Assembly (NCBI RefSeq): GCF_010731655.1
Contig: NZ_AP022619.1
Span: 5,518,001 to 5,582,000, forward strand
DNA: 64,000 nucleotides
Reading direction: 5' to 3'
Origin: Mycobacterium paraseoulense
GTDB lineage: Bacteria; Actinomycetota; Actinomycetes; Mycobacteriales; Mycobacteriaceae
Made by a program: the position numbers and the translations under genes. Below are positions 1-64,000 of the stretch, piece after piece. Each line of letters opens with the position of its first letter. Position 1 is the first letter of the stretch. The notes under the pieces were generated by a model, which was not told the DNA's origin, made no database searches, and saw only the letters and a program-made list of their open reading frames with translations.

Positions 1-127
1 CCGCCGAGGTGATGTCGGCCAGGGTGGTGCCGTGGAAACCACGCTCCGCGAACAGCTTTCGTGCGGCTTGCTCGATGGCCTGCCTGGTCTGGCGGCCCTT
101 GGCGGTGAGCGTGTCCTGGGCGGGCAT
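1..127 (-). CDS. TetR-family regulator, N-terminal part (cut by window edge)
   Basis: Reading down from ATG at 127, the protein begins MPAQDTLTAKGRQTR and continues into a typical TetR helix-turn-helix start (AARKLFAERGFHGTTLADI). Only about 42 residues are inside the window. Its ATG shares one base with the stop of the upstream HMG-CoA-lyase-like gene (TGATG), so it is the last visible gene of the minus-strand operon and probably its local regulator. The ligand domain is outside the window, so the effector cannot be guessed. Confidence 0.85.
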   Translation of the reverse strand, partial: MPAQDTLTAKGRQTRQAIEQAARKLFAERGFHGTTLADITSA

Positions 128-1035
128 CAGGTGCGCATCCGGTCGCCGGCCCGCAGCAGCGCGCTCGGCAGGTCGTGGCCGACAACGGACTTCGCCACGC
201 CGGCCGCGGCGATGGCGGCCTGCAGGTCGACGTCGACGTCGATGCCGCTGTCGCGCAGCAGGTACACCAAATCCTCGGTGGCGATGTTACCGGTGGCCCC
301 CGGTGCGAACGGACAACCGCCCAGGCCGCCGACCGAGGCGTCCAGTCGGGTCACTCCGGAGCTGACCGCGGCGTAGGCGCTGGCCAGCCCGCAGCCGCGG
401 GTGTTGTGGAAATGACCGCCCAGCGGCAGGTCGCCGATCACCGGAAGCACCTGTGCGATCAGGGAGCTCACGCGCCCCGGGGTGGTGGTGCCGATCGTGT
501 CGGCGATCGACAGGCGGTCGGCGCCGCGGTCGCGGGCGGCCGCGGCGATGTCGAGCACCCGCCGGGGCGGGGTGGGGCCTTCGAACGGTGAGTCCCACGC
601 GGTGGCGATGACCACCTCGACGGTCACCGGAAAGCTTGAGGGGCCGTCGTGCGCGATGGCGACGATCTCGTCGATCGCCGCGGTGGCCTCGGCGCTGGTC
701 CGCCCGACGTTGGCCATGCTGAACGCGTCGTCGGCGGCCACCACGTACTCGATCGAGCGCAGCCCCGCCGCGACGGCACGCCTGGCGCCGTTCGGGCTGG
801 CCACCAGGGCGGAGAACTCGATGTCGGGGTAGTCGTGCAGGTGCGCGGCGAGCTCGGCGGCGTCGGCCATCGACGGCACCTTCGACGGCGAGACGAACGC
901 GGTGGCCTCCACCTCGCGGACCCCGGTCGCGGCGATCGCCGCCAGCAGTTCGAGCTTGTCCGCCAACGGGATCGGCGTCTCGATCTGCAGGCCGTCGCGC
1001 AGCGCGACCTCGCGGATGGTCACGTGCCCGCTCAT
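127..1035 (-). CDS. Hydroxymethylglutaryl-CoA lyase-like protein
   Basis: 302-residue DRE-TIM metallolyase. The start carries the RDGLQ active-site motif (about residue 13), the metal-binding HFHNTRG lies near 207, and the Cys loop GGLGGCPFAPGATGN follows, all hallmarks of HMG-CoA lyases, which split 3-hydroxy-3-methylglutaryl-CoA into acetoacetate and acetyl-CoA. Length matches the family. The ATG overlaps the CoA-transferase stop by four bases (ATGA), indicating translational coupling. With a CoA-transferase upstream, the natural substrate may be another 3-hydroxy-3-methylacyl-CoA; that part is inference. Confidence 0.9.
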   Translation of the reverse strand: MSGHVTIREVALRDGLQIETPIPLADKLELLAAIAATGVREVEATAFVSPSKVPSMADAAELAAHLHDYPDIEFSALVASPNGARRAVAAGLRSIEYVVAADDAFSMANVGRTSAEATAAIDEIVAIAHDGPSSFPVTVEVVIATAWDSPFEGPTPPRRVLDIAAAARDRGADRLSIADTIGTTTPGRVSSLIAQVLPVIGDLPLGGHFHNTRGCGLASAYAAVSSGVTRLDASVGGLGGCPFAPGATGNIATEDLVYLLRDSGIDVDVDLQAAIAAAGVAKSVVGHDLPSALLRAGDRMRT

Positions 1036-2288
1036 ATCACCACCTCCGCCCGCAGCTCGTCGAGCTCCTCGGCGCTCTTGCCCAGCAGCCCGATGTAGAC
1101 GTCGTCGTTGTGCTGGCCGGGCCGGGCGGGACCGGCGGCGCGGACCCGGCCCGGGGACTCCGAGAGCACCGGGACGATGCCCGGGCCCAGGACGTTGCGC
1201 CGCACCCGCTCGTCGTAGTGCTCGACGAGCATGCCGCGGGCCCGCAGCTGCGGGTCGTTGACCACCTCCGCGACCGTGTTGATCGGACCGGCGATCACCC
1301 CCGCGGCGCTGAGGGTTTCGATGATGTCACCGGGCTCACGTTCCGCGGCCCACGCGCCGATGATCTCGTCGAGCGTGTCCTGGTTGCGCCCGCGCGCGAC
1401 GTGCGTGGCGAACCGGTCGTCGACGGCCAGCTCCGGGCGGCCCATCGCCTTGCACAGCCGGGCGAAGACGGTGTCCTGGTTGGCGGCGATCACCACCCAC
1501 GAGCCGTCGGCGCTGCGGTAGATGTTGGACGGCGCGATGCCCTCCAGCCGGGTGCCCGACGGTCCACGCACCACGCCGCCGACGTCGTAGTCGGGAATGG
1601 TGGATTCCTGCACGGCCAAACAGGATTCGGTCAGCGCGACGTCCACAACCTGGCCGCGCCCGGTGACGCCGCGGCGGTACAGCGCGGCCAGCGCACCCTG
1701 GGCGCCGAACATGCCGGCCAGGCTGTCGCCGAGGGAGAGCGCGAGCCGGGGCGGCGGGCCGCCGGGGAAACCGTTGAGGTGCCGCAGCCCGCTGGCCGCC
1801 TCGGCCACCGAGGCATAGCCGGCCTTGCGGGCGTCGGGCCCGGTCTGCCCGTAACCGGACACCCGGACCAGGATGATGCCCGGGTTGCGGGCGCTGAGCA
1901 CGTCGTAGCCCAGGTCCCATTTCTCCAGCGTCCCCGGGCGGAAGTTCTCCACGACGATGTCGGACTTCTCGACGAGGTCGCAGAACAGTTCGCGGCCGCG
2001 TGGGCGGCGCAGGTCCAGGGTGACCGCCCTCTTGTTGCGCGCGTGGACGGTCCAGAAGACGTGCTCCCCGTCGAGCTCGGCCTGACCCCAGGTGCGCAAC
2101 GGGTCGGGGGCGCCGGGCGGTTCCACCTTGATGACGTCGGCGCCCATGTCGCCCAGCAACCGGCCGGCGAAGGGGCCCGCGATCAACGTGCCGAGCTCGA
2201 GCACCCGGATGCCGTCCAGCGGTCCGGCCGGTGCCATGCGCCGCTCCTGGTCATCGCTGCGCTCTGCATCGTCGCCGGCGGTCGTCAT
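1032..2288 (-). CDS. Class III (CaiB/BaiF) CoA-transferase
   Basis: 418 residues from the ATG at 2288, which overlaps the stop of the upstream hydrolase (ATGA). The N-terminus LDGIRVLELGTLIAGPFAGR and the following GDMGADVIKVEPPG are diagnostic of the formyl-CoA-transferase / alpha-methylacyl-CoA-racemase superfamily. The frame stays open far upstream, but that stretch is antisense reading of the hydrolase gene and lacks family features. At the usual catalytic carboxylate position the sequence reads VDVALTES, so Glu rather than Asp is present, as in many family members. It presumably makes the thioester that the HMG-CoA-lyase-like enzyme cleaves. Confidence 0.92.
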   Translation of the reverse strand: MTTAGDDAERSDDQERRMAPAGPLDGIRVLELGTLIAGPFAGRLLGDMGADVIKVEPPGAPDPLRTWGQAELDGEHVFWTVHARNKRAVTLDLRRPRGRELFCDLVEKSDIVVENFRPGTLEKWDLGYDVLSARNPGIILVRVSGYGQTGPDARKAGYASVAEAASGLRHLNGFPGGPPPRLALSLGDSLAGMFGAQGALAALYRRGVTGRGQVVDVALTESCLAVQESTIPDYDVGGVVRGPSGTRLEGIAPSNIYRSADGSWVVIAANQDTVFARLCKAMGRPELAVDDRFATHVARGRNQDTLDEIIGAWAAEREPGDIIETLSAAGVIAGPINTVAEVVNDPQLRARGMLVEHYDERVRRNVLGPGIVPVLSESPGRVRAAGPARPGQHNDDVYIGLLGKSAEELDELRAEVVI

Positions 2289-3466
2289 TGCCTGCCCGCG
2301 AAGTCGTGACGGACCAGCCAGTCGGTGACGATGTCGACGGCCGCGCGCAGCTTGTCGCGCTGGTCGGGCCCCGCGTAATAGTGGGTGGCGCCGGGAATTT
2401 CGTGCATCTCCTTGTCGTGATGCCCGATCGCGTCGAAGAGCCGTCGGGTGTGGCTGGGGGTGCAGGCGTCGTCGGCCAGGTTGCCGATCACCAGCGCCGG
2501 GACCGCGAGGTCGGCGCCGCAGGCCACCCCGTCGCCGCGGGCGTCGTCGTAACTCCATTGCGAGAGCCAGCCCCGCAGCGTGGAGAAGCGGGCCAGCCCG
2601 ACGGGGCTCATGTTCACCACCTGAGGATCCCCCAGGTAGCAGGTTCCCGGGGTGCGTTCGTTGGGATCGACGGTCGGGTCCAGCCAGCGCGGGTCGGCCA
2701 TGGTGCCGTGCACCACGAAGCAGAACTCCTCGTCCGGACGTCCGGCGGCCCTCAGTTCGGCCAGCTTCTCCTTGACCCACGCGGTGATCCGGCGGTTGCG
2801 CATCACCTGTGCCCGGCGATACCGGGCCAGGAATTCTTGGCGGTAGGGCGGCTGGTTCGGGTTGTCCGGGTTGTACAGGTCCAGCTCGGGATCGCGCTTG
2901 GTGGGGTCGGATTCGTCGAGGATCGACGCGTCGAGCCATTCGGTCAGCGTGCCGTGCCGGCTGATGTGCGCCGCCAGCAGCATGATGCCGTCGGCGGGGA
3001 TCAGGTCCAGGGCGGTCAGGTCCGGGCCGTCCCCCGACGGGCTCGACGTGATGGTCGGGTGCTGGGCCTGCTGCTGGTAGAACACCGACAGCGAGCCGCC
3101 GCCACTCCACCCCGCCAGCACCACCTTCTGATAGCCCAGCCGCTTCTTGGCGTCCTTGATGCACTCGCCGAGGTCCTCGACGACCTTCTCCATCAGCAGC
3201 GCCGAGTCCGTGCCGCGGAACCGGCTGTTGCAGTAGATGACGTGGTGGCCGGCCCGGGCCAGCGCATTGATCATCGGCAGGTAGGCGCCGCCGCCGATGG
3301 GATGCATGAACACCAGCACGGTGTCCGACGGCTTGTCCTTCGGCTTGAGCAGGTAGCTCTCCAGCACCGTGATCTCGGCGAGGCCGCCGTACACGTCGCG
3401 GACGCCGGAATCGTTCTGGAAGGCAACGAGATAGGGGAATCGGTCGTATTCGTGGCGGGTCGTCAT
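2285..3466 (-). CDS. Alpha/beta-hydrolase
   Basis: 393 residues, starting MTTRHEYDRF at ATG 3466, two bases after the stop of the dioxygenase-like gene. The nucleophile elbow GWSGGG (GxSxG type) near residue 120 and an HPIGGG segment that may form the oxyanion hole mark an alpha/beta-hydrolase; a C-terminal GATHYYAGP supplies a candidate catalytic His. No signal peptide is seen. Operon position between a ring-cleavage-type cupin and a CoA-transferase suggests ester or C-C hydrolysis in a catabolic pathway, but the substrate is unknown. Confidence 0.8.
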   Translation of the reverse strand: MTTRHEYDRFPYLVAFQNDSGVRDVYGGLAEITVLESYLLKPKDKPSDTVLVFMHPIGGGAYLPMINALARAGHHVIYCNSRFRGTDSALLMEKVVEDLGECIKDAKKRLGYQKVVLAGWSGGGSLSVFYQQQAQHPTITSSPSGDGPDLTALDLIPADGIMLLAAHISRHGTLTEWLDASILDESDPTKRDPELDLYNPDNPNQPPYRQEFLARYRRAQVMRNRRITAWVKEKLAELRAAGRPDEEFCFVVHGTMADPRWLDPTVDPNERTPGTCYLGDPQVVNMSPVGLARFSTLRGWLSQWSYDDARGDGVACGADLAVPALVIGNLADDACTPSHTRRLFDAIGHHDKEMHEIPGATHYYAGPDQRDKLRAAVDIVTDWLVRHDFAGRQ

Positions 3467-3468
3467 GG

Positions 3469-4560
3469 TCAGTGTTGTCCTAAGTCGTGCGCCAGCACCT
3501 CGGCCGAGGGGGTCAGGCGCCGGCGGGTGTCGACGGCGATCACTTGCCAATCGACGCGGGAGTAGTCGTCGAACTTGCGGCGCGCCCGTTCCCGGGCCTT
3601 TTCCGGTGCGCCGTGGTGAACGCCTTGCGGCGCATGGGAAATCAGGCCGGGCGGCATCGGGATGCCGTAGAGCGAGCCGCCGTGGAAGAAGGCGATCTCG
3701 TCATAGTCGACGTTGCGGTGATACCACGGAGTGCGCTCGGTCCCCGGAACCCCTTCGGCCGGCTTCGGCAGGAAGTTCATCACGTAGACGCCGGTGGCCT
3801 GCATGAACAGGTGCACCGTCGGCGGCAGGTGCACGCTGTCGGAGGTCACGACGTTGTAGTCGGCGATGTTGAAGGTGAACGCGAAGTTGTCACCGCGCCA
3901 GCCCTCGACGTCGAGCGGATGGTGTTGGTAGAACAGCGTTGTCGGCCCGCCTTCGTGGATCAGCCGGACCTCGTACTCGTCGCGTCCGTCGTCGTCGATG
4001 GGTGCCGGTTCGGGGATGGTGGCCTGCGACGGGTCGAACGGGAAGTGCCGGCCGAGCGGCCCGGGCGGGGGCACCCGGAATTCGTCGGTCGCCTCGACCA
4101 TGAGCAGCGTCGTCTCGCCATCCGGCACCTGGCGCCAGGTGCACGCCTTGGGTAGGTAGACCCAGTCGCCTTCGGAGTAACGCAGGGGGCCGAACTCGGT
4201 TTCGAGCAGACCGGCGCCCCGGTGCACGAAGCACAGCAGGTCGCCGTCGACATGGCGTACGTAGAACGGCATCGGCTCGTGGCGACGGCTCAACAGGATT
4301 CGGCAGTCGGCGTTGCTGAACATCAGCAGGGGACCGCCGTCGGCGTCGGTGGCATCGCTGGGCTTGAGCTCGCCGGCCAGCACGTCGACGGGGCGCAGCG
4401 GGCCGACCGACCGGTAGGCGGTGGGGTCGTGACGGCGGTAGAGGTTCGCGGTGCGGCCGGTGAATCCGCCCCGGCCGAGCTCGTCGTCCTTGAGGCCGTC
4501 GAGGTCGGCATGCAGGCGCCGCGGCGTCTTGCCTTTTCGCATGTGGACGAAGGATTCCAT
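3469..4560 (-). CDS. Homogentisate 1,2-dioxygenase-like cupin protein
   Basis: 363 residues. The segment YHRNVDYDEIAFFHGG near residue 285 and the ending GVHHGAPEKARE match the iron-binding core of homogentisate dioxygenases, non-heme Fe(II) ring-cleavage enzymes. It is shorter than typical homogentisate dioxygenases (about 430-440 residues), and no maleylacetoacetate isomerase or fumarylacetoacetase is nearby, so the substrate may differ. It is the first gene of the minus-strand operon, and a palindromic candidate operator lies about 35 bp upstream. Confidence 0.82.
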   Translation of the reverse strand: MESFVHMRKGKTPRRLHADLDGLKDDELGRGGFTGRTANLYRRHDPTAYRSVGPLRPVDVLAGELKPSDATDADGGPLLMFSNADCRILLSRRHEPMPFYVRHVDGDLLCFVHRGAGLLETEFGPLRYSEGDWVYLPKACTWRQVPDGETTLLMVEATDEFRVPPPGPLGRHFPFDPSQATIPEPAPIDDDGRDEYEVRLIHEGGPTTLFYQHHPLDVEGWRGDNFAFTFNIADYNVVTSDSVHLPPTVHLFMQATGVYVMNFLPKPAEGVPGTERTPWYHRNVDYDEIAFFHGGSLYGIPMPPGLISHAPQGVHHGAPEKARERARRKFDDYSRVDWQVIAVDTRRRLTPSAEVLAHDLGQH

Positions 4561-4593
4561 GGGTGACCCCCGGTTCGGGCGACTACAAAACTG

Positions 4594-4609
4594 AAAGTGA
4601 CATTACTTT
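4594..4609. promoter_or_regulatory. Candidate operator AAAGT-N6-ACTTT
   Basis: Inverted repeat AAAGTGACATTACTTT sits 34 bp upstream of the first gene of the 1-4.56 kb operon. The position fits repression by the TetR protein encoded at the far end of the same operon. Binding is inferred from position and symmetry only. Confidence 0.4.
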
Positions 4610-4662
4610 TCGTTTCCGGCGCGCACAAGGCCGGATCCGCCGACCATGCGCGGCTGCCACGG

Positions 4663-4686
4663 TCTGATATCGCCCGCGCTATCAGA
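4663..4686. terminator. Weak hairpin after fadB4
   Basis: Seven-base inverted repeat TCTGATA / TATCAGA separated by 10 bases, just past the minus-strand fadB4 stop. There is no T-run. It could end the fadB4 transcript or be a second protein-binding site for the next operon. Confidence 0.3.
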
Positions 4687-4731
4687 TCCTGCGAAGCCCA
4701 CCCCGACCGGGCGCGGCCGGTTCGGCCGGCG

Positions 4732-5703
4732 TCAATTCCGGACGCGCACCACGACCTTGCCCTTGGCGGTGCGGTTCTCCAGGGACGCCACCGCGGCGGC
4801 GGCCTCATCCAGGGGATAGACCTCGGGGTTGGGTGCGGCCAGCCGGCCCGAGCTGAGCAGCATCTCGAGCCCGGCCCACTGCTCGGCCAGCGCGTTCGGG
4901 TGCGTCGCGGTCCACGCCCCCCAGCCCACGCCCACCACGTCAATGTTGTTGAGCAGCAACCGGTTCACCTTCACCGTCGGGATGTCCCCGCCGGTGAAGC
5001 CGACGACCAGCAGCCGCCCGCCGGGGGCGAGGGACCGTAGCGAATCGGTGAACCGGTCGCCGCCGACCGGGTCGAGCACGACGTCGACGCCGCGTCCGCC
5101 GGTCAGCTCCTTGACCGCGTCCTTGAACCCGTCGGCGAGCACCACGTCGGTGGCCCCGGCGGCCGTCGCGACGTCCGCCTTCTCTTCGGTGCTGACCACG
5201 GCGATGGTGCGCGACGCCCCGAGCAGCGGCGCCAGCCGCAGCGTCGACGTCCCGATGCCGCCGGCGGCGCCCTGCACCAGCACCGTCTCGCCCTGGGCCA
5301 GCCGGCCGCGCACCGTCAGGGCGAAGTACACCGTCAGGTCGTTGAACAGCAGGCCGGCACCCGCCTCGAAACTCACGTTGTCGGGAAGCTTGAACACCCG
5401 GTCGGGCTGCAGGATTGCGACCTCGGCCATGCCGCCGCTGAGCATGGTCAGTCCGACGACCCGGTCGCCGGCCTGCACGTGTGCGTCGCCCGGCGCCGAG
5501 CGCACCACCCCGGCGATCTCGGCCCCCAGCACGAACGGCGGCTCGGGGCGGTACTGATAGAGGCCCCGGGTCAGCAGGGCGTCGGGGAAGGCGGCACCGG
5601 CGGCGTGCACCTCGACGACCACGCCGTCACCCGACGGTTCGTCGACCTCCGCCACCTCGATCGCGTCCGGACCGTCCAGCCGGGTCACCCGTGCAGCTCG
5701 CAT
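4732..5703 (-). CDS. fadB4: NADPH:quinone oxidoreductase-type MDR protein, FadB4-like
   Basis: 323 residues from MRAARVTRLDGPDAIEVAEV at ATG 5703, the same length and start pattern as mycobacterial FadB4 (Rv3141-like). It is a zinc-free medium-chain dehydrogenase/reductase with a Rossmann motif GAAGGIGTSTLRLA near residue 145 and the family segment FNDLTVYFALTVRGRL. The frame is open further upstream, but the added residues are unlike the family. Proximity to fadE23/fadE24 suggests lipid or enoyl-CoA metabolism; the physiological acceptor is not known. Confidence 0.9.
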   Translation of the reverse strand: MRAARVTRLDGPDAIEVAEVDEPSGDGVVVEVHAAGAAFPDALLTRGLYQYRPEPPFVLGAEIAGVVRSAPGDAHVQAGDRVVGLTMLSGGMAEVAILQPDRVFKLPDNVSFEAGAGLLFNDLTVYFALTVRGRLAQGETVLVQGAAGGIGTSTLRLAPLLGASRTIAVVSTEEKADVATAAGATDVVLADGFKDAVKELTGGRGVDVVLDPVGGDRFTDSLRSLAPGGRLLVVGFTGGDIPTVKVNRLLLNNIDVVGVGWGAWTATHPNALAEQWAGLEMLLSSGRLAAPNPEVYPLDEAAAAVASLENRTAKGKVVVRVRN

Positions 5704-5725
5704 GGTCGGACAGCCTACTGCCGGC

Positions 5726-6724
5726 TCAAAATCCGTCGGCGACCCGCACCACCGCCCGCCCGGTGAACTTGCCGGCGCGCACCTGGTCCAGCACCTCGAC
5801 CACGTCCTTGACGTCGACCTCGCTGATGAGCGCGTCCAGATGACGCGGACGCAACGAATCACCCAGCAGCGCCCACAGTTTGCGGCGCCGGTCGATCGGC
5901 ATCAGCACCGAATCCATCCCGAGCAGCGCGACACCGCGCAAGATGAACGGCATCACCGTGGTGTGCAACGCGGGACCACCCGTCAGGCCGCTACAGGCCA
6001 CCGCCCCGCCGTAGTCGACGGCACTGAGCACGTCGGCCAGCGTCGCGCCGCCCACGCAATCCACCGCGGCCGCCCAGCGCGCCTTGGCCAGCGGCCGCGG
6101 TTTGGCGTCGGGATCCTCCGGCAGCCGGCCGATAACCTCCGCGGCGCCAAGCTCTTTCAGCAGCCCGGCCGCCGACTCCTTCCCGGTCGAGGCGACCACC
6201 CGATACCCCGCGGCGGCCAGCAAATCGACGCTGACCGAGCCCACGCCGCCGGAGGCGCCGGTGACGACCACCGATCCGGCGCCGGGCTGGACGCCCCAGT
6301 CGATCAGCGCCTGCACGCTCATCGCGGCGGTGAAGCCGGCGGTCCCGATCGCGGCGCCATCGCGCGGGCTCAACGCGCCGAGCGCGACGACCTGGTCGGC
6401 CGGCAGCCGCGCGTATTGCGCGTAGCCGCCGTGGTGGCCGGTGCCGATCTGATACCCGTGGGCCAGCACCTGCTCGCCGACGGGGAAGTCGGGGGACTGC
6501 GACTCGACGACCTCGCCGGTCAGGTCGATACCCGGCACCACCGGGTAGCCGCGCACCACGCCGCCGCGCGGGGTCAGCGCCAACGCGTCCTTGTAGTTGA
6601 CGCTCGAATAGAGCACCCGGATCGTCACCTCACCGGGCGGCAGATCCGAGTCGCTCAATGTCTCGACCGAGGCGGTTATCCGGTCACCATCTTCGCGGGC
6701 GACGAGCGCTTGAAACGTGTCCAT
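5726..6724 (-). CDS. YhdH/AcuI-type NADPH-dependent reductase (acrylyl-CoA reductase family)
   Basis: 332-residue MDR protein. The N-terminal region LYSSVNYKDALALTPRGGVVRGYPVVPGIDLTG matches the YhdH/YhfP branch whose characterised members reduce acrylyl-CoA with NADPH. The nucleotide-binding motif GASGGVGSVSVDLLAAAG lies near residue 155. It ends 22 bp upstream of the fadB4 start on the same strand and probably shares its transcript. It diverges from the aldo/keto reductase across a 22-bp gap, so both promoters must be very compact. Confidence 0.87.
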   Translation of the reverse strand: MDTFQALVAREDGDRITASVETLSDSDLPPGEVTIRVLYSSVNYKDALALTPRGGVVRGYPVVPGIDLTGEVVESQSPDFPVGEQVLAHGYQIGTGHHGGYAQYARLPADQVVALGALSPRDGAAIGTAGFTAAMSVQALIDWGVQPGAGSVVVTGASGGVGSVSVDLLAAAGYRVVASTGKESAAGLLKELGAAEVIGRLPEDPDAKPRPLAKARWAAAVDCVGGATLADVLSAVDYGGAVACSGLTGGPALHTTVMPFILRGVALLGMDSVLMPIDRRRKLWALLGDSLRPRHLDALISEVDVKDVVEVLDQVRAGKFTGRAVVRVADGF

Positions 6725-6746
6725 GCCTCGACGCTAACCTCACCGT

Positions 6747-7604
6747 ATGGATTCCTTTCCACTCGGTCGCTTTTCGGTCTCCCGGGTCGGCTTCGGCGCC
6801 ATGCAGTTGCCGGGCCCCAACGTGTTCGGCCCGCCCCGGGACCGCGACGAGGCGCTGGCCGTGTTGCGGCGGGCGGTCGAACTCGGCGTCGATCACATCG
6901 ACACCGCCCAGTTCTACGGCCCCGACGTCGCCAACGAGCTGATCCGCGAGGCGCTGCATCCCTATCCGGAGAACCTGGCCCTGGTGAGCAAGGTCGGCGG
7001 GCGCCGCGACGACGGCGGCGGCTGGCTGCCGGTCGACGCACCGGCCGACCTGCGCCGCGACATCGAGACCAACCTGCGCGCCCTCGGCGTCGACCAATTG
7101 GCCGCGGTCAACCTGCGCGTGTTCGAAAGCGACGGTCCGGATCAGCTGTTCGACGACCAGCTTTCGGTCATGATCCAAGCGCGCGAGGCGGGGTTGATCG
7201 GCGGCATCGGGCTGAGCAACGTCAATCGCGAACACCTGCTGCACGCCCTGGACCGCACCGAAATCGCGTGCGTGCAAAACGCTTTCAATCTCATCGACCG
7301 GTCGTCGCAGCCCGTTCTCGACGAGTGCACGGCGCGGGGTATCGCGTTCGTTCCGTTCTTCCCGCTGGGGGCCGCCTTCATCCAGCCGAACCCCGTGCTC
7401 ACCCACGAACTGGTGGTCGAGGTCGCCGATCGGCTCGGACGGACGCCGGCGCAGGTCGCGCTGGCGTGGACGCTGAGCGTGGCGCCCAATGTGCTGCTGA
7501 TCCCCGGCACCTCGTCGGTGCGTCACCTGGAGGAGAACCTCGACGCCGCGTCCGTCCAACTCGACGACGACACCCGCGAGCGGCTGGACGCGGTCGCTAT
7601 TTGA
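6747..7604 (+). CDS. Aldo/keto reductase
   Basis: 285 residues with an AKR barrel start (VSRVGFGAMQLPGPNVFG), catalytic DHIDTAQFYG (Asp and Tyr, about residues 49-58), the Lys in LVSKVGG near 82, and the NADPH-site ending PGTSSVRHLEENL. It resembles plant-pathogen and bacterial oxidoreductases of the Tas/YajO group. The 3' end overlaps the fadE23 3' end by eight bases in convergent orientation. No substrate can be assigned. Confidence 0.9.
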   Translation: MDSFPLGRFSVSRVGFGAMQLPGPNVFGPPRDRDEALAVLRRAVELGVDHIDTAQFYGPDVANELIREALHPYPENLALVSKVGGRRDDGGGWLPVDAPADLRRDIETNLRALGVDQLAAVNLRVFESDGPDQLFDDQLSVMIQAREAGLIGGIGLSNVNREHLLHALDRTEIACVQNAFNLIDRSSQPVLDECTARGIAFVPFFPLGAAFIQPNPVLTHELVVEVADRLGRTPAQVALAWTLSVAPNVLLIPGTSSVRHLEENLDAASVQLDDDTRERLDAVAI

Positions 7605-8802
7605 GCTCGGCCGACGACAGGCCCAGCAAGCGGCGGGCGACCACCAACTGCTGAATCTGCTGGGTGCCCTCGAAGATGTCGAGGATCTTGGAGTCGCGCG
7701 CCCACTTCTCCAGCATCGATTGCTCGGAATAGCCGGTGGTGCCGGCCAATTCGACAGACTTGAGGGTCACGTCGCTGGCCATGCGGCCGGCCTTGGCCTT
7801 GCTCATCGAGGCCTCTTTGGAGTTGGGGATCTTGTTGTCGGCCTGCCACGCCGCGCGCAGCGCGAGCAGGTAGGCGGCCTCCCAGTCGGCCTCCATCCGC
7901 AGGAACTCCGCCGCCGGGGCGCTCTGGGCGTGCGACGGTTTGTCGTAGGAGATCTCCACCCCGGCCTCGGTGAGGATCTTGCGGATCTCCTCCAGGGCGG
8001 CGCGGGCGACCCCGATCGCCATGGCGGCCACGATGGGCCGGGTGTTGTCGAAGGTCTCCATCACCCCCGAAAAGCCCTTGCCGACTTCGATTTCGGGGTT
8101 TCCGAGCAGGTTTTCCTTGGGGATTCGGACGTTGTCGAACCGGATCGCGGCGGTGTCGGAGCCCTTGATGCCGAGCTTGCGCTCGAGCCGTTCGACGGTG
8201 ACGCCGGGGTGCTCGCGCGGAACGATGAACGACTTGATCGCCGCACGGCCCTGCGACTTGTCCAGCGTGGCCCACACCACGATGTGGGTGGCCCGCGAGC
8301 CGGCGGTGACGTAGATCTTCTCGCCGTTGATCACGTACTCGTCGCCGTCCAGCTTGGCGGTGGTCGACACCGCCGCCGAGTCGGAGCCGAAGCCCGGTTC
8401 GGTGATGGCCATCGCCGCCCACACCTTGCCCAGGCGCTCCAGCTGTTCGTCGGTGGCGACGGCGGAGATCGCCGCGTTGCCCAAGCCCTGATAGGGGACC
8501 GAGAGCATCATCGCGACGTCGCCCCAGCAGGCCTCCAAAGTCTGCAGCAGCGCGGCCATGTTGGCGCCGTTGTGGTTTTGGTCCCGGTCCTGGTTCTCGT
8601 CGCCCAGGTTGTCGGCCCCGGCGAATTCGATCGATTCGGACGCGCCCGCGAACAGGTTGTACAGCGTGTCGAGTTCGACCGGGTAGGCGTGTTCGGCGAG
8701 GTCGTACTTGCGGGCGATCGGCCGCATCAGCTCGGCGGCGCCCTGATGGGTCTTGACGACGACCGCTTGCAGCTTGCGGGGCAGTTCCAGATTGATTGCC
8801 AT
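7597..8802 (-). CDS. fadE23: Acyl-CoA dehydrogenase FadE23
   Basis: 401-residue flavoprotein acyl-CoA dehydrogenase: an AITEPGFGSDSAAVS signature at about 132-147 and a C-terminal EGTQQIQQLVVARRLLG typical of the family. It directly follows fadE24 (34-bp gap, same strand), the Rv3139-Rv3140 arrangement of M. tuberculosis, where such tandem FadE pairs often form an alpha2beta2 enzyme. Heteromer formation here is inference from the pairing. Confidence 0.92.
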   Translation of the reverse strand: MAINLELPRKLQAVVVKTHQGAAELMRPIARKYDLAEHAYPVELDTLYNLFAGASESIEFAGADNLGDENQDRDQNHNGANMAALLQTLEACWGDVAMMLSVPYQGLGNAAISAVATDEQLERLGKVWAAMAITEPGFGSDSAAVSTTAKLDGDEYVINGEKIYVTAGSRATHIVVWATLDKSQGRAAIKSFIVPREHPGVTVERLERKLGIKGSDTAAIRFDNVRIPKENLLGNPEIEVGKGFSGVMETFDNTRPIVAAMAIGVARAALEEIRKILTEAGVEISYDKPSHAQSAPAAEFLRMEADWEAAYLLALRAAWQADNKIPNSKEASMSKAKAGRMASDVTLKSVELAGTTGYSEQSMLEKWARDSKILDIFEGTQQIQQLVVARRLLGLSSAELK

Positions 8803-8836
8803 GGTTGGTCTTTCGGTAGTCCGGATCGGTGACGGC

Positions 8837-10246
8837 CTAGATGACGACGACGCCCTCGGCCACGCCGATGGCCCGCAGGTCGCGGTACCAGCGCTCGACC
8901 GGGTGTTCCTTGGTGAAGCCGTGGCCGCCGAGCAGCTGCACGCCGTCCAGGCCGATCTGCATGCCCTTGTCGGCGCCGAGCCGCTTGGCCAACGCCGCCT
9001 CGCGGACGAAGGGGAGGCCCTGCTCGGCGCGGGCCGCGCCGCGCCAGGTGATCAACCGCAGCCCGTCCAGCTCGATGGCGATGTTGGCGCACATGAACGC
9101 GACGGCCTGGCGATGCGCGATCGGCTCGCCGAAGGCTTCGCGCTCCTTGACGTAGGGCACGACGTAGTCGAGCACCGCGTGCGAGGTGCCCACCGCGAGC
9201 GCCGCCCACCCCAGCCGGGCCAGCGCGATCGCTTCGGAGTAGTCGTCATCGGTCGCCTCGTCCTCACCGAGCCGCGCGCTCAGCGGGACCGAAACCCCGG
9301 AGAGCTCCACGTGGCCCAGTGCCGCCGCGCGCAGGCCCATGCTCGGATCCGCTTTGACGGTAAGGCCTTTCGTCGACGACTCGACGATGAACAGGGCGGG
9401 CTTGCCGTCCAGCTGTGCGCCGACGACGAACAGTTCCGCATCGACCGCCGCCGGGACCAAAGACTTCACGCCCTCGAGGCGGTAGCCGCTCGGGGTGCGC
9501 ACCGCGGTGGTCGTCAGGCGGGTGGGGTCGAACAGCGGCCGCGGCTCGGCGATCGCGACGCAGGCCTGCGGCACGTTGTCGCCGGCGAACTCGTGCAGAT
9601 AGGTGGCCTGCTGGTCCGCGCTGCCCCAGTGGGTCAGCGCGGCGGCCACACCCCCGGGGGCCAGGATCGGCAGGGCCAGACCCATGTCGCCGTAGGCCAG
9701 CGCCTCGGCCACCAGCACGTTGGTCACGCTGGAGCGGTGCGCGGCGATGCCGTCGAAATCCTCGGGGATGTTGATCGCCGTGATGCCCAACTCGGCGGCC
9801 TTGGCGATCAGGTCGGGCGGGTAGGCCGCGGCCTCGTCGGCGTCGTGAGCCGCGGGCCGCAGCACCTCCTCGGCGAACTCGGTGAGCGTCTCGACGATCA
9901 TCTTCTGGTCGTCGTCGGGCGTCAGGTCGAAGTAGTCCTTGCCGCTCGACTTGAGCCGGGTCGGTCCGCCGCGCAGGTTCTGCAGTCGCTTGAACTGACG
10001 GGAGGCGGCGGCCGAGGTGGAGAAGATGGTCTTGGTGCCGTACTGCAGGCCGCGGTTGACCGGATCGCGCAGGTGGTAGCGGTCCAGGAACTCCTGGCCC
10101 ATGAGCGGGGTGAGCAGCGCGATGGCGATGTCGATGCCCGTGCGCTTGTGCGGTTGCAGGCCGATTCCGCTCTGCCGGTCTTTGCGTTTGCGGCGGGAGC
10201 GGGCGGCTTCTGAAGTCTTCGGTGAACCGGAACGAGTGTCGGTCAT
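8837..10246 (-). CDS. fadE24: Acyl-CoA dehydrogenase FadE24
   Basis: 469 residues from MTDTRSGSPKTSEAARSRRK at ATG 10246, which matches the usual FadE24 length; upstream in-frame sequence runs through an operator-like palindrome and is not coding. It has an N-terminal basic extension of about 100 residues before the dehydrogenase fold and retains EPRPLFDPTRLTTT and GVQLLGGHGFTKE segments. It is co-directional with fadE23 and follows hisN by 84 bp, where a perfect palindrome lies. Confidence 0.92.
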   Translation of the reverse strand: MTDTRSGSPKTSEAARSRRKRKDRQSGIGLQPHKRTGIDIAIALLTPLMGQEFLDRYHLRDPVNRGLQYGTKTIFSTSAAASRQFKRLQNLRGGPTRLKSSGKDYFDLTPDDDQKMIVETLTEFAEEVLRPAAHDADEAAAYPPDLIAKAAELGITAINIPEDFDGIAAHRSSVTNVLVAEALAYGDMGLALPILAPGGVAAALTHWGSADQQATYLHEFAGDNVPQACVAIAEPRPLFDPTRLTTTAVRTPSGYRLEGVKSLVPAAVDAELFVVGAQLDGKPALFIVESSTKGLTVKADPSMGLRAAALGHVELSGVSVPLSARLGEDEATDDDYSEAIALARLGWAALAVGTSHAVLDYVVPYVKEREAFGEPIAHRQAVAFMCANIAIELDGLRLITWRGAARAEQGLPFVREAALAKRLGADKGMQIGLDGVQLLGGHGFTKEHPVERWYRDLRAIGVAEGVVVI

Positions 10247-10285
10247 GTCGTCAGCCTGTAGTTGTCGGGGCGGTGCGGACAAGCC

Positions 10286-10307
10286 TATCTTACTCCGGAG
10301 TAAGATA
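10286..10307. promoter_or_regulatory. Perfect 22-bp palindrome upstream of fadE24
   Basis: Half-site TATCTTACTCC is followed immediately by its exact reverse complement, centred about 50 bp before the fadE24 ATG in the hisN-fadE24 gap. It contains the 14-mer TTACTCCGGAGTAA. This is the geometry of a TetR-family operator and probably controls fadE24-fadE23. It does not resemble the KstR or KstR2 consensus I know. Confidence 0.7.
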
Positions 10308-10330
10308 ACAGAGAACACTTGTTAACTAAT

Positions 10331-11110
10331 TCACAGCGCCAGTGAACGGAGCACGATTTCGTGCAGCCGCCCATTGGTCGCCACGGCGCTGCCGCGGTGC
10401 GGTCCGGCGCCGCCGTCCAGGCCGGTCAGGTTCCCGCCGGCCTCGCGCACCAGGATGTCGAGCGCCGCGAGATCCCATACCGACACCTCGGGCTCGGCGG
10501 CGATGTCGACGGCCCCTTCCGCCAGCAGGCAATAGGAGAGGAAGTCGCCGAAGGCGCGCACCCGCCACACGGCGTCGGTCAGCGCGATGAAGCGCTCTCG
10601 CAGTCCGCGCTGCGCCCAGCCGGACAGGCTCGAGAATGAGAGGCTGGCCGAATCCAGTTGCGCCACAGAAGAAACCGTCAGCCGGCGCGCCGGTGCGCCG
10701 TCGACCGTGACGAAGGCGCCCTCGCCGCGCGCGGCCCACCAGCGACGTTGCAGTGCGGGCGCGCTGACGACGCCGACCGTGGGGACACCGTCTTCGAGCA
10801 GTGCGATCAGACTGGCCCACACGGGCACGCCGCGCACGAAGTTCTTGGTGCCGTCGATGGGGTCGATGATCCATTGGCGTCCGGTGAACGTGGTGGTTCC
10901 GCCGAACTCCTCGCCGACGATGCTGTCGAGCGGACGTTCGCGTCCCAGCGTCTCCCGTAGTTCCGTCTCCACCGCGCGGTCGGCGTCGGTGACCGGGGTC
11001 AGGTCGGGTTTGGTGTCAACGCGCAGGTCCAGCGCGCCGAACCGGGCCGAGGTCAGCGCGTCCGCGCGGTCGGCCAGCGTCTGCGCCAGCGTCAGATCGT
11101 CCCGACTCAT
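10331..11110 (-). CDS. hisN: Histidinol-phosphatase, inositol-monophosphatase family
   Basis: 259 residues. Mg-binding motifs of the IMPase superfamily are present: GEEFGG near residue 67, [13 protein letters not shown] near 81-93, and [15 protein letters not shown] near 211. Actinobacterial members in this location (Rv3137-like) dephosphorylate histidinol phosphate, the penultimate part of histidine synthesis. It is encoded apart from other his genes, as is usual in mycobacteria. The 33-bp divergent gap to the next gene leaves little room for a leader. Confidence 0.88.
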
Positions 11111-11143
11111 GACGCAGTCCTACCACGGCTCTACCATGGCGGC

Positions 11144-11473
11144 GTGTGGGAATTCGGTGTGCTGATCCTTCTGGTGGCCGTTTTGGCCGTCGCCCTCGCC
11201 CAGCGGTTCCGTCCGCGTGGCCCCCGCGGCGAGCTGCTGAACGGCACGCTGCTGGTGACCGGGGTGAGCCCACGACCGGACGCCACCGGTGAACAGTTCG
11301 TCACCATCGCCGGCGTGATCAACGGGCCCACCGTCAGCGAGCACGCCGTGTATCAGCGCATGGCGGTCGACGTCGAGCACTGGCCGACCATGGGCCAGTT
11401 GTTTCCCGTGGTGTATTCGCCGAAGAATCCGGACAACTGGAGGTTGGCCCCGCCCGAGCCGCCCCCGGTGTAG
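11144..11473 (+). CDS. Small membrane-anchored protein of unknown function
   Basis: 109 residues from GTG 11144. An N-terminal hydrophobic helix (about residues 3-20, FGVLILLVAVLAVALAQ) is followed by a soluble domain with ISG/GTV-like beta segments and a Pro-rich end (APPEPPPV). An upstream ATG at 11136 is out of frame. I do not recognise the family. It is divergent from hisN and not obviously part of the NO-related operon on the other strand. Confidence 0.6.
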   Translation: MWEFGVLILLVAVLAVALAQRFRPRGPRGELLNGTLLVTGVSPRPDATGEQFVTIAGVINGPTVSEHAVYQRMAVDVEHWPTMGQLFPVVYSPKNPDNWRLAPPEPPPV

Positions 11474-11504
11474 CGGCAGTCAGCCGGCGGCGGGGCGGCG
11501 GAAT

Positions 11505-12302
11505 TCATCGCCGATTGTTGACGTTATCGACGACGCCCTGTAGTGCCTCCGGATGCCGCAGGAACGGTGTGATGATGTCCACGGGCAACGGGAAGACGAC
11601 GGTCGAATTCTGGTCCGCCCCCAATTCCAACAGCGTTTGCAGATAACGCAATTGCAGCGAGGCAGGGCTCTTGGAAAGGGTCTCCGCCGCTTGGCGCAGT
11701 TCCTCGGAGGCCTGCAATTCGCCGCGGGCGTTGATGACCTTCGCCCGGCGTTCGCGCTCGGCTTCGGCTTCGCGGGCCATCGCCCGCTGCATCGACTCGG
11801 GGATCTCGACGTCTTTGATCTCCACGACGCGGACCTGCACGCCCCACGGTTCGGTCTGCTTTTCGATGATGGTGCGCAGATCGCTGTTGAGGTCCTCGCG
11901 GTGGGCCAAAAGCGTGTCCAGGTCGGCCCGGCCCAGCAGCGAACGCAGCGTCGTCTGGGCGATCTGTGAGGTGGCTAACGCGTAATTCTCCACCGCCAGA
12001 ATCGCTTTCAGCGGTTCCATCACCTGGAACATCACCACGGCGTTGACCCTGGCGGGCACGTTGTCGCGGGTGATCACCTCCTGCGGCGGAATGGTCAGCG
12101 TCACCAGCCGCTGGTCGACGCGGATCATCTTGTCCAAGAAGGGGATCAGTAGCCGAAGCCCGGGACCGTACAGCGGGCGGACATGCCCCATCCGGAAGAC
12201 GACTCCGCGTTCGTACTCGCGCAGCACAGCCAGCGACCACGTCGCGAGCACGGCAAGCCCCACGATCGCGGCGGCGACGACGACGATCACGACGGCAATC
12301 AT
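11505..12302 (-). CDS. SPFH/band 7 (stomatin-like) membrane protein
   Basis: 265 residues from MIAVVIVVVAAAIVGLAV; the single N-terminal membrane helix is followed by the band 7 domain (YERGVVFRMGHVRPL, PQEVITRDNVPARVNAVVMF, PWGVQVRVVEIKDVEIPESM) and a charged helical tail. Stomatin-like proteins form membrane microdomain scaffolds. The start overlaps the preceding membrane-protein stop by ATGA, and that gene follows the NO reductase by two bases, so this is the third gene of a norB operon. A role in stabilising the reductase complex is inference. Confidence 0.9.
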   Translation of the reverse strand: MIAVVIVVVAAAIVGLAVLATWSLAVLREYERGVVFRMGHVRPLYGPGLRLLIPFLDKMIRVDQRLVTLTIPPQEVITRDNVPARVNAVVMFQVMEPLKAILAVENYALATSQIAQTTLRSLLGRADLDTLLAHREDLNSDLRTIIEKQTEPWGVQVRVVEIKDVEIPESMQRAMAREAEAERERRAKVINARGELQASEELRQAAETLSKSPASLQLRYLQTLLELGADQNSTVVFPLPVDIITPFLRHPEALQGVVDNVNNRR

Positions 12303-12925
12303 GTCGGGTTGCCCTCCTTGCTTTCCCAGCTGCCCCAACGAGTGGAATACCTGTCTATCGCCGCGGCGGCCCGGTCCTCGAGCGCGGTGCGGTGGGGAAG
12401 GTGCTCGGGCGCGTTGGACGGGGTGTTCCACAGGTGACGGAGCAGCGGCAGGCCCAGCAGCGCGACGACTCCGATGGTTCCCGTCAAGACCAGCACGTCA
12501 GCGCCCGAGTGGTTGGCGGCCAACGTCGCCAGGGGCAGCACGATTCCGAAGCCCGCCACGCAGCAGGCGATCCCGCGGTGGAACCGCCCCGCGTCCGAAT
12601 GCGGCCACGGGTCCACCTCACGGCTGATCTCCCGGCCGTGGTCGGATGTCGTGCAGCTGGATTTGATGGGACAACTGTTGCACACGACCGGTAGGGCGCG
12701 GTATCGCATGACCCGGTGACCCGGATCGAACGAAGTGGGCCACAGCCAGTGGTCGCGCGGACACACCCAGGCGTCGTGGTCCGGCCGGTAGGTGAATTGC
12801 CCCGTGCGCCAGCGCGCGGCGCGCGCCGACGCCCGTCGCGCCATCGAGTCGAAACTCCAGCCGATGGCGAGCAGCGCAAGGGAGTACCCGGCGATCAGCC
12901 ATACGGTGGCGGCCGGTTGAGTCAC
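12299..12925 (-). CDS. Membrane protein with an embedded transposase-type Cys motif
   Basis: 208 residues from GTG 12925, two bases after the NO-reductase stop. One helix lies near residues 7-25 and two more near 125-170. Between them sits a cytosolic block (YRPDHDAWVCPRDHW, YRALPVVCNSCPIKSSCTTS, HGREISRE) with the C-x-x-C-P-x-K-x-x-C-T spacing of the Cys-rich region found near the C-terminus of IS1182-like transposases. No transposase catalytic domain is present. The operon context suggests an accessory role for NO reductase, possibly metal or redox sensing; function is unknown. Confidence 0.75.
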   Translation of the reverse strand: MTQPAATVWLIAGYSLALLAIGWSFDSMARRASARAARWRTGQFTYRPDHDAWVCPRDHWLWPTSFDPGHRVMRYRALPVVCNSCPIKSSCTTSDHGREISREVDPWPHSDAGRFHRGIACCVAGFGIVLPLATLAANHSGADVLVLTGTIGVVALLGLPLLRHLWNTPSNAPEHLPHRTALEDRAAAAIDRYSTRWGSWESKEGNPT

Positions 12926-12927
12926 GG

Positions 12928-15252
12928 TCAGTCCTTCGCCGACACCGCGGCGCCGGTCTCCGGCTCGGTGGGGGCCTCGGCGTAGAGCGGGTGTTCGGGC
13001 AACTCCTGAACCGTTGTGCCCGTGCGGAAATGCCGCAACGCGGTCCAGGCGATCCAGACGAACGGCAGCACGCCGCCGACGATCAGGATGACGTCGCCGG
13101 GCAGCCGGAGCCATTCCAGGACGGCATTGCCGGGCCTGGTGATGTAGCCCAGCGAACGTGCCTCGAAGTAGCCGTCGTTGACCGAGTGGTAGAGCTGGAG
13201 CACGCCCAGCGGTAAGAGGGTGACGAACACCATCCACGCCAGACCGATGTTCATGCACCAGAACGAGGTTCGTGCCAACTTCTCCGGCCACTTGTCCGCG
13301 GGGATCACGTAGCGGAAGGCGAACATGGCCAAGCCGACGGCGAGCATGCCGTAGACCCCCATCATCGCGCCGTGCGCGTGATTGGCGGTCAGTGCGGTGC
13401 CGATCTGGTAGTAGGACACGATCGGCAGGTTGATCAGGAAGCCAAAGATGCCGGCCCCCAAGAAGTTCCAGAATCCGACCGCGACCAGGAACATGACCGC
13501 CCACCGGTGCGGGAAGGGGTTGGTGTCGCCGGACTGTTGCCGCGAACCGAGCTGCAGGAACGCCCACGCCTCGACGGTGAGGAAGGTCAGCGGAATGACC
13601 TCGGCCGCCGAGAAGAAGGCGCCCAGCGCCATGTGTTCCACCGGGGTGCCCGAGAAGTACAGGTGGTGCATCGTCCCGATGACACCGCCGGCGGAGTACA
13701 GGATGACGTCAAGGAAGATCACGCCGAGCGCGATCCGTTCGCGCACCACGCCCAGCAGCACGAACATGTAGGCGACCATCACGGTGGTGAACAGCTCGAG
13801 GAAGTCCTCGACCCACAGGTGCACCACCCAGAACCGCCAGAATTCGGCGACGGTGTAATGCGTGCCGCTGCTGGCCAACAGCCCGACGGTGTAGAACGCC
13901 GGGATCGCCAGTCCGGAGAAGAAGAACAACCACGGCATGTTCATCTTCGACTCGGCCTTGAGCCGGGCGCGCATGCCCCGGAAGATGATCGCAATCCAGA
14001 CGAACATGCCGACGATCAGCAGGATCTGAAACAGCCGCGGCAGGTCGAGATACTCCCACTGCTGGGACAGCAGCCCATGCGGGATCACTCCGTAGATGGA
14101 TAGCGCCTCGCAGATCAGCGAGCCGAACACCACCACCGCGACCGCGCCCAGCAACACGTAGGCCAGCAAGCCCTGACGGCGCGGCTCGCGGCGGGAGATG
14201 AACGGCACCAAAAAGATCCCACCGGCCAGGAAGGCCGCCGCGGTCCAGAACAGCGAGAGTTGCACATGCCAGGTGCGGGCCAGATTGTACGGCAGGACGC
14301 GGGCCAAATCCAGCCCGAAGAAGTTCGACAAGTCGGCCCGGTAATGCTCGGCCGCCGCCCCCAGCAGCGTCTGCGCCAGGAACAGCACCGAAACGATCGC
14401 GAAGAACCAGATCGTGGCCCGTTGGGCCGGCGTCAGGCTCACCTCGCCCGGTTGGCGGAACGACAGTGTGGACGACTCGGCGCCGTGCCAGCCGACCTTC
14501 TGGCTCCACCGCCCGTAGACCGCGAACATGATGCCGATGCCACCGAGCAACGCGATCAGTGACAGCGCCGACCACACGATCACCGGAGCGGTCGGGCCGT
14601 TGTCGACCCGCGGCTCGGCCGGCCAGTTGTTCGTGTAGCTGTATTTGTGGCCGGGGCGTTCGGCCGCACCGGCCCAAGCGGTCCACGCGAAGAACGCGGT
14701 CAGGTCGTGGATTTGTGCCTTGTCGGTGATCATGTGGGGCAGCAGCCCGTATTTGGTCGAGTTCTCACCGAAGTAGGCGGCGTAGTGGCTCTGGATGTGG
14801 TCGAAGGCCGCGGCTTGGCGGTCGGTGAACACCAACGTCTTGGTGCCGGGGTTGTACCGGTTGGTGCGGAACTCGGTGACCACTCGCTCACGCGGATCGG
14901 CCACCCCCTGAGCCCTCAGCTGATCGGCGTCGTCTTGGGTGGCCATCCGCAGGTATTCGGCGGTGTAGTCCGGCCCCAGGTATGCGCCATGCCCCAGCAC
15001 CGAGCCGTATTCCATGAGGCCCCGGGCCTGGTAGAGCTCCTGCCCCCGGGTGATGTCATCGCCGGTGAAAAGCAGCTGACCGGATTCGTTGACGACCTTG
15101 TCCGGCATCGGCATCGATGCCGAGTAGGTGCGGTAGGCCAGGATGCCCATGACCAGAAAGCCGAAGATCATGACCAGGGCGACGCCCTGGATCCAGCCTT
15201 TGCCCACCAGGGGCTCCGAGGAAGTCGGTTGAGCGGTCTGTCGAGCGGCCAT
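12928..15252 (-). CDS. norB: Quinol-dependent nitric oxide reductase (single-subunit qNOR)
   Basis: 774-residue heme-copper-oxidase-superfamily membrane protein from MAARQTAQPTSSEPLVG. An N-terminal helix and a long periplasmic domain (to about residue 220) mark the quinol type; the 12-helix core carries candidate heme/FeB histidines in WVVHLWVEDFLELF, GTMHHLYFSG and NHAHGAMMGVYG. It reduces NO to N2O with electrons from menaquinol in the plasma membrane. M. tuberculosis lacks an obvious counterpart as far as I know. It heads an operon with a Cys-motif membrane protein and an SPFH protein. Confidence 0.93.
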   Translation of the reverse strand: MAARQTAQPTSSEPLVGKGWIQGVALVMIFGFLVMGILAYRTYSASMPMPDKVVNESGQLLFTGDDITRGQELYQARGLMEYGSVLGHGAYLGPDYTAEYLRMATQDDADQLRAQGVADPRERVVTEFRTNRYNPGTKTLVFTDRQAAAFDHIQSHYAAYFGENSTKYGLLPHMITDKAQIHDLTAFFAWTAWAGAAERPGHKYSYTNNWPAEPRVDNGPTAPVIVWSALSLIALLGGIGIMFAVYGRWSQKVGWHGAESSTLSFRQPGEVSLTPAQRATIWFFAIVSVLFLAQTLLGAAAEHYRADLSNFFGLDLARVLPYNLARTWHVQLSLFWTAAAFLAGGIFLVPFISRREPRRQGLLAYVLLGAVAVVVFGSLICEALSIYGVIPHGLLSQQWEYLDLPRLFQILLIVGMFVWIAIIFRGMRARLKAESKMNMPWLFFFSGLAIPAFYTVGLLASSGTHYTVAEFWRFWVVHLWVEDFLELFTTVMVAYMFVLLGVVRERIALGVIFLDVILYSAGGVIGTMHHLYFSGTPVEHMALGAFFSAAEVIPLTFLTVEAWAFLQLGSRQQSGDTNPFPHRWAVMFLVAVGFWNFLGAGIFGFLINLPIVSYYQIGTALTANHAHGAMMGVYGMLAVGLAMFAFRYVIPADKWPEKLARTSFWCMNIGLAWMVFVTLLPLGVLQLYHSVNDGYFEARSLGYITRPGNAVLEWLRLPGDVILIVGGVLPFVWIAWTALRHFRTGTTVQELPEHPLYAEAPTEPETGAAVSAKD

Positions 15253-15488
15253 ACGCGAGTCTCCGGTCTCCGGTGATGGGTGGTCGTGCCCCGCTGTCCA
15301 TCTGCGCAAACAGCTTGTATTCCGTTGTGGTCGGGTGCGAACGGCAACCTCCGCCGCCGCGCGTCCCCTGGTGGCCAATGGCATCTGTTTCGGGACCAAT
15401 GCCCCTGGGAGAGGGTCGTTTCCCCGCCATAACCTCATGGCTCAGCCAGATGAAATTTCCCGCGTACAGCTCAGCAGAGGAGGCCGCG
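15253..15488. other. norB / globin divergent regulatory region
   Basis: 236 bp without a gene between norB (minus) and the truncated Usp ORF (plus). It holds a DosR-like box at 15389-15408 and a strong ribosome-binding sequence AGAGGAGG at 15477-15484. No other gene or hairpin is evident. Confidence 0.6.
15389..15408. promoter_or_regulatory. DosR-like box
   Basis: TTCGGGACCAATGCCCCTGG agrees with the DosR (DevR) consensus TTSGGGACTWWAGTCCCSAA at most positions, including the GGGAC and CCC arms. It lies about 137 bp above the norB start and 81 bp above the Usp-remnant start. DosR responds to hypoxia and NO, which fits both flanking genes. Binding is not shown by sequence alone. Confidence 0.5.
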
Positions 15489-15578
15489 ATGAGCAATAGC
15501 CTTCCGGCTCCGGCGGTGGTCGTGGGTGTGGACGGGTCGACGGCGGCCGAGCAAGCTAACGACCAACCCGGGATGTGA
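15489..15578 (+). pseudogene. Truncated universal stress protein, now a 29-codon leader ORF
   Basis: ATG 15489 has a textbook Shine-Dalgarno (AGAGGAGG, 4-base spacer). It encodes MSNSLPAPAVVVGVDGSTAA, the start of a Usp domain with its VVVGVDGS first strand, then runs into unrelated residues and stops at 15578. The rest of the Usp is absent; the globin gene begins two bases later. It probably arose by deletion that fused a Usp promoter and start to the globin gene. It may act as a translational leader. Confidence 0.7.
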
Positions 15579-15580
15579 CG

Positions 15581-15997
15581 ATGGCTGAAGCGAGCACCGA
15601 TCTGATCGACCGCGCCGACGTGGAGGCGCTCCTGCGCCGCTTCTACGGACGGGCGCTGGCCGACGAGGTGCTGGCCGCGCCGTTCTCCGAGCTGCTGGCC
15701 GTCGGTCTGGACTCACACATTCCGACGATGTGCGACTTCTGGGAGACGGTGCTGTTTCGCGCCGGACGGTACCGCGGTAGCGCGCTGCAGGCGCACCGCG
15801 ACATCCACCGGCGGACACCCCTGTCCAACCGGCACTTTCTGCGCTGGCTCACCATCTGGCACGACACCGTCGACGAAATGTATTGCGGGGCAGCGGCTGA
15901 ACGGGCAAAGATTCAGGCCGCCAGGATCGCGTGGGCCATGCACCGCCGGCTGACCGGACTCGATGCGCCCGAGCTGCTCGCCACCGTCGCCTCGTGA
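15581..15997 (+). CDS. Group III truncated hemoglobin
   Basis: 138 residues from ATG 15581 (a GTG at 15575 is possible). The family pattern is visible: VEALLRRFYGRALAD at the start, HIPTMCDFWETVLFRAGRYRG in the middle, and the proximal-His region LSNRHFLRWLTIWHDTVD near residue 87. Group III globins are less studied than GlbN and GlbO; proposed roles include NO or peroxide chemistry. It is translationally coupled to the Usp remnant, diverges from the NO reductase and converges exactly with fprA with no intergenic base. Confidence 0.85.
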   Translation: MAEASTDLIDRADVEALLRRFYGRALADEVLAAPFSELLAVGLDSHIPTMCDFWETVLFRAGRYRGSALQAHRDIHRRTPLSNRHFLRWLTIWHDTVDEMYCGAAAERAKIQAARIAWAMHRRLTGLDAPELLATVAS

Positions 15998-17365
15998 TCA
16001 GCCGTGGCTGATCCGCAGCAGCTCGTTCAGGTTGGGCAGCTTGACGCGGGGGCGCCCGTGCGGCTCGCCGGCGGCACGCTCGTGACGGTCGATGATTTCC
16101 CAGTGTGCGGAGGTGACCAGCTTCGGCTGGCGTGAGGCGAGCCAGTCGGCCAGCTTGCCGGCGTGGTCGTCGGGGAACTCGGCCAGGCCACCGTCTTTGG
16201 CGCTGTGCAGATCTGCCAGCAGGGTGTCGACGGTCTCCTGCGAGTCCTTCTTATTGGTACCGATGACACCGGTCGGTCCGCGCTTGATCCAGCCGACGAC
16301 GTATTCGTTGCGGCTGCCCTCGATCCGGCCGGCGGTGTTGGGGATCGTGGCGGACTTGTCGTCGAACGGCAGGCCCGGGGTGGGCACGCCGCGGTAGCCG
16401 ACCGACCGCACCACCAGCTGAACGGGCAGCTCCTCGCGCTCGCCGGTGTCCTTGGCGGACACCCGCCCGTTCTCGTCGGTCACCAGCTCGTTGCGGCCCA
16501 GCACGATCCGCTCCACCTTGCCCTCGCCCTTGATCTCGATCGGCGAAGTCATGAACCGGAACACGATCCGACGATGGCCCGGCCGCGGCGTGCGCGCGGC
16601 GTAATCGCGCAATACCTTGAGGTTCAGCTTCGTCGTCTTGTCCGCGGCGGCCGCGTCCTCGTCGGTGACGCCCTCCAGCTGGGCGGGGTCGACGATCACG
16701 TCAACCCCTTCGAGGTCTCCCAGCTCACGCAGCTCGAGGGTGGTGAACGCGGTCTGCAGGGGCCCACGCCGGCCGAGGATCACCACCTCCTCGACGCCGC
16801 ACGGTCGCAGCGACTCGAGCGCGTGATCGGCGATGTCGGTGACCCCCAGCACGTCAGGATCGGTGACCAGGATGCGCGCCACGTCGAGCGCCACGTTGCC
16901 GTTGCCGACGACCACCGCGCGGGCACCCGAGAGGTCGGGAGTGGCCTGCTCGAAATTGGGGTGCGCGTTGTACCAGCCGACGAAGTCGACGGCCGCGACG
17001 CTGCCCGGCAGGTCCTCCCCGGGGATGTTGAGCGCGCGGTCGGACTGTGCCCCGACGGCGTAGACGACGGCGTCGTAGCGCTCGGCCAGCTCGCTGGAAT
17101 GCACGTGCTCACCAACGACCACGTTGCCGAAGAAGCGGAAGCGCGGGTCCTCGGCGGTCTTTTCGAACTGCTTGCTGATCGACTTGATCTTCGGGTGGTC
17201 GGGCGCGACGCCGGAACGCACCAGCCCCCACGGCGTGGGCAGCATCTCCAGCATGTCGACCGCGACATCGATGTCCTCGGCCGTGTCGGCCGCCTTGAGC
17301 AGCGACGACGCGGCGAAGAACCCCGACGGTCCGGAGCCGACGATGGCAACGTGGTATGGGCGCAT
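15998..17365 (-). CDS. fprA: Ferredoxin/NADP+ reductase FprA
   Basis: 455 residues, the length of mycobacterial FprA, an adrenodoxin-reductase-like flavoprotein. The FAD site IVGSGPSGFFAA is at 9-20 and the NADPH site VVGNGNVALDVARIL near 152-166, with KKDSQETVDTLLADL toward the end. It transfers electrons from NADPH to ferredoxins, so it is a possible donor for the island ferredoxin and P450. Synteny with prfB in divergent orientation matches Rv3106-Rv3105c. Confidence 0.95.
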   Translation of the reverse strand: MRPYHVAIVGSGPSGFFAASSLLKAADTAEDIDVAVDMLEMLPTPWGLVRSGVAPDHPKIKSISKQFEKTAEDPRFRFFGNVVVGEHVHSSELAERYDAVVYAVGAQSDRALNIPGEDLPGSVAAVDFVGWYNAHPNFEQATPDLSGARAVVVGNGNVALDVARILVTDPDVLGVTDIADHALESLRPCGVEEVVILGRRGPLQTAFTTLELRELGDLEGVDVIVDPAQLEGVTDEDAAAADKTTKLNLKVLRDYAARTPRPGHRRIVFRFMTSPIEIKGEGKVERIVLGRNELVTDENGRVSAKDTGEREELPVQLVVRSVGYRGVPTPGLPFDDKSATIPNTAGRIEGSRNEYVVGWIKRGPTGVIGTNKKDSQETVDTLLADLHSAKDGGLAEFPDDHAGKLADWLASRQPKLVTSAHWEIIDRHERAAGEPHGRPRVKLPNLNELLRISHG

Positions 17366-17528
17366 ACTCGACCTTCTATTCGTGCCCGGTCAGCGCGCAG
17401 GGGGCTGTCGGCGCGCAGCGCGGGGCGCACATGATCGTGACTCGATGCTAAACGCATGACCGCTGGTCGTGGCCTGAGCACTCGCCGGGAGCCGGGGCGC
17501 TTGGGAGGTCCCGGTAACGTGGTCGGCT

Positions 17529-18650
17529 GTGGAACCCGACCGTCAAGCCGACATCGCCGCCCTTGACTCCACCCTGACCACGGTGGAGCGGGTGCTGGAT
17601 GTGGACGGTCTACGCACCCGCATCGAGAAGCTCGAGCAGGAGGCGTCCGATCCCCAGCTGTGGGACGACCAGACCCGCGCGCAGCGGGTGACCAGCGAGT
17701 TGTCGCACGCTCAGGGGGAGTTGCGCCGGGTCGGGGACTTGCGCAGGCGCCTCGACGACCTGCCGGTGCTCTACGAACTCGCGGCCGAGGAGACCGAAGG
17801 CGCGGCGAGCAAAGTCGAAGCGCTCGCCGAGGCGGACGCCGAGCTGAAGGCGCTGCGCGCCGATATCGAAGCCACCGAGGTGCGCACCCTGCTCTCCGGT
17901 GAGTACGACGAACGCGAAGCCCTGGTCACCATCCGATCCGGCGCCGGCGGCGTGGACGCCGCCGACTGGGCCGAGATGCTGATGCGCATGTACATGCGGT
18001 GGGCCGAACAGCACAAGTATCCGGTCGAAGTGTTCGACACCTCCTATGCCGAGGAGGCGGGCATCAAGAGCGCCACGTTCGCGGTGCACGCCCCGTTCGC
18101 CTACGGCACGTTGTCCGTCGAGCAGGGCACCCATCGATTGGTGAGGATCAGCCCGTTCGACAACCAAAGTCGGCGCCAGACGTCGTTCGCCGAAGTCGAG
18201 GTTCTTCCGGTGGTGGATACCACCGATCACATTGACATCCCGGAAGGCGATGTGCGCGTTGACGTTTACCGCTCCAGCGGTCCGGGTGGCCAATCGGTGA
18301 ACACCACCGACTCGGCGGTTCGTTTAACGCACATCCCAACGGGTATCGTCGTGACTTGCCAGAACGAAAAATCGCAACTGCAGAACAAGATTTCGGCGAT
18401 GCGGGTGCTTCAGGCAAAGTTGTTGGAGCGCAAGCGTTCCGAAGAACGCGCCGAGCTGGACGCGTTGAAGGGCGAAGGCGGCAGTTCGTGGGGCAATCAG
18501 ATGCGCTCCTACGTTCTGCACCCGTATCAGATGGTCAAGGACCTGCGGACCGAGTACGAGGTCGGCAATCCGGCCGCCGTCCTGGATGGAGACATCGACG
18601 GGTTCCTGGAAGCGGGAATCCGGTGGCGCAATCGAAAAGATGACGACTAA
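17529..18650 (+). CDS. prfB: Peptide chain release factor 2
   Basis: 373 residues from GTG 17529. The SPF anticodon-like tripeptide ([11 protein letters not shown], about residue 207) recognises UGA/UAA and the GGQ motif ([20 protein letters not shown], about 253) triggers peptide hydrolysis. The frame runs without interruption, so the programmed +1 frameshift known from E. coli prfB is absent. It overlaps the start of the MscS-like gene by 11 bases. Confidence 0.97.
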
Positions 18651-19635
18651 CACAACTTTTTCCGCCTCGACCGCCTTGGCAAAGGCGCTGGGCTGGCACG
18701 ACTTTTGGCGCGGCGAAGTCGGGCAATGGATCATCACCCGCGGTCTGCGGATCGTGATGGTGTTGATCGTGGCGGTGCTGGCGGCCCGGTTCGTCAACTG
18801 GGTGGCCCAGCAGGTGACCCGTCAGCTCAACTTGGGCTTCGCCGAAAGCGACGCGCTGGTGCGCTCGGAAGCGTCCAAACACCGCCAGGCCATGGCCTCG
18901 GTGATCTCCTGGGTGTCGGTGGTCCTCATCGCCATCTGGGTGATGATGCAGATCGCCGACGTGCTGCAGTTTTCGGTCGGGGGACTGGTCGCGCCGGCCA
19001 CGGTGGTCGGTGCCGCGCTGGGTTTCGGGGCGCAGCAGCTGGTCAGGGACCTGCTGTCCGGGTTCTTCATCCTGGCGGAGCGCCAGTACGGCTTCGGAGA
19101 TCTGGTCACCCTCACGGTCGTCTCGGCGACGGAAGCCAGCGGCACCGTCGAGAACGTGACGTTGCGAGTGACCCGGCTGCGCTCGCCCGACGGCGAGGTC
19201 CTGACCATTCCCAACGGGCAGATCGTGAAGGTCGTGAACCTGTCCAAGGACTGGGCGCGCGCGGTGGTGGACATTCCGGTGTCCACCAGCGCCGACCTGA
19301 ACCGGGTCAACGAGGTCCTGCACCAGGAATGCGACCGCGCTATGGACAACCCGGTGTTGGGCGAATTGCTGTTGGACGCCCCCACGGTGATGGGCGTCGA
19401 GAGCATCGAAGTCGACACCGTCACCCTGCGACTGGTGGCCCGCACCCTGCCGGGCAAGCAGTTCGAGGCCGGCCGGCAACTGCGCGTCCTGGTCATTCGG
19501 GCGCTGGCCCGCGTCGGCATCATGACCGCGGCGGACGCGACGGTGGGCCTGGTGGACGACCCGTCGGTCCCGGCCGCCCAGGCCGCCGAAGAGCGAATCG
19601 GCGATGACGTGCAAGGCGCGGTGCAGAAGCGTTGA
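18640..19635 (+). CDS. MscS-family mechanosensitive channel protein
   Basis: 331 residues from ATG 18640, inside the last codons of prfB. Three membrane helices fall at about 28-50, 80-105 and 108-135, and the pore-lining TM3 signature [18 protein letters not shown] is followed by the beta domain ([29 protein letters not shown]). This is the small MscS architecture that opens on osmotic downshift. Position matches Rv3104c. Its TGA stop is read through by an overlapping TTG start of the next gene. Confidence 0.92.
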
Positions 19636-20111
19636 AGTTCACCCTGAGCATCTTCGAGAAGCGCAGCGAGGACTCCGATGCGGATCGTCGCTGGCCGCAC
19701 TACATGTTCGGCGGGCGAGTCCGCACGTCGACCATCGTGTTGATCGTCGCATTCTTCGCCGTGTGGTGGGTCTACGACACCTACCGCCCGGAACCGGCGC
19801 CCAAGCCGCCGGCGCAACAGGTGGTGCCGCCGGGTTTCGTCCCCGACCCGAACTACACCTGGGTGCCCCGCAGCCGCGTGCAGCAGCCGCCGGCCACCCC
19901 CACCTACACGCCGACCCCGACGAGCACGCCGCCGCCACCGCCGCCACCACCGGTGACGACGACCACCACCCCGCCGGCTCAGCTGCCGCAGCTGCCTTGT
20001 CTGCTGCCGCCGCCGTTCTGCCCACCCAGCACGAGCCCGACCGCACCGCCGCCCCAGCTACCGCAGCCGGGGCCCGGTCCGGCGCCAAGTTCACCGCCGC
20101 CAGCCAGTTGA
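19632..20111 (+). CDS. Proline-rich membrane-anchored protein
   Basis: 159 residues from TTG 19632, which overlaps the MscS stop (TTGA), so translation is probably coupled. One membrane helix (about 34-50, [17 protein letters not shown]) separates a short charged cytosolic tail from a long Pro/Thr-rich extracellular region with [16 protein letters not shown] and several Cys near 118-128. Position matches the Rv3103c proline-rich protein. A cell-wall-spanning role linked to FtsEX is inference from location. Confidence 0.82.
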
Positions 20112-20154
20112 CTTGGCTTGCCAGCGAAACGCACGGCTACACTGGCGTGCCGTG

Positions 20155-20844
20155 ATGATCACCCTGGACCATGTCAGCAAGAAGTACAAAGCGTCGGCCC
20201 GTCCGGCGTTGGAGGACGTCAACGTCAAAATCGACAAGGGTGAATTCGTCTTCCTGATCGGCCCGTCGGGCTCGGGCAAGTCGACGTTCATGCGGCTGCT
20301 GCTCGGTGAGGAGAACCCGACGTCCGGCGACATCCGGGTCTCGAAGTTCCATGTCAACAAGTTGCGCGGCCGCCACATACCGAAGTTGCGTCAGGTGATC
20401 GGGACCGTCTTCCAGGACTTTCGCCTGCTGCAGCAAAAGACGGTGTACGAGAACGTCGCCTTCGCGCTGGAAGTGATCGGCAAACGGACCGACGCGATCA
20501 ACCGGGTGGTGCCCGAGGTGCTGGAAACCGTCGGCCTGTCGGGCAAGGCCAACCGGTTGCCGAACGAGTTGTCCGGTGGTGAACAGCAGCGCGTGGCGAT
20601 CGCGCGCGCGTACGTCAACCGGCCCCTGGTTCTGCTGGCCGACGAGCCGACTGGCAATCTCGACCCCGACACCAGTAAGGACATCATGGATTTGTTGGAG
20701 CGGATCAACCGCACCGGGACGACGGTGGTGATGGCGACGCACGACCACCACATCGTCGACTCGATGCGCCAGCGCGTCGTGGAGTTGTCTCTGGGGCGGC
20801 TGGTTCGCGACGAGCAGCGCGGCATCTATGGGATGGACCGCTAA
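20155..20844 (+). CDS. ftsE: Cell-division ATP-binding protein FtsE
   Basis: 229-residue ABC ATPase starting [12 protein letters not shown] at ATG 20155, the same length as mycobacterial FtsE. Walker A GPSGSGKS is near residues 37-44, the ABC signature [14 protein letters not shown] near 140 and Walker B LVLLADEP near 160. It pairs with FtsX to regulate septal peptidoglycan hydrolysis at the inner membrane. Its stop is immediately followed by the ftsX GTG. Confidence 0.97.
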
Positions 20845-21738
20845 GTGCGCTTCGGCTTCCTGTTCAACGAGGTCCTGACCGGTCTTCGTCGCAACGTCAC
20901 GATGACGGCCGCGATGATCCTCACCACGGCCATCTCCATCGGCCTGTTCGGTGGCGGACTGCTGGTGGTCCGGCTGGCGGACAACTCGCGGGAGATCTAT
21001 CTGGACCGCGTCGAGACGCAGGTGTTCCTCACCGACGACATCTCCGCCAACGACGCGACGTGCTCGTCCGGCCCATGCAAAGCGCTGCGGGACAAGATCG
21101 ATGCGCGACAGGACGTCAAATCGGTGCGCTTCGTCAACCGGCAGGACGCCTACAACGAAGCGATCAAGAAGTTCCCGGAGTTCAAGGACGTCGCCGGCAA
21201 GGAATCATTTCCCGCGTCGTTCATCGTCAAGTTGAACAACCCCGAACAGCACGCGGAGTTCGATGCCGCGATGCAGGGGCAGCCCGGGGTGCGCAGCATT
21301 CTCAACGAAAAGGATTTGATCGACCGGCTGTTCGCGGTTCTGGACGGTTTGCGCGACGCCGCGTTCGCCGTCGCCCTGGTGCAGGCCGTGGGGGCGATCC
21401 TGTTGATTGCCAACATGGTCCAAGTCGCGGCGTACACGCGGCGCACCGAAATCGGGATCATGCGGTCGGTCGGCGCCAGCCGCTGGTATACCCAGTTGCC
21501 CTTCCTGGTGGAGGCGATGCTGGCCGCGTCCATCGGTGTGGCCATCGCGATCGCCGGCCTGGTTCTGGTGCGGGCCTGGTTCCTCGACAACGCGCTCAGC
21601 CAGTTCTACCAAGCCCATTTGATCGCGAAGGTCGACTATGCCGACATCCTCTACATCTCGCCGTGGTTGTTCCTGCTCGGCGTGTCGATGGCAGGCCTGA
21701 CCGCGTACGCGACTTTGCGCCTCTACATCCGGCGGTAG
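20845..21738 (+). CDS. ftsX: Cell-division protein FtsX
   Basis: 297 residues from GTG 20845. Four membrane helices are visible at about 21-43, 172-195, 222-245 and 266-290, and the large external loop between the first two carries a Cys pair (ATCSSGPC) seen in mycobacterial FtsX, whose ectodomain activates the RipC hydrolase. It is co-translated with ftsE, with no gap. Confidence 0.97.
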
Positions 21739-21740
21739 CT

Positions 21741-22250
21741 ATGGCCAAGGATCCCGGCCGGGCCAAGGGGGCGGGCGGCAAGCGTGGCAGCAAACAGATT
21801 GTGGCCACCAATCGCAAAGCGCGGCACAACTATTCGATACTCGAAGAGTTCGAGGCCGGCGTGGCTTTACAGGGGACAGAGGTGAAAAGCCTGCGCGAGG
21901 GCCATGCATCGCTGGCCGACGCCTTCGCAACCGTCGACGACGGCGAAGTGTGGTTGCGTAACTTGTACATTCCCGAGTACCAGCACGGTAGCTGGACGAA
22001 CCATGAGCCCCGTCGGAATCGAAAGTTGTTGTTACATAGGCAACAAATCGACCGTCTGGTCGGAAAGATACGAGATGGTAACCTCGCCCTCGTGCCGATG
22101 TCTCTGTATTTCTCCGAGGGAAAGGTCAAGGTCGAGCTCGCGTTGGCGCGCGGCAAGCGAGCGCACGACAAACGTCAGGACATGGCCCGCCGCGATGCCC
22201 AGCGCGAAGTGGTCCGTGAGTTGGGTCGCCGAGCCAAGGGCATGAACTGA
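21741..22250 (+). CDS. smpB: SsrA-binding protein SmpB
   Basis: 169 residues from ATG 21741, two bases after ftsX. Core SmpB segments are present: ATNRKARHNYSILEEFEAG, ALQGTEVKSLREGHASLADAF and ALARGKRAHDKRQDMARRDA. SmpB binds the tRNA-like domain of tmRNA for trans-translation; the partner ssrA gene lies about 1.8 kb downstream on the same strand. The N-terminus is Lys/Gly rich, as in other actinobacteria. Confidence 0.97.
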   Translation: MAKDPGRAKGAGGKRGSKQIVATNRKARHNYSILEEFEAGVALQGTEVKSLREGHASLADAFATVDDGEVWLRNLYIPEYQHGSWTNHEPRRNRKLLLHRQQIDRLVGKIRDGNLALVPMSLYFSEGKVKVELALARGKRAHDKRQDMARRDAQREVVRELGRRAKGMN

Positions 22251-23092
22251 TCGGGGCCGCTTACGCCCAGCTGTCTGCCGTTACCTACGGCGTCAGCGAT
22301 TTCGTGGGCGGTGTAGCCGCTCGACGGGTGGCAGCGCTGCGCGTGATGCTGGTGGTCTACCCGATCGAGACATTCCTGCTGGGCGCGTTGGCCGTGGCCG
22401 TGGGCGGGCCGATTTCGCGCGGTGCCATCTTTTGGGGTTGCCTCTACGGCGTCGGCATGGCGGTCGGCATGTGGGCGTTCTTCGCGGCGCTGGGTGCCGG
22501 GCCGATCTCGGTCGTCTCACCGTTGGCGGCCGTCCTCAACGCCGCTGTGCCGGTGGCGGTCGGTGTGGCGCTGGGGGAGCGGCCGGGGCCAGGGGCCTCG
22601 GCGGGGGTGGTGCTGGCCCTCATCGCGGTCATGCTGGTGAGCCGGGAGGCCACCGCCCAGGGCGTCACGCCGTATCGATTCACCCCGAAGGTGGCGTGGC
22701 TCACGCTCCTGGCCGGCACGGCAATGGGCCTGAACCTGGTGTTTCTGCACCAGGCGCCGTACGCATGCAAACTGTGGCCGCTGGTGTTCGCCCGGCTCTC
22801 GGCGACCGTGGTGATCTTCGTGATGGCGGCGGCCAGCAACAACCTGCGCGCGCCGCGCGGGCAGCCCATGAAGCTGGCCTGGGCCGTGGCCCTTTTGGAC
22901 ATCTGTGCCAACGTGACCATGCTGCTGGCGCTGCACACCTGGTTGCTTTCGCTGGCCAGCATCCTGATCTCGCTCTACCCGGCGGCAACCGTGATCCTGG
23001 CGATGCTCGTCTTGCGCGAGCGACTGACCCGCTGGCAGGGGTTCGGCATGGTGATGGCCATGGGATCCGTGGCCATGATCGCCGCAAGCTGA
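22247..23092 (+). CDS. EamA/DMT-family transporter
   Basis: About 281 residues and ten hydrophobic helices with the two-repeat EamA layout. Family homology begins with IGAAYAQLSAVTYGVSDFVGG, which lies upstream of the first ordinary start codon (GTG 22304). The only start-like codon between the preceding in-frame stop and this segment is CTG 22247, overlapping the smpB stop (CTGA). Starting at GTG 22304 would remove the first helix. Substrate unknown; probably a metabolite or drug exporter. Confidence 0.8.
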   Translation: MIGAAYAQLSAVTYGVSDFVGGVAARRVAALRVMLVVYPIETFLLGALAVAVGGPISRGAIFWGCLYGVGMAVGMWAFFAALGAGPISVVSPLAAVLNAAVPVAVGVALGERPGPGASAGVVLALIAVMLVSREATAQGVTPYRFTPKVAWLTLLAGTAMGLNLVFLHQAPYACKLWPLVFARLSATVVIFVMAAASNNLRAPRGQPMKLAWAVALLDICANVTMLLALHTWLLSLASILISLYPAATVILAMLVLRERLTRWQGFGMVMAMGSVAMIAAS

Positions 23093-23134
23093 CGCCTGCG
23101 CCCGCCCGGTAGCCGACCGGCCTACTATCCGAGA

Positions 23135-23980
23135 ATGGCCGATCGCCCCGTCACCAAGCTCGACAAGTCCGATGTGCTCGCCGGTCTCTTCGCGGTGTGG
23201 GACGACATCACCGCGCTGCTGGACGGGTTGCCGGAAGCGGAGTGGGAGGCGGCCAGCCCGCTGCCCGGTTGGGACGTCAAGGCGTTGGTGGCGCACATAA
23301 TCGGTACCGAGTCGTTCCTCGCCGGCGTCCACGCGCCCCAACCCGACATCGACGTCTCGACGCTCGAGCACGTCCGCAACGACATCGGTGCGATGAACGA
23401 GTGCTGGGTCCGTCACCTCAGCGGGGAACCCGGTGCCGAGGTGCTCAACCGGTTCAGGGACATCACCGACCAGCGGCGCAAAGCGCTGACGGGCATGCCC
23501 GACGGAGAGTGGGACGCGGTGACTCTGACGCCGGTCGGTCCGGAGAGCTACGGGCGGTTCATGCGGGTCCGGGTGTTCGACTGTTGGATGCACGAGCAGG
23601 ACATTCGCGACGCGCTAGGGCGGCCCGCTTCCGATGACCAGCTTGTCGGGCCCGCGTCGGAACTATCCCTCGACGAGATCGCCGCCACGATGGGCTACGT
23701 GGTGGGCAAGCGGGCCAAGGCACCGGAGGGCTCGCGGGTCCTGTTTGAATTGACCGGCCCGCTCACCCGGGACATCCGCGTCAGCGTCGACGGCAGGGCC
23801 CAATTGGTCGACGACTTCGGCGGCCGGGAGCCGACCGTGACGATTCGGGTGGACGGGCTGCAGTTCACCAGGCTCGCCGGCGGGCGGCGCATGTGCACCG
23901 CTCGGTCGCAAAGCATCGACCTTGGCGGCGACGAAGGCGTGGCCGCCCGGATCGTCGATCATCTGAATTTCGTGATCTGA
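23135..23980 (+). CDS. Mycothiol-dependent maleylpyruvate-isomerase-family protein
   Basis: 281 residues with a DinB/MDMPI N-terminal four-helix domain (LPGWDVKALVAHIIGTESFLAG, about 47-68, with a metal-binding His; later MHEQDIRDALGRP near 155) and a C-terminal SCP-2-like beta domain (VDGLQFTRLAGGRR). Family members are metal-dependent and use mycothiol, the actinobacterial thiol. The specific reaction is unknown, because most mycobacterial paralogues are uncharacterised. Confidence 0.82.
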   Translation: MADRPVTKLDKSDVLAGLFAVWDDITALLDGLPEAEWEAASPLPGWDVKALVAHIIGTESFLAGVHAPQPDIDVSTLEHVRNDIGAMNECWVRHLSGEPGAEVLNRFRDITDQRRKALTGMPDGEWDAVTLTPVGPESYGRFMRVRVFDCWMHEQDIRDALGRPASDDQLVGPASELSLDEIAATMGYVVGKRAKAPEGSRVLFELTGPLTRDIRVSVDGRAQLVDDFGGREPTVTIRVDGLQFTRLAGGRRMCTARSQSIDLGGDEGVAARIVDHLNFVI

Positions 23981-24009
23981 TCGCAGCGGGCACCGGGAAG
24001 ATAAGTCCG

Positions 24010-24037
24010 TTGCCGCACGTTGATAGCAGCGTATTAT
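24010..24037 (+). promoter_or_regulatory. Candidate ssrA promoter
   Basis: TTGCCG and TATTAT hexamers are separated by 16 bp, ending 33 bp before the tmRNA 5' end. This is close to the SigA pattern expected for a highly transcribed stable RNA. Confidence 0.5.
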
Positions 24038-24070
24038 GGATTGTCCTGCCGAAAATCGGCGGGGATGCGA

Positions 24071-24435
24071 GGGGCTGAACGGTTTCGACTTCGCGCATCG
24101 AATCAAGGGAAGCGTGCCGGTGCAGGCAAGAGACCACCGTAAGCGTCGTTGCAAACAGATAAGCGCCGATTCACATCAGCGCGACTACGCTCTCGCTGCC
24201 TAAGCGACAGCTAGTCCGTCAGACCGGGAACTCCCTCGACCCGGAGCCTGGCGTCAGCTAGAGGGATCCACCGATGAGTTCGGTCGCGGGACTCATCGGG
24301 ACACCAACAGCGACTGGGATCGTCATCCTGGCTAGTTCGCGTGACCAGGAGATCCGAGCAGAGGCATAGCGAACTGCGCACGGAGAAGCCTTGAGGGAAT
24401 GCCGTAGGACCCGGGTTCGATTCCCGGCAGCTCCA
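24071..24435 (+). ncRNA. ssrA: tmRNA
   Basis: The 5' GGGGCTG pairs with CAGCTCC at 24428-24434 to form the acceptor stem, and the T-arm CCGGG-TTCGATT-CCCGG is intact. The resume codon GCC at 24165 opens the tag reading frame ADSHQRDYALAA, ending TAA at 24201-24203, the mycobacterial degradation tag. Length is 365 nt plus a CCA that is not fully encoded (the genome reads ACTTT). It rescues stalled ribosomes together with SmpB. The 3' end is the left attachment repeat of the adjacent island, and no terminator follows it directly. Confidence 0.97.
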
Positions 24436-24436
24436 C
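24412..24436 (+). repeat. Left attachment repeat (attL-like) in ssrA 3' end
   Basis: 25 bp covering the tmRNA T-loop through the discriminator, with core GGTTCGATT and CGGCAGCTCCAC. It recurs at 36470-36494 with one mismatch (C to T in the T-stem). The tmRNA 3' end is a standard integrase target. Confidence 0.85.
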
Positions 24437-24458
24437 TTTGGAGGTTCAGCGCCGCGAC

Positions 24459-25100
24459 TCAATCGGTGGTCCGACGCGCGACGTCAGCGAGCAGGGACGT
24501 CAAGAGGAGCTCGAATGCTCGATCGTCTCGTCTCAGCGCGGCGTCGGTGAACCCGACGTCATCGGCGAATTCGATCTCGAGTGCTGCGCGGTGCTTGTGC
24601 GCCAACCGTTCGAGAAGTACCGAACCCCGGACGAGCTCCGAGACCGCCGCATACGTTTCCTGAGCCGTCTGCTCATCGAGTCCACCTTCGATCATGCAGG
24701 CGATCGCCTTCGCGGTCTCCCGTGCACCGAGACGTCGCGCCAAGGGGCTCAGAGCACCTCGAATGAGTATCAGGTCCGTCAACACCGGATCACCGACGAA
24801 CGTCTGTCGCACTCCGCGGGCGTGCGCCAGCAACGACTCGCGCCAATCGTCCGACTCCACGAAGGCCGGCAACCCGCTGCGACGCAACGCGCGATCGGTC
24901 ATGGCGTCGAGAAGCTCTGACTTGTTGCGCACGTGCCAATAGACGCTGGTTACGCCCACTCCCAGCGATTTGGCGACCAGTGGAATGCTGAGCTCATCGA
25001 TCGATGAGTCCGCTGCTACCGCGAAGGCGGCTTCCACGATCGCGTCCGCGGTCAGCGAGCCTCGCGCTCGTCGCTGTGGCGGTGAACTTTGCACCATCAC
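24459..25100 (-). CDS. TetR-family regulator 1 of the island
   Basis: 213 residues (GTG 25100 or ATG 25097). The N-terminal DNA-binding domain LTADAIVEAAFAVAADSSIDELSIPLVAKSLGVGVTSVYWHVRNKSELLDAM is canonical but must be read as two parts around helix 2; the C-terminal ligand domain is of the TetR/AcrR type. It follows the DapB-like gene by 42 bp and is probably co-transcribed with it. It converges on tmRNA. Confidence 0.88.
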   Translation of the reverse strand: MMVQSSPPQRRARGSLTADAIVEAAFAVAADSSIDELSIPLVAKSLGVGVTSVYWHVRNKSELLDAMTDRALRRSGLPAFVESDDWRESLLAHARGVRQTFVGDPVLTDLILIRGALSPLARRLGARETAKAIACMIEGGLDEQTAQETYAAVSELVRGSVLLERLAHKHRAALEIEFADDVGFTDAALRRDDRAFELLLTSLLADVARRTTD

Positions 25101-25142
25101 CTTCTTACGCCCGCCGAGAAGCGCGAAGCCCGCGGAACCGTC

Positions 25143-26243
25143 TCAGCGACGGGTTTGACGGGTCACGATCGAGGAACCGGCCAGTGGCCCGGGCAGGAGT
25201 CCGGGTGCGGCGTCGATGACGGCCGGTATCGCGTTGATCGCCGCCATCGCTGTTGCGGCGACGCCGGGGTTGGTGGCGTCGTCTCGCGCGGGGTCGAGGC
25301 GAAGGTCGAGGGTCATGTTGGGGAACCCCTCGATGCGGAACACCATTCCGCCCTTGCCGGGTTGCGCTGGGCGCGGCCAGGTGTCGGGCCAGGGTGTGGA
25401 GGTCACGGTCGCGAAGTATTGAACCGACACGACAGGCCGCTCGTCGTGGATCGCAGCCAGCCGCCAGCGGTGGGCGCAGATCGTGTTCTGCGGGATCACG
25501 CCGAGTGCGGTGTCGAGGTCGTGCGGGGCGAGGATCGTCTCCCAGTCCAACGCCACTCTGTCGACCTCCACGGACAACGTGTCGGCGATGTAGCGCACGA
25601 CGGGTTCCCAGTCGTTGTTCACCTTGCCCACCGCAATGCGAATGGGAACGTGACCGTCGGGCTTTCCGAAACCCATCGACTCGTGGAGGACCTCCCAGAT
25701 CGGGTAGGCCAAGTCGAGGTCGAGGGCGTACTCGTCCATTCGATACGAGTCGATCACACCGGCACCGGCCAGCAGCGCGGTCGGCAGGTTCAGGCTCACG
25801 AAACCGGGTTCGCACCCCGTCGCGTAGAAGGTTGCGTTGCCTTTTCGAGCGGCCCGCTCGATCGGGTCACGCCAATTCGCCGGGGCGGCTTTCGGATAGA
25901 CCATCGGGATCGCTGAGATGGTGACGACGTTGATGCCGGCTTCCAGGTAGCCGGCGATGTCGGCGATCACCTCGTCTTCACGCCGGACGGCGGTCGCGCA
26001 GTAGGCGATGCAATCCGGCTTGGCATCCAGAACTGCCGCCAGGTCATCCGTCGCTGCGATGCCCACATCGGGGCGTCCACACAATCGACCTGCATCCGTG
26101 CCGATCTTCGTCGGCGACGACACTTTGACCCCGATCAGGTCCAGTGCGGGGTCGTCGATGATCGCGCGGAGGGCCACGCTTCCCGTCATGCCGGTGCCGA
26201 CGTGAACAACACGACGCTTCGCGGTGGCAGGAGATGAAGTCAC
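25143..26243 (-). CDS. DapB-like NAD(P)-dependent dehydrogenase
   Basis: 366 residues from GTG 26243. A Rossmann start RRVVHVGTGMTGSVALRAII (about 10-29) and a dihydrodipicolinate-reductase-like N-domain with YCATAVRREDEV near 80 place it with the amine or diaminopentanoate-dehydrogenase-like group, none of which act in lysine synthesis here. Mycobacteria carry many such paralogues in lipid or steroid catabolic loci. Substrate unknown. Transcribed away from the SDR remnant, under a possible operator at 26339-26354. Confidence 0.78.
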   Translation of the reverse strand: MTSSPATAKRRVVHVGTGMTGSVALRAIIDDPALDLIGVKVSSPTKIGTDAGRLCGRPDVGIAATDDLAAVLDAKPDCIAYCATAVRREDEVIADIAGYLEAGINVVTISAIPMVYPKAAPANWRDPIERAARKGNATFYATGCEPGFVSLNLPTALLAGAGVIDSYRMDEYALDLDLAYPIWEVLHESMGFGKPDGHVPIRIAVGKVNNDWEPVVRYIADTLSVEVDRVALDWETILAPHDLDTALGVIPQNTICAHRWRLAAIHDERPVVSVQYFATVTSTPWPDTWPRPAQPGKGGMVFRIEGFPNMTLDLRLDPARDDATNPGVAATAMAAINAIPAVIDAAPGLLPGPLAGSSIVTRQTRR

Positions 26244-26338
26244 AGGCGTTGCCTCTCAGCCGATAGCGGGTGTCGGGCGGGCTCGTCGCGAGCCGACGGC
26301 GCGATTGCCAACTCATTGGATCCCAACTTACTGTAGGC

Positions 26339-26354
26339 AATCCTAGTAAGGATT
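26339..26354. promoter_or_regulatory. Inverted repeat AATCCT-AGTA-AGGATT
   Basis: A perfect 6-bp inverted repeat with a 4-base centre in an AT-rich stretch about 96 bp upstream of the DapB-like gene, surrounded by further CTTACT / AGTAAG symmetry. It differs from the TCAAGTG palindromes elsewhere in the island, so it may be the target of TetR regulator 1. Confidence 0.45.
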
Positions 26355-26404
26355 ACCAGAAGCCGGTTCAGTTCAGCGGGCCGCGATCGAGGGAGGCGAC
26401 GCAG

Positions 26405-26509
26405 GTGCCGAAGCGGACCATCATCATCACTGGGTCGAGCGACGGCTTCGGAGCCGCAGCTAAGCGCCCGATCGTGATCGTGACCGATGCGGCCCAGGGC
26501 GTTTGGTGA
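26405..26509 (+). pseudogene. Short-chain dehydrogenase N-terminal remnant
   Basis: GTG 26405 begins PKRTIIITGSSDGFGAAA, the first strand and TGxxxGxG cofactor motif of an SDR, then turns into unrelated residues and stops at 26509. The remaining 200 or more residues are missing, and the reading frame runs into the 3' end of the opposite-strand TetR gene. This records a deletion inside the island. Confidence 0.65.
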
Positions 26510-27134
26510 CCTTGCGGGGAGTGGACGGCCGGACGCCTTCGGCGAAAATCCGCGCCCCAAGTGCTATCTGGGCGCGAATGTCGGCCTCGGCGGTACCGAA
26601 CCAGCGCGGACCGACGGTCGTGGTGAAGATCGTGAAATTGGCGAGCAACTCCGCCAGAGTGACGGGGTCAACGTCAGGAGTGATTTGGCCGAGACCTTGA
26701 TAATGGGCGACGCCCTTGGCGATCACCGACACACGGTGCTCGTGATTGGGACGCACGACTCGCATGGAGAACGAGGGGTCGGATAACGCGCGTCCCGCTA
26801 TGTCCCAGCCCGGCACCGTGCCCTGGCCATGATGAAGTCGCGTGTCGAAGAGCTGCTCAACAAACTCGACGAATTGGTTAGGCAAAGCCTCCATCACTTT
26901 GTCTTCTGCTTCGGTAACTCCCTCAGCGATCTGACGTGATACCACTTGTTCGAAGATGCCCTGCTTGTCACCGAAATAGTGAAAAAGCATGGATTCTGAA
27001 CAGCCGGCACGGCGAGCTATCTCTTTCGTCACCGCCGCATCAAACCCCTGTTCGGCGAAGACTTCAGTGGCCGCCTCTAGTAGCGCGCGCTGCTTCCCGT
27101 CCTTATCGCGGACTCGCTTCGCGCTACTGGTCAT
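26460..27134 (-). CDS. TetR-family regulator 2 of the island
   Basis: 224 residues from MTSSAKRVRDKDGKQR at ATG 27134 (a GTG 24 bases upstream is possible). The helix-turn-helix EIARRAGCSESMLFHYFGDKQG is clear; the C-terminal tail is basic (PHRSRSRSGA). It diverges from the alcohol dehydrogenase across a 111-bp gap whose centre is the palindrome TCAAGTGGCACTTGA, so it is the best candidate for the protein that binds all three such palindromes. Confidence 0.88.
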   Translation of the reverse strand: MTSSAKRVRDKDGKQRALLEAATEVFAEQGFDAAVTKEIARRAGCSESMLFHYFGDKQGIFEQVVSRQIAEGVTEAEDKVMEALPNQFVEFVEQLFDTRLHHGQGTVPGWDIAGRALSDPSFSMRVVRPNHEHRVSVIAKGVAHYQGLGQITPDVDPVTLAELLANFTIFTTTVGPRWFGTAEADIRAQIALGARIFAEGVRPSTPRKVTKRPGPHRSRSRSGA

Positions 27135-27196
27135 AGGAACACCGTAACGCGACGACACGCTTCATCATTGACATTGGGCTCCGCAGGTGGTCATTA

Positions 27197-27211
27197 TCAA
27201 GTGGCACTTGA
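27197..27211. promoter_or_regulatory. Island operator copy 1: TCAAGTG-G-CACTTGA
   Basis: Perfect 7+1+7 palindrome between divergent TetR 2 and the alcohol dehydrogenase. Near-identical copies occur at 29752-29766 and 29785-29799. Confidence 0.7.
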
Positions 27212-27245
27212 CAATAGCCTCGCGACGTCGTTAAATGCGTCGACA

Positions 27246-28367
27246 ATGAAGATGAACGCAGCGGTCTTGTGGGATGTGCACCAGGAGTGGAGCGTCGAGG
27301 AGATCGAGCTCGATGGCCCCAAAGAAGGCGAGGTGCTCGTCTCCTTTGAGGCGACGGGGCTATGTCACTCCGATCACCACGTTCGCGAGGGTGATCTTCC
27401 CCTCGCGCTACCTCTCGTCGGGGGCCACGAAGGCGCGGGCATCGTCCAAGAGGTCGGGCCGGGCGTCCGGAACCTGAACGTCGGCGATCATGTGGTGGGC
27501 TTGTTCCTGCCGGCGTGCGGGCGATGCCGTTGGTGCTCGAGCGGCCACCAGAACTTGTGTGACCTCGGTGCCCAGATGGCGACCGGCGAGCAACTTGACG
27601 GCGGCTTTCGCCGTCACGCCAAGGGCCGCGACATCGGCGCGCTGGCCTGGCTCGGCGCATTTGCGCAATACGGCACCGTGCCGGAGGCATCGGTGGTCAA
27701 GATCGACGACGACCTCCCGCTGAGCCGCGCCTGTCTCGTGGGCTGCGGCGTGACCACCGGTTGGGGCTCGGCGGTCAACACGGCCGAAGTCAAACCTGGC
27801 GACACCGTCGTCGTGATCGGGTGCGGCGGAATCGGCAGTGGGGCGATCCAGGGGGCGCGGCTGGCCGGGGCCGAGAAGATCATCGCCGTCGACATCGTAG
27901 AAGGCAAGCGGGACATGGTGTCTCAGTTCGGAGCCACCCACTTCGCGAGGTCGATGGAGGAGGCGACGGCCTTGGTGGCGGATCTGACCCGCGGCGTGAT
28001 GGCCGACTCCGCCATCGTGACGGTCGGCCTGGTGGAAGCCCCGATGATCGTCGACGCACTCAACATCGTCAGCAAGAACGGCGCCGTCGTCATCACCGCG
28101 CTGGGGTCGATGCTCGACATGACGGCGAGCCTGCCGATGTCGATGGTCGCGCTGGTCACGCTGTATCAGAAGCGCGTGCTGGGAAGCCTTTACGGCCAAG
28201 CCAACCCGCGTGCCGACATTCCGCGACTGCTCAGCCTCTATCGCGAGGGCAAGCTTCTACTCGATGAAACAGTCACCACCGAATACAAGCTGGCCGACAT
28301 CAACGACGCATACGACGACATGCTCGCCGGCCGAAACATTCGCGGCGTGATCATTCACGAACACTGA
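27246..28367 (+). CDS. Zinc-dependent alcohol dehydrogenase (MDR, NDMA-type)
   Basis: 373 residues from ATG 27246 (MKMNAAVLWD). The catalytic zinc site GLCHSDHH (about 40) and GGHEGAG (about 65), a structural zinc loop CGRCRWCSSGHQNLC (about 94-108) and the NAD site GCGGIGSGAIQGARLAGA (about 195) are all intact. It fits the actinobacterial NDMA-dependent or AdhD-like alcohol dehydrogenases. In the island it would oxidise a hydroxyl produced by the P450 or carried by the substrate. Confidence 0.9.
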   Translation: MKMNAAVLWDVHQEWSVEEIELDGPKEGEVLVSFEATGLCHSDHHVREGDLPLALPLVGGHEGAGIVQEVGPGVRNLNVGDHVVGLFLPACGRCRWCSSGHQNLCDLGAQMATGEQLDGGFRRHAKGRDIGALAWLGAFAQYGTVPEASVVKIDDDLPLSRACLVGCGVTTGWGSAVNTAEVKPGDTVVVIGCGGIGSGAIQGARLAGAEKIIAVDIVEGKRDMVSQFGATHFARSMEEATALVADLTRGVMADSAIVTVGLVEAPMIVDALNIVSKNGAVVITALGSMLDMTASLPMSMVALVTLYQKRVLGSLYGQANPRADIPRLLSLYREGKLLLDETVTTEYKLADINDAYDDMLAGRNIRGVIIHEH

Positions 28368-28385
28368 CTCCTCGAGCTGAACGCG

Positions 28386-29609
28386 TCAGTCCAGCCTCAC
28401 TCGCGGCCCGGGTGTGAACACCACAGGAATCTTGCGGAACCCTCGGGTCACGGAGTTACCGTGAAAGACCGACTCGGCATCGGTCGCTACGGTGTAGTCG
28501 GGCATCCGGGCCAGCACCTGCTCGACGCCGATGCGAAACTCCAGCCGCGCGAGGTTCGAGCCCAGGCAACGGTGAACGCCGGCGCCAAACCCGAGATGGC
28601 GGTTGGTTTCTCGGTCGAGGAGGCATCGGTGCGCATCGGGAAACTCGCGGTCGTCGCGATTGGCGGATGCGTAGTTGACGATGACCTGTTGTCCCGGGCA
28701 CAGGCTCTGCCCACCGATCTCGACCTCCTTGGTAACCGTGCGCGGAATGCCGTGAATCGAGCCGGCGAAGCGGATCAGTTCCTCGACCGCAGTCGGCATG
28801 AGCTCGGGTTCGTGGATCAGCCGATCCCGTTCGTCGGGACGGGTGCCCAGGTAGTGGAAAGCGCACGACATCGCGCTGGCCGTCGTCTCCAAGCCCGCTT
28901 GCACCAAGAGCATCGCGTTCGACACGACGTCATCGAATTTCAGTCTGACACCGTCGATCTCCGCTGATAGCAGGACGTCAATCATGTCGTCTTGAGGTTC
29001 ACCTTGCATCCGTGTTGTGACGGCATGGGTGATGTGCTGGTAGAGGCCGCCCCAAGCCGTTAGGCGGATCTCTTCGGTTTCCCCGTTCAGCGCTGTATCG
29101 GTGAGCTCGATGCACAGCGGAACGTCGCCGACCGGCATGCCGAGCAGATACTTGAAGAACACGATCCCAGGTTGCTGCCAGGCGACCACCGCCAAATCGC
29201 CGCGGCCGTCTTCGATGAACCCATCGATCAATGCATCGGTTTCGGCGCGGATCTGCGGTTGCAGCTGCTTCATGCGGCCTGGGGAGAAGTACGGGTTGAG
29301 CACTTTACGGAGCGCCTGCTGGCGCGGTGGGTCCAAGAGGATGACGACGTCACCCGATAGCTGCATAGCGTCGCCGGGCGGCGGCGTGCTCGAAAAAGTG
29401 TCCCAGTCCCTGAGGATTTCGTAGCACTCGTCGTAAGTCATCGCCAACCAGGCACCGTCTTCCCGCGTGCTCAGAAACGGGAAGTCGGTATGCGCGATTG
29501 CCGCCTTGTCGCGCATGTGCGAATACAGCTCGTACAAGAAGTCCGGATCCTTGAAATCCTCGTGGCGAAGATCGAAGTTCTCGGCATGGTCCTCGAGCGA
29601 CTTGGGCAC
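28386..29609 (-). CDS. Cytochrome P450
   Basis: About 407 residues from GTG 29609, the normal bacterial P450 length. The I-helix oxygen-binding motif AGLETTAS (about 235), the K-helix ExxR in EELIRF, and the heme ligand motif FGAGVHRCLG with Cys near 348 are all present. The frame is open up to about 29815 and beyond, but that part crosses two operators and is probably not translated. A ferredoxin at the island's right end is the likely redox partner, with FprA as possible reductase. Substrate unknown. Confidence 0.9.
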   Translation of the reverse strand: MPKSLEDHAENFDLRHEDFKDPDFLYELYSHMRDKAAIAHTDFPFLSTREDGAWLAMTYDECYEILRDWDTFSSTPPPGDAMQLSGDVVILLDPPRQQALRKVLNPYFSPGRMKQLQPQIRAETDALIDGFIEDGRGDLAVVAWQQPGIVFFKYLLGMPVGDVPLCIELTDTALNGETEEIRLTAWGGLYQHITHAVTTRMQGEPQDDMIDVLLSAEIDGVRLKFDDVVSNAMLLVQAGLETTASAMSCAFHYLGTRPDERDRLIHEPELMPTAVEELIRFAGSIHGIPRTVTKEVEIGGQSLCPGQQVIVNYASANRDDREFPDAHRCLLDRETNRHLGFGAGVHRCLGSNLARLEFRIGVEQVLARMPDYTVATDAESVFHGNSVTRGFRKIPVVFTPGPRVRLD

Positions 29610-29751
29610 TGGGGCGTAATCCTTCTCTTCGTGCGACCACGACGTCGGTGTCGCGGCTTCGCTACGCGGTCCTCCTGCAGCGGTCGGCCTCGGGCCGACT
29701 CGTACGTCCGAAAGCCGTGTTTTCGCACGATAGATGCCCAAAAACCGGTCG

Positions 29752-29766
29752 TCAAGTGTCACTCGA
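29752..29766. promoter_or_regulatory. Island operator copy 2: TCAAGTG-T-CACTCGA
   Basis: Same 7+1+7 palindrome as at 27197 with one asymmetric base (C for T in the right arm). Its centre is 33 bp, about three helical turns, from copy 3. Confidence 0.65.
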
Positions 29767-29784
29767 TAATCGCGCGCAGCACTA

Positions 29785-29799
29785 TCGAGTGTTACTTGA
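29785..29799. promoter_or_regulatory. Island operator copy 3: TCGAGTG-T-TACTTGA
   Basis: Third copy of the palindrome, with two asymmetric substitutions. Together with copy 2 it would let one regulator control both the P450 and the amidohydrolase-to-ferredoxin transcripts. Confidence 0.65.
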
Positions 29800-29921
29800 C
29801 AAGTTCGATTCACACTCATAGTGTCCGAAGAGGTTGGGAGTCGTCGGCGATCAAGCGCGCTCCGCCCGACGAACCGACGCGCAGCCGCCGGACGATCACA
29901 CAACGGCCCCAGGGAGTATCC

Positions 29922-31124
29922 GTGGAACAAGATCTGCAGTGGCTCATCTCCGTCGATGACCACATCATCGAGCCGCCGAACGTCTGGGTCGATCGCGCAT
30001 CCGCCGCTGACCGCGATCGCGTGCCGCACGTCGAACGCATCAACGGTGTCGACACATGGGTCTACGAGAGGCATCGCGCCACAGTCATGGGCATCTTGGT
30101 GGCCGCCCATCAGCAGCCCGACGATTACTCCCCGCTGTCGGTCAACTACGACGATCTGCCGAAGGTCTACTTCGACCCGAAGGCCCGAATCCCAGACATG
30201 GACGAGGATCACGTCATCGCCGGATTGAACTTCCCGTTCTTTCCGCGCTTCTGCGGACAGGTATTTTCGCAAGTTCAGGACAGGGAACTCGGGTTGAAAT
30301 GCCTCAAGGCATACAACGACTACATCATCGACGAGTGGTGTGGGGCGGCGCCGGGCCGCTACATTCCGATGATCATCGTTCCGCTGTGGGACACCGCACT
30401 CGCGGTCGCCGAAGTGCACCGGTGCGCAGACAAGGGTGCGAAGGCGATCGCATTTTCCGAGAACGTGCACGCGCTCGGCTTCCCGTCGATCCACTCGGGG
30501 GAGTGGGACGGATTCTTCGCGGCAGCGAACGAAACGAAGATGCCGCTCTGCACGCACATCGGGTCGTCGTCCGTCAGCCCGAACACGTCGCCCGATGCGC
30601 CGTTCGGCGTGCAGTCGGTGAACATCGGTCTCAACCTGGCCCACTCCACAACGGACTGGCTGTTCTCGGGCAAGCTGCAGAAGTTCCCCGACCTCAAGAT
30701 CGTTCTGGCCGAGGGTGGCATCGGGTGGATCCCTTACCTGCTCGAGCGGGCGGAGCACGTCGCCTCCGAATATCGCTACCTACGAGCCAACAACTGGACG
30801 GTCGACCCGGCGACCATGCGGATGAGCGCAATCGCCGCGGACCCGGCCGTCTTCCCGGAGTCGCCTCGACAGTTGTTCCGCGATCACATCTACGGCTGTT
30901 TCATCGAGGACGAATTCGGCGCTGCCAACCTCGATTACATCGGCGTCGAGAACGTGATGATCGAAACCGACTACCCGCACACCGACAGCCTCTGGCCCCG
31001 TTCACTGGAAGCCGCGCTCAAGAGCCTCGAGGGCAGGTCGGACGGGGACAAGTACAAAGTGCTGCAAGGCAATGCCCGGCGCGTCTTCAACTTCGAACCC
31101 GCTCCGTACCCGGTCGCGAAGTAG
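29922..31124 (+). CDS. Amidohydrolase-2 family protein
   Basis: 400 residues from GTG 29922, preceded by AGGGAG with a 5-base spacer. The metal-site start ISVDDHIIEPPNVW (family variant of xHxH), CTHIGSSS near 207, and the final ETDYPHTDSLWP (metal Asp/His) are typical of the ACMS-decarboxylase-like branch that carries out decarboxylation or hydration as well as hydrolysis. It is the first gene of a plus-strand operon with only 4-46 bp gaps. Many mycobacterial catabolic loci hold homologues with unassigned reactions. Confidence 0.88.
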   Translation: MEQDLQWLISVDDHIIEPPNVWVDRASAADRDRVPHVERINGVDTWVYERHRATVMGILVAAHQQPDDYSPLSVNYDDLPKVYFDPKARIPDMDEDHVIAGLNFPFFPRFCGQVFSQVQDRELGLKCLKAYNDYIIDEWCGAAPGRYIPMIIVPLWDTALAVAEVHRCADKGAKAIAFSENVHALGFPSIHSGEWDGFFAAANETKMPLCTHIGSSSVSPNTSPDAPFGVQSVNIGLNLAHSTTDWLFSGKLQKFPDLKIVLAEGGIGWIPYLLERAEHVASEYRYLRANNWTVDPATMRMSAIAADPAVFPESPRQLFRDHIYGCFIEDEFGAANLDYIGVENVMIETDYPHTDSLWPRSLEAALKSLEGRSDGDKYKVLQGNARRVFNFEPAPYPVAK

Positions 31125-31128
31125 CGGC

Positions 31129-32661
31129 GTGGCGATCCGCCAGTACGAGAACTTCATCGACGGTCGATGGACGAGTGACAACGCCGGCGCGCTGATAGAC
31201 GTGGTCGACCCGGCCACCGAAGAACTGGTCGGCCGCGTTCTCGACGGCGGTGCAAAGCAAGCCGTCATGGCCATCGAAGCGGCGCGCCGGGCATTCGACG
31301 AAGGTCCTTGGCCGTGGATGTCGGTGCGCGACCGCGCGAGAATCCTGAAGCGCTTCAGCGAGATCATGGAGTCACGGCACGACGAGCTTCGCGAGCTCAT
31401 CGTTTCCGAGATCGGCTCGGTGGGCTTCCTCACCGACTTTCTGCAGGTGGGCGGGGCGATCGAAGCATCCCACTATTACAGCGATTTCGTCGAGCACGAC
31501 GTCACCTGGGTGGAGACTCCGGGAGGGCCGACGGTGTCACCGACCGGGCTCGGCGGCACCGTCGTCGTTCGGGAGCCCGTCGGGGTGGTCGGCGTGATCA
31601 CACCGTTCAACTTCCCCTTCTCGATCAACCTGCAAAAGTGCCTGCCCGCGCTGGCGGTCGGTTGCACGGTCGTCTTGAAACCACATCCGTGGACGCCGAT
31701 GAATGCGCTGGAACTGGCCAGGATCGGCGAGGAGGCCGGCATACCGGCGGGTGTCTTCAACGTCGTGGTTGGCGGCGGCGATGTGGGGGAGGAGCTGTCA
31801 ACGAATCCCCTGGTGGACATGATCGCTTTCACCGGGTCGACGGAGACCGGAAAGCGCATCCGGGAGGTTTCGGCGCGCACGATGAAGCGGGCTCAGCTGG
31901 AACTGGGCGGGAAGAGTGCTCACATCGTTCTCGACGACGTGACCGAATCCGACGTCGCCGGTATCGGTTTCGGTCAAGTGCTGATGCATTCGGGACAGGC
32001 ATGCGTCGCCGCGTCGCGCCTGTTGCTGCCTGAGCACTTGCTCGATTCCTACATCGACGGCGTGAAGGCCATGGCGCCGAACCTCACCATCGGTGACCCC
32101 CGCGACCCGGCCACGGTGGTTGGTCCGCTGATCCGTGAACAGCAGCGGCGGCGGGTCGAGGGCTACGTGCAATCGGCGCTCGACGAGGGAGCCACGCTGG
32201 TGGTCGGAGGCAAACGGCCCGAACATCTGAGCAGAGGCTTCTTCTACGAGCCGACGGCGTTCGTTAACTGTCACAACAAAATGCGGATCTGCCGGGAAGA
32301 AGTGTTCGGCCCAGTTCTGACAGTGCAGACTTACCAGAGTCAAGACGAGGCGATCCGGATCGCCAACGACTCCGACTACGGACTCGCAGGGCTCGTCATG
32401 ACACACAACGCCGCACGCGGGTTCAACGTGGCGCGCCAAATCCGCACCGGCACGATCATCGTCCAGTGCTGCGGCGGTGGCCCGGCAGATCCCGGTCTTA
32501 ATCCGGGCAACGGCGAGGGCCCGGGCTGGTCGGTGCCCGCGCGTGGAATGTTCAACGGCGGAGGCCCTTTCGGTGGTTTCAAGCACAGCGGTCTGGGGCG
32601 CGAGCAGGGCCGCTGGGGCTTCGAGGAGTTCACCGAGATCAAGTCGATCTCGTGGATGTGA
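31129..32661 (+). CDS. Aldehyde dehydrogenase (NAD(P)+)
   Basis: 510 residues from GTG 31129, four bases after the previous stop. It has the catalytic Glu motif ELGGKSA (about 260), catalytic Cys in HSGQACVAASR (about 294), cofactor segment FTGSTETGKRI (about 237) and PFNFPFSINLQKCLPAL near 160. The C-terminal part has a glycine-rich insertion (CCGGGPADPGLNPGNGEG) before the usual PFGGFKHSGLGRE. It probably oxidises the aldehyde made by the island alcohol dehydrogenase to an acid for CoA transfer. Confidence 0.93.
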   Translation: MAIRQYENFIDGRWTSDNAGALIDVVDPATEELVGRVLDGGAKQAVMAIEAARRAFDEGPWPWMSVRDRARILKRFSEIMESRHDELRELIVSEIGSVGFLTDFLQVGGAIEASHYYSDFVEHDVTWVETPGGPTVSPTGLGGTVVVREPVGVVGVITPFNFPFSINLQKCLPALAVGCTVVLKPHPWTPMNALELARIGEEAGIPAGVFNVVVGGGDVGEELSTNPLVDMIAFTGSTETGKRIREVSARTMKRAQLELGGKSAHIVLDDVTESDVAGIGFGQVLMHSGQACVAASRLLLPEHLLDSYIDGVKAMAPNLTIGDPRDPATVVGPLIREQQRRRVEGYVQSALDEGATLVVGGKRPEHLSRGFFYEPTAFVNCHNKMRICREEVFGPVLTVQTYQSQDEAIRIANDSDYGLAGLVMTHNAARGFNVARQIRTGTIIVQCCGGGPADPGLNPGNGEGPGWSVPARGMFNGGGPFGGFKHSGLGREQGRWGFEEFTEIKSISWM

Positions 32662-32707
32662 GGCTCCAGTGCACGCGGGCATCGGAATTCTGAAAGGTTG
32701 ATTGCCG

Positions 32708-33874
32708 ATGCTTCACGATGTTCGCGTGCTCGAGCTGTCCCTCTTCTCCCCCGACGCCCTCGGCGGACACCTCGCCGACCTGGGCGCCGAGGTGATCAAG
32801 ATCGAACAACCCGGGGGCGGCGGGTTCCGCGGCGGACTCTTTCCGCCCGACAACGTGCAAAACCTCCAATGGAATCGCGGAAAGAAAAGCGTCACGCTCG
32901 ATTTGAAATCGGAGAAGGGGGTCGCGATCTTCCGGCGCCTCGCCGCCGACGCCACGGTGGTGATCGACGGCTTGCGGGCGGGCGCCGCCGAGCGACTCGG
33001 CCTCGGCTATGACGACGTCGTCGAACTCAACCCGACCGTCGTCTACTGCAGCCTCAACGGGATGGGTAGCTACGGCCCGTACGCGAAGCTTCCGACACAT
33101 GGGTTGTCGTTCGACTGCTTCGCCGGACTGAACCCGCCGCTGATCGAGGCCGACGGCACACCGCGCCTGTCGGCCGGTGCCACGGGCACGACGGGTGTGT
33201 TGGCCGGTCCGCTCTACGCCGCGATGGCGGTTCTCGCTGCACTGCACAGCGCGCGCCGTGACGGGCGAGCGCAATACGTCGAAGTCTCCCAAGTCGACGC
33301 CGCGATCGCGTGGAACTTTCAGAAGCTGACTGCCCACGCGAACGGCCTGTTCGGCTACTCAGACGGTGTGCACGCGTCGCTGCGGTACCAGTACTACGAA
33401 ACCGGCGACGGGAACTACGTGGTGTTCAACGCGTTGGAAGACAAGTTCTGGCGCAGATTCTGCGAAGCCGTGGACCGAATCGATCTCTACGAGCGTGGCC
33501 GCGCGCGTCTGGGTGACGATCCGCACGCCGACGAACACCTGCGCAGTGAGCTCACCGCGATCTTCAAGAGCCGCAGTCGTCGTGAGTGGACTGAGTTCTT
33601 CATAGCGACCGATATCGCCGGTGCTCCGGCCTTCGAAAGCAGCGACCTGCTTGACGACGAACACGTCAAAGCACGTGGCATGGCCTACGAGCCGTCCGCC
33701 GCGAACCGGCCGCGTTTGCGGCTGATCGCAACGCCGATCAAGACCAAGCCCGACCGTCCGTTCGCCGCGGAGCTTCCGCCGGCCGTCGGGGCGCACACCG
33801 ACGAGGTGCTCACGACGCTGGCCGGCTGCGACGAGACGGAACTCGCTGCGCTGCACCGCGACGGAGTGATCTGA
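32708..33874 (+). CDS. Class III CoA-transferase (single domain)
   Basis: 388 residues from ATG 32708, 46 bp after the aldehyde dehydrogenase. The family start VRVLELSLFSPDALGGHLADLGAEVIKIEQPGG is clear. At the catalytic position it reads VEVSQVDAA, giving the Asp used by formyl-CoA transferase, whereas both domains of the next protein have Glu there. It may therefore be the active transferase of the set. Adjacent start of the double transferase follows its stop with no gap. Confidence 0.9.
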   Translation: MLHDVRVLELSLFSPDALGGHLADLGAEVIKIEQPGGGGFRGGLFPPDNVQNLQWNRGKKSVTLDLKSEKGVAIFRRLAADATVVIDGLRAGAAERLGLGYDDVVELNPTVVYCSLNGMGSYGPYAKLPTHGLSFDCFAGLNPPLIEADGTPRLSAGATGTTGVLAGPLYAAMAVLAALHSARRDGRAQYVEVSQVDAAIAWNFQKLTAHANGLFGYSDGVHASLRYQYYETGDGNYVVFNALEDKFWRRFCEAVDRIDLYERGRARLGDDPHADEHLRSELTAIFKSRSRREWTEFFIATDIAGAPAFESSDLLDDEHVKARGMAYEPSAANRPRLRLIATPIKTKPDRPFAAELPPAVGAHTDEVLTTLAGCDETELAALHRDGVI

Positions 33875-36238
33875 ATGAACATTCTCCAAGGGGCGCGGAT
33901 CGTCGAGATCGCCGACGAGATTGCCGGACCGTACTGCGGCAAGCTGTTCGCAGACGCTGGCGCCGAAGTGATCAAGGTCGAGTCGCCACGCGGCGATCGG
34001 CTTCGTCGCAGGGGGACGGGGCGGCGCGCGGACGACGATGGGGCTCTGTTCACATTTCTGAACGCCGGAAAGCGCTCGGCCGTGGGGGTTTACGGCGAAC
34101 CGCACGTCGATGGCTTGATCGCCGGAGCCGACATCGTGATCGATGCGGGAGCCTGCGGCCGAATCGACCACGACGAATTACTGCGTCGATTGCCACATCT
34201 GGTGATCGCTGTGATGTCACCGTTCGGCCTGACCGGCCCGTCTCGCGACAAGCCGGCAACAGAGTTCACCCTGCAGGCCGAAAGCGGAACAATGGGTCTG
34301 CGGGCCCGGCCGGACCAACCACCCCTGCAAGCCGGTGGCCGCGTCTTCGAATGGGTCCTCGGAAGCTATGCGGCGGTCGGTGCGCTGGCTGCATACCTTA
34401 GTGCCCGTGCCGGAGGCGGTGGCGAGATCATCGATTGTTCGCTGATGGAAGCATGCCACCTCAGCGCCAGCGGCTTCATCGACTTGTACTACGCGCTCGC
34501 CGGCAGTCCACCGATTTCGGCTCCACCGCGAATGACTGAACTGCCCTCGATCGAGCCGACCGCCGACGGCTGGGTTGGGTTCAATACCAACACCCGTCAG
34601 CAATTCGAGTCCTTCCTGCTCATGATCGAGCGCGACGATCTGCTTGAGCAGGATGCGGCCTGGGCCTTGGCTCCGACTCGATTCGAGCGAATGGAGGAAT
34701 GGAACAAGATCGTGCGTGACTGGACCACCCGGCACACCACGGAAGAGGTCGTCGAACTCGCCTCGGCACTTCGGATTCCGGTCGCGCAGGTCAACAACGG
34801 CCGGACCGTCCTGCAGCACCCACACTTCAAGGCGCGCGGCGCCTGGCGCGTCAGCGCTGACGGCTCATTCACCCATCCGCTACCGCCCTACCGAATAAAC
34901 GGGACGAGGCCCGGCAGCAGCCCCAAGCCGGGACCGCGACTCGGCGAGCTCGGCGCTTCTGAATGTCCCTGGAGTTCAAGGAAATCGGAGGTTACCCAGT
35001 CGCCTGTGAACCTCCCCTTGGCGGGCATCCGCATCATCGATGCGACCGCTTGGTGGGCTGGGCCCTCGTCCACCCACATCCTCGCCGCATTGGGCGCCGA
35101 CGTGATTCACCTCGAGTCGATTCAGCATCCGGACGGCGCGAGGATGACGGCCGCAGCATTCATCGACCGGCCCGACTGGTGGGAGCGCTCGGCCATGTTC
35201 TTGGCCACCAACACCAACAAGAAGGGTTTGACGCTCGACCTTTCATCTGCAAAAGGCCGAGAGCTGTTCTTCCGGCTTGTCGAGCAAGTCGATCTGGTGG
35301 TGGAGAATTTCTCACCGCGCGTCTTCGAGAATTTCGGTATCACCTGGGAAGCACTGAGCGCTGTCAACCCGCGGCTGATCATGACCCGGATGCCCGCCTT
35401 CGGTCTGGACGGACCGTGGCGGAACAACGTCGGTTTCGCGCAGACCATGGAACAAATGACCGGCATGGCCTGGGTGACCGGCCACGAATACGACCAACCC
35501 CGGATCCCGCGTGGCCCTTGTGACCCGTTGGCGGGTATGCATTCCGCTTTTGCGATGCTGGTCGGCCTGCGCCGGCGCGAGCAGACCGGACGCGGCTCAC
35601 TCGTCGAAGTCTCCATGGTGGAGGCGGCACTGAATGCTGCCGCTGAGCAAGCGATTGAGTACACCGCTTACGGCACCATACTGTCGCGGTTGGGCAACCG
35701 GAGTAGGGACGCGGCGCCGCAGGGGCTGTACCCGTGCCGCGGCGACGAACAGTGGTTGGCTGTTTCCGTCGCATCCGACGCGCAATGGGCGGCGTTGAAA
35801 ACCGTGCTCGGTCGGCCAGGCTGGTCGGATGATCCCGCGCTCGATACACACGAAGGGCGTTGGCGTGCACATGATCTGATCGATAAGCAGCTGGAGCAGT
35901 GGGCAGCCGGCCAAGACTGCACCGAGGTGGCGGCGACGCTGTCGGCTTCCGGAGTTCCCGCCTCACCGCTTTACGACGCGCGGCTCAGCCCTCAACACCC
36001 GCAGATGATCGCGCGTGGCTACTTCGAACACGTGGATCACTCGATCGTCGGTCAGCACCAGGTGCCGACCATTCCATTCCGGTTCCGAAGCGTCGATCGG
36101 TGGTGTCGGACGCCAGCGCCCACCGTCGGAGAGCACAACGAGAGCATCTTGAAGGAACTGCTCGGGTTGGACGAAACCGCGATCGAGGAGCTTACCGCTG
36201 AATCTGTGATCGGCACCCGACTCCGGGGCATCGGTTAG
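33875..36238 (+). CDS. Fused double-domain class III CoA-transferase
   Basis: 787 residues made of two CaiB/BaiF domains. Domain 1 (about 1-370) starts GARIVEIADEIAGPYCGKLFADAGAEVIKVE but is compact; domain 2 (about 385-787) starts LAGIRIIDATAWWAGPSSTHILAALGADVIHLE. The catalytic-position motifs read CSLMEACHLS and VSMVEAALN, both with Glu. Such tandem fusions occur in actinobacterial lipid and steroid gene clusters and may act as an internal heterodimer. Together with the upstream gene the island encodes three transferase domains in series. Confidence 0.9.
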   Translation: MNILQGARIVEIADEIAGPYCGKLFADAGAEVIKVESPRGDRLRRRGTGRRADDDGALFTFLNAGKRSAVGVYGEPHVDGLIAGADIVIDAGACGRIDHDELLRRLPHLVIAVMSPFGLTGPSRDKPATEFTLQAESGTMGLRARPDQPPLQAGGRVFEWVLGSYAAVGALAAYLSARAGGGGEIIDCSLMEACHLSASGFIDLYYALAGSPPISAPPRMTELPSIEPTADGWVGFNTNTRQQFESFLLMIERDDLLEQDAAWALAPTRFERMEEWNKIVRDWTTRHTTEEVVELASALRIPVAQVNNGRTVLQHPHFKARGAWRVSADGSFTHPLPPYRINGTRPGSSPKPGPRLGELGASECPWSSRKSEVTQSPVNLPLAGIRIIDATAWWAGPSSTHILAALGADVIHLESIQHPDGARMTAAAFIDRPDWWERSAMFLATNTNKKGLTLDLSSAKGRELFFRLVEQVDLVVENFSPRVFENFGITWEALSAVNPRLIMTRMPAFGLDGPWRNNVGFAQTMEQMTGMAWVTGHEYDQPRIPRGPCDPLAGMHSAFAMLVGLRRREQTGRGSLVEVSMVEAALNAAAEQAIEYTAYGTILSRLGNRSRDAAPQGLYPCRGDEQWLAVSVASDAQWAALKTVLGRPGWSDDPALDTHEGRWRAHDLIDKQLEQWAAGQDCTEVAATLSASGVPASPLYDARLSPQHPQMIARGYFEHVDHSIVGQHQVPTIPFRFRSVDRWCRTPAPTVGEHNESILKELLGLDETAIEELTAESVIGTRLRGIG

Positions 36239-36254
36239 CAGGGGAGAGAAAACG

Positions 36255-36446
36255 ATGCGCGTACGGATAGACCTCGATGCCTGCCAGGGTCACAGTCGCT
36301 GTGCCTTGACGTACCCGGAGATTTTCGACGTCGACGACGACGCCAAGGCATTCGTCCATGTCGAGAACATCCCGCCGGAATGGGAAGACAAAGCGCTGAT
36401 GGCGATCGCGAACTGCCCCGAGCGCGCCATCAGCATGGACGAATGA
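36255..36446 (+). CDS. [3Fe-4S]-type ferredoxin with His in the cluster motif
   Basis: 63 residues, preceded by AGGGGAGAG with a short spacer. The first cluster segment is CQGHSRC, in which the usual central Cys is His, and the second is NCPERAIS, so a three- rather than four-iron cluster is likely. This pattern is known for ferredoxins paired with mycobacterial P450s. It is the last gene of the island operon and would pass electrons to the island P450. Confidence 0.9.
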   Translation: MRVRIDLDACQGHSRCALTYPEIFDVDDDAKAFVHVENIPPEWEDKALMAIANCPERAISMDE

Positions 36447-36469
36447 CGACGCCCACCAGCACCCCGAAA

Positions 36470-36494
36470 CGGGTTCGATTTCCGGCAGCTCCAC
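36470..36494 (+). repeat. Right attachment repeat (attR-like)
   Basis: 25 bp matching the tmRNA 3' end at 24412-24436 except one C-to-T change, which breaks the T-stem, so it cannot serve the tmRNA. It is followed by CG rather than TT, and lies 23 bp past the ferredoxin stop. There is no tRNA or tmRNA body upstream. Confidence 0.85.
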
Positions 36495-36504
36495 CGAGAA
36501 ATTG

Positions 36505-36540
36505 CTGGTCAGGGCCACAGGCTCTGGCCAGTTTTCTTGT
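36505..36540 (+). terminator. Intrinsic terminator, probably the original ssrA terminator
   Basis: A 12-bp stem (CTGGTCAGGGCC / GGCTCTGGCCAG, two G-U pairs in RNA) with a 3-base loop ACA, followed by TTTTCTTGT. It lies 10 bp past the right repeat, exactly where an ssrA terminator would sit before island insertion. It now would stop the island's plus-strand operon. Confidence 0.8.
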
Positions 36541-36676
36541 CGCCGGGATGTGCTGGCTATCTTCGTGCTGAGGCCGACGGCCGTTCCGCTACTGAAAGTG
36601 GAGCGACGGCCGTGCAGCTAACGTCATCTAGGGTCTCTGTCATTGCGACGCAGGGGCTCGGCACCAAGGAGTGCTC

Positions 36677-37156
36677 ATGATCTATCGCCTTGCCATCGGG
36701 GTGCTGGCCGCTTTGGCGGTGGCGATCATCGTCCCTGCCGAGGGCCATCCCGATCCGCCGACCAAGTGTTTGACCAACACCCCCAAAGGCAAGCAGGTCT
36801 ATGTGCCCTGCGATCTGCTCAACGCCGGCGCCAATTTCCCGCCGGGGCAGCGTTGTCCTCCACCGCTCGAGCAGTACCCGAAAGACGTGGCGGACTGGTG
36901 TGGCGAAGGCCCAGGCCTTGCGACTCCCACGCCGGCGAGTCCGACGACCCCGACGAGTCCTACGACCCCGACGAGTCCGACGACCCCGACAAGTCCCGCG
37001 AGCCCGACGAGTCCTGTGAAGACGACGACTCCCACGACTCCCGCGAGCCCGACGACTCCCACGAGCCCGACGACTCCCACGAGCCCGACGACTCCGACGA
37101 GTCCTGCGAACCCGACGAGTCCGACGAGTCCGACGAGCCCGGACAGCGGATCGTGA
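36677..37156 (+). CDS. Secreted protein with C-terminal Pro-Thr-Ser repeats
   Basis: 159 residues from ATG 36677, with AAGGAG 5 bases upstream. A signal peptide (MIYRLAIGVLAALAVAIIVPAEG) is followed by a small Cys-bearing domain (PTKCLTNTPKGKQVYVPCDLL, a second pair near RCPPPLEQ and DWC), then about 75 residues of near-perfect SPTTPT repeats. The repeat DNA has a 15-bp-like period and could vary by slippage. Likely extracellular or wall-attached; function unknown. First conserved-side gene after the island. Confidence 0.75.
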   Translation: MIYRLAIGVLAALAVAIIVPAEGHPDPPTKCLTNTPKGKQVYVPCDLLNAGANFPPGQRCPPPLEQYPKDVADWCGEGPGLATPTPASPTTPTSPTTPTSPTTPTSPASPTSPVKTTTPTTPASPTTPTSPTTPTSPTTPTSPANPTSPTSPTSPDSGS

Positions 37157-37258
37157 GCATTGACGCGGTCAAGACCGGAAGGCGACAGGCTTCGGGGCTG
37201 CTAGTCCCGGCCGGCTTGTCGCATCGGCCCAGACCATTTGTCGACGATTGCGAAGTCT

Positions 37259-37690
37259 TCAGAACGGGATCGGTTGGTTGTAGATAGTCCCGGTCTGGTT
37301 CTGGACGGGGTCGGTGCAGGTGATGGTGACGTTCCAGAGCGTGCCCGTCGGGAGCTCGGGCGCGAAGTTCAACTGTTGCTGGCCGCCTTGGTTCAGCTGA
37401 AATGTCTGGTTGAGCGGGGCCATCGGCGTGCCGACGCCCTGGAGGACGTCCATGGTCCCAAAGGTCGGGGTGGCGTTGAAAACGCAGGAGCCGTACGTGC
37501 CAGGGCTCCCGTTGCCGCTGGTGTCTGTGACAGTGACCTGCAGACTCGGAAGGTTGTTCAGCGTTGCCGGTTGGAAGTGGACACCGGCGGTGTCGGCCCG
37601 GGCAGTTCCCGCACCGAAGCACAAGACGGCGGACACGGCCACGCTCAACGCCGAGAGGACCTGGTTTTTCGTCGGGCTGCAGGGGTTCAC
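37259..37690 (-). CDS. Small secreted protein of unknown function
   Basis: 143 residues from GTG 37690, preceded by AAAGGA. A signal peptide ends ALCFGAGTARA-like (VLSALSVAVSAVLCFGAGTARA) before DTAGVHFQPATL. The mature part is beta-rich with two Cys (SCVFNA and ITCTDP) that could form a disulphide, resembling an immunoglobulin-like fold. I do not recognise a family. Confidence 0.65.
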   Translation of the reverse strand: MNPCSPTKNQVLSALSVAVSAVLCFGAGTARADTAGVHFQPATLNNLPSLQVTVTDTSGNGSPGTYGSCVFNATPTFGTMDVLQGVGTPMAPLNQTFQLNQGGQQQLNFAPELPTGTLWNVTITCTDPVQNQTGTIYNQPIPF

Positions 37691-37815
37691 GTGGTGCGTC
37701 CTTTCGTGGTCGCGGTGCCCCCCGCAGTTGTCGCCCACAGAGTAATCACGGGCGACGACCTTGCCCGCGCACGCCACGCCGCACGAGCGAGAGCTTTTCC
37801 CGCATGGTGCGGCCG

Positions 37816-39291
37816 TCATGGCACCGGCCATTCGTGGGCTGGGGCACCGCTGCGCGCGTGCTCCGCATACCGCCGGGTCATCTCACGCAGCGCAACGATG
37901 CGTTGCAGCCCGTGCTCCTCGAGGTAGCGCACCGTCCGGGTCTGCCAGACAGCGCCGGTGCGGCCGCATCGAGCACGCGCTTCGATAACTCCCAGGTACC
38001 GGTCACGGTCGCTTGCGTCCACACCCCAAGCGTCGAGCCCCGCTGCCGCGGCCGGCAGCAGGACGTCACGGATGAGCTGATCGGCGGGGCGGTCGTCGCC
38101 GTGCCAGGACAGCCGCGCCGCCAGCCCGTCTCGTGCCGCGCGGTGCAGGTTCTGCTCGGCCGCCGCGATGGACATCTGAGTCCACGGGGGTGGGTCGCTG
38201 TCGACCAGCGCGCGGACCAGGCCGTAGTAGAACGCGGCGTTGGCGACCATGTCGACGGGAGTTGGCCCGCTGGGCAATACCCGGTTTTCAATGCGCAGCT
38301 GCGGGCGCCCCGCCTGGACGTCATAGACGGGACGGTTCCAGCGCCACACCGTTCCGTTGTGTAGCCGCAGCTCACGCAGGGCCGGCGCGCGTCCGGCCCC
38401 CAGGGCGGCGCCGGGATCCTCGGCTTCCAGCGTCGGAAACAGCGGCCGATACAGCCGCACGAGGTCGTCGAAGAGCTCGACGGGCCCGCTGACCCACCGG
38501 TCACCGAGCCGGACCCGCGCCGGTGCAGCGGCGCGGACCTCCCCGCGGCGGCGGGTGTCGAGCAGCTGCTCCAACAGCGTGATGCGGGTTTCTTGCCATA
38601 CCTGGCGGGCCAGCAGGTACGGCGAATTCGCGGCCACCGCGACCTGAGCCCCTGCGATCATCTGCGCGGCGTTGTAGTACGCGGCGAACCGGTCTGGTGG
38701 CACCCGCAGGTGCAGCTGCAGGCTCGTCGTGGCCGCTTCGGGAGCAACCGAGTCGGTTTTGAACTCCACCGGCTCACGTCCATCGATGACGCGCACCAGG
38801 AACGGCCTGTGGCGGGCGGCCCTCATGCGGCCGGACAGCAGCGCGTAGCGCGGGTTGTGGGAGATCCGCTCGACGGTCAACTCATCGGCGCTCAGGGTGG
38901 GCAGCATGCCGACGGCGACCAGTCGCACACCGAGCCGCTCGATCCGTGCCCGGCACGCATCGAGCACTTCGGCGAGCTCGCGCTCGCTGTCACGCAGCAC
39001 CTGCCCGTGCAGCAGCCGTGGAGCGAGGTTCAGCTCGACGTTGAACTGGCCGAGCTCGTGTTGCATGTCCGCTCGGCCCAGCCGGGCAAGGACGGCGTCA
39101 TTGATCAGCCGTGGCCGGCCCAACGGATCTACGAGATCGAGCTCGACCTCCATACCGATGGTGTCCTCATGACCGCCGAACCAGCCGCCGTCGACCATGC
39201 GCTGCATCGCGACAACGCACAGCTCGAGCCTGCGGCGCACCTCGTCGTCATGGCCGACAACCAAGGCGGAAGGGTCGATGCGGTCACCCAC
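37816..39291 (-). CDS. Glutamate-cysteine ligase family (GCS2/YbdK-like) protein
   Basis: 491 residues. IGMEVELDLVD near residue 45, HELGQFNVELNLAP near 78 and HNPRYALLSGRM near 145 match carboxylate-amine ligases of the GCS2 family. Mycobacteria use EgtA for gamma-glutamylcysteine in ergothioneine synthesis, but no egt genes surround this copy, so it may make another gamma-glutamyl compound. It stands alone between secreted-protein genes. Confidence 0.8.
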   Translation of the reverse strand: MGDRIDPSALVVGHDDEVRRRLELCVVAMQRMVDGGWFGGHEDTIGMEVELDLVDPLGRPRLINDAVLARLGRADMQHELGQFNVELNLAPRLLHGQVLRDSERELAEVLDACRARIERLGVRLVAVGMLPTLSADELTVERISHNPRYALLSGRMRAARHRPFLVRVIDGREPVEFKTDSVAPEAATTSLQLHLRVPPDRFAAYYNAAQMIAGAQVAVAANSPYLLARQVWQETRITLLEQLLDTRRRGEVRAAAPARVRLGDRWVSGPVELFDDLVRLYRPLFPTLEAEDPGAALGAGRAPALRELRLHNGTVWRWNRPVYDVQAGRPQLRIENRVLPSGPTPVDMVANAAFYYGLVRALVDSDPPPWTQMSIAAAEQNLHRAARDGLAARLSWHGDDRPADQLIRDVLLPAAAAGLDAWGVDASDRDRYLGVIEARARCGRTGAVWQTRTVRYLEEHGLQRIVALREMTRRYAEHARSGAPAHEWPVP

Positions 39292-39374
39292 GGCGCACCT
39301 CCCGCGGCATAGCTGGACGTGGACCCGCTCAGCGGAGGCCCACTTGGGAATCTAGGCGCATGAGACGGGTCGAG

Positions 39375-39414
39375 CGACGCTTCAGCGTCGGAAGGCGGCT
39401 CCTCTCGAGCCGCC
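39375..39414 (-). terminator. Tandem GC-rich hairpins
   Basis: Two hairpins in series: CGACGC-TTCA-GCGTCG (39375-39390) and GGCGGCTC-5-GAGCCGCC (39394-39414), 16 bp beyond the minus-strand amidase stop and before the ligase start. There is no T-run, as is common for mycobacterial terminators. Confidence 0.55.
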
Positions 39415-39430
39415 GCCCCTGGGCGGGTTC

Positions 39431-40189
39431 TCAGTTGCCTGCCTCGATTGCCGCGACGCGGGCGGCCGCGTCGGATCCGCAGAAGCGCTGGAGGTCCACC
39501 CCGCCCGCGGCGAGCAAGTCGTCGATCCGGCGTTTCAGGTCACCCGAGGAAAGGTGGGCATACAGGTTCGCACCCGGGCAAGACGTCTGGGCTAGGTCGC
39601 GATGGCCCGCCAGTGTGGCGGTCGCGACCCGAAAGGTCTGGGCGGCCCATGCAAACGCCCGCGCTGCCCCCTGAAGCTGGGCCTCCGACACGGCCTCCTG
39701 GTCGAAGTCTCCTTCGCAGAGGACTAGGAAATGACCCGTTGTGTCGTAGTCCGTCGCGGTGTCGCCCGCGATTTCGGTGCTCCGGAGTTCGTAGATGTTG
39801 CCATTGCGGTCGACGCCGACGTGATAGGCGATGTCGATCCACCCGTGCTGATCCTGGTGGTACCGCTGATCCTGTCGGAGGTGGCCCGGCGCATATCGGT
39901 TGTCACCGAGGACGACGGCCTCGTGGTGGAGCGTCATCCGAGTGATGGTGTGGCGCTTCCCACCGGAGCGGGCGGGCCGCGCGCCCCAGGCATCTCGGCA
40001 TAGCAACAATGCCGAAGTGGTTGCCGTCAAGCTGGCGCGGGTCGTCGACGTCGCGGAAGGAGACGTCGAGCACCCACCGATCATGGACGCCACACCCATG
40101 CTGCCGGCCACCCCTAACAGCCGGCGACGACTGACAACGGCCGGCGGTTGATGGGGCCGGCCGGGCGCGGGCTCGCACACCGTCCTCAC
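39431..40189 (-). CDS. PGRP-like N-acetylmuramoyl-L-alanine amidase, exported
   Basis: 252 residues from GTG 40189. A Tat-type start (SRRRLLGVAG, 20-29) leads to a lipobox SMIGGC with Cys 40. The amidase_2 fold has zinc ligands in TLHHEAV (about 92) and AGHRDLAQTSCPG (about 200) and the sequence DIAYHVGVDRNGNIYELR. It should cut the lactyl-peptide bond of peptidoglycan outside the membrane. Confidence 0.87.
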   Translation of the reverse strand: MRTVCEPAPGRPHQPPAVVSRRRLLGVAGSMGVASMIGGCSTSPSATSTTRASLTATTSALLLCRDAWGARPARSGGKRHTITRMTLHHEAVVLGDNRYAPGHLRQDQRYHQDQHGWIDIAYHVGVDRNGNIYELRSTEIAGDTATDYDTTGHFLVLCEGDFDQEAVSEAQLQGAARAFAWAAQTFRVATATLAGHRDLAQTSCPGANLYAHLSSGDLKRRIDDLLAAGGVDLQRFCGSDAAARVAAIEAGN

Positions 40190-40278
40190 GATACGGGCGT
40201 GATCCGGGAGCGAGGGGTGCGTTTCGTTGTCCCGCCTTGACGCCGCCCTGATCCGAAAACAAAATCGCAGTCAACGAG

Positions 40279-41829
40279 ATGAGCCCCACGATGAATCGAC
40301 CGGCCGCCGCAGGTTTCCGCGATGCCATGCGAACCGCCATCGCCGCCGGGACTGCCTTCCTCGCACTGACCGCGGCCTGCTCGCGTGGCGACACGGGACG
40401 CCCGGCGCCGGGTACAAGCACACAGGTTCCCAGACCCGACGTCGCGACAGTCGTCAAACCGCCCGACCCGGCCCCCGCAATCGATTTCGCACCAGTCTCC
40501 AAGCTGATCAACCAGGCGATCGCGGCAAACAAGCTGCCGGGCGCTGTGGTTGAGGTCGGGCACGGCGGCCACGTCGTCTTCCACCAGGCCTATGGCTCCC
40601 GCAAGCTTGCGGGCGAACCCGGACTGGACGGGTCGCCGGCACCCGCGGAGCCGATGACCGAGGACACGCTCTTCGATTTGGCTTCGTTGACGAAGAGCCT
40701 CGCGACGGCCACTGCCGTCATGCAGCTCTACGAGCAGGGCAAGGTCGGGTTCGACGATCCCGTGCAGCGGTACTTGCCCGACTTCAACACCACCAACGAT
40801 CCGCACCGCGCGCGGGTGTCCGTTCGCATGCTCCTCACCCATACGTCCGGTGAAACGGGCGACGTCAACCTGGGGGACCCCTGGGGACTGGACAAACCCG
40901 ACAAAAGAGAGGGCATTCAGCGCGCGCTCACCACGCCGCTGGAGTCGACGCCCGGTGGCGGCTTCCGGTACTCGGACATCAACTTCATCCTGCTTGGCGC
41001 GCTGGTCGAAAAGATCACCGGTGAGGACTTGGACGTCTACGTTCAGCGACACGTCTTCGAGCCGCTTGGCATGGCAGACACCCGCTACCTTCCCCTGGCC
41101 AAAGCATGCGGTCCGCACACAATAATCGGAGCCGCGGTCGCCTGGTCTCCCGCGCAGCATGACGGGCCGACGGGCGCCTGTCCCGCGGGTACGTGGAGCA
41201 CCGGTCTTTTGCCGCGCATCGCGCCGACGGCACGTGACGAAGATTGCCGGGCCGATCCGGGCAGGAATCCCGATCTCGATCATCTGCTCCGGGGCACCGT
41301 GCAGGATACGACGGCGCGGCGCATGGGTGGGGTGGCCGGACATGCCGGCGTGTTCTCGACGGCCCACGATGTCGGCGTCTTCGCGCAGGCACTGCTTGAC
41401 CGGCTCGCGGGCAGGCCGAGCGAATTCCCCTTGGCGCAAACAACTCTCGAGTTGATGACGACTCCGCAGCAGCCCGGACATTCGCCCGATCAACTCCAGG
41501 CGGCCAACGATGCCGCCCGGGCGGCCCTCGCGAAGAGGCCGAACAAAGCCGATCCGCTGCTCGCGCCGCGCTATCCGGCGATCGCGGGGCAGAACCTGCG
41601 CGGCTTTGGCTGGGATATCGACACGGGCCAGTCCACGGCGCGGGGTGCGGTCTTCCCGATCGGCAGCTTCGGCCACACCGGCTTCACCGGAACCTCGGTG
41701 TGGATAGACCCACGCTCCGATACCTACATCGTCTTGCTCGCGAACTCGATTCACACGCGCGGCAGTCCACCGATGTCGGATCTGCGTGGCGAGGTCGCCA
41801 CGGCGACCGCGCAGGCCCTTGGCCTTTAG
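40279..41829 (+). CDS. Serine beta-lactamase-fold lipoprotein (class C / esterase type)
   Basis: 516 residues. A signal peptide ends at lipobox LTAAC (Cys 34). Catalytic SLTK (Ser 136, Lys 139) lies in TLFDLASLTKSLAT, the second motif is YSDIN (about 235), and FGHTGFTGT near the end replaces the KTG motif with HTG, as in esterase or peptidase members. It could be a penicillin-binding-like hydrolase or lipase at the outer membrane face. It converges with the M15 peptidase gene, sharing four bases. Confidence 0.87.
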   Translation: MSPTMNRPAAAGFRDAMRTAIAAGTAFLALTAACSRGDTGRPAPGTSTQVPRPDVATVVKPPDPAPAIDFAPVSKLINQAIAANKLPGAVVEVGHGGHVVFHQAYGSRKLAGEPGLDGSPAPAEPMTEDTLFDLASLTKSLATATAVMQLYEQGKVGFDDPVQRYLPDFNTTNDPHRARVSVRMLLTHTSGETGDVNLGDPWGLDKPDKREGIQRALTTPLESTPGGGFRYSDINFILLGALVEKITGEDLDVYVQRHVFEPLGMADTRYLPLAKACGPHTIIGAAVAWSPAQHDGPTGACPAGTWSTGLLPRIAPTARDEDCRADPGRNPDLDHLLRGTVQDTTARRMGGVAGHAGVFSTAHDVGVFAQALLDRLAGRPSEFPLAQTTLELMTTPQQPGHSPDQLQAANDAARAALAKRPNKADPLLAPRYPAIAGQNLRGFGWDIDTGQSTARGAVFPIGSFGHTGFTGTSVWIDPRSDTYIVLLANSIHTRGSPPMSDLRGEVATATAQALGL

Positions 41830-42590
41830 GGCCGCTCGAAGTGTTGGTAGTCGAGGGGAGCCGTCCACTCGCCACCCCAGCGCCAGCCACGATCCGTGAA
41901 GACTCGGACCGCCGGGTCGCCGACGTGCAAGAGCCCCGGGTCGGTGCGGTTGCGGTCCAGGAAGGCCGCCGCGTTCCGTGGTTCGAAATAGCCGCTGGCG
42001 TAGAGGCACGGGTTGACACGCGGGTTGAGATCGATCGCCCGGCCGTAGGCGTGCGGAGACCAGTCGTCGGTTCCCGGGATGCGCCGGCAGTTGAACGCCG
42101 AAGTGTTGTTGTCCTCCATGGACAATTCATCATCGGCGCCCGGGTAGTGGTCGACCGTGCCGATCTTCTCGACGGGATAGCGCAGTCGGTACAGCTGGTC
42201 GAAGATCGCGACGACCTCCGGCACCAAGTCTTCATCCACGATCAGTTCACCGCGATGCGTTTGGCCGTCGAAACCGATGTGGTCGACGTCGACCCGTCGC
42301 AGCCGCCCTGCCTCGACTGGGCACCCCGGCCGCCAGCTCTCCCCGAGCTCGGCGGCGGTGACGGGCGCCACGGTGCCACCGGCGGGTGCATTCGGCGCAG
42401 GGGCCGACGTCGCGGCGGTCGGCGGCGCTGGTGTGGCGGACCGCGCCGGTGTCGCCGCAGGAGGTGGCTGCGCAGCGGTGCACTGCACCAGCACGAGACA
42501 TGCTGCGAGCATTCCCGCCACCGCGGCACCCCGCCGCTTGACGGGCATCAACGGGGATGAGTCCTCACCGCTTGCTTCTTCCATCCGCAC
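41826..42590 (-). CDS. M15 family peptidase lipoprotein
   Basis: 254 residues. A lipobox LVLVQC (Cys 37) is followed by a Pro/Ala linker, then the D-Ala-D-Ala carboxypeptidase fold: SPHAYGRAIDLNP (zinc His and Asp, about 179) and DYQHFERP (zinc His, near the end). It probably trims peptidoglycan stem peptides. Paired convergently with a beta-lactamase-fold lipoprotein, so both flank a common wall function. Confidence 0.85.
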   Translation of the reverse strand: MRMEEASGEDSSPLMPVKRRGAAVAGMLAACLVLVQCTAAQPPPAATPARSATPAPPTAATSAPAPNAPAGGTVAPVTAAELGESWRPGCPVEAGRLRRVDVDHIGFDGQTHRGELIVDEDLVPEVVAIFDQLYRLRYPVEKIGTVDHYPGADDELSMEDNNTSAFNCRRIPGTDDWSPHAYGRAIDLNPRVNPCLYASGYFEPRNAAAFLDRNRTDPGLLHVGDPAVRVFTDRGWRWGGEWTAPLDYQHFERP

Positions 42591-42718
42591 AAGGCCGCCG
42601 CGATAAGCGGTTTGGCCAGACAGCCCGGTGCAACGCTACCCGGTTCGCCCGATGCCTGTTCCGATCACGCGGATTGTGATCCTTTTGCGCAAGTGGCGTC
42701 GCCGCATACCTTCCCGGG

Positions 42719-44017
42719 GTGACATCGAATGTGGGCAGCATCCCGACCCAGGTACCTAGAGCCATACCCGCGACGTTCAAGCAGGCGCTCTTCGTCGCAG
42801 TGACAGCCGGGCTCGGCTACGGCTTCGACTCGTACGCGGTAAACATCTACGGGTTGGTGCTGCCGGACATCAAGAAGACGTTGCACATCACCGACGCTGA
42901 GGCCGGGTACATCGGCTCGATCTTCCTGTTGGGCTACACAATTGGCACCATCGGCTTCGGATACGCCGCCGACCGGTGGGGCCGCAAAGCCACGCTCGGA
43001 GCGTCGATCCTGCTCTACGGCATCACCACGTCGTTGGCCGGGCTCACCGCGAATCTGGCCGCCTTCACCGGACTTCGCTTCCTCACCGGTGTCGGCGGCG
43101 CCGGTGAACTGGCCGTCGGTGCGCCCTACACCGCCGAAGTCTGGCCTGCGAAGACGCGCGCGCTCGGAGTCGGCGGGGTGATCTTCTCCTTCTTCTCGCT
43201 GGGCTATGTCCTCGCGGCCGCCGTCGCGCTGGCCCTGGTCCCGCGCTTCGGCTGGCAATCCGCCTTCGTCGTGGCGATCGTCCCGGCCGTCGTCCTATTC
43301 CTCGTCAGGCGGGGTATCGCCGAGTCGCACCGGTACACCGATGTGCAGACCAGGGTCGACAACGGGGCCGCCAGGCCACGACTTTGGCAACTTCCCGGCG
43401 TACGTCGGCGACTCATCTCCGGCTGGCTCATCTACACCGCCAACGCGGTTGGCTACTGGGGCGTAACCGTCTTTCTGACGACGTACATCGTCAAGAGGTT
43501 CCACGCATCCTCGATCGACGCGATCCGCTATGCCCTGGTGTTCTTCCTGCTTCAGGTCCTCTTCGTCTACGTGGGAACCGCGCTCGCCGATTGGGTGGGC
43601 CGGCGCCCTTCGGCGATCCTCGCCGGAGTGATCGAGTTGATCTCAACGATCCTGGCCGCCACCTCCCACTCGTTGGACAGATATCTGATCTTTGGTGCGA
43701 TCGCCATCGCCACCCTCGGCTGGCTTTGGGGCGTCGGTGACACCTACGTCTCAGAGCTCTTCCCAACCGTGTTGCGCGGCACCGGTTTCGGCATCGCTGT
43801 TGGCGGCGGCCGGGTGGTCTCCATCGCGGCCCCGGCCGTGGTCGGTTGGGGCATTACGCAATACGGGCTCGAGACACCGTATCTGGCGCTCGCCGGTCTC
43901 TGGGTGCTAACGCTGGTCGGCTACTCGATGGGACCGGAGACGAAAGGCAAGGAACTCGAACACCTGGCTGACGAGGCCCTCACAGAAGACCTCGTGCCGG
44001 TCGGGCCGAAGAAATGA
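42719..44017 (+). CDS. MFS transporter
   Basis: 432 residues from GTG 42719, with twelve predicted helices. The loop 2-3 motif GYAADRWGRKATLG and loop 8-9 ADWVGRRPSAI are typical of the sugar/aromatic-acid symporter families. The helix-1 start TAGLGYGFDSYAVNIYGLVLPDI resembles AAHS-type proton symporters. No adjacent catabolic genes show the substrate. Confidence 0.87.
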   Translation: MTSNVGSIPTQVPRAIPATFKQALFVAVTAGLGYGFDSYAVNIYGLVLPDIKKTLHITDAEAGYIGSIFLLGYTIGTIGFGYAADRWGRKATLGASILLYGITTSLAGLTANLAAFTGLRFLTGVGGAGELAVGAPYTAEVWPAKTRALGVGGVIFSFFSLGYVLAAAVALALVPRFGWQSAFVVAIVPAVVLFLVRRGIAESHRYTDVQTRVDNGAARPRLWQLPGVRRRLISGWLIYTANAVGYWGVTVFLTTYIVKRFHASSIDAIRYALVFFLLQVLFVYVGTALADWVGRRPSAILAGVIELISTILAATSHSLDRYLIFGAIAIATLGWLWGVGDTYVSELFPTVLRGTGFGIAVGGGRVVSIAAPAVVGWGITQYGLETPYLALAGLWVLTLVGYSMGPETKGKELEHLADEALTEDLVPVGPKK

Positions 44018-44070
44018 GCGAGCGATGACGTCCGGGATCGTCCGCGGCACATGCCAACCCACGGCCACCG

Positions 44071-44970
44071 TCAGGGCTGGCGCGCCACGATCACCGGGGC
44101 CTTGGCCCTGTTGACCACCGCCGCCCCGACCGATCCCAGCAACCTGCCCCTGAACCGGCCGCAGCCGTGGCTGCCGACCACGATCAATTGCGCCCGTTCG
44201 GACGCCTTGATCAGCCAACGTGCCGGATCACCGATTTCGATCCGGCGGTCGATCCCCACCTGGGGATAGCGTTCGTGCCAACCGGCCAGCCGTTCAGCCA
44301 GCGTCTCCTCCTCCTCGGATAGCTGAGCGTCCCATTTCGAGTCTTGGAACAACGCCTTGGAGCCGGAAACCCGCGGATCGGTCCAGGCGTGCAAAGCCAT
44401 CAGCCCGACACCGCGTCGGGAGGCTTCCTCAAATGCGATGGCGGTGGCCGCTTCCGATGCCGGTGAGCCGTCGATGCCGACCAGGACCGGCGCCCGCGCG
44501 CCAGTGCCGGTCATGGCTTTGTCGTCGTGGATTACGGCAACCGCGCAATGCGCGTGGTAGACCAAGTTCGAACTCACCGAGCCCAGGAAGCCGCCGGCCA
44601 AGGCGCCGCCGTGTCCCCGGTAGCCGGTCACGACCATCTCCGCCGCTCGGGAGAGGCCGACGAGTGTCGGGATGGTCGCCGAGTGCAGCACCTTGCCATC
44701 GATCCGCACCGGATCGCAGGCACCGGTGTCCTGCGCGGCGACCTTGATCGCCGACGCGATGACATCGCGAGCCCGCTGTTCCTGCCATTGGCTGAAGCCG
44801 GCCGGCGCGGCGACCTCGAACCACTGCGGCAAGAAGGCGTCGACGACATGGACGAGGGCCAGCGGCGCCTTCCGCAGCGCCGCATCGCGGGCCGCCCACC
44901 GGACGGCGCCCAGAGCCGCGGCCGAGCCATCAACGCCTACCAAGATCGCGCCACGTGGTGGTTGCCACAT
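44071..44970 (-). CDS. Tandem universal stress protein
   Basis: 299 residues from ATG 44970 (MWQPPRGAILVGVDGSAAAL). Two Usp domains are present: domain 1 to about 145 (TGYRGHGGALAGGFLGSVSSNLVYHA) and domain 2 from 157 (APVLVGIDGSPASEAA to VVGSHGCGRFRGRLLGSVGAAVVNRA). Both retain the G-2x-G-9x-GS nucleotide-binding pattern. Mycobacterial tandem Usps bind ATP or cAMP, and many are in the DosR regulon; a weak DosR-like match lies about 90 bp upstream. Confidence 0.92.
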   Translation of the reverse strand: MWQPPRGAILVGVDGSAAALGAVRWAARDAALRKAPLALVHVVDAFLPQWFEVAAPAGFSQWQEQRARDVIASAIKVAAQDTGACDPVRIDGKVLHSATIPTLVGLSRAAEMVVTGYRGHGGALAGGFLGSVSSNLVYHAHCAVAVIHDDKAMTGTGARAPVLVGIDGSPASEAATAIAFEEASRRGVGLMALHAWTDPRVSGSKALFQDSKWDAQLSEEEETLAERLAGWHERYPQVGIDRRIEIGDPARWLIKASERAQLIVVGSHGCGRFRGRLLGSVGAAVVNRAKAPVIVARQP

Positions 44971-45172
44971 TCGAAGTTCTTTTCTGATCGGCCCCGTGTA
45001 CCCACCGGCAGGATCGCCCGGGGCGGCCGTAAGTGTCAGGGCCGAAGAGATGCAAGCCGAAGGACCAAAGGCACCGAGTGGGCCGCCCGACGCATTGATA
45101 CCCTTCAACGCACGGCGCACGACGTCGGCCACTACCGACTTCCCTGGAGGAGTTCATGCGCAGGAGCGCGTC

Positions 45173-45904
45173 ATGACCGAAGCCGCCTGGGCCCTCTATG
45201 CCGAGCAGATGGACAACGTCGACGGCTGGTTCTTCGAGGCCGATGTCGCGCTCTTCAGCAAGCTGCTCGCCTGCCAGACGGCCGAACGCATCACCGGCGA
45301 CATGCTGGAGATCGGCACGTATCAGGGCAAGTCCGCCATCCTCATGGGTTACGGCCTGCGCGACGACGAAGAATTGGTGATCTGTGACCTGTTCGGTGCG
45401 GTGGTGGACCACGGCGACATCGCGCCGATCTCACGCCAGCAGTACGCGGGCCTGGACCAGCAGCAGTTCCTGACCAACTGGGATCGGTTCCATACGCGCC
45501 GGCCACAGCTCGAGGTCTGCCCGTCGTCAGAACTCGATCTTGGCGAACGGGCGCTCCGTTTCACCCACGTCGACGGCTGCCACAGCTACCCTTGCGTGGC
45601 CAAGGACATCGACCTCGCCGTGACCCACGCCGCGCCACGAGGTGTGATCGCGCTGGACGACTACCGGGGGGTCGAGACCCCCGGCGTGGCGGCGGCCGTC
45701 TGGCAGGCCGTCGGCAACGGCGTCTTGTTCCCGTTCGCGGCCACCTACATGAAGCTCTACGCCTGCGCGTCGGCCGGTGATCGGAGTTATTGGTTGGAGC
45801 GTGTCAGGGACAGTACCGACATCTGTGCCTGCCCCGACTTCGAGTTGCCGTCTTACCGCAGCGTCTCGGCCGCGCAGATTCAGCATTCGACCGCCGCGCA
45901 CTGA
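45173..45904 (+). CDS. Class I SAM-dependent methyltransferase
   Basis: 243 residues from ATG 45173, with AGGAG seven bases upstream. The SAM motif MLEIGTYQGKSAILMG (about 44), acidic strand VICDLFG (about 68) and FTHVDGCHSYPCVAKDIDLA (about 125, metal-binding Asp/His) match the Methyltransf_24 / macrocin-O-methyltransferase-like group. The next gene, convergent, is a glycosyltransferase, so methylation of a glycolipid sugar is possible but unproven. Confidence 0.82.
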   Translation: MTEAAWALYAEQMDNVDGWFFEADVALFSKLLACQTAERITGDMLEIGTYQGKSAILMGYGLRDDEELVICDLFGAVVDHGDIAPISRQQYAGLDQQQFLTNWDRFHTRRPQLEVCPSSELDLGERALRFTHVDGCHSYPCVAKDIDLAVTHAAPRGVIALDDYRGVETPGVAAAVWQAVGNGVLFPFAATYMKLYACASAGDRSYWLERVRDSTDICACPDFELPSYRSVSAAQIQHSTAAH

Positions 45905-45912
45905 CAACAGGA

Positions 45913-47112
45913 TCATTCCGCGGTCCGCGGCGGTTGCCCGTCAGTCGAGCGGCGGAGACGAACTTCCTCCTCCAAGAGGTCGGCGGCCGTGGCGGCGCTT
46001 TCCGCGGGTGTGGCCATCTGGGCGGCGACCTCACGGGTACGAGCCACGCACTGCGGCGTGAGGATGGACCGCAGATCCGCGATCAGCGAATCCGGAGTGG
46101 TATCGACGAAGCGCCGTCCTATGCCGACTCCCAAGTGGTTGACCGCAGCTGCCCATAGCGGCTGATCGACCGAGACGGCAAGCGCCAACGTGGGGACTCC
46201 CGCGCGTATGCCGGCGAACGTGGTGCCCGGGCCCCCGTGGTGGACGACCGCGCGGCAGGCGGGGAAAACGGTCGCGTGGTTCACCGCGCTCACCAGCTTC
46301 ACGTGCTCGAGATGCGGGACGTCGGCGAGGTCGCTGACACCGCTGCAAACCAACGCCCGTTCGCCCAGCTGGGCACACGCGGTGGTCATCGCGATGATGT
46401 CGACGGACGATGCGACTCGCGCGCTGCTGCCGAAACCGAAATAGATTGGCGGCGTTCCCGCGGCGAGCCATGACGAGACGTCGTCGTCGTCCTCGGTCGG
46501 CAACTCCAGCGTCAGGCCCCCGACGAATGGTCGCCGGACACCGTGTTCCGCCCATTCGGCTGCCAGTCCCGGAAAGAAGAAGTCGTCGTAGGCCTGGATC
46601 TCCAGCGGCTGCGGCGCGGACGCGCCCCTTTCCGCTGCCAGCCCCAGCGCCCGGCGTAGGTCGTCCTCGGCGTCTCTGGTTACGGGCGAAAGCGTTTCGC
46701 TGGGGGGAATGGGATAGATGTGAATCGCGGCCTGTGGAATGTCATAGTATTCCGCAACATTGGCGGCCAGCCCTTGCTCGCTGGCGTCTGTCAACAGCAG
46801 GTCGGCCCCGTCGGCCAGTGACGTGAGCGCCCTACCCAGCTCCGGCCACGTTTGCGTGATGTCCCGGAAGATTTCCCACGCCATGGTGGCGGGGTTCGGC
46901 GTCGCCCCGTATTTGCGAGCGATTTCTGCGTTCTGCCGCACCTGGTCCGGGCCGTGGCCGACCGCGGCAAGCCCGGCCGACTCGATGAAGCCCACATAGT
47001 TGGGCGGCACGGCCATCAACACGTCGTGACCCCTGCGTTGCAGTTCCCGGGCGATGGCGGCGCACGGCTCGATATCGCCGCGAGTTCCCAAGGTTGCCAG
47101 CACGAATCTCAT
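45913..47112 (-). CDS. GT1 (UGT-type) glycosyltransferase
   Basis: 399 residues. The acceptor-domain start MRFVLATLGTRGDIEPCAAIARELQRRGHDVLM and the donor-binding motif VVHHGGPGTTFAGIRAGVP (about 292) match glycosyltransferases of the sterol-glucosyl / glycopeptidolipid type. The catalytic site and length are intact. Acceptor and sugar are unknown. A 68-codon ORF upstream overlaps its start by ATGA. Confidence 0.9.
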   Translation of the reverse strand: MRFVLATLGTRGDIEPCAAIARELQRRGHDVLMAVPPNYVGFIESAGLAAVGHGPDQVRQNAEIARKYGATPNPATMAWEIFRDITQTWPELGRALTSLADGADLLLTDASEQGLAANVAEYYDIPQAAIHIYPIPPSETLSPVTRDAEDDLRRALGLAAERGASAPQPLEIQAYDDFFFPGLAAEWAEHGVRRPFVGGLTLELPTEDDDDVSSWLAAGTPPIYFGFGSSARVASSVDIIAMTTACAQLGERALVCSGVSDLADVPHLEHVKLVSAVNHATVFPACRAVVHHGGPGTTFAGIRAGVPTLALAVSVDQPLWAAAVNHLGVGIGRRFVDTTPDSLIADLRSILTPQCVARTREVAAQMATPAESAATAADLLEEEVRLRRSTDGQPPRTAE

Positions 47113-47315
47113 GTCAGGAAGCCGACTTTCGGTGATGTGCGTGCCACGTTACACAAGTTGTCCCGCCCGACAACCTCGACGCGGGCGCCCGCAACCAGGG
47201 CTCTCACCTTGCATTCTCCCCAATGCCGGTACATGCCGTGGCTCTCGAAGCCCCCGGCCCGCGGGCGCTCAAGACCACGGATGTTTCGGTCGTCGGACAC
47301 GACGTAGCCTCGCAT
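47109..47315 (-). CDS. Possible small protein coupled to the glycosyltransferase
   Basis: 68 residues from ATG 47315, rich in Arg, Gly and Val (KVRALVAGARVEVVGRDNL). Its TGA overlaps the glycosyltransferase ATG (ATGA), which favours a real, translationally coupled gene, but there is no Shine-Dalgarno and I recognise no family. The remaining 134 bp up to 47449 show nothing notable. Confidence 0.3.
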   Translation of the reverse strand: MRGYVVSDDRNIRGLERPRAGGFESHGMYRHWGECKVRALVAGARVEVVGRDNLCNVARTSPKVGFLT

Positions 47316-47449
47316 GGCCGAGGTTGCACGTTTACTCCACTCCCGGCTTCTGACCCCGTCAATGCACCCAAGCCCTACGATTGGTGAGCGGGGGCCACCG
47401 CTTGCCGAGCCTCCAGGTCATCGAGGCGCTGAATCGAGGAGACGTGTCC

Positions 47450-47794
47450 GTGCAACTGTCGCTCCCACCCCTGTCCGTCACGAGAAGGCTGTTCACCGCC
47501 CTGTCGTTCGTGATCGCGTTCGTTGCTTCGGCTTCGCTGCCGCCCACGCTCGCTGCGGCTCACGCCGACCCGATCGGCTTCCCGCCGGACTGGCCGTTCT
47601 ACGAGATGCAAACCGAACAGACGATGTGCAATGCCATGGCACAGGGCTGGTCACGCGCCCAGCTGGTCGGCGCGATGCAACAAGCCAACAATCAGAGCGT
47701 GACCGGACTGAACCCGGAGCAGGCCGCCAAGCGCGCCAACATGTGGGTCGACCTGGGCCGGATCAAGTACTGCCCCGGCGCTGTCGCCAGCTAG
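47450..47794 (+). CDS. Small secreted DUF732-like protein
   Basis: 114 residues from GTG 47450, preceded by AGGAGA at 7 bases. A signal peptide ends LAAAHA before DPIGFPPDWPFY. The mature protein has two Cys (TMCNAM and KYCPG) around helices with GWSRAQLVGAMQQANN, the spacing of mycobacterial DUF732 proteins. Function unknown. Confidence 0.75.
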   Translation: MQLSLPPLSVTRRLFTALSFVIAFVASASLPPTLAAAHADPIGFPPDWPFYEMQTEQTMCNAMAQGWSRAQLVGAMQQANNQSVTGLNPEQAAKRANMWVDLGRIKYCPGAVAS

Positions 47795-47946
47795 CCGCAC
47801 CCGGCGCTCAGGCGCCACCAGTCTGATCGAGTCCCGGGGCGGCGCCCGCGCGTAAATCGCCGATCGGCCCGATTTCGTCGACTTCCGTGAATCCACGCCT
47901 CATGTGGGTAAGCCAGCGTATGTCCGCCGGTCTGATGAGGGAGTCG

Positions 47947-49359
47947 ATGAGCAGGGAACAGCAACGAACAACGTCCGCGCCGGCCGAGCTGACCGCGGAA
48001 CAGCGGACATGGCTCGGCCAAGCTTCGCGGCGGGAAGTCGATGGATGGATTCACGTCGCGGTCAACGGGTCCCCGGCGGCTCGTGGGTTCCAATACGGCT
48101 ACCTCGTCGCCAGCGAGTATGCGGAGTCGGTCCGCGTCTACCGGGAGATGACGTATCAGACCATCGGCATGGATTACGACTTCTTCGTCGCCCGCGCCAA
48201 CGAACTGCATGCCGACCACGTCGGTGACGAGCTGCGCGAGGAAATGGAAGGCATTGCCGCCGGATTGACCGCCGCGGGCGTCCCCGCCACCTTCCACGAC
48301 GTCCTCGGCATCAACGACTGGATGGAGCTCACCGGCTATTGGTGGCCGAAACACTCTGGTCGCTATGGCGCGGTGGCACCGACGGGCGCTCAAGGCAGCC
48401 ACTGCAGCGCCTTCATCGCCACCGGCAGCGCGACCGTGGACGGATCGATAGTGATGGGCCACACCAGCTTTACCGACTTCTGGCAGGGCCAGTTCGAGAA
48501 CGTCATCCTGGATGTGACGCCCGAGGACGGCAACCGAATGGTCATGCAGACCGCGCCGGGCTGGATCGCGAGCATGACCGATTTCTGGCTGACCGGCGCG
48601 GGTCTGGCCATCTGCGAGACAACGATCAGCGGCTACGACGGATCCAGGGGCTACGACGAGACCCGCGTGCCGGAGTTCGTCCGCGCGCGCAAGGCCTGTC
48701 AATACGCGCGCGATATCGATGACTGGATCGAGATGCTCAACACCGAGAACAATGGCGGCTACGCCTGCTCGTGGTTGATCGGGGACATCAAAAGCGGTGA
48801 AATCGCCTGCCATGAGCAGGGTTTGCTGTATCAGGGGCTCACGCGGAAGGCCGACGGCTATTTCTGGGGCGACAACGCTCCGAGGGACCCGCGCATCCGC
48901 AACCTGGAGTGCCGCGCGACAGGGTTCGACGACGTCCGGTCACCCAACGGGGCCCGGGAGGTCCGCTGGCAACAGCTCCTCGCCGAGCACGACGGCCACA
49001 TCGACGACGATGCGGCCCGGCGGATGCTCGGTGACACTTTCGACCCGTACCTGGACTGTGTGAACCCCTCAGCGCGGACCATCTGCGCCCATTACGACGC
49101 CGACCCGTGTCAATTCAACGACGTGACCGCGTTCAGTCCGCACGGATCTGTGGACGGCAAAGTGGTCGGGTCCGCCGACGTCGAGTCGATGAGCTTGTGG
49201 GCGAGGTTCGGTCGCGCCGACGGCGCCGAGTTCATTGCCGAGGACTTTCTTCGCGCGCACCCCCAATGGACTTGGCAACGCGGCTGTTTGGAGGATCGCC
49301 CCCCGCGGCCGTGGGCGCATATCCGCCCGGCCGGTGCGGCAGCCGGGCGAAGCCGCTAG
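47947..49359 (+). CDS. C45 / phospholipase-B-like Ntn hydrolase
   Basis: About 470 residues from ATG 47947 (upstream in-frame ATGs at 47920 and 47935 possible). The motif QGSHCSAFIATGSATVDGSIVMGHTSF places a Cys nucleophile at residue 153; related enzymes self-cleave before this Cys to activate. Acidic and aromatic segments such as WQGQFENVILDVTPEDG follow the family. Relatives hydrolyse acyl-amide bonds or lipids. No signal peptide is clear. Confidence 0.8.
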   Translation: MSREQQRTTSAPAELTAEQRTWLGQASRREVDGWIHVAVNGSPAARGFQYGYLVASEYAESVRVYREMTYQTIGMDYDFFVARANELHADHVGDELREEMEGIAAGLTAAGVPATFHDVLGINDWMELTGYWWPKHSGRYGAVAPTGAQGSHCSAFIATGSATVDGSIVMGHTSFTDFWQGQFENVILDVTPEDGNRMVMQTAPGWIASMTDFWLTGAGLAICETTISGYDGSRGYDETRVPEFVRARKACQYARDIDDWIEMLNTENNGGYACSWLIGDIKSGEIACHEQGLLYQGLTRKADGYFWGDNAPRDPRIRNLECRATGFDDVRSPNGAREVRWQQLLAEHDGHIDDDAARRMLGDTFDPYLDCVNPSARTICAHYDADPCQFNDVTAFSPHGSVDGKVVGSADVESMSLWARFGRADGAEFIAEDFLRAHPQWTWQRGCLEDRPPRPWAHIRPAGAAAGRSR

Positions 49360-49571
49360 CAGAGGGCGGCGGAGAACCACCCGCCCGTCACGACGGCGAT
49401 GACGAGCGCGGCGGTGGTATGTCCGGTCGATGCGGCCACCACGGTGCCGGTGATCGCTGCGGTCAGGGCCACGACAATGGCCACGGCCAGCATTGTCCGG
49501 TGCGGATGGATCGCTCCGCTCGGGCGCGGTACGGCAACGACGGGTTTCTTCGGGCCGTGGGTTGCCGCCAT
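49356..49571 (-). CDS. Small two-helix membrane protein
   Basis: 71 residues from ATG 49571, with AGGAG six bases upstream. After a basic start (MAATHGPKKPVVAVPRPSG) two helices follow (LAVAIVVALTAAITGTVVAA and TAALVIAVVTGGWFSAAL). Convergent with, and overlapping by 4 bases, the Ntn hydrolase. Function unknown. Confidence 0.7.
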   Translation of the reverse strand: MAATHGPKKPVVAVPRPSGAIHPHRTMLAVAIVVALTAAITGTVVAASTGHTTAALVIAVVTGGWFSAALC

Positions 49572-49729
49572 GAAGACTCCTAATGTTGTGACCCGCGATA
49601 CACCCCCAGCATAAATGTGCGGTGCATCACACACCAGCCGGCCCGCGCCGTGTCCGGCGGCTCGCCCGGGCGCGCAGTCAGCGTCGCTGAGGTCCGGGGT
49701 ATCCACGCGGGCATGGAATGGAGGAGACC

Positions 49730-50593
49730 CTAGGAGTCCTGCGCGGTTTCCAGCAGCCGTAGCGGGTGCAGGCCGTCGACCGCGCCGACGAACGGCGGGT
49801 GGATGCTGTAGCCCAGCATCCGGCGAATGTCGTCGGAGACCGCGCGAGCGACGTCCCGCGATATCGACAATGTGAACGCTTCCATCGGCCGCAGCCACGG
49901 CTGGCAGTACTGGGCGGTGACGGCGAGACGGTCCCGGTCGGTGTTGTTGGCACCCCCGCCGTGCCAGAGGGTGCCGACGAAGAAGACACACGAGCCGGCG
50001 GGCATCACGACGGGCAGGGCCGCGTCCTCGGGGCCGGGCCGGCGTTTGCCCCAACGGTGGCTGCCAGGGTAGAGGACGGTGGCGCCGTTGTCGGCGGTGA
50101 AGTCGTCGATGGCCCAGATCGTCGCCGCCGCCAACGGTTCTCGGGGACGCGGAACCGGATAGAACCCGTCGTCGTGGTGGGCCAGCTGCGCCGACTCGCC
50201 GGGCTGAATATTGATGGCCTGCAACGCCGAAAGTAGGTAGTTGGGCATCAGCAGCCGATCGAGCACCGCGAGCACCCGGGGATTGTCGACGATCCCGTCG
50301 CAGACGCGTGTCCGGCTCAGCAGGCTGTAGATGCGCTGGGTGCGCCGGCCCTCGAAGGAGTTGCGTCCCGTGTGCGCCAGCCAGGGGAGCACCACCGCAC
50401 GGATTTGTCGGCATTGCTCGGGGGTGAGCAGGCCCTCCCAGATGACGTATCCGTCGCGGTCGAGGGCCGCCATGTCGGCGTCGACGACGGCGCTGTCGAC
50501 CGAGCTCCCACCGGTGGGTGTCCGTTTGTACCGCTGCGCCAGATCGCCCCGGAGGTCTTCCAGCGTCGTGACGGACTCGTCGTCGATGTTCAT
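49730..50593 (-). CDS. Phytanoyl-CoA dioxygenase family protein
   Basis: 287 residues from ATG 50593. The non-heme iron facial triad is visible as HHDDGF (about 146) and GTLWHGGGANNT (about 217), with the 2-oxoglutarate-binding Arg region TDRDRLAVTAQY. The N-terminal DRDGYVIWEGLLTPEQC is typical of the PhyH family. It should hydroxylate or otherwise oxidise a small or lipid substrate with 2-oxoglutarate and O2; the substrate is unknown. Confidence 0.88.
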   Translation of the reverse strand: MNIDDESVTTLEDLRGDLAQRYKRTPTGGSSVDSAVVDADMAALDRDGYVIWEGLLTPEQCRQIRAVVLPWLAHTGRNSFEGRRTQRIYSLLSRTRVCDGIVDNPRVLAVLDRLLMPNYLLSALQAINIQPGESAQLAHHDDGFYPVPRPREPLAAATIWAIDDFTADNGATVLYPGSHRWGKRRPGPEDAALPVVMPAGSCVFFVGTLWHGGGANNTDRDRLAVTAQYCQPWLRPMEAFTLSISRDVARAVSDDIRRMLGYSIHPPFVGAVDGLHPLRLLETAQDS

Positions 50594-50709
50594 TGGCACT
50601 CGTCCTTCGTCCGGCATCCACAGTAAGCCGACTTCACCCCAACTCACACCGAATCACGGCGTACCCGGGCCGACAGGACAACGCCCGCTTTCTGTACAAG
50701 GATGAAGCG

Positions 50710-51117
50710 GTGCGGACGCTTCTCGCAGTGGTGGGCTTCGCGGCTGTCATCGGCGCTGCCGCCCCGGCACAGGCCGATCCGGCTGGCAACAACGGGCCGG
50801 GGCCCGATGCGAGTTTCCTGGCGGCGCTCGATCAGGCGGGTGTGCCCTTCAAGAGCGGACCCGTCGCCATCGGGGTGGCGAAAAAGGCCTGCCAGCTGAT
50901 GGACCAGGGCCACTCGCAGGCCGACGTCATCCAGAGCATGTCGGCCAGCAATCCCGGATTTTCCGTGGACGATGCAACCAAATTCACGGTCAGCGCGGTG
51001 GCCGCCTATTGCCCCCAGCACCTCGGGGAACCGACCGCCGAGCCACCGCCAGGTCCCACTCTGCCGCCGACGGGGATGTGGCCCATGTTTCCGTGGCCGA
51101 CGCCGGGCGCCGCGTAG
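50710..51117 (+). CDS. Secreted DUF732 protein
   Basis: 135 residues from GTG 50710, preceded by AAGGA. The signal peptide (VRTLLAVVGFAAVIGAAAPAQA) is followed by the DUF732 domain: FLAALDQAGVPFKSGPVAI, KKACQLMDQGHSQADVI and AVAAYCPQH, with the conserved Cys pair. The end is Pro-rich. A second copy of the family lies at 47450. Confidence 0.88.
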   Translation: MRTLLAVVGFAAVIGAAAPAQADPAGNNGPGPDASFLAALDQAGVPFKSGPVAIGVAKKACQLMDQGHSQADVIQSMSASNPGFSVDDATKFTVSAVAAYCPQHLGEPTAEPPPGPTLPPTGMWPMFPWPTPGAA

Positions 51118-51147
51118 GGCGCGAGGTCCGTCGAGGAAGATCGAACG

Positions 51148-51567
51148 ATGTGGTCGGACTGGTGGATGATCCTGATCGGCCTCGCGACCGCGTTCGCAGT
51201 GATCTGGCTGATCCTCGCGGTCACCTTCTGGCTGATGCGGCCCAAGGCCAACTTGCAGGACCTGGTGCGCCTGCTGCCCGATGTGCTCCGGCTGCTCAAA
51301 CGTCTCGCCGCCGACCCCGAACTGCCGCGGCGGATCCGGATTGCTCTGCTCGCGTTGATCGCCTTCGTCGTATCGCCCATCGACCTGATACCCGACGCCA
51401 TCCCGGTCATCGGATTCGCCGACGACGTGATCATCGTTGGCCTGGTACTGCGCTGGATCAGCCGCACAGCGGGACCCGGTGCCCTTGCCGAGCACTGGCC
51501 CGGCACGCCCGACGGCCTCGCCACCTTATGCATACTATGCGGGCTGCCCGACCCCGCGCTGGAGTGA
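51148..51567 (+). CDS. YkvA-like (DUF1232) membrane protein
   Basis: 139 residues. One N-terminal helix (IGLATAFAVIWLILAVTFWL) is followed by the DUF1232 signature SPIDLIPDAIPVIGFADDVI near residue 75. It starts 30 bp after the DUF732 gene and probably shares its transcript. Function unknown. Confidence 0.88.
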   Translation: MWSDWWMILIGLATAFAVIWLILAVTFWLMRPKANLQDLVRLLPDVLRLLKRLAADPELPRRIRIALLALIAFVVSPIDLIPDAIPVIGFADDVIIVGLVLRWISRTAGPGALAEHWPGTPDGLATLCILCGLPDPALE

Positions 51568-51597
51568 CCCTGCGCCACCTTTGCGTTGACGACGGCC

Positions 51598-51867
51598 ATG
51601 TGCGAATCTGCGGTTGTGGATCTACTGCGCCGCACCCTGCGATACCCGGTCCGGGTCGGCGCCCTGATCGAACTGGCGCTGTGGCTGGCGATTCCCTATC
51701 TGTGCATCGGATTCGTGTGGACCGTGTTTCACGGTGACGAGACTCGACGAATCCAGGAGCGGGTGGAAGCGGTGCTGCCCACGGGTGCCGACGCGGTGGC
51801 CTTCGGGCTGACCACCGCATTGTGGCCGGCCTCCATCCAAATCGCCCACGCGTGCCCACTGCCATGA
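51598..51867 (+). CDS. Small membrane protein of unknown function
   Basis: 89 residues from ATG 51598 (TTG 51586 possible), 30 bp after the YkvA gene. One strong helix (ALIELALWLAIPYLCIGFVW) and a second weak hydrophobic stretch near the end are visible. No family recognised; co-transcription with its neighbour is likely. Confidence 0.6.
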   Translation: MCESAVVDLLRRTLRYPVRVGALIELALWLAIPYLCIGFVWTVFHGDETRRIQERVEAVLPTGADAVAFGLTTALWPASIQIAHACPLP

Positions 51868-51924
51868 CGGGCTCTTGGGGTGAACCGGTGCGCGAGGGCG
51901 CCGGTTGCTCCTAGGCTGCCGAGC

Positions 51925-52356
51925 ATGTCAATCGATCGAGCCGCACTTATGGCGGGCAGCATCCGACTCAGCTCCGGCGTCTGGTTTCTCGTCGACCCCC
52001 TGAGCGCGAACAAGTTCTGGGGCGACCCGGGCGAGCCGACGCCGACGGCGCGACTGTTGTTGCGGTCCATGGGATATCGCGACGCGCTGATCGGTGGGAT
52101 GCTCGCGGTGGCGGCATTGCGCGGCAAGAACACCCGCGGCTGGTTCCTGGCGTCCGGCGGCGCCGACGCCGCCGACCTGCTGGGCGGCCTCAGCGTCCAC
52201 GACCAGCTGAAGCCCTCGCAGCGGATCATCGGCCTGGGCGGCGCCGTCATCGGCATCGGCGTCGGGCTCTGGGGCGCGGCGCGCCGGACCACCCGGGGGG
52301 CCGGTCGGGCGCGGCGCGCCGGACCACCCGGGGGGCCGGTCGCGGCGACGAGCTGA
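51925..52356 (+). CDS. Small membrane protein with a duplicated 3' end
   Basis: 143 residues from ATG 51925. Hydrophobic segments near 45-60 and 105-120 suggest a small integral protein of the DUF4267-like type. The last 30 or so codons are distorted by a perfect 35-bp tandem duplication (52272-52306 and 52307-52341), which shifts the frame and replaces the predicted ancestral ending RGDELNGVD. Function unknown. Confidence 0.65.
   Translation: MSIDRAALMAGSIRLSSGVWFLVDPLSANKFWGDPGEPTPTARLLLRSMGYRDALIGGMLAVAALRGKNTRGWFLASGGADAADLLGGLSVHDQLKPSQRIIGLGGAVIGIGVGLWGAARRTTRGAGRARRAGPPGGPVAATS
52272..52341 (+). repeat. Perfect 35-bp tandem duplication
   Basis: Two identical 35-bp GC-rich units lie head to tail. 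Since 35 is not a multiple of 3, the second copy is read in a different frame. Removing one copy restores a frame that ends at a TGA around 52370, just before the LLM gene. Confidence 0.85.
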
Positions 52357-52375
52357 ATGGGGTTGACTGAGCAGC

Positions 52376-53209
52376 ATGGGCTTGGGCGTGCTGACATTCG
52401 TAACCGACGAGGGCATCGGTCCGGTGGAGCTGGGGCAGGCGCTCGAGCAGCGCGGGTTCGAGTCGCTGTTTCTCGCTGAGCACACACACATTCCGGCCGG
52501 CGACGTCACCCCGTATCCGGCGGGTGGTCCGATCCCGCCGAAGTATTACCGCACCCTGGATCCCTTTGTGGCGCTGACCGCGGCGGCGGTCGTCACCGAA
52601 CGGCTCGTTGTGGGCACCGGCATCGCCCTGGTTCCCCAGCGCGATCCGATCCACACGGCCAAAGAGGTTGCGTCACTGGACCTGCTGTCGCGGGGACGCT
52701 TCCGGTTAGGGGTCGGTGTGGGCTGGCTGCGCGAAGAGATCGCCAACCATGGCGTCGATCCGGGCGTGCGCGGGCGAGTGGTGGACGAGCGGATCGACGC
52801 GATGATCGAGATCTGGACGCGTGAAACCGCCGAATTTCACGGCGAATTCGTGAACTTCGACCCCATCTACAGTTGGCCCAAGCCGGTGCAGAAGCCCTAT
52901 CCGCCGCTGTACTTCGGCGGCGGGCCTGCGGGCTTCAAACGCATCGCCCGGCTGCACGCCGGTTGGCTGTCGATGACACCATCGGCGGAGGTTCTGGCGC
53001 CTCAGCTGGAGCAACTGCGCGGCGTCGCCGGACGCGACGTACCGGTGATCAGTTTCCACGGCGGAGCACCGACGGCTGACGAACTCGAGGGCTACATCGC
53101 GCTCGGGGTGGAGCACCTGCTGGTGGAGTTGCCCACCGAGCCTCGCGACGAGACCCTTCGCCGTCTCGATGAACTGCAGGCCGAGGCCGCAAAGCTAACG
53201 CAAGGCTAA
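52376..53209 (+). CDS. Luciferase-like (LLM) F420-dependent oxidoreductase
   Basis: 277 residues, TIM-barrel LLM start [20 protein letters not shown] with [14 protein letters not shown] (about 31) and the flavin-site [15 protein letters not shown] (about 116). Mycobacterial members mostly use F420. Substrate unknown. Its 3' end overlaps selO by four bases, convergently. Confidence 0.88.
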
Positions 53210-54681
53210 GTGCCGCAGAACGTTTGGTACTTGCCGAAGTCCTCCGGGGCCGGGCTCGCGTACCGGTCCAGGCCCGGCCGTTCGTCAAAGGGCGCGGTCA
53301 CCGCGGCGAGGAGCTGTTGCAGCGGACCCAGATCGCCCGCCGTCGCGGCCGCCAGGGTTTCCTCGACCAGGTGGTTGCGCGGAATGTAGACCGGGTTGGC
53401 CCGGTCCATGACGTCGGCATCGGGGCGCAGGCCTTGCCAGCGCGGCAGCCAGGCGTCGAACCCGTCGAGGTCGACGAACAATCCGCGTGCGGGTTCGGCA
53501 TCGCCGCGCGCGGCTCGGCCGAGGTGGCGGAAGAACGAGGTGTAGTCGACATGGTTGTCCTTCAAAAGGGCAAGCAACTCGTCGGCCAGTGCCGTGGATT
53601 CTCGCGCGTCGAGGTCCGCGGGCAAGCCGAGTTTGGCGCGCATTCCGGACTGCCACACGGCGTCGTACTCACGCTGGAAGACACCGAACGACGCCTCCGC
53701 GAGCGCGACGGCCTCCTCGACATCGTCGGAGAGCAGCGGAAGCAGCGTCTCCGCGAACCGCGCGAGGTTCCAGCCCGCGACGAGGGGCTGGTTGCCGTAG
53801 GCGTAGCGACCCCAGAAGTCGATCGAACTGAAGACCGTCTCGGGGTCATAGGCCTCCATGAAGGCACAGGGCCCGTAGTCGATCGTCTCGCCGGAAATCG
53901 TCATGTTGTCGGTGTTCATCACCCCGTGGACGAACCCGATCAGCATCCAGCGCGCGATGAGCGCCGCCTGCACGGCGACCACGCCCTCGAACAACGCGAG
54001 ATAGGGGCGTTCGGCCTCCGCGGCGCCGGGGTGGTGGCGGGCGATGGCGTGGTCGGCCAGGCGTCGCAGCAGGCCCTGTTGTCCATCCGTGTCGCCGGTG
54101 GAAGCGGCGAACTGGAAGCTGCCCACCCGCAGGTGGCTGCTGGCCACACGGGCCAGCACCGCCCCGGGCAATTCCGCCTCGCGCAGCACCGGACGCCCGG
54201 TGCCTACGACGGCCAACGATCGCGTGGTCGGCACCCCCAGCGCGTGCATCGCCTCGCTGACGATGTATTCGCGCAACATGGGGCCCACCGCCGCAAGCCC
54301 GTCGCCGCCGCGCGCGAACGGCGTGGGCCCGGAACCCTTCAGGTGGATGTCGCGCAGCCGCCCGTCACCGTCGACGATCTCGCCGAGTAGCAGCGCGCGC
54401 CCATCGCCCAGCCTGGGGACGAAACCGCCAAACTGATGCCCGGCGTAGGCCTGGGCCACCGGAACCGCGGCGCTCGGGACCAAATCGCCCACCAGGAATC
54501 GCAGCCCGTCGGTGCTTCGCAGCCAGTCGGCGTCCAGCCCCAGCTCGGCCGCAAGCCGCTCGTTGAGCGCGAGTAGCCGCAGCTCGGCCGGGGACTCTGC
54601 TTGCCAGCGGACGGCCATCTCCGGCAACTCACGGAAGAACCGGTCCTGCAGAGCGACGGTCATATCCGGGGCGACACTCAC
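53206..54681 (-). CDS. selO: SelO family protein adenylyltransferase (YdiU)
   Basis: 491 residues. Pseudokinase segments [59 protein letters not shown] and [20 protein letters not shown] are intact, and the ending KYQTFCGT retains the near-terminal Cys seen in the family (E. coli SelO is about 478 residues). SelO transfers AMP to Ser/Thr/Tyr of redox-related proteins. ATG 54681 fits the family length. Confidence 0.95.
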
Positions 54682-54716
54682 CTCGTCGAGCCTACGGAAA
54701 AGTCAGCCTCGCCGGC

Positions 54717-55289
54717 CTAGCCGACACCGATGGCTTGCTTGATCACGTCGCGGGCGCGGTCGAGCATCGACGCGAACGGCCCCAGGGCGAAGTTCAGCTT
54801 GGCCGATTCCACGCCCGGGTGCGGGCGGGTCGGCGCGATGGCCTCGGCCGCACGCACGGCAGCGCCCATCCGTTTGAGGTCGTCTTGGTCGACTTCGCGC
54901 TGCAGCACGGGGAACTCGTCTTCCTCCTCGTGCCGGGCGTGCTGCAGCACGGCGTCGCGCAGCTTGGTGAGCTCGTCGATGAACTGACGCGAGGTGATGT
55001 CGAGCTTCTCGATCTTGGACAGCAGCTCCTTGGCCTCGTGCTCTTCTTCGAGCCGGGCGTCGACGATGGCGTCTCCGTCGTCGGTCTCGCGACGCACCCG
55101 CGGGTGCACCACCATTTCCTCGGCCGTCTCGTGGACGGCCAGCAATTGGCGCAGCTCGACGAACGGCTTCTCCCGCGCTTGCGGTTCGGAAGCGTGCAGC
55201 ACCTCGTCGAACATGTCCTCGATGAGGTTGTGCTGGGCTTTCAGGAACGCGACGACCTCGTCGGGCGATTGGACAATCATGTCGGCCAT
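54717..55289 (-). CDS. Hemerythrin-domain protein
   Basis: 190 residues. The diiron ligands are visible in QHNLIEDMFDE, VHETAEEMVVHP, EEEHEAKELL and HARHEEEDEFPVL, a complete HHE pattern within the first 130 residues; a C-terminal helix extension follows. Mycobacterial hemerythrins are implicated in peroxide and NO responses. A good SigF-type promoter lies 69-92 bp upstream. Confidence 0.92.
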   Translation of the reverse strand: MADMIVQSPDEVVAFLKAQHNLIEDMFDEVLHASEPQAREKPFVELRQLLAVHETAEEMVVHPRVRRETDDGDAIVDARLEEEHEAKELLSKIEKLDITSRQFIDELTKLRDAVLQHARHEEEDEFPVLQREVDQDDLKRMGAAVRAAEAIAPTRPHPGVESAKLNFALGPFASMLDRARDVIKQAIGVG

Positions 55290-55357
55290 CGCCGATACCT
55301 CCGGTCTTGTCGGGAGTTGGAGTTCGCACTATGGGCTGAGTGCGGCTTGTCACGGCA

Positions 55358-55381
55358 TACCCGCTGGACAAGCCCCTAAAC
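55358..55381 (-). promoter_or_regulatory. SigF-type promoter for the hemerythrin gene
   Basis: GTTT, 15 bp, GGGTA on the minus strand: an exact fit to the mycobacterial SigF consensus, 69 bp upstream of the start codon. Confidence 0.6.
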
Positions 55382-55515
55382 GACGGCCGGGTCGCCACCA
55401 CGGCGGGGCGGTGTCGGCCCGGTCCGAAGGCTTTGGCAGACAACAGTTTCCGCGCTGTTCAACAGGCCGGAGGGCCACACCGCAAAGCGATCTGGATCAC
55501 ACGGCCGGACCCGAT

Positions 55516-55541
55516 GTTATCTGTCGGCCACCGAATGGGTA
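55516..55541 (+). promoter_or_regulatory. Possible SigF-type promoter for the ferritin-like gene
   Basis: GTTAT, 16 bp, GGGTA on the plus strand, 61 bp before the ATG. The -10 is perfect; the -35 has one mismatch. Confidence 0.45.
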
Positions 55542-55601
55542 GCCGACCAGAAGGCGCTCTCGTGCCGATCCACACAATCAACGCAGGAGGCGAGTTCTTC
55601 A

Positions 55602-56564
55602 ATGACTTCATCGGACAAGACGACGGTATTGGCGCAGCTGCGCGCGTTGCACCAGCTGACCAACACCGAGATCCAGGTCGCCGAGACCCGCATCGCACAG
55701 GCGCGTACCGAGGCCGTCGAGCGCGAGCTGACGCAGAACGCGTCGAACGCGCGTGAGCGGTCCGTGGCCATCGAGAAGGCGATCCGCGAGCTCGGCGGGT
55801 TCCCCGACATCGTCGGCCCCTTCCTGGGCCGTGCCGCCGCAGCCGTCAAGGCGCTGACCGAACAGGCGCAGCCGTTCGACGAGGCGCTGCTGGGCGACCT
55901 CGCGCTCGAGGACCAGCTGCTGGACCGTGCCCGCTACCTCAAGGCGCTGGCCGTGGCGGCCGAACTTCCCGACATCGAGAGCTTGGCGGCGCGGCTGATC
56001 ACCGCCCACTCGGCGACCGTCGACTGGCTGACCACGGTGCTCGCCGAGGACGCGCTCGGCGGCCCGGCCGCGCTGCGTCGCACGCCACTGCAGGCGGCCG
56101 CCGGTACCGCAGTGAAACTGGTGAACCTGCCGGTTGAGTGGTCGGTCCGAGGGGTCGACAGGGCGGCGGACGCGCTGCGCTCGGCGCGCCCGACGTTCAA
56201 CGAATTGGTGAGCCGGAGCGCGCACGCCGGCGACGTGGCGACGCGGGCGCTCGCCGCTTCGCGCAACGCCGCTCTGGAGGCGGCCGAAAAGGTCACCCGC
56301 AACGAGGGGGCGCAGCAGACCGCCGACGCCCTGCACGCGGCGCGCGCCGCCGTGGGAGTTCTCGACGCCGACGAACTGCCCATCGCCAATTACGACGAGC
56401 TCAACGTCACCGAGGCCGTAGCCGAGGTGAAGGACCTCACCAATCCGGGCGACGTCCGGGCGATCATCGCCTACGAGGAGGCCAACAAGAACCGCCAGCG
56501 GGTCGTGTCGGCCGCCCAGACGCGCGTCGCTGCCATCGCGCAGGAGGTCGTCGGCATCAACTGA
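55602..56564 (+). CDS. Ferritin-like helical protein
   Basis: 320 residues, almost entirely helical and Ala-rich. The first 170 residues resemble a ferritin-like bundle (LRALHQLTNTEIQVAETRIAQ, LALEDQLLDRARYLKALAV, LITAHSATVDWL), and the C-terminal block LPIANYDELNVTEAVAEVKDL followed by VRAIIAYEEANKNRQRVVSAA is conserved in mycobacterial homologues. Iron ligands are not obvious. Strong Shine-Dalgarno GGAGG upstream. Likely stress-induced and paired with hemerythrin. Confidence 0.75.
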   Translation: MTSSDKTTVLAQLRALHQLTNTEIQVAETRIAQARTEAVERELTQNASNARERSVAIEKAIRELGGFPDIVGPFLGRAAAAVKALTEQAQPFDEALLGDLALEDQLLDRARYLKALAVAAELPDIESLAARLITAHSATVDWLTTVLAEDALGGPAALRRTPLQAAAGTAVKLVNLPVEWSVRGVDRAADALRSARPTFNELVSRSAHAGDVATRALAASRNAALEAAEKVTRNEGAQQTADALHAARAAVGVLDADELPIANYDELNVTEAVAEVKDLTNPGDVRAIIAYEEANKNRQRVVSAAQTRVAAIAQEVVGIN

Positions 56565-56716
56565 CAGCGGATTCACGGGCGAGGCCGCTCGGTTGAGGTT
56601 TCCATCCTCGGCCGGGCGGCCGAACCGTTTGCGCGTGAGGGGACACGTCAACCGATCGTTTGGGCATTTCGCTACGGTTAGGGCACCAGCCCGACATCGA
56701 CAACCATGTGAGACGA

Positions 56717-57637
56717 ATGTACGACCAGGTCAACAGCAGCGCGACGGAGCCCGACGACATCGGGTATCGCATCGATCCCGTCTTGGCCCGGAGCTGGCTA
56801 TTGGTCAACGGCGCCCACGGCGACCGGTTCCAGGCCGCGGCGCACTCCCGCGCCGACATCGTCGTCCTCGACATCGAAGATGCCGTCGCCCCCAAAGACA
56901 AGCACGCCGCCCGGGACAACGTGGTGAGTTGGCTGGGCGCCGGTAACACCGACTGGGTCCGCATCAACGGCTTTGGCACCCCGTGGTGGGCGGACGACCT
57001 CGCCGCCCTGGCGGGAACACCGGTCGGCGGGGTGATGTTGGCCATGGTCGAATCCGTGGACCATGTCACCGAGACCGCGCAACGGCTGCCCAACGTGCCG
57101 ATCGTGGCGCTGGTGGAAACGGCCCGCGGCCTCGAGCGCATCACCGAAATTGCCGCGGCGAAGGGCACTTTCCGGCTGGCCTTCGGTATCGGCGACTTCC
57201 GCCGCGACACCGGTTTCGGGGAAGACCCGAGCACGCTGGCCTACGCCCGGTCGCGCTTCACGATCGCGGCCAAGGCGGCCAGCCTACCCAGCGCGATCGA
57301 CGGGCCGACAATCGGTTCGAACGCCCTGAAACTGATCGAGGCGACGGCTGTCTCCGTGGAATTCGGGATGACGGGCAAGATCTGCCTGGCGCCGGACCAG
57401 TGCGCCGTGGTGAACGAGGGCCTCTCACCATCGCAGGACGAAATATCTTGGGCGAAGGAATTTTTCGCCGAGTTCGAGCGCGACGGGGGAGAGATTCGCA
57501 ACGGTTCCGACCTGCCGCGCATCGCCCGGGCCACCAAGATCCTCGAGCTGGCCCGCGCTTACGGCATCGAATCGTCGGACTTCGACGACGAAGAACGGGA
57601 CCATTCGCCCGCGCCGTCGGACACCTATCATTACTGA
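56717..57637 (+). CDS. CitE-like HpcH/HpaI aldolase family lyase
   Basis: 306 residues from ATG 56717 (GTG 56708 and TTG 56660 possible). The fold is marked by [16 protein letters not shown], the metal site [14 protein letters not shown] (about 53), the ETARGLERI segment with its Glu (about 136) and a second Asp in [13 protein letters not shown]. Homologues (Rv3075c-like) cleave malyl- or citramalyl-CoA-type thioesters without other citrate-lyase subunits. The C-terminal tail is acidic. Confidence 0.85.
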
Positions 57638-57656
57638 GCGACGGAACGGGTCCAGC

Positions 57657-58355
57657 ATGGGCATGGCAGTGGAGTTTCATTTCGACCCGATGTGCCCGTT
57701 CGCCTATCAGACCTCGTTGTGGATTCGCGACGTTCGCGAGCAGCTCGGCATCACCGTCGACTGGCGGTTCTTCAGCCTCGAAGAGATCAACCGGTCGGAG
57801 GGCCAGAAGCACCCGTGGGAACGGGAGTGGTCCTACGGATGGTCGCTGATGCGGATCGGGGCGCTCCTGCGCCGAACGGACATGTCGCTTCTGGACCGGT
57901 GGTACGCCGCCGTCGGGCGCGAACTGCACACGCTGGGCGGCAAACCCCACGACCCCGCCGTCGCCCGGCGCTTGCTGAGCGACATCGGCGTCGAGGCGTC
58001 GGTCTTCGACGCGGCGCTGGGCGACCCGACAACTCACGACGAGATACTCCGCGACCATCAGCGGGTCGTCGACGCCGGCGGCTACGGAGTGCCGACCCTG
58101 TTTCTGTTGGGGCAGTGCCTGTTTGGGCCCGTCCTCGTGGACCCGCCGACCGGCCCCGAGGCCCTGACGCTGTGGAACGTTGTCATCGGCATGGCCGAAT
58201 TGCCCCACGTGTACGAGCTGCAGCGGCCCAAATCCCCGGCCGATGTCGAGCTCATCGGCCGAAGCCTGCGTCCCTACCTGGACGGGCGCGATTGGGTCAG
58301 CATCAATCGCGGTGAAGTCATCGACGTCGAGCGGCTCACCGGCCAGGAGACCTAG
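57657..58355 (+). CDS. DsbA/2-hydroxychromene-2-carboxylate-isomerase-fold protein
   Basis: 232 residues. A thioredoxin-fold start [19 protein letters not shown] with CPF instead of a CxxC pair, then a helical insertion and the cis-Pro segment [10 protein letters not shown] near residue 143. With one Cys it is unlikely to be an oxidase; FrnE/HCCA-isomerase-like use of mycothiol is possible. It begins 19 bp after the CitE-like gene. Confidence 0.82.
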
Positions 58356-59638
58356 GCCGCGTGTCGTGCGATCCAGACCCCGACCCGGGACTCTAGCTTG
58401 CTGACCGTGATCGCAGGTGCGCACGGTGGTGCGGTCGAGCGGTAGCTCTTGCCCGTAGGTGTTGTGAATAGCGCTGTATGAGTGTGGTTTTCGTCGACGG
58501 CCGTGGTCACCCGCCAGCCCGCGTTTTCCTTGACGTAGTTGCAGCTCTCGCACAGCCCCAAGCCGTTGTCCGCGGTGGTCGCGCCGCCGGCGGCCCACGG
58601 TCGCGCGTGGTCGCGGTGCCGGACCGGTGCGTCGCAGTAGGGAGTGCGACAGCGCTGATCGCGGAGCCCGATGAATGCGGCCAGGCCGCGTGGGAAGATG
58701 CGTGACCGCGACTCCGTGGCCACCAGTGCCCCCGCCCGGGGGTGGGTATAAAGCCTGCGCAGCGTCGCGCGTGAACGTCGGTCGGTGACCGCGCCGTTGA
58801 CCATCGCGCGCGCGACCGCGGCGGGGATGGGACCGTAGCCGCCGACGTCGGCCGGCGCATCGCCACCGCCCAGCAGCGTCTCGTCGGACAGCACCAGGTT
58901 GACCGCGACCGGTGTGGGGACCGTGGCGCTGCGACCGGTGACCCTTTCGACCAGGGTGTCGGCCATCACCTGTCCGCGTGAGCGACCGTCTCCGCGGGTG
59001 TCCGCTTCACGGCGCAACGCCGCATACACCGAAACACCTTGCGCCACCGGCAATAACGCGGTGAGGTACGTCATGGTATCGGGTGCCGGCCGAATGGTGA
59101 TCGTGCGGTCTTTCTCGGCCTTGGCCGCCCGCTCTACGACGGCATGCGGATCCAGTCGGTAGGCGATCGCTCTGGCGGCGGCCGCGATTCGCGCGTCGCC
59201 AACGCCGTTCAGGCCGGCCCGCTCTGCGCAGAGCTCAGCGTCCAGCGCGCGTCGGTCCTCAACGTCCAGGCAGGCGCTCTCACGCACGATCAGCGTCGCC
59301 CGCCACTCCGACAGCACCCCGCACTTCAGTGCCGCCAGCGTGTGCGGCATCTCGTGTACCAACGCCTTCGCGAAGCCCAGGTGTCGGCCGCCCCGGGCGG
59401 GTGCGTCGCGCCGGGCCAGGGCGACCTCGTTGGCTACGCCCCGTCCCCGCCGCGCGACAGGCACCCCGGCGGCGGCTTCTCTGGCTCGGCGCGAAGCGTC
59501 CAGTGCGGCAGCCGCGCGAGCCTGCCCGGCTGCGGCCGCGGATTTTGCCGTCTCCAGCTCGGCGATGCGCTCGATCAGCGCCGATTCATCGGCGTTCGCG
59601 TCGATCTCCGCCAACTCTTCGAACATATATTCGATCAT
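58352..59638 (-). CDS. DUF222-HNH endonuclease (13E12 family)
   Basis: 428 residues if started at ATG 59638, or 424 from ATG 59626 ([11 protein letters not shown]), the family-typical start. The N-terminal DUF222 helical domain is followed by a C-terminal HNH nuclease ([41 protein letters not shown]). The start overlaps a LexA-type SOS box, as reported for 13E12 genes of M. tuberculosis. Intact reading frame. Position matches Rv3074. Convergent with the DsbA-like gene, sharing four bases. Confidence 0.92.
59619..59634. promoter_or_regulatory. SOS box (LexA site)
   Basis: TCGAACATATATTCGA matches the mycobacterial LexA consensus TCGAACRNRTGTTYGA with one mismatch (A for G). It overlaps the ATG at 59626 of the HNH gene, so LexA binding would block the start directly. 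Confidence 0.65.
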
Positions 59639-59673
59639 AACAAAGCCGCCGACAAACGCCTACGCTGGCGCCT

Positions 59674-60030
59674 GTGAGCGCCGGGAGCCGGATCCGGGTG
59701 TCGCGGGTCTACGACGACGTCACCCCGGACGAGGGCCGCCGTGTACTGGTGGACCGCGTCTGGCCGCGGGGAATCCGCAAGGACGACCCGCGGGTGGGCA
59801 CCTGGTGCAAGGAGGTCGCACCGTCGAAGGAACTTCGGGAGTGGTATCAGCACCGGTCCGAGCGGTTCGACGAATTCGCCAGGCGCTATGAGGCCGAGCT
59901 GCGCCACAGCGCGGCCCTGCAGGAGTTGCGCGAACTGGCCGGGCGCGGTGTCCTCACCCTGGTCACCGCGACCCGCGACCTGGACATCAGCCAGGCGGCC
60001 GTCCTCGCGGAGCTGCTGAAAAGCCGCTGA
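59674..60030 (+). CDS. DUF488 family protein
   Basis: 118 residues from GTG 59674. The family core VSRVYDDVTPDEGRRVLVDRVWPRGI, WCKEVAPSKELREWY and VLTLVTATRDLDISQA is complete. Uncharacterised small protein found widely in bacteria; matches Rv3073c in position. It starts 35 bp from the HNH start, so the SOS box could affect both genes. Confidence 0.9.
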   Translation: MSAGSRIRVSRVYDDVTPDEGRRVLVDRVWPRGIRKDDPRVGTWCKEVAPSKELREWYQHRSERFDEFARRYEAELRHSAALQELRELAGRGVLTLVTATRDLDISQAAVLAELLKSR

Positions 60031-60050
60031 ACGCGTGAGACGATCGTGCG

Positions 60051-60929
60051 ATGCGGCTGGGATTGCACGCGCTGGGCATCGGTGCCGGCGCCGATCGTGC
60101 GGTGATCGACGCCGTTGCGTCAACCGCGGACGAGTGCGGCTTCGCCACGCTGTGGGCGGGCGAACACGTGGTGATGGTCGACCGGCCCGCTTCGCGCTAT
60201 CCCTACTCCGACGATGGCACCATTGCCGTTCCGGCACAAGCCGACTGGCTTGACCCGCTGATCGCCTTGAGCTTCGCCGCCGCCGCATCATCGCGGATCG
60301 GGCTGGGGACGGGCGTGCTCCTGCTGCCCGAACACAATCCGGTGGTGGTGGCCAAGCAGGCCGCCAGCGTGGATCGCCTCAGCGGTGGGCGGCTGACGCT
60401 GGGCGTCGGGATCGGGTGGTGCAGGGAGGAATTCGCCGCGTTGTCAGTGCCCTTCGCCCGTCGCGGTGCGCGCACGGCCGAATACGCGGCCGCGATGCGC
60501 ACGTTGTGGCGTGACGATGTCGCCTCGTTCGACGGCGACTTCGTCCGCTTCGACTCCGTTCGGGTCAATCCCAAGCCGGTGCGCGATCGTCGTATCCCGA
60601 TCGTGCTTGGGGGCAATAGCGATTCGGCGCTGCGCCGGGTGGCGGCGTGGGGCGACGGCTGGTACGGGTTCAACCTCGATGGCGCCGAGGCCGTGCGCGG
60701 TCGCGTCGCCAGGCTGGAGCGGCTATGCGCCGACTCGGGGCGTGATCGCGCGCAGTTGCGCCTGTCGGTCGCGCTGCGCGAACCGGGCGTTGGCGATGTC
60801 GGCGCCCTCGTGGAGTTGGGCATCGACGAATTGGTTCTCGTAGAGGCGCCCCCCGACACGCCCGGGGCGGCGGCCGACTGGGTCTCGGCGCTGGCTGAGC
60901 GGTGGATGGCGGCTGCGCACAGTGAATGA
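60051..60929 (+). CDS. Luciferase-like (LLM) F420-dependent oxidoreductase
   Basis: 292 residues. LLM features: LGLHALGIGAGADRAVIDAVAS, FATLWAGEHVVMV (about 42), GVGIGWCREEFAALS (about 120), and IPIVLGGNSDSALRRVAAWGDGW. It follows DUF488 by 20 bp as in Rv3072c-Rv3073c. Substrate unknown; F420 use is inferred from the family in mycobacteria. Confidence 0.9.
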   Translation: MRLGLHALGIGAGADRAVIDAVASTADECGFATLWAGEHVVMVDRPASRYPYSDDGTIAVPAQADWLDPLIALSFAAAASSRIGLGTGVLLLPEHNPVVVAKQAASVDRLSGGRLTLGVGIGWCREEFAALSVPFARRGARTAEYAAAMRTLWRDDVASFDGDFVRFDSVRVNPKPVRDRRIPIVLGGNSDSALRRVAAWGDGWYGFNLDGAEAVRGRVARLERLCADSGRDRAQLRLSVALREPGVGDVGALVELGIDELVLVEAPPDTPGAAADWVSALAERWMAAAHSE

Positions 60930-61539
60930 GGCCCAGCCCATACTGCCGCGGGAGTTGACCGACATCCCCGACGAAGTCCGCGCTGTCCCGCCGCCGCCCA
61001 TACCGGCGCTGCCCGAGCCGTACGGGTTGCGTCTCGCCGACCCGGACGCGGACGCGGAGATGATCGCCGAGTGGATGAGCCGCCCGCACTTGGTGGAAGC
61101 GTGGGAGTCCGCCTGGCCGGTGCGGCGCTGGCGCCGGTACCTGAGGGCGCAACTCGACGGCGGCTTCTCAAGGCCGTTCATCGCAACGCTCTATGGAACA
61201 AACCGCGCGTACATCGAATTATACAGGGCGGCAAAGGATTCCATTGCGCACCGTTATGACTACCATCCCCACGACCTTGGTCTGCACGTCGCGGTCGCCG
61301 ATCTGGACTACATCAAGCGGGGACACGTCGGTTACCTGCTGCCGTATCTGGTGGGCAGCATCCTGGGCCTCGATCCGCAATGTCGGCGCATCATGTTCGA
61401 TCCCGACCACCGCAATGTCTTGGCGCGCACGTTCTGCGAGCGCGGCGGCTGCGCCTTCCTTGGCGAGCACGACATGTCGAACCGGCGGATGGCGCTGTAT
61501 GCGCTGCCCCGCACGCCCGACGACGTTCCCGGCGGTTGA
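60922..61539 (+). CDS. MbtK/IucB-like lysine N-acyltransferase (GNAT fold)
   Basis: 205 residues from GTG 60922, overlapping the LLM stop by eight bases. It aligns by eye with mycobactin acyltransferase MbtK across EPYGLRLADPDADAEMIAEWM, RPHLVEAWE, YIELYRAAKDSIAHRYD, DLGLHVAVADL (active-site His), CRRIMFDPDHRN and GEHDMSNRRMALYAL. MbtK loads the long acyl chain on the lysine of mycobactin. No other mbt gene is in view, so it may be the sole copy at an unusual site or a paralogue. Confidence 0.88.
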   Translation: MNEAQPILPRELTDIPDEVRAVPPPPIPALPEPYGLRLADPDADAEMIAEWMSRPHLVEAWESAWPVRRWRRYLRAQLDGGFSRPFIATLYGTNRAYIELYRAAKDSIAHRYDYHPHDLGLHVAVADLDYIKRGHVGYLLPYLVGSILGLDPQCRRIMFDPDHRNVLARTFCERGGCAFLGEHDMSNRRMALYALPRTPDDVPGG

Positions 61540-61540
61540 T

Positions 61541-61924
61541 TCAGAGCCCCTCGGCGACGCGCTGCGCGAGGAACGCCGCCGCTTCACCCAGTGCGACGCT
61601 GACGACGATGTTGGCGAACGCCGCGCGCACCTGTCGCTCCTCGCCGAGCCGCTGAGTTTCCAGCATCCAGGTGGAGAACGTGGTGTAGGCGCCGACGAAC
61701 GCGGTGCCGGCCAACAGGGCCGCCTCCCTGCTCAGCGCCAGGCCGCCGAGAAAGCCGAGCAGCGCTGCGCCACTGATGTTCACGACCAACGTGCCGAACG
61801 GAAAAGACCGGGCTATCCGCCGGCCCACCGCGCAGTCGACCACGAATCGCAGCACCGACCCGAGGCCGCCGAGGATGACGACGCCGCCCCAGACAAGGGC
61901 CGTGGTGACTACGGAGGCCGTCAT
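61541..61924 (-). CDS. crcB2: Fluoride channel subunit CrcB/FluC (2)
   Basis: 127 residues from ATG 61924 with four helices. FluC motifs are [12 protein letters not shown] (about 15), [16 protein letters not shown] (about 42; the Asn line the pore) and [17 protein letters not shown] (about 70; Phe box). It overlaps crcB1 by ATGA. The two genes encode the two halves of a heterodimeric fluoride exporter, the arrangement Rv3069-Rv3070. The frame upstream belongs to crcB1 read out of phase. Confidence 0.92.
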
Positions 61925-62316
61925 CGGCGCACCCTGACCCGGCGCACCATCTTGGTGGCCAGGTGCACCGCCAGCAGGCCGACCACAATGCTGACGACGG
62001 TGTAGCTCATGGCCATGACCCAATGGCCATGCTCGATCATCTTCAGCGTCTCGACCTGCATCGTCGAGAACGTGGTCAACCCGCCGCAGAGTCCGGTGCC
62101 GAGCAGCGGGCGCCGGTAGCTCGACAGCGGCAGCCGCTCCAGCAGCCGGGTGGTGAAGTAGCCGACCAAAAACGCGCCGACGATGTTGACGGCAAAAGTC
62201 GCCCACGGCCAGTGATGCGGGTCGCGCACGGCGACGGCTTGCAGCGCCGCACGGGCCAGGGTGCCGATCGCCCCGCCGACGAAAACCGCGGCCAACTCGC
62301 GATAATCCTGTGCCAC
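61921..62316 (-). CDS. crcB1: Fluoride channel subunit CrcB/FluC (1)
   Basis: 131 residues from GTG 62316 ([18 protein letters not shown]), preceded by AAGGGAAG. It keeps [29 protein letters not shown] and [17 protein letters not shown]. First of the co-translated pair, divergent from pgm. I saw no fluoride-riboswitch signature in the 134 bp upstream. Confidence 0.92.
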
Positions 62317-62450
62317 GGTTGGCTTCCCTTCGGTCTGCGAGTGGGTGCGCCTAGCAGCGTAGGGCTTCGACTTACCAGGAGATGAACCCGGGAAGTACCT
62401 GAGAAGTCCAAGGCGGCGGTGCGCGACGGGCACGGGCAGAATTGGTAACC

Positions 62451-64000
62451 ATGGCCCACCCGCGCGCCGGTCAGCCGGCCCAGCCCGAAGACTTAGTCAA
62501 TCTGCCTCACCTGGTGACGGCCTACTATTCGATTCAGCCTGATCCGAACGACGTCGCCCAGCAGGTGGTGTTCGGCACGTCGGGTCACCGTGGGTCGGCG
62601 CTGAGCGGGGCGTTCAACGAGGCCCACATCCTGGCCATCACCCAGGCCATCGTCGAATACCGCGCCGCCCAGGGCACCACCGGGCCGTTGTTCATCGGCC
62701 GTGACACGCATGGTCTTTCGGAGCCGGCGTGGGTGTCGGCGCTGGAGGTGCTGGCCGCCAACGACGTCGTCACCATGGTCGACTCCCGCGACGGTTACAC
62801 GCCGACGCCGGCGGTCAGCCACGCCATCCTCGGCTACAACCGCGGCCGCACCGAGGCGCTGGCCGACGGCATCGTGGTGACGCCGTCGCACAACCCGCCA
62901 CCCGACGGCGGCTTCAAGTACAACCCGCCCAACGGGGGGCCGGCGGACACCGACGCGACCAACGCCATCGCCAAGCGCGCCAACGAGATTCTGCGTGACG
63001 GCACCGGCGTGAAGCGGGTGCCGCTGGCCCGGGCGCTGCAGACCGTCCAGCGCCACGACTACCTGGGCAACTACGTCGACGACCTGCCCAACGTGGTCGA
63101 CATCGACGCGATCCGCGCGGCCGGGGTGCGCATCGGCGCCGACCCGCTGGGCGGCGCGAGCGTGGACTACTGGGGCGAGATCGCCCAGCGGCACCGTCTC
63201 GACCTGACCGTGGTCAACCCGCTGGTCGACGCGACGTGGCGGTTCATGACGCTCGACCACGACGGCAAGATCCGGATGGACTGCAGCTCGCCCGACGCGA
63301 TGGCCGGGCTCATCGCCAACCGCGACCGCTACCAGATCGCCACCGGCAACGACGCCGACTCCGACCGGCACGGCATCGTGACGCCCGACGGCGGCCTGCT
63401 CAACCCCAACCACTACCTGGCGGTGGCCATCGACTACCTCTACACGCACCGGCCGTCCTGGCCCGACGGCATCGCCGTCGGCAAGACCGCGGTGAGTTCG
63501 TCGATCATCGACCGGGTGGTCGCCGGCCTCGGCCGCAAGCTCGTCGAGGTGCCGGTCGGGTTCAAGTGGTTCGTCGACGGCCTGATCGGCGGCACCATCG
63601 GCTTCGGCGGCGAGGAGTCGGCGGGGGCGTCCTTCCTGCGCCGGGACGGCTCGGTGTGGACGACGGACAAGGACGGCATCATCCTGGCGCTGCTGGCCTC
63701 CGAGATCCTGGCCATCACGGGTTTGAGCCCATCCCAGCGCTACCAGGAGCTGACCGCCGAATACGGCACGCCGTTCTACGCCCGCGTCGACGCGCCCGCC
63801 GACCGCGAGCAAAAGGCCCGGCTGGGCAAGCTGTCGGCCGAGCAGGTCACCGCCACGGAGCTGGCCGGCGAGCCGATCACCGCGAAACTCACCGCCGCGC
63901 CCGGCAACGGCGCGGCGCTGGGCGGATTGAAGGTGACGACGGCGAACGCATGGTTTGCCGCGCGGCCGTCGGGCACCGAGGACGTGTACAAAATCTACGC
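62451..64000 (+). CDS. pgm: Phosphoglucomutase (alpha-D-glucose specific), 3' end outside window
   Basis: 517 residues are visible from ATG 62451. The N-terminal [20 protein letters not shown], the phosphoserine loop [17 protein letters not shown] (Ser about 145), the metal loop [14 protein letters not shown] (about 302), the sugar-binding [10 protein letters not shown] (about 385) and the phosphate-binding [12 protein letters not shown] at the edge are intact. It interconverts glucose-1-P and glucose-6-P, feeding glycogen, trehalose and polysaccharides. Matches Rv3068c; roughly 30 C-terminal residues are missing. Confidence 0.97.

What the first reader, a model, noticed from the sequence alone, without database searches (positions are those of the whole stretch)
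24412..36494. A 12-kb catabolic island integrated at the 3' end of ssrA
A 25-bp copy of the tmRNA 3' end (24412-24436) recurs at 36470-36494 with one mismatch. The genes between, all catabolic or regulatory, end within 22-23 bp of each repeat. The tmRNA gene is a known integrase target, so the repeats look like attL and attR. No integrase is inside, so the element is either decayed or moved in trans. It seems not to be part of the core mycobacterial order.
Basis: partly seen in the sequence, partly recalled or inferred. Interest (0 to 1): 0.85.

Follow-up and report, generated by a model that had tools for sequence, protein, structure and literature searches.

The report
Catabolic island inserted at tmRNA gene
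A 12-kb block of breakdown-pathway genes has been inserted between a mycobacterium's tmRNA gene and that gene's own terminator; a sister species has the empty site and carries related genes beside a copy of a different tRNA gene's end, so this is a real, fairly ordinary mobile island without an integrase of its own.

Summary
The last 25 bp of ssrA (24412-24436) recur at 36470-36494 with one mismatch and nowhere else in the 6.09-Mb chromosome. Eight more of the genomes examined, M. nebraskense and M. europaeum among them, have the downstream gene directly after ssrA.
The cargo is foreign: 86.4% identical to G357's copy against 96.8% for the core, and 86.6% to G419's against 74.4%. In G357 it lies beside a 45-bp copy of the tRNA-Pro 3' end. 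The ssrA end is a genus hotspot: 33 of 148 genomes hold more than one copy, and some have a tyrosine integrase right after ssrA. None was found in this island.
Most likely it is an ssrA-targeted integrative element that lost its integrase end. Movement in trans is not excluded.

The parts
24071..24436 (+). ssrA (tmRNA), the target gene, kept whole
   Evidence: ARAGORN; Rfam RF00023 141.5 bits
24412..24436 (+). left direct repeat (3' end of ssrA; attL core)
24459..25100 (-). TetR-family regulator, ends 22 bp from the left repeat, convergent with ssrA
   Evidence: PF00440
25143..26243 (-). DapB-like / 2,4-diaminopentanoate-dehydrogenase-like NAD(P) oxidoreductase
   Evidence: PF19328; ornith_Ord below cut-off; PDB 6g1h 1.3e-12
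26460..27158 (-). second TetR-family regulator
   Evidence: PF00440
27168..28367 (+). NDMA-dependent alcohol dehydrogenase (start uncertain)
   Evidence: TIGR03989 541.5 bits, cut-off 440
28386..29651 (-). cytochrome P450 (start uncertain; the open frame runs to 30758)
   Evidence: PF00067; best PDB relatives CYP125/CYP142
29922..31124 (+). amidohydrolase-fold protein of the DitZ/PtmU3 group
   Evidence: PF04909; PDB DitZ 1.8e-53, PtmU3 2.1e-27; start set by the 400-aa homologue in L056
31072..32661 (+). aldehyde dehydrogenase (start uncertain, overlaps the previous frame)
   Evidence: PF00171
32702..33874 (+). CoA-transferase family III
   Evidence: PF02515
33875..36238 (+). tandem (double-domain) CoA-transferase family III
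   Evidence: PF02515, 2 stretches
36255..36446 (+). small single-cluster ferredoxin, probable P450 partner (inferred)
   Evidence: PF13370/PF13459
36470..36494 (+). right direct repeat (attR core, 1 mismatch)
36504..36532 (+). hairpin terminator that directly follows ssrA in G357 and M. nebraskense; displaced 12 kb here
   Evidence: 13-pair stem, (5 terminator-like sites in the region against 7.6 in shuffles, so the scan alone proves nothing); junctions
36677..37156 (+). Pro/Thr-rich gene that is first after ssrA in 9 of the 15 genomes (own included) where it was found; marks the ancestral right flank
   Evidence: no Pfam match

Best explanation
Window 24437-36494 is a 12,058-bp genomic island inserted by site-specific recombination at the 3' end of ssrA. 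It regenerates ssrA and pushes the original 3' flank (hairpin, Pro/Thr-rich gene, then the syntenic chromosome) 12 kb away. The recombinase was most likely a tyrosine integrase of the family found directly after ssrA in other mycobacteria. This copy has since lost that integrase end and is now fixed cargo: a P450/ferredoxin, alcohol and aldehyde dehydrogenase, CoA-transferase and DitZ/PtmU3-like oxidation cluster with two TetR regulators. Shown: the repeats, the empty site, the discordant ancestry of the cargo, the hotspot, and that no integrase was detected. Inferred: the integrase family, the deletion, and the pathway (stepwise oxidation and CoA activation of a terpenoid- or steroid-like compound).
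For: Repeats are unique in the genome. Empty site in G357, same order on both sides; also M. nebraskense and, with the same gene next to ssrA, M. europaeum, M. scrofulaceum and M. parascrofulaceum. Cargo and core identities conflict: window-G357 core 96.8%, cargo 86.4%; window-G419 core 74.4% (78.4% in the blastn piece), cargo 86.6% (identities only, no tree built). Cargo lies elsewhere in G357 and G419, 1.07 and 1.42 Mb from ssrA. Hotspot: 33 of 148 genus genomes, own included, have more than one copy of the 25-mer (some copies far off or on the other strand); reversed control 0 of 148. A different 3.1-kb segment with exact repeats occupies the same site in M. terramassiliense. Of 17 repeat-bounded segments at ssrA, 4 have a full-length integrase starting at the ssrA end, 1 a truncated one, 12 none by HMM. 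K1 mycobacteriophages use a 24-bp core at the tmRNA 3' end (PMC3203893, passages).
Against: No integrase remnant was found in the island, so loss of an integrase is inferred from its absence. M. nebraskense holds the same 12-kb unit, with edges at window 24441 and 36457, in a context with no copy of the repeat within 7 mismatches at either edge (only 360 bp are visible on the left, where the contig ends). A random deletion in the window lineage would not predict that shared left edge. In G419 the cargo has no tRNA or tmRNA gene in the more than 20 kb scanned on either side, so it does not always sit at such sites. In G357 and G419 only window 26460-36453 and 26530-36447 are shared, not the island's left 2 kb.
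Confidence: 0.82

Rival explanations
1. The island never carried an integrase: it is a cargo-only element with attachment sites, moved in trans by the integrase of a co-resident phage or element that uses ssrA.
For: 12 of 17 ssrA repeat-bounded segments examined have no integrase by HMM (one of the 12, L155, has a 51-aa fragment by tblastn). The unit has nearly the same edges in M. nebraskense and in the window. K1 phages integrate at tmRNA. A 31-nt ssrA-end query matched 1095 of 50,697 phage records at E up to 10, 228 of them named Mycobacterium (not checked whether these are attP sites or RNA genes).
Against: The own genome holds no close ssrA-type integrase today (best 31% over 249 aa). The M. 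nebraskense copy has no detectable repeat at its edges. Small integrase-less segments are equally explained by decay, and L155, L139 and L156 show integrase fragments.
Confidence: 0.25
2. The genes were ancestral at ssrA and lost precisely in relatives; the repeat is the scar of an old event.
For: M. nebraskense, whose core is 93.6% identical, has the same cargo at 93.5% on a contig that also holds homologues of window 37252-50635, which would fit inheritance in that pair.
Against: G357 is closer in core (96.8%) yet has an empty site and a cargo copy of only 86.4% at another locus. Nine examined genomes have the downstream gene directly after ssrA.
Confidence: 0.08
3. The second copy is a chance or structural similarity and the gene block is normal chromosome.
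For: None found.
Against: No chance matches in shuffles, the genome has only 2 copies, and the empty-site junction falls exactly at the repeat.
Confidence: 0.01

Closest known systems
Cluster K1 mycobacteriophages (CrimD, Adephagia, Angelica, Anaya) integrating at tmRNA
   Same: Same attachment gene and position: a 24-bp common core at the extreme 3' end of tmRNA (PMC3203893, passages; the phage sequences themselves were not aligned here)
   Different: No phage family among the 10 main ORFs and no integrase found; the cargo is catabolic
Genomic islands at tRNA/tmRNA 3' ends (general class, recalled; Williams 2002 seen only as a citation)
   Same: Target gene rebuilt, direct repeats at both ends, empty site in relatives, foreign cargo
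   Different: No integrase found; related cargo lies next to a tRNA-Pro end copy in the sister species
Mycobacterium prophages and phage-inducible islands using tRNA or tmRNA attB sites (PMC10654092, passages)
   Same: Use of tmRNA and tRNA genes as attB
   Different: Those described in the passages carry integrases and phage genes

Membership tests
Genomic island integrated at the ssrA 3' end | Target gene intact, with its 3' end duplicated in direct orientation at the far end | tested here: met
Genomic island integrated at the ssrA 3' end | Empty site in close relatives, junction at the repeat | tested here: met
   G357; M. nebraskense
Genomic island integrated at the ssrA 3' end | Foreign ancestry of the cargo | tested here: met
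   core versus cargo identity matrix; different chromosomal places in relatives
Genomic island integrated at the ssrA 3' end | Own integrase (expected of autonomous members; recalled) | tested here: not met
   so not an autonomous element
Genomic island integrated at the ssrA 3' end | Excision as a circle | not testable with these tools
   needs PCR or reads
Cluster K1-type prophage | Phage structural and lysis genes and integrase next to the core | tested here: not met
   Pfam and NCBIfam of the 10 main ORFs; the PHROGs library was not run
Integrative and conjugative element | Relaxase or conjugation genes | tested here: not met
   none among the Pfam and NCBIfam matches of the 10 main ORFs

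The most novel reading that the evidence does not exclude
One catabolic cluster without a recombinase of its own is passed between different RNA-gene integration hotspots (tmRNA in this species, tRNA-Pro in its sister), riding on whatever integrase is present, so that mycobacterial RNA-gene hotspots trade metabolic modules among themselves.
Probability: 0.2. Interest if true: 0.65.

Novelty: new member of a known kind. Interest (0 to 1): 0.42.

Why it matters
It gives a clean, base-precise case of metabolic genes being added to a mycobacterium at tmRNA, with a sister genome as empty-site control. It also shows that the tmRNA 3' end is a hotspot in the genus, and that 12 of 17 repeat-bounded segments examined there have no integrase detected by the HMM. 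It suggests that catabolic range in these bacteria is partly set by what is parked at a few RNA genes.

Tried and rejected
Decayed repeat at the right edge of the M. nebraskense copy (L056 about 12800): looked suggestive by eye, but 477 of 2000 shuffles reach the score; rejected. Possible relics at L056 about 14280, 20800 and 21900 score 44, 53 and 53. The reversed controls reach 37 (L056) and 41 (window), and an unrelated window place reaches 43, so the first is borderline and the other two probable.

The integrase 2.1 kb past the window end as the mover: it lies about 640 bp from a tRNA-Ala gene and is only 26-31% identical to the ssrA-type integrases; judged a tRNA-Ala element by inference, not the mover.

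A plasmid source: no megablast match in 72,556 plasmid records; the distant search matched 189 records, none covering 80% of the query in one place. A right-hand tRNA-Pro repeat beside the G357 cargo: none above the reversed control at the edge; a score of 35 against 27 lies 9 kb further right and was not followed. Adjacency of the two M. nebraskense contigs: both end in the same 77 bp in opposite orientation, which fits an unresolved repeat and does not prove adjacency. The paper search for DitZ gave nothing relevant in the 6 listed. The search for M. nebraskense with 'genomic island' found 0 papers.

Full report
OBSERVATION. tmRNA is at 24071-24436. Its last 25 bp recur at 36470-36494 with one mismatch; there are no other matches with up to 3 mismatches in the window (0.00 expected) or in the 6.09-Mb genome. 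The outermost genes end 22 and 23 bp from the repeats. In 1-kb windows the G+C of 24000-36999 is 0.605-0.664, against 0.618-0.710 in the flanks shown, a weak difference.

EMPTY SITE. The one-contig genome G357 (unnamed) is 95.1% identical over window 20706-24436. Its ssrA 3' end joins directly the sequence of window 36495 onwards. The order is then kept to window 64000: 92-95% in the main blocks, lower in three (90.8% at 36470-36609, 85.0% at 47317-47798, 79.9% at 49352-49648), with 36610-36644, 47142-47316, 47799-49351 and 49649-49729 unaligned. M. nebraskense DSM 44803 shows the same junction. I looked at 44 genomes besides the own: 40 of the genus (20 of them chosen because they hold a second copy of the repeat, so the sample is biased), M. 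nebraskense, M. terramassiliense, G357 and G419. The Pro/Thr-rich gene of the ancestral right flank was found in 14 of the 44, and in 9 of those 14 it directly follows ssrA. In the other 5, and in the own genome, something lies between. The remaining 30 gave no hit to it in the stretch fetched. M. terramassiliense has a different 3.1-kb segment with exact repeats at this site.

FOREIGN CARGO. Over about 9 kb of cargo the window is 93.5% identical to M. nebraskense, 86.4% to G357 and 86.6% to G419. Over 2.1 kb of core upstream of ssrA the figures are 93.6, 96.8 and 74.4% (a 2954-bp blastn piece gives 78.4% for G419). The cargo therefore did not follow the species; no tree was built. The shared part is window 24441-36457 in M. 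nebraskense, 26460-36453 in G357 and 26530-36447 in G419. Of 396 genus genomes, 39 (own included) have a relative of window 31129-36457 at E <= 1e-100; only G419 (87%) and G357 (86%) are close, the other 36 being 67-76%, and in the four loci checked the order is rearranged. Of the 14 relatives of the tandem CoA-transferase at 67-69% in the 148-genome search, 13 lie on another contig than ssrA and one (G117) 1.4 Mb away on the same contig; in draft genomes a different contig is not proof of distance.

A SECOND HOTSPOT. In G357 the cargo starts about 110 bp after a 45-bp copy of the tRNA-Pro(GGG) 3' end, 16.5 kb from the tRNA gene itself, and synteny with the own genome resumes about 44 bp after the cargo. 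The own genome has that tRNA-Pro gene and a second end copy, but its only match to the cargo query is the one at ssrA. Weak integrase fragments lie just after tRNA-Pro in G357. In G419 no tRNA gene lies in the stretches scanned on either side of the cargo.

THE HOTSPOT IN THE GENUS. The 25-mer with up to 2 mismatches occurs more than once in 33 of 148 genomes, own included; the reversed pattern occurs in none. Some second copies are distant, on other contigs or on the other strand. In 17 of 42 fetched stretches a second same-strand copy (up to 2 mismatches) bounds a segment. A full-length tyrosine integrase starting at the ssrA end is present in 4 of these, a truncated one in 1, and none in 12 by HMM; one of the 12 (L155) has a 51-aa fragment by tblastn. 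The HMM was built from ssrA-adjacent integrases only, so unrelated ones could be missed. The four integrases share 43-94% identity and are PF00589. Published K1 mycobacteriophages use the same site with a 24-bp core (PMC3203893, passages).

MECHANISM. Site-specific insertion at ssrA is shown by the repeats plus the empty site. That the enzyme was a tyrosine integrase of this family is inferred. Loss of the integrase end is inferred: the full-length integrases found start directly at the ssrA end, several other sites show a hairpin there by eye, and this island has neither. Transfer in trans is the main rival. The M. nebraskense copy has edges at window 24441 and 36457, 4 and 12 bp from the repeats, yet no copy of the repeat within 7 mismatches there (360 bp visible on the left). 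This is unexplained and fits neither route simply.

FUNCTION. The genes suggest stepwise oxidation and CoA activation of a hydrophobic acid. The P450's closest solved relatives are CYP125/CYP142. The 'amidohydrolase' is closest to DitZ and PtmU3, and PtmU3 is described as a dinuclear monooxygenase of PF04909 (PMC10811679, passages). The substrate is a guess.

NOVELTY. Islands and phages at tmRNA are a known kind; this is a new member. The searches (listings only) and passages of PMC10654092 and PMC9569102 showed no description of this island. That is not proof that none exists.

Noticed in passing
G357 C1 about 1273965-1285999 (L244:7966-20000): Between tRNA-Pro and its end copy lie four large genes resembling defence components (mad6/mad7/mad8-like, DndH/SspG-like, NERD+UvrD) in PADLOC, next to the cargo.
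   Followed up: partly
window 26380-26460: Short remnant that by eye looks like the start of a short-chain dehydrogenase, longer in M. nebraskense: an internal deletion within the island's left part.
   Followed up: partly
L169:3410-4240 (M. nebraskense), L117:342-1144 (G006): The hairpin plus Pro/Thr-rich gene is itself bounded by two exact copies of the ssrA 3' end, about 0.8 kb apart.
   Followed up: partly
L122 (G080): Four same-strand copies of the ssrA 3' end (0-1 mismatch) within 10.4 kb, apparently several insertions in tandem.
   Followed up: no
L206:1395-3065 (G000 C1 5583395-5585065): tRNA-Ala(GGC) with a tyrosine integrase shortly downstream, just past the window end.
   Followed up: partly
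G087 C1 4131916-4132342: A second tmRNA-like gene over the Rfam cut-off besides the normal one; extra tmRNAs in mycobacteria are described in PMC9569102 (passages).
   Followed up: no
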